Assembly (NCBI GenBank): GCA_012514775.1 | Contig: JAAYZQ010000250.1 | Span: 1 to 28,740, forward strand | Direction: 5' to 3' | Source: Anaerolineaceae bacterium | GTDB lineage: Bacteria; Chloroflexota; Anaerolineae; JAAYZQ01 | Length of the DNA stretch: 28,740 nt | Shown here: positions 1 through 28,740 of the stretch, piece by piece | How the letters are laid out: the number at the start of each line of letters is the position of its first letter | Position numbering within the stretch: position 1 is the first letter of the stretch | Made by a program: the position numbers and the translations under genes | Notes under the pieces: generated by a model | What the model was told of the DNA's origin: nothing | Database searches by the model: none | The model's input: only the letters and a program-made list of their open reading frames with translations

Positions 1-1361
1 AGACGGCGCCGGACCCGATCACGGGGAAGGGGTACTATATCTTCCCGGTGCTGCAGTACTTTGACGGTGTGGGCAAGATCATCTATCCGCCGGAGTGGGC
101 CGAGCAGAAGCTGGCGCCCCGCGGGACCGAGCCGGAGGTGCTGACGCCTTCGGGCGAGGCGCTCCCGGAACAGGAGCCGGTGGAGGCCACGGAGGTGTTC
201 AAGCTGGGCGTGCTGGGACCCTTTAGCGGGCCGACGGCGCGGACGGGCGACGAGTTCAAGGGGGCGGTCCAGACGGCCTTCGAGGCGATCGACTACCAGA
301 TCGGCCCCTACAAGGTGGAGCTGGTGTGGATCGACTCGCAGTCGGACCCGGCGAAGGCGTCGCAGGCGTACGAGCAGGCGATCGTGCAGGAGGGGGTCCA
401 GGCGGCGATCCTGAACTGGCACAGCTCGGTGGTGGTGGCGTGCATGGAGATCGCGGCCAAGCACGAGGTGCCGCACTTTTTCGGGTTTGGCGCGACGGAG
501 GTGGTGAACGAGACGTATGCCTCGGACCCGGAAAAGTACAGCTACTGGATGGGGAAGACGTGGCCGAGCCCGGAGAAGCTGAGCATCGCCTACGTCCAGG
601 CGCTGGAGTACTATATCCAGGAGGGGCTGTGGACGCCGGAGGCCAAGACGGTGATCGTCTGGGGTGAGGACACGGACTGGGGCCGGAGCTTTGGCGGGGC
701 GATCAAGCGGCAGTTCGAGGACGTGGGCTGGGAAGTGCTCTCGGAGGAGTACTTTCCCATCGACCAGACAGAGTATTACGGGCTGCTGAACCGGGTGAAC
801 GACCTGAACCCGGCGGTGTTTGCGGGGACGGCGGCGGCGCCGCCGGCGATCTCGTCGCTGGTAAAGCAGGCGGACGAGATCGGCCTGGAGAGCGTGCTCA
901 TCGCGGACGCGCTTGGCTGGGTTGGCGAATGGTACGACCTGACGGGTGCGTCGTCGGACTATGTGCTGGACCAGATCCCGGCGTGGGCGACGGATGACGC
1001 GAAAAAGTGGGCTGCGGACTTTGAGACGAGGTACGGGATCAAGCCGAGCCCATCGGCGGCGGGCCAGTCGTTCGACATGACGAACTTTTTCATCAAGCTG
1101 GCCAATCGCACGCTGGAGAAACACGGGACGCTGAGCAGCGAGACGCTGTACGAGGTGGGCCAGAGCGAACTCTGGGCGGGCCAGCTGGTGTACGAGGGTG
1201 GCCTGATTCACAAGCGGTACGAGTACAACGCGGAGACGATCCCGGATCCGGTTGTGGGCGAGGGGTACTTTACCTTCCCGGTGTTGCAGTACTTTGACGG
1301 TGTGGGCAAGATCATCTATCCGTCCGAGTGGGCGGAGCAGGAGTTTGAGCCGAAGCCGTAG
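1..1361 (+). CDS. HAAT-family ABC transporter substrate-binding protein, tandem-duplicated, 5' end outside window
   Basis: Binds a small ligand outside the membrane and delivers it to the permease encoded downstream. From about residue 60 of the visible part there is one complete type-1 periplasmic-binding fold (starting LGVLGPFSGPTARTGDEF), usual for the LivJ/amide-binding group. The reading frame is open to the left edge with no credible start: the first in-frame candidate, GTG at 48, lies inside a conserved motif. The first 39 visible residues match the last residues of the same protein (29 of 39 identical), so the window opens in the end of a first binding domain joined by a short Pro/Glu-rich linker to a second. 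Signal peptide and first domain are therefore off-window. The ligand cannot be read; the neighbouring MttB genes make a quaternary amine a reasonable inference. Family certain, fusion very likely. Confidence 0.88.
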   Translation, partial: TAPDPITGKGYYIFPVLQYFDGVGKIIYPPEWAEQKLAPRGTEPEVLTPSGEALPEQEPVEATEVFKLGVLGPFSGPTARTGDEFKGAVQTAFEAIDYQIGPYKVELVWIDSQSDPAKASQAYEQAIVQEGVQAAILNWHSSVVVACMEIAAKHEVPHFFGFGATEVVNETYASDPEKYSYWMGKTWPSPEKLSIAYVQALEYYIQEGLWTPEAKTVIVWGEDTDWGRSFGGAIKRQFEDVGWEVLSEEYFPIDQTEYYGLLNRVNDLNPAVFAGTAAAPPAISSLVKQADEIGLESVLIADALGWVGEWYDLTGASSDYVLDQIPAWATDDAKKWAADFETRYGIKPSPSAAGQSFDMTNFFIKLANRTLEKHGTLSSETLYEVGQSELWAGQLVYEGGLIHKRYEYNAETIPDPVVGEGYFTFPVLQYFDGVGKIIYPSEWAEQEFEPKP

Positions 1362-1376
1362 GTGAGACTCAAAGCC

Positions 1377-1410
1377 GGGTGGCGCGCCCGGCGCGCCGGG
1401 CGCGCCACCC
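1377..1410. repeat. 34-base perfect palindrome after the binding-protein gene
   Basis: The two 17-base halves (1377-1393 and 1394-1410) are exact reverse complements, starting GGGTGGCGCGCCC. It lies 15 bases after the binding-protein stop codon, between that gene and the ATPase genes. There is no T-run after it, so a classical intrinsic terminator is not supported. A hairpin that protects the 3' end of binding-protein mRNA, giving more binding protein than membrane parts, is typical of such operons and is the likeliest role (inference). Confidence 0.6.
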
Positions 1411-1440
1411 ATCCGCCGGAAAGCGGCGGGATCTGACGAT

Positions 1441-1553
1441 CCCGCCGGAGCGTGGGGAGCGGGATCTGGAGATCCCGCCGGAGCGGGGGAGCGGGATGTG
1501 GCGAACCCGCCGGAGCGAAGGGTGGAGCGTGGGGGGATTATCCCGCCGGAGCG
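1441..1553. repeat. Four direct copies of CCCGCCGGAGCG
   Basis: Exact 12-base copies begin at 1441, 1474, 1506 and 1542, spaced 33, 32 and 36 bases. The intervals are rich in GGGATCT/GATC-type words but are not identical. They fill most of the 254-base gap between the binding-protein gene and the first ATPase gene. No gene is supported here; a 76-codon open frame across it is built only from the repeats. Confidence 0.6.
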
Positions 1554-1615
1554 GGGGTGGATTGAGGTGGCCGCCGCAACGAGGGGGCCAGGGCGAGGAT
1601 CTGAGGTGAGAATGC

Positions 1616-2350
1616 ATGCTATTACATGCTGAGCAAGTCGTGAAGAACTTTGGAGGCCTGACGGCGGTCAACCACGTGGACCTGGAGGTCGATGCGGGGC
1701 AGATCGTGGGCCTCATCGGGCCGAACGGGGCGGGCAAGACGACGTTCCTGAACTGCGTGGCGGGGACGTACAAGCCGTCGGCGGGGACGGTGCGTTTTGA
1801 CGGACAGGACTGCACGGGCTCGCCGGCGGAGGTGATGTGCCGGCGGGGGCTGTCGCGGACCTTCCAGATCCCGCGCCCGTTTCCGAAGCTGACGGCCCTG
1901 GAGAACGTGATGGTGGGTGCTATTTTCGGCGCCGAGCACGCGAGCCATAGCCCGGCACAAAAGCGGGCGATGGAAGCGCTGGAGTTTGTGCAGTTTCCGC
2001 TGGATGCGCACACGCCGGCGGACTGCCTGAACGCGGTGCAGCTCAAGCGCCTGGATCTGGCCCGGGCCATCGCCTGTGGCCCGCGGCTGCTGTTCCTGGA
2101 CGAGCTAGCCTCGGGGCTGACGCCTGCGGAGCTGGACGCGATGATGGCGCTGATCCTGCGCATCCGCGATACGATGGGGGTGGGCATGATCGTGGTGGAG
2201 CACATCATGAAGGTCATCACGGGGATCTGCGAGCGGGTGCTGGTCATCCAGTACGGGACGCCGATTGCGGCGGGATCGCCGCAGGAGGTGATGAACAACC
2301 CGAAGGTGATCGAGGCCTACCTGGGCGAGGAGGTGGTGGCCGATGCTTGA
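1616..2350 (+). CDS. livG: HAAT-type ABC transporter ATPase (LivG-like) with atypical signature loop
   Basis: Cytoplasmic ATPase that powers the importer; 244 aa, usual for LivG. Walker A GPNGAGKT is at residues 35-42, Walker B LLFLDE at 158-163 and the switch His at 196. The signature loop, normally LSxGQ, reads CLNAVQLKRLDLARA (137-151), and the residue after the Walker B Glu is Leu, not Pro. From memory, a LivG subgroup with a similarly relaxed loop (LTLAxRKRLELARA) exists, so this is probably not a dead protein, but hydrolysis may rely mainly on the partner ATPase. The start is ATG 1616 behind GAGGTGAG (1602-1609); the ATG four bases earlier soon meets a stop. It overlaps the next gene by 8 bases, implying translational coupling. 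Confidence 0.9.
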   Translation: MLLHAEQVVKNFGGLTAVNHVDLEVDAGQIVGLIGPNGAGKTTFLNCVAGTYKPSAGTVRFDGQDCTGSPAEVMCRRGLSRTFQIPRPFPKLTALENVMVGAIFGAEHASHSPAQKRAMEALEFVQFPLDAHTPADCLNAVQLKRLDLARAIACGPRLLFLDELASGLTPAELDAMMALILRIRDTMGVGMIVVEHIMKVITGICERVLVIQYGTPIAAGSPQEVMNNPKVIEAYLGEEVVADA

Positions 2351-3047
2351 GCTGAAGGACCTCAATGCCAACTATGACGTCTTGCAGATCCTGTGGGACG
2401 TGAGTTTGCACGTGACGGAGGGCGAGCTGGTGGCGCTCATCGGCCCCAACGGAGCGGGCAAGACGACGACCCTGCGGAGCATCGCGGGCCTGTTGCCGCC
2501 CAAGAGCGGCGAGGTGTTGTTCAAGGGCCGGAGCATCGGCCGGCTGCCGGCGCACACGATCAGCCGCCTGGGCATCAGCTACATCTCGGAAGAGCTGAAC
2601 CTTTTTACCAACATGTCGGTCCGCGAGAACCTGCTCCTGGGGGCCTACGCGATCAATGACCGGAAGAAGGAGCTGGAAGTCCTCGAATTTGTCTACCACC
2701 TGTTTCCCCGGCTGGAGGAGCGGGAGAAGCAGCTGGCGGGCACCATGAGCGGCGGCGAGCGCAAGATGTTGGGGATTGCGCGGGGGATGATGTCGAGCCC
2801 GCAGCTTATGCTGGTGGACGAGCCTTCGCTAGGCCTGGCGCCGCACCTGACGCACGACGTCTTTCGGGCGCTGATCGAGCTGCGCAAGCGGGGGGTTACG
2901 ATCTTGCTGGTGGAGCAGAACGTGAACGCGACGCTGGAGATCAGCGACCGGGCCTATATCCTGGAGCACGGGCGGATCGCGATGGAGGGCCCGGGCCGGG
3001 AGATGAAGAACAACGCCCACGTTCGCAGTGCCTACCTGGGTATATAG
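2343..3047 (+). CDS. livF: HAAT-type ABC transporter ATPase (LivF-like)
   Basis: Second ATPase of the importer, 234 aa, full length for LivF. Walker A GPNGAGKTT lies at residues 34-42, the canonical signature MSGGE at 135-139, Walker B followed by DEPSLGLAP, and the switch-His position reads VEQN as in other LivF proteins. The start ATG lies inside the end of the livG-like gene (8-base overlap). It would pair with the upstream ATPase, whose signature loop is degenerate, so the two composite ATP sites are probably unequal (inference). Confidence 0.93.
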   Translation: MLELKDLNANYDVLQILWDVSLHVTEGELVALIGPNGAGKTTTLRSIAGLLPPKSGEVLFKGRSIGRLPAHTISRLGISYISEELNLFTNMSVRENLLLGAYAINDRKKELEVLEFVYHLFPRLEEREKQLAGTMSGGERKMLGIARGMMSSPQLMLVDEPSLGLAPHLTHDVFRALIELRKRGVTILLVEQNVNATLEISDRAYILEHGRIAMEGPGREMKNNAHVRSAYLGI

Positions 3048-3052
3048 GGGGA

Positions 3053-4105
3053 ATGATGGAACGAGCAGTGGTTCAGCGCACGTTTGCGGAGAGGGCGTCG
3101 ATCTGGCTGCGAGGCAGAACGGCGGCCGTGATCGTGATTGGCTTCTCGGTGCTCCTGGCGGTGCTCATCGCCGTCGAGTCGGGGGCTTCGCAGTTGGCCA
3201 ACGTGGTGGTCACGGGCGGCATGTGGGCGCTCCTGGCGGCCGGCCTGGCCCTCGTCTTTGGCGTGATGAACATTCCACACTTTGCCCACGGCGAGTCGTT
3301 CATGGTGGGCGCCTACGTGGGCTATTTCGTCTTCACGCCCATCAGCGCCTACCTGAAGGAGAACCCCAACGGCACGCTGCAGTTGCTGGCCCCGCTGGTG
3401 GGTGTTTTGGCGGCCATGGTGGTGGGCGCGGTTCTGGGCGCCTTCCTGGAGCGGCTGATCTTTGCGCCGCTGCGCAAGAGAACGCGGGCGGGCTGGGTGA
3501 TGAACACGTTCTTGCTGACGGTGGGCCTGTCGTTCGTCATGACCAACGGCACGACGCTGTTGCTGGGACCCAACTTTCGGGGGATTCCGCGCTACTACGA
3601 TTTCGAGCCCCTGGAGTTCCTGGGCATGCGCGTGGCCTTTGACCGTATCTTTGCCTTTATCATTGCCATCGCGGTCATTGCCCTTCTGACGTGGTTCATG
3701 CAAAAGACGCGTACAGGCCGGGCCATCCGTGCCGTTTCTCAGGACGAGACCGGCGCGCAGTTGGTGGGCATCAACCTCGGTTTTGTGCACACCCTGACCT
3801 TTTCGCTGGCGACGGCCATGGCAGCCATGGCCGGGGCGGCGCTGCTGTTCATGTTCCAGGCTTATCCCACGGTGGGGCTCAAGCCGCTGTATTTTGCCTG
3901 GTACGTGGTCATGCTCGTGGGCCTGGGCAACGTCTATGGCGCCATTTTTGGCGGGTTCATCGTGGCCCTGCTGCAGACGGCGACGCAGCAGTTCATCGGC
4001 ATCGCCTGGGAGGACGTCGTGCCCACGGCGGTCATGATCCTGATCCTTATCCTGATCCCCTCGGGAATCTTTGGCAGCGAAGTCAAGGGCATCCAGGAGC
4101 AATAG
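3053..4105 (+). CDS. livH: HAAT-type ABC transporter permease (LivH-like)
   Basis: Inner-membrane permease, 350 aa, longer than the roughly 290-310 aa of typical LivH because of an N-terminal extension and a longer loop near residue 100. Many hydrophobic segments are visible from residue 22 on. The family landmarks LAAGLALVFGVMNIPHFAHGE near residue 65 and AVSQDETGAQLVGIN near residue 225 are present; the latter is the conserved region that touches the ATPases. Start ATG 3053 follows the livF-like stop by five bases behind a GGGGGA site; ATG 3056 is an equal alternative. It forms the translocation pore with the next gene product. Confidence 0.92.
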   Translation: MMERAVVQRTFAERASIWLRGRTAAVIVIGFSVLLAVLIAVESGASQLANVVVTGGMWALLAAGLALVFGVMNIPHFAHGESFMVGAYVGYFVFTPISAYLKENPNGTLQLLAPLVGVLAAMVVGAVLGAFLERLIFAPLRKRTRAGWVMNTFLLTVGLSFVMTNGTTLLLGPNFRGIPRYYDFEPLEFLGMRVAFDRIFAFIIAIAVIALLTWFMQKTRTGRAIRAVSQDETGAQLVGINLGFVHTLTFSLATAMAAMAGAALLFMFQAYPTVGLKPLYFAWYVVMLVGLGNVYGAIFGGFIVALLQTATQQFIGIAWEDVVPTAVMILILILIPSGIFGSEVKGIQEQ

Positions 4106-4120
4106 CTAAGGAGAGTATGT

Positions 4121-5203
4121 ATGAATCTTCAAAATGGTGTCCTGGAGCACAGTGAAGCGGGCGGCATCCTACCCCGAATCAAGGGAGGGTTGGCGAGCAT
4201 CGGCTTTAGCCCGCTGGGCCTGGTCCTGATCGTGATCGTGGCGGTGCGGCCCTTTGTGCCACCCTTCAACCAGGAGCACATCCTGCGCTGGCTGATCATG
4301 GGTGCCTTCCTGGCGGCCCAGGCGGTGGCCTTTGACTTCACGGCCGGATACATCAACGTGGTGAACTTTGGGTTTGCCGCCATCCTGGGCGTGGGAGCCT
4401 ACACCTCGGCCATCCTGGCCAACACCTCACCGGTGCTGGCCGTGCAGCCGGGGATCTCGCCCTGGATCGGCATCTGGGTTGGTGCCCTGCTGGCCGGGAT
4501 CATCGGCCTGGGGCTGGGCATCCTGACCCTGCGGCTGCGGGGCATCTTTGCCGCCGTCATGGCCTGGTTCGTGGGCATTGCCCTCATGGGCCTGGTGCGG
4601 AACATGACGCCGCTGACGCGCGGCCCCCTGGGCATGGCCCCCCGCAGCCTGCTGGAGACCACCTCGAACCGGCCCTACTTTTACGTCATCCTGGCCATGT
4701 TGCTGGTGGTCTATATCACGCTCAAGCTGGTGACGCGCTCCAAGTACGGCCTGGCCTTCAAGGCCATTGGCCAGAACTTTGACGCGGCGCGTGCCTCGGG
4801 CATCAACCCGACGACGTACCGGGTGTTCAACTTTACCCTGTCGGCCTTTTTCGCCGGCTGGCTGGGCGGCTTTTACGCCCACTATCTCGGCTCGCTGACG
4901 CCGGCGACGGTGATGCACACCAGCAAGACGGTGGAGGTGCTGGCGCTGGCCTACATCGGCGGCAGGGGGAGCCTGTGGGGCGGCATGGCCGTGGCGTTTC
5001 CGTTCGTGTTCTTTATCGAGGCCTTGCGCTCGAACCTATCGGACCTGCCGGGCCTGCACCTGGTGATCTATGGCGTGCTGATGATCCTGGTCATGGTCTA
5101 CTACCCGGGCGGGCTTGCGGGCTTGTATGCCTGGGCCAAGGACAAGCTGAGCGGGGTGCTGAAACGCGGCGACAAGCCGGCGGTGCCACAGGTGGAGGGC
5201 TGA
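4121..5203 (+). CDS. livM: HAAT-type ABC transporter permease (LivM-like)
   Basis: Second inner-membrane permease, 360 aa, about the usual length for LivM. Landmarks are FDFTAGYINVVNFGFAAILG near residues 70-90 and KAIGQNFDAARASGIN near residues 215-230, the ATPase-contact segment. The start is ATG 4121 with AAGGAG at 4108-4113, seven bases away; ATG 4117 is out of frame and stops early. It closes the five-gene transporter set. The next gene, an amine oxidase-like enzyme, starts only 30 bases later, so uptake and catabolism are probably on one transcript. Confidence 0.92.
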   Translation: MNLQNGVLEHSEAGGILPRIKGGLASIGFSPLGLVLIVIVAVRPFVPPFNQEHILRWLIMGAFLAAQAVAFDFTAGYINVVNFGFAAILGVGAYTSAILANTSPVLAVQPGISPWIGIWVGALLAGIIGLGLGILTLRLRGIFAAVMAWFVGIALMGLVRNMTPLTRGPLGMAPRSLLETTSNRPYFYVILAMLLVVYITLKLVTRSKYGLAFKAIGQNFDAARASGINPTTYRVFNFTLSAFFAGWLGGFYAHYLGSLTPATVMHTSKTVEVLALAYIGGRGSLWGGMAVAFPFVFFIEALRSNLSDLPGLHLVIYGVLMILVMVYYPGGLAGLYAWAKDKLSGVLKRGDKPAVPQVEG

Positions 5204-5233
5204 CGTCGTGCAGGGAGGGGGAAGGAATCCAGC

Positions 5234-6445
5234 ATGAGCAGGATTTTTGTACCAGACGCGGCCGAGATGCCGCGCACGGCCGACGCCGTCGTCGTCGGCG
5301 GTGGCATCGTCGGCGTGGCGACGGCCTTCTGGCTGTCGCGGGCGGGGCTGGACACGGTCCTCGTGGAGATGCGCGACGGGCTGTCGACGCTGACCACGCC
5401 CAACTCTATCGAGTGCTTCCGGGCGCAGTTCACGGAACCGGCCATGGCCGAGCTGGCTTTGCCCAGCATCGCCATCTTTGAGAACCTGGCCGAGGTCATT
5501 GGCATTCCAGGCTATGACGTCTCGCTGCGGCACCAGGGCTACCTGTTCGTCACCGACGACCCGGCCACCGTGCCCGACATGAAGGCTTCGGTGGAGCAGC
5601 ACCGCCGCGTGGGCGTGACCGATTCCGAATTCCTGGACCACGACGAGCTGCTGCGGCGCTTTCCCTATCTCTCGGAGCGGGCGGTGGCGGCCACCTTTCG
5701 CCAGAACGATGGCTGGCTGTCGTCCCACGAGGCCACCCAGGGATTTGCCAAGGGATCGAGCGCCCGCTTTCTGCTGCAGACCCGGGCCACGAGCATCGGG
5801 CTGGACGGCCAGGGCGTGTGTGGCGTGGAGACCGATCGAGGCACCATCAGCACCCGGACGGTCGTCAACGCGGCGGGGCCGTTTGCGGGCGTGGTGTGCG
5901 GCATGGCGGGCGTCGAGTTGCCCCTGGAGCCGGTGCGCCGCCAGAAGGCCTTTATCTCGCCCCGGCCGCAGATCCCCCAGGACGCGCCGCTGACCATCGA
6001 CGTGATCCAGGACGTGTACTGGCGGCCGGAGACGGGTGGGGCATACATCGCCTGGGTCGATCCCGACGAGCCGGCCGGCGATCCGCGGGAAGATCTGCCG
6101 CTGGATTGGGACTATCCGGCCATCGTCCTGGACAAGCTGGTCCGGCTGAACCCGTTCTGGGACGAGATCGCGGCCACGCTCAAGGGCGAAGAGATCCATC
6201 CGAGCGCCGGGCAGTACGTCTACACACCCGACGACCAGCCGCTCATCGGCCCGGTGCCCGAGGTCGCTGGCTTTTACGTGAACTGTGGCTACTGGGCCGG
6301 CGTCATGCTCTCGCCCGAGGCGGGCCGGCGCATCGCCCGCCTGGTGACCGGCGAGATGAAACCGGAAGAAAACGCCCTGCGGCCGACGCGCTATGCCGAG
6401 GGCATCGTGTACGAGGGCGGCAGCTTCTTGCGGGGCCGCCACTAA
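5234..6445 (+). CDS. FAD-dependent oxidoreductase of the DAO/sarcosine-oxidase-like family
   Basis: 403 aa. The FAD-binding dinucleotide motif VVVGGGIVG is at residues 19-27 (G22-x-G24-x-x-G27), followed by the acidic end of the second strand (VLVE). The C-terminal segment DQPLIGPVPEVAGFYVNCGY is the usual FAD-closing motif of the D-amino-acid oxidase superfamily (sarcosine oxidase beta, dimethylglycine and proline oxidases). Such enzymes oxidise N-methyl or secondary amines, often releasing formaldehyde or passing it to folate. Position between the importer and an MttB-family methyltransferase suggests oxidation of a partly demethylated amine (inference); the substrate is not readable. Start ATG 5234 has a GGAGGGGGAAGGA site. 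No signal peptide, so cytoplasmic. Confidence 0.85.
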   Translation: MSRIFVPDAAEMPRTADAVVVGGGIVGVATAFWLSRAGLDTVLVEMRDGLSTLTTPNSIECFRAQFTEPAMAELALPSIAIFENLAEVIGIPGYDVSLRHQGYLFVTDDPATVPDMKASVEQHRRVGVTDSEFLDHDELLRRFPYLSERAVAATFRQNDGWLSSHEATQGFAKGSSARFLLQTRATSIGLDGQGVCGVETDRGTISTRTVVNAAGPFAGVVCGMAGVELPLEPVRRQKAFISPRPQIPQDAPLTIDVIQDVYWRPETGGAYIAWVDPDEPAGDPREDLPLDWDYPAIVLDKLVRLNPFWDEIAATLKGEEIHPSAGQYVYTPDDQPLIGPVPEVAGFYVNCGYWAGVMLSPEAGRRIARLVTGEMKPEENALRPTRYAEGIVYEGGSFLRGRH

Positions 6446-6457
6446 AGGAGTGATGAC

Positions 6458-7876
6458 TTGCTCAACGATCAGGAGATTCAACAGATCCACCAGACCAGCA
6501 TGAAGCTGCTGGAGAACGTAGGTGTCGAGTTTCCGCACCCCGAGGCGCTGGAGGTCCTTGGCAGCCATGGCGTGCGGGTGGACGGCTCTCGGGCGTATTG
6601 GACGGAAAGGCAGTTGCTCGCGGCCCTGCAGTCCGTGCCGAAGCAGTTCACCATCCAGGCGCGCAACCCGGAGCGGAACGTGACGATTGGCGGTGGCGAG
6701 CCGGTGTTTGCTCCCTGCTACGGCGCGCCCTTCCTGGTCGACGCCGCGCCCGGGAGCGACGGCCTGCGCTGGGTGGGCAAACGCGCCCCGACCATGGACG
6801 ACTATGTGACGCTCGTCAAGCTGGTCCAGGCGCTGCCCAACCAGGACATGAGCGGCCACCTCCTCGTGGAGCCCGACTCGTCGCCGGTGCGGATGCTCCA
6901 CGCCCACATGGTCCATTCGGACAAGGCCTTTATCGGCAGCACGGCGGGGAAAAAGGGCGCCGAGCACACGCTGCGGATGGCCCGCATCCTCTTTGGCGAC
7001 GACGTCGGCACGGGCGCCGCCGAGGACAAGTACGTGACCATCAGCCTCATCAACAGCCTCAGCCCCCTGGGCTACAGCACCGAGATGCTGGACGCGCTGC
7101 TGACCTTTGCCGGGGCACGCCAGCCGCTGATGATCGCGGCGCTGATGATGGCCGGCTCGACGGGCCCCATCACCCTGGCCGGCGTCCTGGCCGCCCAGAC
7201 GGCCGAGCTGCTGGCGGGCATCGCCCTGACGCAGCTCGTCAGCCCCGGCACGCCGGTGGTCTTTGGCTCGACGTCGACAAATATTGACATGAAGTCGGGG
7301 GCCCTGGCCATCGGCAGCCCCGAGCTGTCGCAGATGATCGCCGCCCACGCCGACCTGGCGCGCTTTTACAAGCTGCCCTCGCGCAGTGGCGGCGCCCTGA
7401 CTGACGCCAGCTTCCCCGACGCCCAGGCGGGCTTTGAGTCGATGATGAGCCTGCTGACGACGGTCAACAGCGGCGTCGACTTTATCCTGCACGCGGGGGG
7501 GATCCTGACCTCGTACCTGGCGACGTCCATCGAAAAGCTCGTGCTGGACGACGAGATGTGCGGCATGGTCCGTCGCTTCCGGCAGGGCATCGTCGTCGAC
7601 CCCGACACCCTGGCCTACGACGTGGTCGCCAAGGTGGGGCCGGGCGGCAATTTCCTGACCGAGCCCCAGACCGTGAAGCGCTGCCGCAAAGAGTTCTGGA
7701 AGCCGGACCTGTGCGACCGTGCCGGGCTGGAGGCCTGGACCCAGGGCGGGCAGCGCGATGCCGAGGAGCGGGCCAGAACGCGCTGGCAGAAGCTGGTTGC
7801 CGAGCACGTCGATCCGCCCCTGGACGCGACGACGGCCCGGCAGCTCCAGGAGTACGTGGAGGCCGCGACCCGCTGA
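6458..7876 (+). CDS. MttB-superfamily corrinoid methyltransferase, paralog 1 (divergent C-terminus)
   Basis: 472 aa, the length of the trimethylamine/quaternary-amine methyltransferase family (COG5598). N-terminal MKLLENVGVEFPHPEALEVL and the central NSGVDFILHAGG region fit the family. Members without pyrrolysine transfer a methyl group from a quaternary amine to a corrinoid protein; no in-frame TAG interrupts this gene. It is the most divergent of the five copies: the C-terminal motif is VGPGGNFLTEPQT, where the other four have GHY and HT, so two shared His are lost. The start is TTG 6458, set by AAAGGAG at 6444-6450; the ATG at 6453 is out of frame. It follows the FAD enzyme by 12 bases, so the two probably act on one pathway. 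Confidence 0.88.
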   Translation: MLNDQEIQQIHQTSMKLLENVGVEFPHPEALEVLGSHGVRVDGSRAYWTERQLLAALQSVPKQFTIQARNPERNVTIGGGEPVFAPCYGAPFLVDAAPGSDGLRWVGKRAPTMDDYVTLVKLVQALPNQDMSGHLLVEPDSSPVRMLHAHMVHSDKAFIGSTAGKKGAEHTLRMARILFGDDVGTGAAEDKYVTISLINSLSPLGYSTEMLDALLTFAGARQPLMIAALMMAGSTGPITLAGVLAAQTAELLAGIALTQLVSPGTPVVFGSTSTNIDMKSGALAIGSPELSQMIAAHADLARFYKLPSRSGGALTDASFPDAQAGFESMMSLLTTVNSGVDFILHAGGILTSYLATSIEKLVLDDEMCGMVRRFRQGIVVDPDTLAYDVVAKVGPGGNFLTEPQTVKRCRKEFWKPDLCDRAGLEAWTQGGQRDAEERARTRWQKLVAEHVDPPLDATTARQLQEYVEAATR

Positions 7877-7980
7877 TGGCCGCCGGCCCTTTTCCGCCCC
7901 CTCCCTCCGCTGCTCCGGGACCATGGTTCCCCTCTGAGGGGAGGGAGTGGGGAGCCTGGAATGAGAGAAAGGATTAAGAC
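7877..7980. other. Intergenic gap with hairpin
   Basis: 104 bases between MttB 1 and the CBS gene. A six-base-pair hairpin TCCCCT/AGGGGA (7928-7933 with 7937-7942) sits inside a C-rich then G-rich sequence of the same look as hairpins at 20278 and 20747. AAAGGA near 7967 is the ribosome site of the next gene. No T-run and no promoter that I can support. Confidence 0.4.
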
Positions 7981-8631
7981 ATGCTCGTCAAATACCGGAT
8001 GACACCCGATCCTATCATCGTTCGGCCCGACGTGTCCATCGCCGAGGCGCTGGACCAGATGCGGCAAGACGGCGTCCACCGCTATCCCGTGGTCGATAGC
8101 AGGGGCAAGCTGGTGGGCATCGTCACCGAGTCGGACCTCCTGTACGCCTCGCCGTCGTCGGTGACGTCGCTGAACGTCTGGGAGCTGACCTATCTCCTGA
8201 GCCAGGTCAAGGTCAGGTCGACCATGACCAAGGACGTCATTACCGTGGACGAGGAGGCACCCATCGAGGACGCCGCCCGCCTGATGCGCGACCACGACGT
8301 CGGCGGCCTGCCGGTCATGCGCCGCGGCAAGCTGGTGGGCATCATCACCGAGTCGGACCTGTTTGACGTGTTCCTGGAGTTGCTGATGGCCCAGGAGGCG
8401 GGCCTGAGGTTGACGGTGCTGGCCCCCTACGTGAAGGGGTCCATGGCCCAGATCACCGCGGCCATCAGCGAGGCGGGTGGCTTGATCCACTCCCTCAACT
8501 CGTTCGTGCCGGAAGACCCCGAACAGTGGGGGTGCATCTTGAAAGTCGCCGACATCTCCAGGGAAAAGCTCCTGGAGGCCGTCGAGCCGCTGGTGCTCCA
8601 GGTGCTCGACATCCGCGAGATCGAGGAGTAG
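7981..8631 (+). CDS. CBS-pair protein with C-terminal ACT-like domain
   Basis: 216 aa. Two CBS motifs are clear: YPVVDSRGKLVGIVTESDLL near residues 35-55 and LPVMRRGKLVGIITESDLFD near 108-128, each introduced by an MT-x-D-x-I/V-x-V segment. The last roughly 75 residues (from LRLTVLAPYVKGSMAQITAA) look like an ACT fold. CBS pairs bind adenine nucleotides or S-adenosylmethionine, and ACT domains bind amino acids or cofactors, so this is probably a ligand-sensing regulator. It sits between two methyltransferase modules, which makes a signal such as SAM or ATP/AMP level plausible (inference). No enzyme or DNA-binding domain is attached. Start ATG 7981 has AAAGGA upstream. Confidence 0.85.
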   Translation: MLVKYRMTPDPIIVRPDVSIAEALDQMRQDGVHRYPVVDSRGKLVGIVTESDLLYASPSSVTSLNVWELTYLLSQVKVRSTMTKDVITVDEEAPIEDAARLMRDHDVGGLPVMRRGKLVGIITESDLFDVFLELLMAQEAGLRLTVLAPYVKGSMAQITAAISEAGGLIHSLNSFVPEDPEQWGCILKVADISREKLLEAVEPLVLQVLDIREIEE

Positions 8632-8755
8632 TGACTTGACCTGGGTCGCGACTGGACAACTATCGGGAGGTGAGCGACTACGGAAAGGGATTACAAGGGA
8701 GTAATACGACGACCTTTAACCAACCAATTCTTAATCTCTGGAGGGAGAAGGAACG
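8632..8755 (+). promoter_or_regulatory. Leader/possible weak promoter ahead of corrinoid protein 1
   Basis: 124 bases, locally less GC-rich than its surroundings. TTGACC at 8636-8641 could be a -35 box, but the best -10 at 16 bases (AACTAT, 8658-8663) is poor. From about 8700 the sequence is A/T-rich and ends in GGAGGGAGAAGGA, a strong ribosome site for the ATG at 8756. A new transcription start here is possible but weakly supported. Confidence 0.25.
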
Positions 8756-9394
8756 ATGAGCGAACTATTGGAACAGATCTCGACCGCTGTCATCGAGGGC
8801 AACCTCGACGACATCGAGGATCTCACCGAGGACGCCCTGGATGAGGGGCTGAACGCCGAGCAGGTCTTGAACCAGGGCCTGATGGCCGGCATGGACTATG
8901 TCGGCGTCGAGTTCAAAGCCGGCAACATGTTTGTCCCCGAGGTGCTGCGCTCGGCCAAGACGATGCAGATCGCGATGGACATCATCAAGCCGCTGCTCGT
9001 GGAGAGCGGCGTCAAGACCGCGGGCAAGGTGCTGCTGGGCACTGTCAAGGGCGACCTGCACGACATCGGCAAGAACCTCGTCGGCATGATGTGCGAGGGC
9101 GGGGGCTTTGAGGTCAAGGACATCGGCAAGGACGTGGCGCCCGAGCAGTTCGTGGAAGCGGTCAAGGAGTGGGAGCCCGACGTGCTCGGCATGTCGGCGC
9201 TGCTGACCACGACCATGCGCGCCATGGAGAGCACCATCAAGGTCCTCGAAGAGGCGGGCCTGCGCGACCGGGTCAAGATCATCATCGGGGGTGCGCCCGT
9301 GACCCAGACCTTTGCCGACCAGATCGGCGCCGATGGCTATGCCTCCAACGCGGCGGGCGCGGCCGACCTGGCCAAGAGGCTACTGGCCAGCTAG
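8756..9394 (+). CDS. Corrinoid-binding methyl carrier protein, paralog 1 (MttC/MtbC-like)
   Basis: 212 aa two-domain methyl carrier. An N-terminal helical bundle (to about residue 90) caps the cobalamin; the C-terminal Rossmann-like domain carries the base-off motif D100-L-H102-D-I-G105 (GDLHDIGKNLV), in which His102 would be the lower ligand to cobalt. Further cobalamin contacts SALLTTTM and GGAPV are present. The length equals that of MtbC/MttC/MtgC-type proteins. It accepts a methyl group from an MttB protein, most simply MttB 2 encoded 60 bases downstream, and passes it to an acceptor enzyme. It has a strong ribosome site; a hairpin follows the gene (9401-9421). Confidence 0.95.
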   Translation: MSELLEQISTAVIEGNLDDIEDLTEDALDEGLNAEQVLNQGLMAGMDYVGVEFKAGNMFVPEVLRSAKTMQIAMDIIKPLLVESGVKTAGKVLLGTVKGDLHDIGKNLVGMMCEGGGFEVKDIGKDVAPEQFVEAVKEWEPDVLGMSALLTTTMRAMESTIKVLEEAGLRDRVKIIIGGAPVTQTFADQIGADGYASNAAGAADLAKRLLAS

Positions 9395-9400
9395 GGTTGA

Positions 9401-9421
9401 GGTCGAGGCGCGCCCTCGACC
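9401..9421 (+). repeat. Hairpin between corrinoid gene 1 and MttB 2
   Basis: GGTCGAGG (9401-9408) pairs with CCTCGACC (9414-9421) around a five-base loop; imperfect pairing continues outward (GGGTTGA with CCAATCCC). No T-run follows, and the next gene has AGAAGGAGA just after. It is likely to be an mRNA-stability or attenuation hairpin separating expression of the carrier from the methyltransferase (inference). Confidence 0.45.
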
Positions 9422-9454
9422 CCAATCCCATCTCAAGAGAAGGAGAATCACTCC

Positions 9455-10912
9455 ATGAGGACAAACTATCCAGTCAATTCCGGCGTACGCTTCCAGATGC
9501 TCTCCGACGAGCAACTCGAGGAGCTGTTCGAGGGCGTGCTCCACGTGCTCGAATACACTGGTCTGGACGTGTACCACGACGAAGCACGAGACGTCCTGAA
9601 AAAGGCGGGCGCCTGGGTGGAAGGGCTGCGCGTGCGGCTGCCTTCCTACATGGTCAAGGACGCCCTGGCCAAGGCCCCGCGGTCGTTCACGCTGTGGGCC
9701 CGCGACGGCAACCCGAAGCACGACATCCACATCGGGCCCGGCCGGGCGCACTTTGGCCCTGGCCCCACGTGCCCCAACTTTATCGACATCGAGACCATGG
9801 AGCGCCGGCCGTACGTCAAGACCGACGTGCCGCCGGTGGCCACCATCGTCGACGCCCTGCCGAACATCGACTTTTGCGAGTCGTTGGGCACCGTGGGCGA
9901 CGTCCACCACGAGCTGGGCGCCCTGTACGAGTTCGCGGGCATGTTCCCCAACACCAGCAAGCCCATCGTCGCCTGGTCGTACGATCGCTTTGACTCGGCC
10001 GGCATCCACGAGATCGCCGTGGCCGAGGCGGGCGGGCAGGCGGCCTTTGAGAGGCGGCCCAACTATGTCCACTACTGCGAGCCGCTCTCGCCGCTGGTGA
10101 GCACCTTCGAGGCGCTGGACAAGCTCATCTTTGCGGCACGGCACCGCATTCCCCTGGTGTTCACGCCCTGCCCCATTGCCGGCGGTACCGCCCCGGTGAC
10201 CCCGGCGGGCATCATCACGCAGGCGGCGGCCGAGTCGTGGATGGGCCTCACGCTGGCGCAGGCGCTGCAGCCGGGCCTGCCCTTTATCATGGGCGGGGTA
10301 CTGTCGGTCATGGACATGAGCAGCATGATCCTGGCCTACGGCGCGCCCGAGCTGCCGCTGATGATGGCCGGCCTCACCGAGCTGGCGCACTTTGCCGGGC
10401 TGCCGCTGTGGCAGACGGGCGGCTGCACCGACTCGAAGTGCTTTGACGAGCAGGCCATCATCGAGGGCTCCATGGCGGTCTTTTTCTCGGCGCTGAGTGG
10501 CGGCGACCTGTGCCACGACGTGGGCTACACCGAGAGCGCCATGACGGGGTCGGTCTTCCAGCTCGTGGCCATGGACGAGGCCATCGGCTACTCGCGGCGG
10601 ATCACGCGCGGTATCGAGGTCACGCCCGAGACGCTGGCGGTGGACGTCATCAAGACGGTGGGACCCAACGGCCACTACCTGCGGCAGCAGCACACCCGCA
10701 AGTTCTACAAGACCGAGTTCTGGTATCCCAACCTCTGCGACCGCCGCAACTTTGAGGAATGGGAGATGATGGGCAAGACGACGTTCAAGGACCGCACGGT
10801 GGCCCGCGTCCAAGACATCCTGGCCACCCACAAGCCGTCGCCCATCAAGCCAGAGACGGAAAAAGTCATCGAGAAGGTCCTTGCCGAAGCCGAAGAACGG
10901 GTCAAGAATTAG
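9455..10912 (+). CDS. MttB-superfamily corrinoid methyltransferase, paralog 2
   Basis: 485 aa. Family features: N-terminal NYPVNSGVRFQMLSDEQLEE, HVLEYTGLDVYHDEARDVL, ALPNIDFCESLG near residue 140, a conserved ACPIAGG-like segment (CPIAGGTAPVTPAG) near residue 240, GGCTDSKCFDEQA near residue 325, and C-terminal VGPNGHYLRQQHT then FWYPNLCDR. The frame is continuous with no internal TAG, so it belongs to the non-pyrrolysine group that uses quaternary amines. It lies between corrinoid proteins 1 and 2 and could use either. Start ATG 9455 with GAAGGAGA nearby. Cytoplasmic. The substrate cannot be assigned from sequence alone. Confidence 0.92.
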   Translation: MRTNYPVNSGVRFQMLSDEQLEELFEGVLHVLEYTGLDVYHDEARDVLKKAGAWVEGLRVRLPSYMVKDALAKAPRSFTLWARDGNPKHDIHIGPGRAHFGPGPTCPNFIDIETMERRPYVKTDVPPVATIVDALPNIDFCESLGTVGDVHHELGALYEFAGMFPNTSKPIVAWSYDRFDSAGIHEIAVAEAGGQAAFERRPNYVHYCEPLSPLVSTFEALDKLIFAARHRIPLVFTPCPIAGGTAPVTPAGIITQAAAESWMGLTLAQALQPGLPFIMGGVLSVMDMSSMILAYGAPELPLMMAGLTELAHFAGLPLWQTGGCTDSKCFDEQAIIEGSMAVFFSALSGGDLCHDVGYTESAMTGSVFQLVAMDEAIGYSRRITRGIEVTPETLAVDVIKTVGPNGHYLRQQHTRKFYKTEFWYPNLCDRRNFEEWEMMGKTTFKDRTVARVQDILATHKPSPIKPETEKVIEKVLAEAEERVKN

Positions 10913-10922
10913 GAGATACAAG

Positions 10923-11564
10923 ATGAGTAGACTATATGAGCGCATTTCAACCGCCATCATGGAAGGCGATCCGGAAAAGACGGCCCAACTGGTGCAAAAG
11001 TGCCTGGATCAGGGCACGACGTCCAAAGAGGTCCTGGACAATGCCATGGTTGTGGGCATGGGCGAGGTCGGTGTCCGGTTCAAGGCCGGCGACATGTTTG
11101 TGCCGGAGGTCCTCATGTCGGCCGACGCCATGCAGGCGGGCCTTCAGGTCCTGCGGCCACACCTGGTGGCCAGCGGGGTAAAGCTCATCGGCAAAATCGT
11201 GATGGGCACCGTCAAGGGAGACCTGCATGACATCGGCAAGAACCTGGTGAACATGATGTGCGAGGGTGCGGGCTTTGAGATCATTGACATCGGTTTCAAC
11301 GCCGACCCGGAAAAGTTTGTCGAAGCCATCAAGGAGCACCAGCCGGACGTGGTGGGCATGTCGGCCATGTTGACGACGACGATGCGGGCCATGGCCCACA
11401 CCATCAAGGCCATCGAAGAGGCCGGCCTGCGCGACCGGGTCAAGATCATGGTCGGTGGCGCGCCCGTGGACGCGGCCTTTTCGGAGCGCATCGGGGCCGA
11501 CGGCTATGGCTCCAACGCGCCCTCTGGCACCGAACTGGCCAAGAAGTTTGTCGGCGCGGCCTAG
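10923..11564 (+). CDS. Corrinoid-binding methyl carrier protein, paralog 2
   Basis: 213 aa from ATG 10923; the ribosome site AGGAGA overlaps the MttB 2 stop codon, so the genes are coupled. The base-off motif D100-L-H102-D-I-G105 is in the same position as in paralog 1, and the following segments SAMLTTTM and GGAPVD match cobalamin-binding loops. The helical cap (LYERISTAIMEGDPEKTAQL) is also clearly homologous. Similarity to paralog 1 is high along the whole length, especially LRDRVKI-x-x-GGAPV, which suggests duplication and perhaps shared partners. It probably serves MttB 2 and/or MttB 3, whose genes flank it. Confidence 0.95.
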   Translation: MSRLYERISTAIMEGDPEKTAQLVQKCLDQGTTSKEVLDNAMVVGMGEVGVRFKAGDMFVPEVLMSADAMQAGLQVLRPHLVASGVKLIGKIVMGTVKGDLHDIGKNLVNMMCEGAGFEIIDIGFNADPEKFVEAIKEHQPDVVGMSAMLTTTMRAMAHTIKAIEEAGLRDRVKIMVGGAPVDAAFSERIGADGYGSNAPSGTELAKKFVGAA

Positions 11565-11575
11565 CACCGCGGATC

Positions 11576-12316
11576 ATGATGAACGGCTCCGGATCATCGC
11601 CTTTCACTTCGTTCAAGACCGTGGGGGAACGACCCGTCGTGGTCGTGTCCTGCCAGGTGTTGCAGGACATGCTCGTTCGCCTGCTGCCCGACGGCATGGC
11701 GCAGCAAGTCACCTTCATGGACTACGGGCTGCACAGGGTGCCGGGCAAGATGACGCCCGCGCTCCAGGAGATCCTGGATGGGATCGAGGAGCCGAGCGTG
11801 GTCATGCTCGGCTACGGGCTGTGCGGCAACGGTCTGAAGGGCCTGCGGGCGGGGAAGCACATCCTCCTCGTGCCGCGGGTGGACGACTGCATCGCGCTGC
11901 TTCTGGGCTCGCACCGGGACTATATCCGGGAGTTCGAGGCGGTGCCGGGCACGTACTACCTGAGCAAGGGGTGGCTGGAATCTGGAAGCCATCCGCTGAA
12001 AGAGTACCAGGAGTACGAGCCCAAGTACGGCGCGGAGCAGGCGGCCTGGATCATGGACCAGCAGTACCGGCACTACGAGCGGCTGGTGCTGGTGGCCCAG
12101 AACCAGGAGGACCTGGACGCCTATCGTGAGCAGGCCCTGGAAGTCGCCCGTTTTTGTGAGCGATGGGGCATGCGCTTCGAAGAGCGCCTGGGCTCCGACG
12201 ACTACGTGCGGCGTTTTGTGGCTACGGCCTCCAACCTGGACGCGGCCGATGCGAGCGCTGACTTTCTGGTCATTCCGCCCGGAGGAGAGATCCGGCAAGA
12301 GCAGTTCATGCGGTGA
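11576..12316 (+). CDS. DUF1638-family protein
   Basis: 246 aa, recognised from the family pattern: SCQVLQ near residue 25, LGYGLCGNGLKG at 78-89, PRVDDCIALLLGS at 100-112, and GTYYLSKGW near 125. The function of DUF1638 is not established. Three Cys (26, 83, 105), each inside a conserved block, could bind a metal or cluster (inference). From memory, homologs occur near MttB and corrinoid genes in other anaerobes, and here it lies between corrinoid protein 2 and MttB 3, pointing to an accessory role in corrinoid-dependent methyl transfer, such as cofactor insertion, activation or quality control. The start is ATG 11576 or 11579; no good ribosome site is visible. Confidence 0.82.
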   Translation: MMNGSGSSPFTSFKTVGERPVVVVSCQVLQDMLVRLLPDGMAQQVTFMDYGLHRVPGKMTPALQEILDGIEEPSVVMLGYGLCGNGLKGLRAGKHILLVPRVDDCIALLLGSHRDYIREFEAVPGTYYLSKGWLESGSHPLKEYQEYEPKYGAEQAAWIMDQQYRHYERLVLVAQNQEDLDAYREQALEVARFCERWGMRFEERLGSDDYVRRFVATASNLDAADASADFLVIPPGGEIRQEQFMR

Positions 12317-12342
12317 TCGCCAATCTAATAGGAGAAGGAACC

Positions 12343-13845
12343 ATGCAAGTACGAAAAACGAATTATACTGTGAACGCCACGCCGACATTCCAGGTTCTCA
12401 CCGAAGACGAGATCGAGGCCATCTACTACTCGGCCCTTTCCGTGCTCTACGAGACGGGCGTTCGGGTTTACGAACCGGAAGGCGTGCGAGTTGCATACGA
12501 GGGCGGGGCCATCGTCGAGGACACGCAGGCGGACAACAGCCTGGTCAAGATTCCGCCCTGGTTGGTGGACAAGGCGCTGGCGACGCTGCCGCGCAAGGTG
12601 GTGGTCATCGGCCCCGACCGCAAGCACAAGATGGAGCTGTACAAGGACTCGCTCTACTTCGGGTCCGGCTCCGACACGCCCTATACCATCGACCCCTACA
12701 CGGGCGAGCGCCGGCGCGCCCTGTACAAGGACGTGAAGAACTTTGCCAAGCTGGCCCAGGCGCTGCCGAACATCGACTTTCACATGTCGCTGGGCATCGT
12801 CCAGGACACGCAGGTGGGCACCTACGACCGGTGGCAGTACCTGGCGATGCTGGAAGGGACCAACAAGCCCATCAACATCACGGCGGTGGACATTGACGGG
12901 CTGCGCGACCAGCTGGAGATGGCCTACATCCGGGTGGGCGGCAAGGAAGAATGGCGGAAGGGACCGATCTTTTCGCTGTACATCGAGCCGGTGTCGCCCC
13001 TGAGCCACAGCGAGGAGGTGGTGCAGAAGCTGCTGTTCGCCTCGGAGCACGAGATCCCGTTCGTCTACACGCCCTGCCCGCTGGCGGGCGCGACGTCGCC
13101 CTGCACGCTGGCCGGGACGGCGGTCCAGGCGCTGACGGAGAGCCTGTTTGGCATCGTGTTGAGCCAGACGGTCAAGCCGGGGGCGCCGCTGATCATCGGC
13201 GGCCTGATGTCCAACATGGACATGCAGACGACGGTCTACTGCTACGGCTCGCCGGAGATGGCGCTGCTGAGCGCGGCCTACACCGACATCACCAAGTGGC
13301 TGGGCGTGCCCGAGTACGAGACAGCGGGCTGCTCCGACGCCAAGATGTTTGACGAGCAGGCGGCGATGGAGGCGACGATCAACATCGCCACGGCGGGCCT
13401 CATCGGCGGAAACATGATCCACGACGTGGGTTACCTGGAGCAGGGCCTGACCAGCTCGGCAGAGATGATGGTCGCCTCGGACGAGATCATCGACCGGGTG
13501 AAGCGCATCCTGCGCGGCATCCCGGTGGACGACGCCACCAAGGCCCTGGACGTCATGGACACGGTCGGCCCGGGTGGCCATTACCTGGAGCACGACCACA
13601 CCTACACGCGCTTCAAGACCGAGATCTGGCGGCCCAAGCTGACGGACCGCCTCAACTGGGAGAACTGGACGGCCGCCGGCAGCAAGAGCTACCGCGACCG
13701 CGTCCACGAGCGCGTCGTCGAGCTGCTCGAGGCCGAGACCGAGCCCCTGATGGACGAAAAGATGTTCCAGGAGATCAAGCGCGTCTGCGAGTCGGCCGAC
13801 ACTCGCCACAAGGACGAAGAGCTGGACTTCCAGTTGTTTGTCTAA
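12343..13845 (+). CDS. MttB-superfamily corrinoid methyltransferase, paralog 3
   Basis: 500 aa from ATG 12343, chosen because GGAGAAGGA (12331-12339) precedes it; an in-frame GTG at 12313 lies inside the previous gene's end and lacks a site. Motifs: YFGSGSDTPYTIDPYTGE near residue 105, ALPNIDFHMSLGI near 145, CPLAGATSPCTLAGT near 240, AGCSDAKMFDEQAAMEA near 330, and C-terminal VGPGGHYLEHDHT then IWRPKLTDR. It is closest in appearance to MttB 5. No internal stop. It very likely demethylates a quaternary amine in partnership with corrinoid protein 2 or 1. Two strong hairpins follow the gene. Confidence 0.92.
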   Translation: MQVRKTNYTVNATPTFQVLTEDEIEAIYYSALSVLYETGVRVYEPEGVRVAYEGGAIVEDTQADNSLVKIPPWLVDKALATLPRKVVVIGPDRKHKMELYKDSLYFGSGSDTPYTIDPYTGERRRALYKDVKNFAKLAQALPNIDFHMSLGIVQDTQVGTYDRWQYLAMLEGTNKPINITAVDIDGLRDQLEMAYIRVGGKEEWRKGPIFSLYIEPVSPLSHSEEVVQKLLFASEHEIPFVYTPCPLAGATSPCTLAGTAVQALTESLFGIVLSQTVKPGAPLIIGGLMSNMDMQTTVYCYGSPEMALLSAAYTDITKWLGVPEYETAGCSDAKMFDEQAAMEATINIATAGLIGGNMIHDVGYLEQGLTSSAEMMVASDEIIDRVKRILRGIPVDDATKALDVMDTVGPGGHYLEHDHTYTRFKTEIWRPKLTDRLNWENWTAAGSKSYRDRVHERVVELLEAETEPLMDEKMFQEIKRVCESADTRHKDEELDFQLFV

Positions 13846-13866
13846 CCCATACGGCGCACGAGTAAG

Positions 13867-13960
13867 GTCTCCCGGGCAAGGCAATGGCGCCCTGACCGGG
13901 AGACTTGACTCCGCCGGACCCTGATCGAGGTCAGGACACAGGTCCTGATCTCGATCAGGG
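13867..13960 (+). repeat. Two tandem stem-loops after MttB 3
   Basis: The first stem is GTCTCCCGG (13867-13875) with CCGGGAGAC (13896-13904), loop 20 bases. The second is a 19-base arm at 13919-13937 pairing with 13942-13960 around the tetraloop ACAG, with a single G-U pair and no other mismatch. No T-run follows. They fill most of the 164-base gap between MttB 3 and the small protein gene and probably act as a partial terminator or RNA-processing/stability block (inference). Confidence 0.6.
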
Positions 13961-14009
13961 GCTTATGGTCGCCCGGTGCAGGCAAACCGGGCGCCCGAGG
14001 AGGAACGAA

Positions 14010-14333
14010 TTGGCAACAGCCAAGATCACGTCGGGTATCTGTGGCTTTACGGCCACGGTGCGTGCCAGGAAGAACGGCCGCAAGGTCATGCTCGAGATCG
14101 ACAGCGACTGCGCGGCGATCCAGGCGCTGGCTGCCGGGCTGACGGAAGTGGACCCCTTCCAGGAGATCACCTTCCGCGGCCAGGGGCCGCAGACGCTCAA
14201 GGCCGGCGCCGAGCACTGCTATCACCCGGCCTGCCCGGTACCCGTGGGCATCATCAAGGCCGTCGAGGTCGAGTCGGGCCTGGCCCTGCCGGCCGAGGCG
14301 CGCATCGAGCTGTCAAAGGACGGCGAGGACTAG
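14010..14333 (+). CDS. Small conserved cysteine-containing protein (possibly DUF6951-like)
   Basis: 107 aa from TTG 14010, which has the strong site GAGGAGGAACG just upstream; longer in-frame extension upstream would cross the hairpins and has no support. Four Cys sit in compact motifs: GICGF (Cys11), DSDC (Cys34) and HCYHPACPVP (Cys70, Cys75), which look like metal or cluster ligands. From memory it resembles a family listed as DUF6951, seen in methanogens and other anaerobes; this is unverified. No enzyme function can be assigned. Its place in a corrinoid methyltransferase cluster suggests an accessory role. Confidence 0.7.
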   Translation: MATAKITSGICGFTATVRARKNGRKVMLEIDSDCAAIQALAAGLTEVDPFQEITFRGQGPQTLKAGAEHCYHPACPVPVGIIKAVEVESGLALPAEARIELSKDGED

Positions 14334-14356
14334 CCGCCCGTCGGGGGCACGCGACT

Positions 14357-14863
14357 ATGCACATCGAACGGGCCGGCATCGCCGATGCCCAGGCAATCCT
14401 CGACCTGCAAAAGCTGGCCTACCTGCAAGAGGCGGCCATCTATGACGATTATAGCATTGCGCCCCTCCGGCAGACCCTGGCCGAAATGGAGGAGGACGTG
14501 AGGCGGCAGGTTGTCCTGAAAGCCGTGGTCGACGGGCACATTGTCGGCTCGGTGCGGGGCCTGGCGAGCGGCGATACCTGCTACGTCGGCCGGCTCATCG
14601 TGCATCCCGACCATCAGGACCAGGGCATCGGCAGGCGCCTGCTGGCCGAGATCGAGGCCATGTGCCCCGCGGTGCGACGCTACGAGTTGTTTACCGGGCA
14701 CCGGAGCGAGAAGAACCTGCACCTGTACGACAGGCAGGGCTATCGCCCGCTGCGCACGGAACGGATAGACGACCGGCTGACGCTGGTTTTCCTGGAGAAG
14801 ACCAATCCGGCCCGCGGGTGCGAGGACCGTTCCTCCACTGTCCGGCCGAACACATATAGGTAA
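14357..14863 (+). CDS. GNAT-family N-acetyltransferase
   Basis: 168 aa. The acetyl-CoA-binding motif is clear: VGRLIVHPDHQDQGIGRRLL (Q-x-x-G-x-G/R pattern) around residues 75-95, followed by LYDRQGYRPLRTER, the usual last strand-helix unit. The N-terminus (IERAGIADAQAILDLQKLAY) fits the family. The acetyl acceptor is unknown and could be an amine from the pathway, an antibiotic or a protein. Start ATG 14357 was chosen where homology begins; the frame is open further upstream but overlaps the preceding gene. It ends 13 bases before the ASKHA gene. Confidence 0.82.
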   Translation: MHIERAGIADAQAILDLQKLAYLQEAAIYDDYSIAPLRQTLAEMEEDVRRQVVLKAVVDGHIVGSVRGLASGDTCYVGRLIVHPDHQDQGIGRRLLAEIEAMCPAVRRYELFTGHRSEKNLHLYDRQGYRPLRTERIDDRLTLVFLEKTNPARGCEDRSSTVRPNTYR

Positions 14864-14876
14864 CGGGGAAGATCCT

Positions 14877-16928
14877 TTGGACACGAAATCTGCTCCCAAC
14901 CTGGTGTTGGGAATTGACACAGGTGGCACGTATACTGACGGTGTGTTGCTGGAGTACGAATCGCGCCGCGTGCTGGCCAGCCACAAGGCCCTGACCACCA
15001 AGCGCGATTTTTCCATCGGCATCGAAGAGGTCATCGAGGGGATCCGCATCGAGGACCCCTCGGCCATCCGCATGGTCTCTATCTCGACGACGCTGGCGAC
15101 GAACGCCATCGCCGAGAGCAAGGGCAAGCGAGTGGCGCTGCTTCTCATTGGCTATGACCCGGAGCTTCTCAGCCGCTTCAAGCTGGACAGTCGCCTGGCG
15201 ACCCCCAACTATTACTTTTTCGACGGGGGCCACGACCTGTACGGCCGCGAGAAGAAGGCCCTCGACCTGCAGGGCATCCTGGCCAGGGTCGTGGAGCTCA
15301 AGGACAAGGTGGACGCCATCGCCGTTTCGGCATATTTTAGCCCTTTGAACCCGGAGCACGAGAACCGGGTCTACCAGGCCATTTCGAGCGTCTGCGACCT
15401 GCCCGTGGTCCTGGGCCACCAGCTCTCCACCAGGCTTGGCTCGGTGGAGCGGGCCACGACGGCGGCCCTCAACGCCTCGCTCCTGGCGGTGCTCCAGGAT
15501 TTCGTCATTGCCGTGCGACGGGCCATGGAGCGACGCCAGATCGACGCGCCCCTCATGGTGGTCCGCGGCGACGGCACGCTGATGAGCGACGAATTTGCGG
15601 CCCGCACGCCGGTGGAGACCATCCACTCGGGGCCGGCGGCCAGCGCCATCGGTGGGCGGTTCCTGTCGCGCACCGACGATGCCCTCATCATCGACGTGGG
15701 CGGCACGACCACCGACATTGCCCTCATCGTGGACGGCCAGGTGACCGTCAGCGAGGAGGGGGCGACGGTGGGCGACTACAAGACGTCGGTCAAGGCTGCC
15801 AATTTGCTGTCAATCGCCCTGGGGGGCGACAGCCACATTGGCCTGGGCCACGACAAAGAGATCCTTCTGGGGCCCGAGCGGGTCACGCCGCTGGCGTACC
15901 TGGCGTGGCAGTATCCGCAGGTGCACCGCCAGATCAAGGCGCTGGCGCTGCGCACCTGGTCGCAGGCCACGCCCGAGTGGCTGGAGTATTGGTTCCTGCT
16001 GCGAGATCCCTCCAGCGTCAAGGACCTGCATTCGACGCGGGAGCAGGAGCTGGTGAACCTGCTGCAGGATGGGCCGCGGGCGGTGCCCGAGATCCTGAAA
16101 GAGCTGAAGCTGCTGCACGTTGCCCAGGTGGCCGTGCCAGAGCTGTTTCGCCAGGAGATCGTGGGCCGGGCAGGGCTCACCTCCACTGACCTGATGCACA
16201 TCGAGGGGCGCTACGACCTGTGGGACGCGGAGACTTCGGCGCTGGCGTGGAAGGTGTTCTGCCAGTTCCAGTTCCGCGACGTCGACGAGGTGCGCCGGGA
16301 GGTGTGGTCCCAGGCCAGCGAGATGATCCTGCACGCGGTCCTCACCTTCCTGTCGGAGCGTCCGCTGCAACTGGGTGACCGGGATCGAAGCCTGGATCGC
16401 AACGGCCGCGGGGGCGATCGCGCCCTTCGCGGCTCTCAGGACAATGACATGGCGCGTTGGTTTTTCTACAACAGTTTGTACCACGCCCATCCGCACCTGG
16501 AGACGAACATTCGCCTGACCAAGCCGATCATCGGCATCGGCGCGCCGGCCAGCATCTTTTTGCCGCCGGTGGCCGAGGCGCTGCACACCGAGCTGCTCCT
16601 GCCCGACCATCACCAGGTGGCCAACGCGGTGGGCGCCATCGCGGGCAGCGTCATGGTGGAGGAGGAGCTGCTGGTCTATCCGCAGCTCTCGCGCTCGGGG
16701 CTGGAGGTTTTCGGCTATTACGTGCAGGCGCACGACGAGCGCTACGAGTTCGAGGAGCTGGGCGAGGCGCTGGCCCAGGCGCGGACGCTGAGCCAGCAGC
16801 GGGCCATGGGAGCGGCGCTGCGCTCGGGCGCCGACAACCCGCAGGTGAGCGTCGAAGAGCTGACGGACGGGCTCGATACCTACCGGATTCGCGCCCGGGC
16901 GGTGGGCAATCCGCGGTTGACACGATGA
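14877..16928 (+). CDS. Hydantoinase/oxoprolinase-like ASKHA ATPase with inserted winged-helix-like segment
   Basis: 683 aa from TTG 14877. ASKHA phosphate-binding motifs are present: LGIDTGGTYTDG near residue 10 and IIDVGGTTTDIALI near residues 271-284; the C-terminal GIGAPASIFLP is the adenosine motif. The family (COG0145, HyuA/OplahA N-terminal) includes ATP-dependent ring-opening enzymes, but the usual HyuA central sequence is replaced by about 200 mostly helical residues. Residues about 386-446 (STREQELVNLLQDGPRAVPE onward) read like a winged helix. From memory, similar proteins accompany methyltransferase genes in methanogens. I favour an activator or chaperone for corrinoid proteins over hydantoin cleavage, but this is inference. 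A short interspersed repeat lies in frame at 16422-16450. Confidence 0.75.
   Translation: MDTKSAPNLVLGIDTGGTYTDGVLLEYESRRVLASHKALTTKRDFSIGIEEVIEGIRIEDPSAIRMVSISTTLATNAIAESKGKRVALLLIGYDPELLSRFKLDSRLATPNYYFFDGGHDLYGREKKALDLQGILARVVELKDKVDAIAVSAYFSPLNPEHENRVYQAISSVCDLPVVLGHQLSTRLGSVERATTAALNASLLAVLQDFVIAVRRAMERRQIDAPLMVVRGDGTLMSDEFAARTPVETIHSGPAASAIGGRFLSRTDDALIIDVGGTTTDIALIVDGQVTVSEEGATVGDYKTSVKAANLLSIALGGDSHIGLGHDKEILLGPERVTPLAYLAWQYPQVHRQIKALALRTWSQATPEWLEYWFLLRDPSSVKDLHSTREQELVNLLQDGPRAVPEILKELKLLHVAQVAVPELFRQEIVGRAGLTSTDLMHIEGRYDLWDAETSALAWKVFCQFQFRDVDEVRREVWSQASEMILHAVLTFLSERPLQLGDRDRSLDRNGRGGDRALRGSQDNDMARWFFYNSLYHAHPHLETNIRLTKPIIGIGAPASIFLPPVAEALHTELLLPDHHQVANAVGAIAGSVMVEEELLVYPQLSRSGLEVFGYYVQAHDERYEFEELGEALAQARTLSQQRAMGAALRSGADNPQVSVEELTDGLDTYRIRARAVGNPRLTR
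16422..16450. repeat. Interspersed short repeat, copy A (in frame in the ASKHA gene)
   Basis: GCCCTTCGCGGCTCTCAGGA and following bases match copies at 17448 and 21543 over about 24 bases. It encodes ALRGSQDND within a charged loop that looks inserted. Confidence 0.55.
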
Positions 16929-16951
16929 TTTGGGAGAGCTAGAGGACAATA

Positions 16952-17620
16952 ATGGAACTGGAACGTGTAGACACCAAGCGCGCGTACGATCTGATTCGCA
17001 AGCGCATCACGACCCTGGAGCTTGCCCCGGGGGCGGATATCAACGAGCAGGAGCTGGCCGCGGGCCTGGACATGGGCCTGGTGCCGGTGCGCGAGGCGCT
17101 GAAATGGCTGGTCCACGACGGCCTGGTGCACATCACGCCGCGCCACGGCATCCTGGTGAGCGACGTGAACCTGCCCGACCTGGAGCAGCTCAGCGAGATG
17201 CGTCTGGCGCTGGAGGGCCTGAGCGCGCGGCTGGCGGCGCAACGGGCCACGCCGGACGACATCGTGGTGCTGGAGACGTTGCGCGAGGAACAGGCGCAGA
17301 CGCCGTCGGGCGACAGCCACCGCCAGTTCGACGTGGACCACAAGTTTCACGAGGCGGTGGCGCGGGCGGCCCACAACAAGTACCTGGCGGAGTCGCTGGA
17401 GCGGCTGTTTGGCCTGTCGCAGCGGCTGTGGTACCTGGTGCTGCCGCGCCCTTCGCTTCTCTCAGGACAACGTCTCGGCTTCTTGCCCACGGCGGTGGAG
17501 AAACATGTCAACCTGGTGGAGGCCATCCAGGCGCGGGACGCGGGGCGGGCGGAGGCGATCATGCGCGAGCACGTGGCGGCGTTTTACACGCAGGTGCGGG
17601 AGATATTGGAGGAGGGGTGA
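16952..17620 (+). CDS. GntR-family transcriptional regulator, FCD (FadR) subfamily
   Basis: 222 aa. N-terminal winged helix (residues about 5-70; motif INEQELAAGLDMGLVPVREAL, then LVHDGLVHITPRHGILVSDV) followed by an FCD ligand domain (about 78-215) with His-bearing helices FDVDHKFHEAVARAAHN, EKHVNLVEAI and REHVAAFY, where Asp/His residues usually hold a metal. Members repress catabolic genes and release DNA when the substrate or an intermediate binds. It precedes the ornithine-cyclodeaminase-like gene and MttB 4, so it probably controls that unit or the whole cluster (inference). A short interspersed repeat (17448-17470) is embedded in the ligand domain near residues 166-174. Start ATG 16952. 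Confidence 0.92.
   Translation: MELERVDTKRAYDLIRKRITTLELAPGADINEQELAAGLDMGLVPVREALKWLVHDGLVHITPRHGILVSDVNLPDLEQLSEMRLALEGLSARLAAQRATPDDIVVLETLREEQAQTPSGDSHRQFDVDHKFHEAVARAAHNKYLAESLERLFGLSQRLWYLVLPRPSLLSGQRLGFLPTAVEKHVNLVEAIQARDAGRAEAIMREHVAAFYTQVREILEEG
17448..17470. repeat. Interspersed short repeat, copy B (in frame in the GntR gene)
   Basis: GCCCTTCGCTTCTCTCAGGA then CAA; matches copy A but is read in a different codon phase (RPSLLSGQ), which shows a DNA-level element and not a shared protein motif. Confidence 0.55.
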
Positions 17621-17832
17621 CCCCCTCCCCCCCCCGCTGCAGCCCCTCCCTGCGGTCGGGGCTTGGGGGCTGGAGAATTGCCGATCTGGGGGCTTGGACC
17701 GAGTCTTTCAGGGACCCAGGCACGAGATCGGGGAGACGGCGGGTTGCCGCGGGAGAGGACCGTCACGGTTGGCGGGGCACCATCTCCAAAAAAAGGGGGT
17801 GGGGGCTGTTATTATACAAAGGAGGGATTGTG
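17621..17832. other. Intergenic region before the ornithine-cyclodeaminase-like gene
   Basis: 212 bases, C- and G-run rich at the left. It ends in TTATTATACAAAGGAGGG: TATTAT (17810-17815) could be a -10 box but no -35 is visible at the right distance, and AAAGGAGG (17818-17825) is the ribosome site. A GntR operator might lie here but I could not identify a convincing dyad. Confidence 0.35.
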
Positions 17833-18810
17833 GTGAGCGAAAACCGTTTGCTGTACCTGTCGTATTCCGACGTCCAGGGCCTGGGGGTGAGGATGGCGGA
17901 GGTCATCGAGGCGCTGGAGATCGCGTTTCGGGAAAAGGGGAAGGGCAAGGTGGAGATGCCGCCGAAGCCGGGGGTGCACCCGACGAACCCGGACAACTTT
18001 ATCCACGCGATGCCGGCGTATATCCCGGCGCTGGGGTCGGCGGGGGTAAAGTGGGTGGCGGGCTACCCGGAGAACTACAAGCGGGGGCTGCCGTACATCA
18101 CGGGGCTGTTGATCCTGAACGACGTGGAGACGGGGCTGCCGCTGGCGGTGATGGACTGTGTGTGGATCACGGCGATGCGCACGGGGGCGGCGACGGCGGT
18201 GAGCGCGCGCTACCTGGCGCGGCCGGAGTCGTCGACGGCGGGCATCCTGGGCTGCGGGGTGCAGGGGCGGACGAACCTGGAGGCGCTGAACGTGCTGTTT
18301 CCGCTAAAGAAGGTGCGGGCCTATGACGTGCGGCCGGAGATGGCGGAGCGCTACGCGCGGGAGATGAGCGAGGAGCTGGGCCTGGAGGTGAGGGCGGTGC
18401 GGGAGCCGCGGGAGGCGGTGGCGGGCAGCGACCTGGTGGTGACGGCGGGCCCGATCCTGAAGGTGCCGCACGCGACGATCAAGGCGGGCTGGCTGGAGGA
18501 AGGGGCGTTTGCGTCGGCGGTGGACTATGATACGTATTGGGACCGGGCGGCGCTGAAAGAAGCGAGCAAGTTCTGCACGGACGACGTGGCGCAGCTGCTC
18601 TATTACCAGGGGGCGGGCTACTTCCAGGACATCCCGCCGATCTACGCAGACCTGGGCGAGCTGGCGACGGGCCAGAAGGCGGGCCGCGAGACGCCGGAAG
18701 AGCGGACGATCACGGCCAACCTGGGCCTGGCGCTGGACGACATGGCGGTGGCGCCGCTGGTGTACAGGAAGGCGGTGGAAAAGGGCGCCGGCACGTGGCT
18801 GCGGCTGTGA
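17833..18810 (+). CDS. Ornithine cyclodeaminase/alanine dehydrogenase-family protein (mu-crystallin-like)
   Basis: 325 aa, usual length. The NAD(P)-binding motif AGILGCGVQGRTNLEAL lies near residues 136-152, after the family segment MRTGAATAVSARYLARPES. The upstream GVKWVAGYPENYKRGLPYI and downstream VVTAGPILK segments are also typical. Family members deaminate ornithine to proline, reduce cyclic imines or oxidise amino acids; the substrate cannot be fixed here. The gene ends 17 bases before MttB 4, so a proline-betaine or other cyclic amino acid betaine route is an attractive but untested idea. The start is GTG 17833, seven bases after GGAGG; GTG 17830 is too close. Codons favour GCG/GGG/ACG more than the genes to the left. 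Confidence 0.87.
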   Translation: MSENRLLYLSYSDVQGLGVRMAEVIEALEIAFREKGKGKVEMPPKPGVHPTNPDNFIHAMPAYIPALGSAGVKWVAGYPENYKRGLPYITGLLILNDVETGLPLAVMDCVWITAMRTGAATAVSARYLARPESSTAGILGCGVQGRTNLEALNVLFPLKKVRAYDVRPEMAERYAREMSEELGLEVRAVREPREAVAGSDLVVTAGPILKVPHATIKAGWLEEGAFASAVDYDTYWDRAALKEASKFCTDDVAQLLYYQGAGYFQDIPPIYADLGELATGQKAGRETPEERTITANLGLALDDMAVAPLVYRKAVEKGAGTWLRL

Positions 18811-18827
18811 GCGAGGAGCACAGAGAC

Positions 18828-20273
18828 ATGATCCCGAATCTGTTCAACAGCAGGAGGAACGGGCTGGCGTTTACGCCCAAGATGGCGGTGGTTAACGAGG
18901 AGCAGTTGGAGCAGCTTCACATGGCGACGCTGGAGCTGCTGGAGCGCACGGGGGTGCAGATCACCCACCCGCGGGCGCTGGAGATCCTGCACGGGGGCGG
19001 GGCGCGCGTGGATGGCAGCCGAGTGCGGATGCCCTCTTGGCTGGTGGAAGACGCCATCGGCAAGGCACCGGCGCGGGTGGTGCTGGGCAAGAGGAACGGG
19101 GAGCGGGCGGTGGCGCTGGAGGGGGACCGGGTGTGGTTCGGCCCGAGCGTGGACTGTATCGATTACCTGGACCCGGCGACGGGGGAGCGCTCGCGGTTTA
19201 CGAGCGAGCATTGCCGGATCACGACGACGGTGGCGGACGCGCTGCCGAATTACACGTGGGTGATGACGATCGGCATGGCGGACGACGTGGCGCCGGACAT
19301 CGCGGACCGGGTGATTGCGAAGCAGGTGTTGACGTACACGGAAAAGCCGCTGGTGTTTTGCTGCAAGGACGTGAACAGCGTGCGGGACATCTATGCGATG
19401 GCGGTGGCCATCGCGGGGAGCGAGGAGGGCTTTCGGCAGGCGCCGACGGTGGTGCACTACTCGGAGCCGATCTCGCCGCTGCTGTACTACGATCCGGCGG
19501 TGGAAAAGATCCTGTTCTGCGCGGAGAAGGGGATCCCGCTGATCAACTATCCGGCGCCGCAGGGGGGGAGCACGGCGCCGGCGACGTTTGCGGGGGAGAT
19601 CGTCCAGGGCAGCGCGGAGTCGTTGAGCGGGCTGGTGCTGGCGCAGCTGGTGCGGCCGGGGGCGCCGTTCATCTACGGGGCGTTCACGACGATCATGGAC
19701 ATGAGGACGACGATCTTTTCGTACGGGGCGCCGGAGATGAGCCTGATGGTGGCGGCGATGGCGCAGCTGGCGCAGCGCTACCGGCTGCCGTTCTTTGGGA
19801 CGGCGGGCTGCTCGGACAGCAAGGTGCCGGACGCGCAGGCGGCGGCGGAGGCGGCGTTTTCGTGCCTGGCCTCGGCACTGAGCGGGGCGAACCTGGTGCA
19901 CGACCCGGGCTGGCTGGACCACGGCTCGGTGGCGTCGCCGGGGTATATCGTCCTGGTGCACGAGGTGCTGCACATGGTCAACCAGTTGATGGGCGGGGTG
20001 CCCATCAGCGACGAGACGCTGGCGCTGGACGTCATGGATCGCGTGGGCCCGGGCGGGCACTACCTGCAGGAAGACCACACGCTAAAGCACTTTCGCGACG
20101 TGTGGTATTCGAAGTTGTTCGACCGGTCGATTTATGCCCGGTCGGGGGACGGAGTGCCGGGCTTTGACGACCGGCTGCGGGAGCAAACACTCAAGATCAT
20201 GGAGCACGAGCCCGCTCCGCTGCCGCCGGAAGTGGCCCGGGAGCTCGAGGAGATGGCGGGGCATTGGACCTAA
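18828..20273 (+). CDS. MttB-superfamily corrinoid methyltransferase, paralog 4
   Basis: 481 aa from ATG 18828 with GAGGAG at 18813-18818. Motifs: LELLERTGVQITHPRALEIL, WFGPSVDCIDYLDPATGE, DALPNYTWVMTIGM, YPAPQGGSTAPATFAGE, TAGCSDSKVPDAQAAAEAAF, and C-terminal VGPGGHYLQEDHT then WYSKLFDR. It has no internal TAG. It lacks the N-terminal NYxVN lead seen in paralogs 2, 3 and 5, and the IDFHxSLG motif is changed to YTWVMTIGM, so its substrate may differ. No corrinoid gene is directly beside it; it must share a carrier from elsewhere. It is downstream of the ornithine-cyclodeaminase-like gene. Confidence 0.92.
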   Translation: MIPNLFNSRRNGLAFTPKMAVVNEEQLEQLHMATLELLERTGVQITHPRALEILHGGGARVDGSRVRMPSWLVEDAIGKAPARVVLGKRNGERAVALEGDRVWFGPSVDCIDYLDPATGERSRFTSEHCRITTTVADALPNYTWVMTIGMADDVAPDIADRVIAKQVLTYTEKPLVFCCKDVNSVRDIYAMAVAIAGSEEGFRQAPTVVHYSEPISPLLYYDPAVEKILFCAEKGIPLINYPAPQGGSTAPATFAGEIVQGSAESLSGLVLAQLVRPGAPFIYGAFTTIMDMRTTIFSYGAPEMSLMVAAMAQLAQRYRLPFFGTAGCSDSKVPDAQAAAEAAFSCLASALSGANLVHDPGWLDHGSVASPGYIVLVHEVLHMVNQLMGGVPISDETLALDVMDRVGPGGHYLQEDHTLKHFRDVWYSKLFDRSIYARSGDGVPGFDDRLREQTLKIMEHEPAPLPPEVARELEEMAGHWT

Positions 20274-20277
20274 CCCT

Positions 20278-20326
20278 CCCTTCCCTGCGAGGGAAGGGGG
20301 GGAGAAGGGTCCCTCCCGAGGGAGGG
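20278..20326. terminator. Two consecutive hairpins after MttB 4
   Basis: CCCTTCCCT (20278-20286) pairs with AGGGAAGGG (20290-20298); CCCTCCC (20311-20317) pairs with GGGAGGG (20320-20326). They begin 4 bases after the stop codon. No T-run follows, so they may only partly end transcription or may block mRNA decay. Confidence 0.4.
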
Positions 20327-20440
20327 GGGGGCCTCAAGGGGGTCCGGGTTGCGTGCCGGGCCGGAGTCCCCCCTGGCCCGGACGGCCACCCTGGCACCGC
20401 CCGCCACACTTGCGCCTGCGCGCAGTGCAGGTGGGACCGG

Positions 20441-20658
20441 CGACTTGTCGGGGGAAGCTTGCGGGGGAGACGGTCTGGCCCCGACAAGTCGGGGAGTCCG
20501 GGTTGCAGCCAGAGCCGGAGTCGCCGACTTGTCGGGGGAAGCTTGCAGGGAGACGGCCTGGCCCCGACAAGTCGGGGAGTCTGGGTTGCAGCCAGAGCCG
20601 GAGTCGCCGACTTGTCGGGGGAGGCTTGCAGGGGAGACGGCCTGGCCCCGACAAGTCG
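20441..20658. repeat. 84-base tandem repeat with internal 13-base inverted repeat
   Basis: Units start at 20441 (84 bases), 20525 (83 bases) and 20608 (first 51 bases kept). Every unit contains CGACTTGTCGGGG and, about 25 bases on, its exact reverse complement CCCCGACAAGTCG, giving a 13-bp stem (first unit: 20441-20453 with 20479-20491). The 33-base stretch between stems is also conserved, so this is a tandem repeat and not a CRISPR array. Confidence 0.85.
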
Positions 20659-20708
20659 CCCGTCCTGGCCGGACAGGCCAGGGGGGAGTCTGGATTCGGA
20701 TTGCGTGT

Positions 20709-20759
20709 GAAGGGAGCTTGCTCTCCCTTCAGGGAAAGACTCCCCTCCCCTCGCAGGGG
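20709..20759. repeat. Two hairpins upstream of the RACE-like gene
   Basis: GAAGGGAG (20709-20716) pairs with CTCCCTTC (20723-20730); CCCCT (20747-20751) pairs with AGGGG (20755-20759). The second type resembles 7928-7942. Their role is unknown. Confidence 0.4.
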
Positions 20760-20822
20760 AGGACCCAGCGGGCCGGATCGGGCGGGGGGAGAGGTTGGTC
20801 GGTCGGTCGAGAGGAGATGCGG

Positions 20823-22553
20823 ATGAAGGTAACGGTTGTCTACGGCAGCGATGAGCGGTCGGTGGAGGTGCCCCGGGACGCGAACCTGGGGGAGGCCATC
20901 ATTGCCACGGGCCTGCCCCTGGAGCAGCCCTGCGCGGGGCGGGGCACGTGCCTGAAGTGCAAGGTCATTGCCCAGCCGACGGTGGCGGGGACGGCCGGAG
21001 TCCTGAGCCCGCTGGATGAGAGGGAGCTGGTGGGGCTGAGCGACGCGGAGCGGGCGGCCGACTACCGGCTGGCCTGCCGCGCCCGGGTCCAGGGCGACGT
21101 GACGGTCACGCTGGCGCCCATCGTGGTCTATTCGAACAAGATGTTTCGGGCCTGCGACGACTACAAGAAGCCGGGCGTCCCCCTGGGCCTGGCCATTGAC
21201 CTGGGCAGCACCACGGTGGCGGCCTTTGTGACCACGTTGACTACGGGGGACGTCTGCGCCGGGGCGGCGGCCCTGAACCAGCAGACGGCCTTTGGCGCCG
21301 ACGTCATCTCGCGCATGGCGGCCGCGCTGCGGGGCCCGGACACGGCCCGGCGGCTGTCGATGCTGGCCATGTCGTCCATCGTGCAGGCGGTGGACGCGCT
21401 CAAGCTGTCGCGCAGCGCCCGGGAGCGCGTCGAGAAGGTGACCATCGTGGGCAACTGTGCGATGCACCACCTGCTGCTGGGCTACCCCGTGGAGAGCCTG
21501 GCCGAGCTGCCGTTCCAGCCCCACGACCGGGCCTCGGTCAATGCCCCTCGCTCTGCTCAGGATGATAATGCCAATTCGGCCTTTGGCGACACGTTCCCCC
21601 CCGGCGCCCGGGTGGCGCTGCCGCCGTTGGTGGGCGGGTTCGTCGGCTCGGACGCGCTGGCCTGCCTGGCGTATTATGGCTTTGACCGGGCGACGGGGCC
21701 CATGGCGGCCATCGACCTGGGCACCAACGGCGAGGTCATGGTCACCGACGGCCTGCCGCCCCGGGGCACGGGCCGCATCCTGGTGGCCTCCACGGCCGCC
21801 GGACCCGCCTTCGAGGGCGTGAACATCTCGTGTGGGACCCGCGCCGTGGACGGCGCCATCGTCAGCGTCAAGGCCAACCTCGACGACGGCAGCCTTGACC
21901 TGGTGACCATCGGCGACCAACCGCCGGTGGGGCTCACCGGCTCGGGCCTTCTGGAGCTGATGCGCGAGCTGCGCCGGGCGGGGGTGGTGGAGCCCAGCGG
22001 CCGGCTGGTGAAGGAGCATCCGGTCTTTGGCCATCGCCTGAGCGTGGACGAGCGGGGCGTGCGCCGGCTGCTCATCACCGACCAGGCGGTGGACCGCCGC
22101 GGTGTGGAAGAGGGCGAGGAAGGGCGGCGCGTGTCGCTGTACCTCACCCAGCACGACATCCGCGAGCTGCAAAAGGCCAAGGGCGCCATCCGCGCCGCGA
22201 CCGAGATCCTGATGGCCCAGGCGGGCCTCAAGCCGGCGGACCTGGAGCGGATGGTGCTGACGGGCTCGTTTGGCAGCCAGTTGAACGTCGACGCCGTGTT
22301 GTCGCTGGGCATGATCCCGCCGGTGGACCCGGCGTGCGTGGAGCCCTCGGCCAACGGTGCGGGGTTTGGGGCGGCGCTCTTCCTGGACGACGAGGAGTTT
22401 GCCCGGGGGGAGCGCATCGCGGCGGCCGCGCAGCAGGTGGACCTGGACCTGGACGCGGAGTTTAACAGGCGGTACGTGGAATCGATGGAGTTTCCCGCAT
22501 CCTTCGCTTCGCCCAAGACCATGGAGGAAGAACAGGACTCGCAGCCCGAATGA
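20823..22553 (+). CDS. RACE-like reductive activator of corrinoid proteins (2Fe-2S + ASKHA)
   Basis: 576 aa from ATG 20823, six bases after GAGGAG; ATG 20817 abuts the site. An N-terminal [2Fe-2S] ferredoxin domain has Cys37, Cys43, Cys46 and Cys85 (C-x5-C-x2-C...C). The ASKHA part has AIDLGSTTVAAF around residue 126, GNCAMHHLLLG, AIDLGTNGEV, ASTAAGPAFEGVNISCG and a C-terminal TGSFGSQLN. This is the architecture of RACE/COG3894 proteins, which use ATP to reduce cob(II)alamin in corrinoid proteins back to the active cob(I) form. It is the only such protein in view and probably serves all three corrinoid carriers. An interspersed repeat (21543-21565) sits in frame in a loop near residues 241-250. 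Confidence 0.93.
   Translation: MKVTVVYGSDERSVEVPRDANLGEAIIATGLPLEQPCAGRGTCLKCKVIAQPTVAGTAGVLSPLDERELVGLSDAERAADYRLACRARVQGDVTVTLAPIVVYSNKMFRACDDYKKPGVPLGLAIDLGSTTVAAFVTTLTTGDVCAGAAALNQQTAFGADVISRMAAALRGPDTARRLSMLAMSSIVQAVDALKLSRSARERVEKVTIVGNCAMHHLLLGYPVESLAELPFQPHDRASVNAPRSAQDDNANSAFGDTFPPGARVALPPLVGGFVGSDALACLAYYGFDRATGPMAAIDLGTNGEVMVTDGLPPRGTGRILVASTAAGPAFEGVNISCGTRAVDGAIVSVKANLDDGSLDLVTIGDQPPVGLTGSGLLELMRELRRAGVVEPSGRLVKEHPVFGHRLSVDERGVRRLLITDQAVDRRGVEEGEEGRRVSLYLTQHDIRELQKAKGAIRAATEILMAQAGLKPADLERMVLTGSFGSQLNVDAVLSLGMIPPVDPACVEPSANGAGFGAALFLDDEEFARGERIAAAAQQVDLDLDAEFNRRYVESMEFPASFASPKTMEEEQDSQPE
21543..21572. repeat. Interspersed short repeat, copy C (in frame in the RACE-like gene)
   Basis: GCCCCTCGCTCTGCTCAGGA followed by TGATAATGCC; it matches copies A and B. 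It is read as APRSAQDDNA, between two conserved parts of the ASKHA domain (LPFQPHDRAS and FPPGARVALPPLVGGFVG). Confidence 0.55.
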
Positions 22554-23509
22554 CGACAACAGAAGCCACGTCGCAGCCCGCTCCAAAGCAACGTCTCGAT
22601 CCCGCGGGGGTGGTCGCCGTGCTGGCCGCTTCCGCCGCCTGGGGAACGTCGGGCATTTTCCTGAAGTTCGTGACCCTCGAGGGCGACGTCTCGGCCCTGG
22701 CCCTGGCCTTCTGGCGGGACCTGACGTCGTTTGCGGTCCTGGTCATTGCCCTGGGCATCCTGCGCCCGGCCTGGCTCCGGGTGCCGCGCACCAAGCTGCG
22801 CTGGCTGATCGCCATGGGCGTCAGCCTGGGGATCTTTCACGTCTTCTGGAACGTGGCGGTGATGCTGAACGGCGCGGCCGTGGCCACCGTCCAGCAGGCG
22901 GGCATGCCGGCCATCGTGGCGCTGGTGGCGTGGCTGTTGTGGGGCGAGGCGCTCACCTGGCAAAAGATCGTGGCCATCCTGTTGACGTTCGCCGGAACGG
23001 TCCTGGTGTCGGGGCTGGACGCCCTGGGCCAGGCGGAGCTGTCGCTGCAGGGGCTGTTCATCGGGCTGGCGGTGCCGGCCATGTACGCGGCCTGGACGCT
23101 CTTTGGCAAGAAGGCGAGGGGCGATCACAACCCGATGACGACGATGACCTATGCCTTTGGCATCGCGGCGCTGGTGTTGCTGCCGCTGCAGTTCTTTACG
23201 GAACAGCCGTTTCCCGTGTCGGGCAAGACGCTGTTGTGGTTCGCGGCGTTCGTCGGCATCGCGACGGTGCCGGCCTTCCCGACCTACACCTGGGGGCTGG
23301 GCAAGCTGCCGGCGAGCGTGGCGAGCATCCTGGCGATGAGCGAGATCGCCTTCGTGGCGCTGTACGCCACGGTGCTGCTAGGAGAGCGGCTGACGGCCCT
23401 GCAGATGGTGGGGGCCGGGCTGGTCATCGTCGGCGTGTTGATCCTGTCGTTGCCGGGCAGCGGCGGGCGCAGGGAGACCAGGCCGCCGGCCGCCGCGCCG
23501 AGCGCGTGA
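22550..23509 (+). CDS. EamA/DMT-family transporter
   Basis: 319 aa inner-membrane protein with about ten hydrophobic segments in two EamA repeats (around residues 20-150 and 165-305). Landmarks: AASAAWGTSGIFLKF near the start, WNVAVMLNGAAVATVQQAGM, and in the second half PTYTWGLGKLPASVASILAM and GERLTALQMVGAGLVIVGV. Members export or import amino acids, amines or other metabolites. Its ATG overlaps the RACE-like stop codon (ATGA), so translation is coupled. It may move a substrate or product of the methyltransferases, but the sequence gives no substrate. Confidence 0.9.
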   Translation: MTTTEATSQPAPKQRLDPAGVVAVLAASAAWGTSGIFLKFVTLEGDVSALALAFWRDLTSFAVLVIALGILRPAWLRVPRTKLRWLIAMGVSLGIFHVFWNVAVMLNGAAVATVQQAGMPAIVALVAWLLWGEALTWQKIVAILLTFAGTVLVSGLDALGQAELSLQGLFIGLAVPAMYAAWTLFGKKARGDHNPMTTMTYAFGIAALVLLPLQFFTEQPFPVSGKTLLWFAAFVGIATVPAFPTYTWGLGKLPASVASILAMSEIAFVALYATVLLGERLTALQMVGAGLVIVGVLILSLPGSGGRRETRPPAAAPSA

Positions 23510-23536
23510 CGGCGTCGGGCGGTCAAGGGGGAAACC

Positions 23537-24025
23537 ATGGCCAAAAAGGAAAAAGGCGCGGCCAGGACGATGCCCATGCGCGTCCTGGACGAAAAAGGCA
23601 TCGCCTACACGCCGCGGCAGCAAGCGCGCAAGCAGTTCACCGCCCAGGGCGTGGCCGACGACCTGGGCGTTCCCGTCGCCTGGGTGGTAAAAGCGATGAT
23701 CGTCCAGCGGTCCAACGGAGCTTTTGCCCTATTCGTCATCCCCGGCGACGCCCACCTGAGCCTGAAGAAGGTGGCCGCCGTCCTGGGCGACAAAGGGGCC
23801 GCCCTGGCCCAGCAGCGGGACGTGGAGCGGGTCACGGGCTTCCAGGTGGGCGCCGTCTCGGTCCTGGGCTTTCGCCGCAGCGAGATCCCTGCCTATCTCG
23901 ACGACGGCGTACTGGCCCTGGAGCGGGCCGTCATCAGCTCCGGCAGGCCCGACCTGGGGCTGGAGCTGGACCCGCAGGACCTGCTGCGCGCCCTGGGCGG
24001 GCAGGCCGGGGATTTCACGTCGTAA
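23537..24025 (+). CDS. ybaK: YbaK/EbsC-type aminoacyl-tRNA deacylase
   Basis: 162 aa, the normal length. Family features: MRVLDEKGIAYTPRQQ at the N-terminus, GVADDLGVPVAWVVKAMIV with the catalytic-region Lys in VVKAM, and VERVTGFQVGAVSVLGF near residues 95-112. YbaK removes cysteine wrongly attached to tRNA-Pro; relatives edit other mischarged tRNAs. It has no obvious link to methyl transfer and is probably a housekeeping neighbour. Start ATG 23537 follows an AAGGGGGAAA site; the promoter of the next transcription unit lies just after its end. Confidence 0.88.
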   Translation: MAKKEKGAARTMPMRVLDEKGIAYTPRQQARKQFTAQGVADDLGVPVAWVVKAMIVQRSNGAFALFVIPGDAHLSLKKVAAVLGDKGAALAQQRDVERVTGFQVGAVSVLGFRRSEIPAYLDDGVLALERAVISSGRPDLGLELDPQDLLRALGGQAGDFTS

Positions 24026-24056
24026 GGGGGGCAGTTACAACCTGGCACTGGCGGGT

Positions 24057-24085
24057 TTGGCAAATCGCTCGAGTGCGGGTATAAT
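24057..24085 (+). promoter_or_regulatory. Sigma-70-type promoter of the corrinoid 3 operon
   Basis: TTGGCA (24057-24062) and TATAAT (24080-24085) with a 17-base spacer: one mismatch to the -35 consensus and a perfect -10. Transcription would begin near 24092, giving a leader of about 92 bases before the ATG at 24184. Confidence 0.75.
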
Positions 24086-24091
24086 ACCTGC

Positions 24092-24155
24092 GCGCCGCAC
24101 CTGTCCTGGTACTGACCCTACAGCCAGCACGGGCGTCCGGTATCAGGGGCGGCGC
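24092..24155 (+). promoter_or_regulatory. Structured 5' leader ahead of corrinoid gene 3
   Basis: Starting at the predicted transcript start, GCGCCGC (24092-24098) pairs exactly with GCGGCGC (24149-24155). Inside, CCTGGTAC (24105-24112) pairs with GTATCAGG (24140-24147) with one G-U pair, and GACCC can pair with GGGCGTC with one bulge. The remaining 28 bases hold GAGGAGG and the start codon. It matches no riboswitch consensus that I know (cobalamin, SAM and SAH considered). Confidence 0.45.
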
Positions 24156-24183
24156 AGGCCACAAGGGGCGAGGAGGATCCGCA

Positions 24184-24837
24184 ATGCCAGACGATAGACT
24201 ATACGAGCAGATGGCCCAGGCCGTGATCGACGGGCTGCCCGATAAGGCCAGGCAACTGGCCGAGCAGGCCCTCAGCCAGGGGATCGACCCCCTGGAGGCC
24301 ATCAACCGCGGCTACAAGCCCGGCATGGACGTCGTTGGCGAAGGTTTCGCCAACGGCGATTTGTTTATCCCCGATCTGATGATGAGCGGCGAGGCCATGA
24401 AAGCGGCCATCGCCGCCCTTGAGGGCGAGCTCTCCCGGCGCAAGCAGCAGCGCGACGTCCTGGGCAAGGTCGTCATCGGCACCGTCGAGGGCGATATCCA
24501 CGAGATCGGCAAGACCTTGGTGGCGACCATGCTGGCCGCCAACGGCTTCGAGGTTTATGACCTCGGCGTCGACGTCTCGGCACGGGCGTTCGTCGATAAG
24601 GTGCGCGAGGTGGATGCCGACGTCCTGGGTCTCTCGGCCCTGCTGACCACCACCATCCTCAATCAGGAAACGGTCATCCTCACCCTGAAGGAAGCCGGGC
24701 TGCGCGACCGGGTCAAGGTCATCATTGGCGGCGTGCCGGCCAGCGAGGAGTGGGCCCAGGAGATCGGCGCCGATGGCTATGCCGAGAACGCCACCGAGGC
24801 CGTCGCCACCGTCAAGCAGCTTGTCGGGCGGGGTTAG
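24184..24837 (+). CDS. Corrinoid-binding methyl carrier protein, paralog 3
   Basis: 217 aa. The helical cap LYEQMAQAVIDGLPDKARQL and the cobalamin domain with D104-I-H106-E-I-G109 (GDIHEIGKTLV) are clear; His106 would bind cobalt. SALLTTTI and GGVPAS are the later cobalamin loops. It is more divergent from paralogs 1 and 2 than they are from each other and carries a short basic insertion (SRRKQQRD) between the domains. It is the first gene of its own promoter-driven unit and lies four bases before a homocysteine S-methyltransferase gene, so its methyl group probably goes to homocysteine (inference). Confidence 0.95.
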   Translation: MPDDRLYEQMAQAVIDGLPDKARQLAEQALSQGIDPLEAINRGYKPGMDVVGEGFANGDLFIPDLMMSGEAMKAAIAALEGELSRRKQQRDVLGKVVIGTVEGDIHEIGKTLVATMLAANGFEVYDLGVDVSARAFVDKVREVDADVLGLSALLTTTILNQETVILTLKEAGLRDRVKVIIGGVPASEEWAQEIGADGYAENATEAVATVKQLVGRG

Positions 24838-24841
24838 GGCC

Positions 24842-25720
24842 ATGCGCACACCCATCCTGGAAAAGCTGGCCTCTGGTGCGGTGCTCATCGCCGACGGCGC
24901 CACGGGCACCATGCTCCAAATGGCGGGCCTGCCCACGGGCCGGCCGGGCGAGGCCTGGGTCCTGGAACGACCGGAAGAGATCCTGGCGCTGCACCAGGCC
25001 TACCTGGACGCAGGCTCGCAGCTCATTTTGACCGCGACCTTTGGCGGCACGCGCGTGCGCCTGCAGCGGGCCGGGCTGGAGGGCAGCGTCGCTGAGGTCA
25101 ACCGCCGGGCGGCCGAGCTGGCCCGCCAGGCGGCAGGCGACGACGTCTACGTGGGCGGCGACATCGGCCCCACGGGCGAGATGATGGCGCCCCTGGGAAG
25201 CCTGTCCTACGAGCAGGCCGTCGAGGCCTTTGCCGAGCAGGCGGAAGCGCTGGCGGCCGGCGGCGTGGACTGCATCTACGTGGAGACGATGAGCGCCCTG
25301 GACGAGGGCCGCGCCGCGGTAGAGGGCGCCCGCCAGGCCACCGACCTGCCCATCTTTTGCACGTTTAGCTTTGACACGCGCGGCCGCACCAGCATGGGCG
25401 TTACGCCTGCCCGGGCGGCCGAGGCCGTGGCGGGCCTGGGGGCGGCCGCCGTGGGCGCCAACTGCGGCCACGCGCCCGAAGACGTCCTCGAGATCCTGCC
25501 CCAGATACGCCAGGCGGCGCCCGGCGTGTTTCTCATCGCCAAGCCCAACGCCGGCATCCCGCGCCTGGTCAAGCGCCAGGTTGTCTATGACGCCGGCCCC
25601 GACCGCATGGCCGAGCTGGCGCGGCAGTACGTCGCCCTGGGCGCCTCGGTGGTCGGTGCCTGCTGTGGCTCCTCTCCGGAGCACATCGCGGCCATGCGCC
25701 AGGCCCTCGCCGCGGGCTGA
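24842..25720 (+). CDS. Homocysteine S-methyltransferase-family protein (BHMT / MetH N-terminal domain type)
   Basis: 292 aa single-domain TIM barrel. N-terminal IADGATGTMLQMAGLP and the zinc ligands Cys208 (GANCG) and Cys274-Cys275 (GACCGS) are all present, as needed to bind homocysteine thiolate. Its size is that of one homocysteine module, as in BHMT or the first domain of cobalamin-dependent methionine synthase; no folate-binding or cobalamin domain is fused. The gene starts four bases after corrinoid gene 3 and is followed by MttB 5. It probably takes a methyl group from methyl-corrinoid protein 3 to make methionine. Alternatives are direct use of a betaine or S-methylmethionine. Start ATG 24842; the stop is TGA 25718-25720. 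Confidence 0.93.
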   Translation: MRTPILEKLASGAVLIADGATGTMLQMAGLPTGRPGEAWVLERPEEILALHQAYLDAGSQLILTATFGGTRVRLQRAGLEGSVAEVNRRAAELARQAAGDDVYVGGDIGPTGEMMAPLGSLSYEQAVEAFAEQAEALAAGGVDCIYVETMSALDEGRAAVEGARQATDLPIFCTFSFDTRGRTSMGVTPARAAEAVAGLGAAAVGANCGHAPEDVLEILPQIRQAAPGVFLIAKPNAGIPRLVKRQVVYDAGPDRMAELARQYVALGASVVGACCGSSPEHIAAMRQALAAG

Positions 25721-25788
25721 CGGCCGGCGCGGCGTGGCCGCTCGAAAAACCAAGCTGTCCACCTGGACCCGGGCAAGAGGAGGTCCCT

Positions 25789-27264
25789 ATGAAGGCGAAC
25801 TACCAGGCAAACGTCACCCCCCAGTTTCGCGTGCTGTCGGACGAGCAGATCGAAGAGATCGTCTCCGCCGCCATGGACGTGCTGGAGCGAGTTGGCACCC
25901 GGGCCTACGGCGATGAGACGCTGGAGCGGCTGCGCGGCGCGGGCTGTCTCCTCGGTGAGGAGCGCCCGGGCGAGGCGCAGGTGCGCATCCCGGCGTGGGT
26001 GGTGGAGAACGCCCTGCGCACCGCGGCGAGCCGCATCGTCGTCGCCGGCCGCGACCGGAGCCGGCGCATTGTCCTGGAAAAGAACCGCTTCTATTTCGGC
26101 ACCGGCTCCGACTGCCCGTCCCTGGTCGACCCCCACAGCGGCGAGGTGCGCAAATACACCTTTGACGACGTGTACGACGCGGCGCGCATCGCCGATGCGC
26201 TGCCCAACATCGATTTTCACATGTCCCTGGGCCTGACCTCGGGCGTGCTGGCCCGGACCTACGACCGGCCCCAGTTCCTGGCCATGGTCAAGGGCACGGC
26301 CAAGCCCCTGGTGGTGACCGCCGTGGACCGGGAGGGCCTGGCCGACCAGTACCGCATGGCCTGCGAGGTGCTGGGCGGCGCGGACGAGTTTGCCCGGGCC
26401 CCCCTGTTCGTGGTCTATATCGAGCCCAGCTCGCCCCTCAGCCACTCGGTGGAGGCAACGTCCAAGGTCCTGTACGCCGCGGCCAATGGCATCCCGGCGA
26501 TCTATACCCCGTGCATCATGGCCGGCGGCACGGGTCCCGCGACCCTGGCCGGGACGATGGTCCAGGCCCTGGCCGAATACCTGGTGGGCCTGGTGCTGGC
26601 GCAGTGCACGCGGCCCGGGGCCGGTGTGATCATGGGCGGTGTGAACTCGATCATGGACATGGCGACCTCCATCCTGTCCTACGGCGCCCCCGAGCTGTCC
26701 CTCATCAGCGCCGCCATGACCGACGTGGCCAAGTGGCTGGGCGTGCCCATGTTCTCCACCGCCGGCTGTTCCGACGCCAAGGTGCTGGATCAGCAGGCGG
26801 CCATCGAGGCGACCATGTCCGTCGTCATCGCCGCTCTGTCGGGAGCCAACCTCATCCACGACGTGGGCTACCTCGAGTCGGGGCTCCTGGGCTCCTTTGA
26901 CATGCTGGTCATGAGCGACGAGGTCATTGGCATGGCCAGGCGAATCCTGTCGGGCGTGAGTGTTACGCCCGAGACGCTGGCGGTGGAGGTCGTCGAGCGG
27001 GTGGGCCCCGGCGGGCACTATATGGCCCAGCCCCACACGCGCCAGCACTTTCGGGCCGAGACCTGGTTTCCGAAGCTGGTCGACCGCCAGATGCGAGGCG
27101 CGTGGCAGGCGGCCGGCAGCCACACCCTGGGCGACCGGGTGCGGGCCCGGGTCCTCGACATCCTGGAGCACCACCAGCCGCCGCCCCTGCCCGGGGGCGT
27201 CGAGGAAAGCCTGCGGGCCATCGTCGCCGGGGCCGAGGCGCGCCACGCCGAGGCCGGGCGATGA
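25789..27264 (+). CDS. MttB-superfamily corrinoid methyltransferase, paralog 5
   Basis: 491 aa from ATG 25789 behind GAGGAGG. Motifs: NYQANVTPQFRVLSDEQIEE, YFGTGSDCPSLVDPHSGE, ALPNIDFHMSLGL, CIMAGGTGPATLAGTM, TAGCSDAKVLDQQAAIEA, and C-terminal VGPGGHYMAQPHT then WFPKLVDR. It is closest to paralog 3 in these motifs. The frame is free of internal TAG. In this unit it would supply methyl groups from a quaternary amine to corrinoid protein 3, whose gene is two genes upstream, for transfer to homocysteine. The MazG-like gene overlaps its stop by four bases. Confidence 0.93.
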   Translation: MKANYQANVTPQFRVLSDEQIEEIVSAAMDVLERVGTRAYGDETLERLRGAGCLLGEERPGEAQVRIPAWVVENALRTAASRIVVAGRDRSRRIVLEKNRFYFGTGSDCPSLVDPHSGEVRKYTFDDVYDAARIADALPNIDFHMSLGLTSGVLARTYDRPQFLAMVKGTAKPLVVTAVDREGLADQYRMACEVLGGADEFARAPLFVVYIEPSSPLSHSVEATSKVLYAAANGIPAIYTPCIMAGGTGPATLAGTMVQALAEYLVGLVLAQCTRPGAGVIMGGVNSIMDMATSILSYGAPELSLISAAMTDVAKWLGVPMFSTAGCSDAKVLDQQAAIEATMSVVIAALSGANLIHDVGYLESGLLGSFDMLVMSDEVIGMARRILSGVSVTPETLAVEVVERVGPGGHYMAQPHTRQHFRAETWFPKLVDRQMRGAWQAAGSHTLGDRVRARVLDILEHHQPPPLPGGVEESLRAIVAGAEARHAEAGR

Positions 27265-27575
27265 GCATCCAGGAGCTTGTTCGCCTGCACCGCAGGAAAT
27301 GGACGGAGGCCGGGCAGTGGCAGGACCCCAACCTGACCGACTGCCTGGACTTTATGGCCACGGAGGTGGCCGAGGCCATCGACAAGCGGCTGCGCCGGTC
27401 GCCGGCCTACGTGCGCAACAACGCCGAGCCGGAGCCCGGCGACCTCGAGATGGGTGTCGAGATCTTTGACGCCATCATGATGGGCTGCATCGCCCTCGAC
27501 CTGCTGGACCTCGACCTGGAGGAGGTGGCGGCCCACAAGCTGCACGAGATGGACGTGAAAAAGGGCGTCGCCTGA
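27261..27575 (+). CDS. MazG-like nucleotide pyrophosphohydrolase-type protein
   Basis: 104 aa, all-alpha, with the metal-binding pattern E35-V-A-E38 ... E67-I-F-D70 (ExxE...ExxD) of the MazG/all-alpha NTP pyrophosphatase superfamily, which hydrolyse non-canonical or deoxy nucleoside triphosphates. The single-domain length matches MazG-like/RS21-C6-type proteins. The start overlaps the MttB 5 stop (ATGA), so it is translated with the methyltransferase, although no metabolic link is obvious. Family assignment is by motif only; the substrate is unknown. Confidence 0.75.
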   Translation: MSIQELVRLHRRKWTEAGQWQDPNLTDCLDFMATEVAEAIDKRLRRSPAYVRNNAEPEPGDLEMGVEIFDAIMMGCIALDLLDLDLEEVAAHKLHEMDVKKGVA

Positions 27576-27608
27576 CGCCCCCGGCAGCGGCGCAGGCGGC
27601 GCGCTTCG

Positions 27609-27637
27609 TTGACACCGCCGCCCGCCCGTGCTATAAT
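27609..27637 (+). promoter_or_regulatory. Perfect-consensus sigma-70 promoter
   Basis: TTGACA (27609-27614), 17-base spacer, TATAAT (27632-27637): exact match to consensus. It would start transcription near 27644 and give a leader of about 145 bases before the ATG at 27789. A six-bp hairpin GAACCC/GGGTTC (27719-27734) lies in the leader. Confidence 0.8.
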
Positions 27638-27788
27638 TCCCTGGCCCGAAGCCCGCATCATCGCCGGCCAGAAAGCCAGATCGTGGCCTGCAGCGGCCGC
27701 GCCCGGCAGCGTTGCCCCGAACCCACCCGGGTTCTGACCCGCTTCCAGAGATAACCTGTTCCAGATCCTCAAGAAGGGAGACGCGACC

Positions 27789-28667
27789 ATGGCTACCGAA
27801 GGACTGACCGACGTCATCGCGCGCCAGACGTGGCTCGACGCACCCGGCAAGGCACTCCAAGACGCCGCGAAAAAGTTCTATGACTCCACGGGCCAGGTGG
27901 GGCTCAAGCTCATGAACTTCTTGCACGGCACCTGGCTCGGCCACCCCCTCCATCCGACCCTCACCGACGTTCCCGTGGGCGCCTGGACGGCGGCCCTGCT
28001 CATCGACACGATAGACGTGGCGGGCAGGAGCCGGAAGGGGCTCGAAACGGCGGCCGACGCGGCCATTGCCCTGGGCGTGGTGGGGGCGGCGGGCGCCGCA
28101 GCGGCCGGCCTCACCGACTGGCACCGGCTGCGGGGCGAGCGCACGCGGCGCCTGGGCACCATGCACCTCCTGTTCAACACCAGCGCCCTCGTGCTGCACG
28201 GCGCTTCGCTGGCCCTGCGCGGAAGTGGACAGCGGGGCGCGGGCAGGGCGGCCAGCTTGTTGGGCTACGCCGCGATGGGCGCTGGCGCCTTCCTGGGCGG
28301 CCACCTGGCCTACAGCGAGCAGGTGGGGCCCGACCACAACGCCCGCCTGGAGCCGCCCGAGGATTGGGTGCGCCTGCTGCCCGAGGCCCAGTTGCCCGTG
28401 GGCGAGCTGCGCCGTGCCGAGGCCAACGGCGTGCCCGTTTTGCTCTATCGCCACGGGAACGAGATCCACGCCATGGTCGAGACCTGCGGCCACATGGGCG
28501 GCCCCCTGTCCGAGGGGCACGTCGAGGACGGCACGGTGGCCTGCCCGTGGCACGGCTCGCGCTATGCCCTGGACAGCGGCGCGGTGCGCGAAGGCCCGTC
28601 CACCTACGCCCAGCCTGTCTTTGAGGTGCGCGTGCGCGACGGGCAGATCGAGGTCAGGGCCGGCTAG
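27789..28667 (+). CDS. DUF2231-type membrane protein with C-terminal Rieske [2Fe-2S] domain
   Basis: 292 aa. Residues about 45-190 hold several hydrophobic segments with the DUF2231 signature GHPLHPTLTDVPVGAW near residues 51-66. The C-terminal 90 residues are a Rieske ferredoxin: Cys233-x-His235 (CGHMGG) and Cys252-x2-His255 (CPWHGS) bind the cluster. It probably anchors a Rieske electron carrier to the membrane; its redox partner is unknown. It has its own strong promoter and a terminal hairpin, so it is a single-gene unit, independent of the methyltransferase genes. Start ATG 27789 with AAGGGAG upstream. Confidence 0.92.
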   Translation: MATEGLTDVIARQTWLDAPGKALQDAAKKFYDSTGQVGLKLMNFLHGTWLGHPLHPTLTDVPVGAWTAALLIDTIDVAGRSRKGLETAADAAIALGVVGAAGAAAAGLTDWHRLRGERTRRLGTMHLLFNTSALVLHGASLALRGSGQRGAGRAASLLGYAAMGAGAFLGGHLAYSEQVGPDHNARLEPPEDWVRLLPEAQLPVGELRRAEANGVPVLLYRHGNEIHAMVETCGHMGGPLSEGHVEDGTVACPWHGSRYALDSGAVREGPSTYAQPVFEVRVRDGQIEVRAG

Positions 28668-28692
28668 ACTCCCTGGAGTGCGGGCGACTGAA

Positions 28693-28719
28693 ACGCTCCC
28701 GGCCGCCGGCCGGGAGCGT
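28693..28719 (+). terminator. Hairpin after the Rieske gene
   Basis: ACGCTCCCGGCC (28693-28704) pairs exactly with GGCCGGGAGCGT (28708-28719) around a three-base loop, 26 bases after the stop codon. The stem is very stable but only GTGCCCCTCG follows, with no T-run, so termination is likely but not certain. Confidence 0.55.
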
Positions 28720-28740
28720 GCCCCTCGCTATGACTCCTGG

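Follow-up and report, generated by a model that had tools for sequence, protein, structure and literature searches.

Among corrinoid-dependent methyltransferase systems built around MttB-superfamily proteins, MtgABC of Desulfitobacterium is a glycine betaine:tetrahydrofolate (H4F) methyltransferase, and Eubacterium has the MtpB, MtcB and MtyB systems. A corrinoid system joining MttB proteins to a stand-alone homocysteine subunit is also already known, namely MtgBCDE of Ruegeria pomeroyi and other marine bacteria (Mausz et al., 2025, PMC12478193, after Price et al., 2018, PMC5764234). It comprises PF06253 methyltransferases, a corrinoid carrier and the homocysteine subunit, connects the demethylation of amines with methionine synthesis, and has homologues in Sinorhizobium meliloti and other bacteria; mtgE usually lies apart from mtgBCD, with the genes being co-located in S. 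meliloti. In the model drawn in that paper, methionine derives from methyl-H4F via MtgD and not straight from the amine; R. pomeroyi mtgD mutants are reported there to be methionine auxotrophs that do not grow on betaine. The string 'chloroflex' has 0 occurrences in its main text. The three-part methionine synthase of Phaeobacter inhibens is a split MetH with separate homocysteine, pterin and B12 subunits; methionine formation there requires both the carrier and the homocysteine subunit, and likewise a protein of the DUF1638 family (PMC5764234). Finally, P. inhibens Bmt alone is reported to form methionine from betaine and dimethylsulfoniopropionate (DMSP) in vitro, and betaine rescues the methionine auxotrophy of an S. 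meliloti metH mutant via Bmt, an MtgE homologue (recounted in PMC12366255).

We analyzed a 28,740-nt stretch of DNA (hereafter the window) from an uncultured Anaerolineaceae bacterium (Chloroflexota; GCA_012514775.1, contig JAAYZQ010000250.1), in which a corrinoid carrier (MtgC3), a homocysteine S-methyltransferase (MtgE) and an MttB-superfamily protein (MttB5) are encoded, in that order, by separate ORFs (Table 1). The initial annotation is confirmed as to the identity and place of all three genes, and its comparison of the unit to a split methionine synthase with an MttB protein beside it is supported. Like MtgBCDE, the window combines a PF06253 donor, a corrinoid carrier and a stand-alone PF02574 homocysteine subunit, but here carrier, MtgE and MttB are grouped in a single unit that lacks MtgD. 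As in the split MetH of P. inhibens, carrier and homocysteine subunit are separate, and a RamA-like activase and a DUF1638 protein are present; however, only two of the three subunits are found, with an MttB protein adjoining the pair and no pterin-binding gene seen in the 28.7-kb window by Pfam and homologue searches. The MttB-superfamily donor and corrinoid carrier are shared with MtgABC and the MtpB/MtcB/MtyB systems, whose acceptor arm is a folate enzyme, whereas that of the window is a homocysteine enzyme. The homocysteine and cobalamin modules are homologous to those of MetH, but lie on separate proteins without a fused folate or reactivation domain and score below the TIGR02082 cut-off. 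The initial view of the route as new is not supported as stated, since MtgBCDE already links such modules, albeit through methyl-H4F and MtgD in the drawn model. The novelty lies in how the parts are connected, with a homocysteine arm attached to an MttB-type carrier in a compact conserved unit in Chloroflexota.

Table 1. Predicted features of the window, with the family models or scans on which they rest
Feature	Coordinates	Strand	Evidence
ABC transporter of the branched-chain type, with genes for a binding protein, two permeases and two ATPases; surrounding amine locus	48..5203	+	Pfam
MttB-superfamily paralogue 1	6458..7876	+	PF06253
MttB-superfamily paralogue 2	9455..10912	+	PF06253
DUF1638 protein	11576..12316	+	PF07796
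MttB-superfamily paralogue 3	12313..13845	+	PF06253
MttB-superfamily paralogue 4	18537..20273	+	PF06253
RamA/RACo-type corrinoid reductive activase	20349..22553	+	PF14574 + PF17651; AcsV model 234 bits, under cut-off
Promoter-like site TTGGCA-17-TATAAT, upstream of the triad	24057..24085	+	consensus scan
MtgC3, corrinoid carrier, 217 aa	24184..24837	+	TIGR02370, PF02607 + PF02310, DxHxxG
MtgE, stand-alone homocysteine S-methyltransferase, 292 aa	24842..25720	+	PF02574
MttB5, MttB-superfamily (non-pyrrolysine) methyltransferase, 491 aa	25789..27264	+	PF06253

The triad had been described as a self-contained unit with its own promoter. The promoter-like site has 11/12 consensus matches and, as a consensus match only, is a predicted promoter; two such sites were observed in 23000-28740 versus 0.4 expected in shuffles. 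Among the 255-291 nt upstream stretches of four related loci, the site is absent in L002, L003 and L004, with a weaker one (9/12) in L001. 'Self-contained' is slightly overstated, because a 104-aa ORF (27261-27575) begins within the MttB5 stop; this ORF matched no known Pfam family, and no family supports its reading by eye as 'MazG'. At gathering scores, the window and 19 related loci yielded no riboswitch, and the triads in particular no SAM or cobalamin type. The window's sole match above gathering, PYLIS_3 (38.7 bits, gathering 38), falls within the coding sequence of MttB5 and is read as coding homology to mttB; L184 matches the same family. A malK-III match (16 bits versus a gathering score of 50) was disregarded. 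Elsewhere in the window, the true start of paralogue 4 is probably downstream of 18537, its Pfam match starting at residue 112, and the ORF at 20134-20826, considered as a corrinoid protein, has no Pfam match.

MtgC3 scores 231 bits against TIGR02370 (cut-off 215), and the predicted cobalt ligand His106 of the initial annotation is indeed the motif histidine of D104-I-H106-E-I-G109 (DxHxxG at 104-109). Its best solved relative is MttC of the MttB-MttC complex (7xcn). Phylogenetic trees place the triad carriers inside an 11-member clade (UFBoot 100) together with the MttB-adjacent carriers L235 and L236, while their own grouping receives 53 UFBoot and 0.998 and 1.0 in two FastTree trees. They fall outside a separate 9-member clade (UFBoot 100) uniting activase-carrier-MtgE loci with three alphaproteobacterial carriers, a further difference from MtgBCDE as far as the tested carriers go. 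Both FastTree trees took in the ORF at 20134-20826 (as outgroup in one), and the UFBoot tree left out this ORF and a cut ORF of L123. Against our main reading, the L168 carrier of the 11-member clade adjoins a lone MtgE with MttB not detected, and no MttB was seen within 6.2 kb of the L239 carrier. On these sequence comparisons, MtgC3 appears to belong mainly with MttB-adjacent carriers and not with the split-MetH type; that it is simply a split-MetH MtgC is not favored by the trees, with no named MtgC (R. pomeroyi, P. inhibens) among the sequences compared.

MtgE, whose start (ATG at 24842) was assigned by reading the sequence, matches PF02574 with 239 bits. Its three zinc cysteines, as initially annotated, are present: C208, C274 and C275 align with C217, C299 and C300 of human BHMT. 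The triad copies form a single clade (support 1.0), and among viral contigs six stretches fitted a pattern, with an MtgE relative in 0/6. MtgE shares the PF02574 zinc barrel and a possible betaine-methionine link with BHMT and Bmt. As an alternative reading, MtgE would be a corrinoid-independent betaine (or DMSP, S-methylmethionine):homocysteine methyltransferase, with MttB5-MtgC3 as a separate demethylase. The in vitro activity of Bmt alone favors this, as does the name of the closest NCBIfam model, NF005718 (betaine--homocysteine S-methyltransferase; 314 bits, below its cut-off of 338), which goes against our main reading. However, of the residues forming the betaine pocket of human BHMT (Trp44, Tyr77 and Tyr160), the two tyrosines are lost in MtgE (Y77 to Gly, Y160 to Thr), like in MetH-type sequences; the counterpart of W44 is ambiguous because a conserved Trp (W39) lies four residues on. 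Unlike BHMT and Bmt, MtgE also adjoins a carrier and an MttB protein, and both its sequence and its predicted fold are nearer to MetH than to BHMT, by which we class it as MetH-like and not BHMT-like. With MtgE-type homologues also argued in PMC12478193 to lack betaine residues, we regard a stand-alone betaine enzyme as improbable.

MttB5 scores 331 bits against PF06253 and 417 against TIGR02369, under the 525 cut-off of the latter. It is about equidistant from MttB (7xcl, 239 bits) and two betaine-type structures (2qne, 225 bits; 9yce, 224 bits), and has a Cys at the aligned pyrrolysine position in an open frame, with no in-frame TAG. Its family and surroundings suggest a quaternary amine as the likely substrate.

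The initial annotation had proposed searching genomes for the same neighborhood and checking whether the hosts lack metH or metE. The triad occurs in the same order in six related metagenome-assembled genomes (MAGs) besides the window, with nearly all other tested window genes absent beside it; in this search the ornithine-cyclodeaminase query had approximate coordinates and stops replaced by X, and enters none of the conclusions. This recurrence is more than chance. That the three genes are mere neighbors in an amine-rich region, sharing no pathway, would accord with the reuse of such modules in many orders and the abundance of PF06253 matches (22 in G001), but is very hard to reconcile with an order kept across seven genomes amid differing surroundings and with short gaps (4-85 and 2-130 nt at the five loci measured). 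Counting against the association, MttB5 copies adjoining MtgE were mostly found via MtgE queries, and the sole MttB5-query search, over 400 genomes of the phylum, drew one triad genome. This search gave one orthologue (G004, 73%), the next best being at about 50%.

Neither full-length MetH nor PF01717 (MetE) was found in any of the six triad genomes, a small set of MAGs of unknown completeness. Among 60 relatives, full-length MetH occurs in 5/36 with a stand-alone MtgE versus 13/24 without (Fisher p 0.0014, a guide only because the genomes share kinship and their completeness is unknown). Both categories were set by hand: MetH presence as 14 of the 60 genomes over the family cut-off plus four with long matches just under it or broken at contig ends (G045, G054, G058, G059), and MtgE carriers as 36 of 40 matched genomes, leaving out G036, G062, G065 and G070, whose sole match is in a frame >600 aa; the list of relatives covers 80 of 185. 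As G001 and G004 have a second MtgE outside the triad, their methionine need not depend on it. Sister loci carry the same MtgE type with an activase and carrier, once also with a folate arm (L172).

The initial claim of methionine made without folate is not supported as stated, since a stand-alone MtgD-type methyl-tetrahydrofolate:corrinoid methyltransferase is encoded in five of the six triad genomes; in L003 it lies some 4 kb away from the triad. Together with the mtgD mutant phenotypes and model of Mausz et al., this favors a two-way hub, in which a shared carrier would pass amine methyls to folate via the distant MtgD, and MtgD, MtgC3 and MtgE would make methionine from methyl-H4F with negligible direct feed from MttB. 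We consider this unlikely, though a serious contender: where MtgD clusters with MttB in relatives (L114, L123, L231, L233), it is accompanied by other carriers from other clades, the window lacks a pterin-binding gene, and an MttB5-charged carrier would need keeping away from the adjoining MtgE.

Instead, we favor, at a probability of roughly 60%, the reading of the triad as a cobalamin-dependent methyltransferase made of separate modules, akin to a split methionine synthase, that passes a methyl from an amine via the corrinoid to homocysteine. In the scheme that we infer, including all methyl-transfer steps, substrate, direction and partner choice, a methylated amine, probably a quaternary one, would donate a methyl through MttB5 to the cob(I)alamin of MtgC3; the methylated carrier would then dock on the zinc enzyme MtgE, which would methylate homocysteine and release methionine. 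The RamA-like activase, the probable cobalt reactivation partner of the carrier judging by its domains, may return oxidized cobalt to Co(I), perhaps with the DUF1638 protein. Where the genome has an MtgD-type protein, this may act as a second donor, and the unit is therefore best seen as a methionine synthase to which an amine input was added, or in which it took the place of another input. For this reading we counted the conserved triad, the MttB-type carrier clade, the MetH/MetE absence, the MetH-like MtgE, the sister loci together with the methionine need in P. inhibens, and the Bmt rescue reported in S. meliloti; against it, the folate arm in five of six genomes, the NF005718 name, Bmt acting alone, the second MtgE and the riboswitch result. 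More tentatively, and somewhat short of even odds, this Anaerolineae lineage without MetH or MetE might obtain its methionine chiefly from environmental quaternary amine methyls via MttB5, MtgC3 and MtgE, free of folate, by re-wiring a split-synthase subunit onto an MttB-type carrier.

Direct amine-to-homocysteine transfer becomes testable here with three small proteins. If methionine is built straight from amine methyls, methyl assimilation would be partly uncoupled from folate in these bacteria, and genome tools seeking MetH/MetE would miscall them as methionine auxotrophs. The acceptor arm of corrinoid methyltransferases, be it folate or homocysteine, would then be an exchangeable part.

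The triad placed here by the initial annotation, namely the corrinoid carrier MtgC3, the homocysteine S-methyltransferase MtgE and the MttB-superfamily protein MttB5, was recovered with all three genes and their families confirmed. MtgC3 displays, on reading the sequence, the motif D104-x-H106-x-x-G109 and MtgE the cysteines C208, C274 and C275; among the protein matches listed, the closest to MtgE are P0002 (100% identical) and then P0003 (98%; Anaerolineae), which makes Anaerolineae the probable source of the window. An amine-type locus lies 5' of the triad, holding a branched-chain-type ABC transporter and a DAO oxidoreductase (Pfam), four further MttB proteins, two corrinoid carriers, DUF1638 and a RamA/RACo-type activase.

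Triad genes and other features of the window
Feature	Positions	Strand	Basis
MtgC3, corrinoid carrier	24184-24837	+	family models
MtgE, homocysteine S-methyltransferase	24842-25720	+	family models
MttB5, MttB-superfamily protein	25789-27264	+	family models
DUF1638	11576-12316		
230-aa ORF	20134-20826		
PYLIS_3 match	26767-26866		Rfam
104-aa ORF	27261-27575		
TTGACA-17-TATAAT site	27609-27637		
DUF2231 + Rieske gene	27789-28667		

The cysteine of a G-C-[ST]-D-[AS]-K motif aligns with the pyrrolysine position of MttB in all seven triad copies of MttB5, and equally in the window MttB paralogues 2-4. Matches to Rfam PYLIS_3 (pyrrolysine insertion sequence mttB), barely above the gathering score in the window and at a relative's locus (L184, 9742-9841), sit within a gene devoid of in-frame TAG and are probably coding homology. 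The 104-aa ORF overlaps the MttB5 stop codon, has no Pfam match and was not found at other triad loci by neighbourhood comparison; the 12/12 TTGACA-17-TATAAT site, with TG ahead of its second hexamer, stands 5' of the DUF2231 + Rieske gene. The 230-aa ORF, between MttB paralogue 4 and the activase and likewise without a Pfam match, may not be a gene.

A contig scan with MtgE as query, taking the best 80 of 185 relatives, yielded the carrier, MtgE and MttB5 in the same order at four loci (L001-L004; by title, two each from Anaerolineae and Chloroflexi). A second MtgE search of 60 relatives of G004, a triad genome, in which 40 matched at 1e-60 and had their neighbourhoods read, added L154 and L184, the latter with MtgE broken in frame, such that the recurrence proposed as a check is borne out at six relatives' loci. 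Since these were found via MtgE, they only weakly test whether MttB5 never occurs without it; MttB5 itself, run as query against 400 genomes from this phylum, returned the G004 copy and next proteins of ~50% identity. The other window genes that served as queries exceed 45 bits at the six loci, some of them short, only as a HyuA-like (L003) and a partial MttB1-like (L154) match. A tree of MtgE sequences places the copies from the triads (n=6, L184 omitted) together in a single clade (support 1.0), with lone MtgE genes around it. The genomes carrying L001-L005 (G001-G005) have large MttB families, with 22, 12, 5, 14 and 13 PF06253 matches, respectively, fragments counted; a few of these frames have an internal stop.

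Many other MtgE genes are lone. Further loci resemble the split methionine synthase that Price et al. described: activase-carrier-MtgE (L005, L172, L173, L176, L182; L172 adds a folate arm), folate arm-activase-MtgE (L007), carrier-activase-MtgE (L175), carrier-MtgE (L180) and activase-MtgE (L183). Four others (L114, L123, L231, L233) adjoin a folate arm, a carrier and MttB, like MtgBCD demethylases. Given these two arrangements, the triad is an MttB-carrier pair with a homocysteine arm taking the acceptor place. In an IQ-TREE phylogeny of 39 carriers, six from activase-carrier-MtgE or carrier-MtgE loci share a clade (UFBoot 100) with three alphaproteobacterial ones, which we infer to be MtgC proper; downstream of one of the latter (L247) come matches to DUF1638 (weak) and MetF. 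The seven triad carriers fall within a different clade (UFBoot 100), together with L235 and L236, both adjoining MttB genes, L239, with no MttB found within 6.2 kb, and L168, whose carrier gene neighbours a lone MtgE in the reverse orientation. DUF1638 also occurs near corrinoid methyltransferase genes at L190, L231 (carrier-DUF1638-MttB) and L011 (activase-DUF1638-MtgE); Price et al. (PMC5764234) report RamA-like and DUF1638 genes alongside split MetH, the DUF1638 family being needed for its methionine synthesis.

The claimed novelty is lowered by the MtgBCDE system, a known kind already in print, whose carrier is proposed by Mausz et al. (PMC12478193) to interconnect betaine demethylation and methionine synthesis; for methionine, the model drawn there has the carrier fed by MtgD. 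Nothing closer was found in print, in a search covering few subscription papers and no bioRxiv preprints. The folate-free character of the route cannot rest on gene content, because a search of the six triad genomes with the L003 protein (276 bits against the cut-off of 259 for the NCBIfam methyl-H4F:corrinoid/iron-sulfur protein methyltransferase) recovered MtgD-type proteins in five: G003 (the query itself), G077 (84%), G004 (78%), G001 (75%) and G002 (61%). G048, a 1.9-Mb MAG, has only a 34% protein within the AcsE-like range.

As to the proposed check on whether hosts lack metH or metE, neither full-length MetH nor MetE (PF01717) was found by genome search in any of the six triad genomes. 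The triad copy is the sole MtgE in G002 and G003; G001 and G004 have a second outside the triad. Among the 60 relatives, MetH is rarer in genomes with stand-alone MtgE (5/36) than in those without (13/24; Fisher p 0.0014), which suggests that a stand-alone MtgE takes the place of MetH in these bacteria. The proposed mechanism is plausible and better supported than before, its testable step being a direct methyl transfer from amine to homocysteine by the triad.
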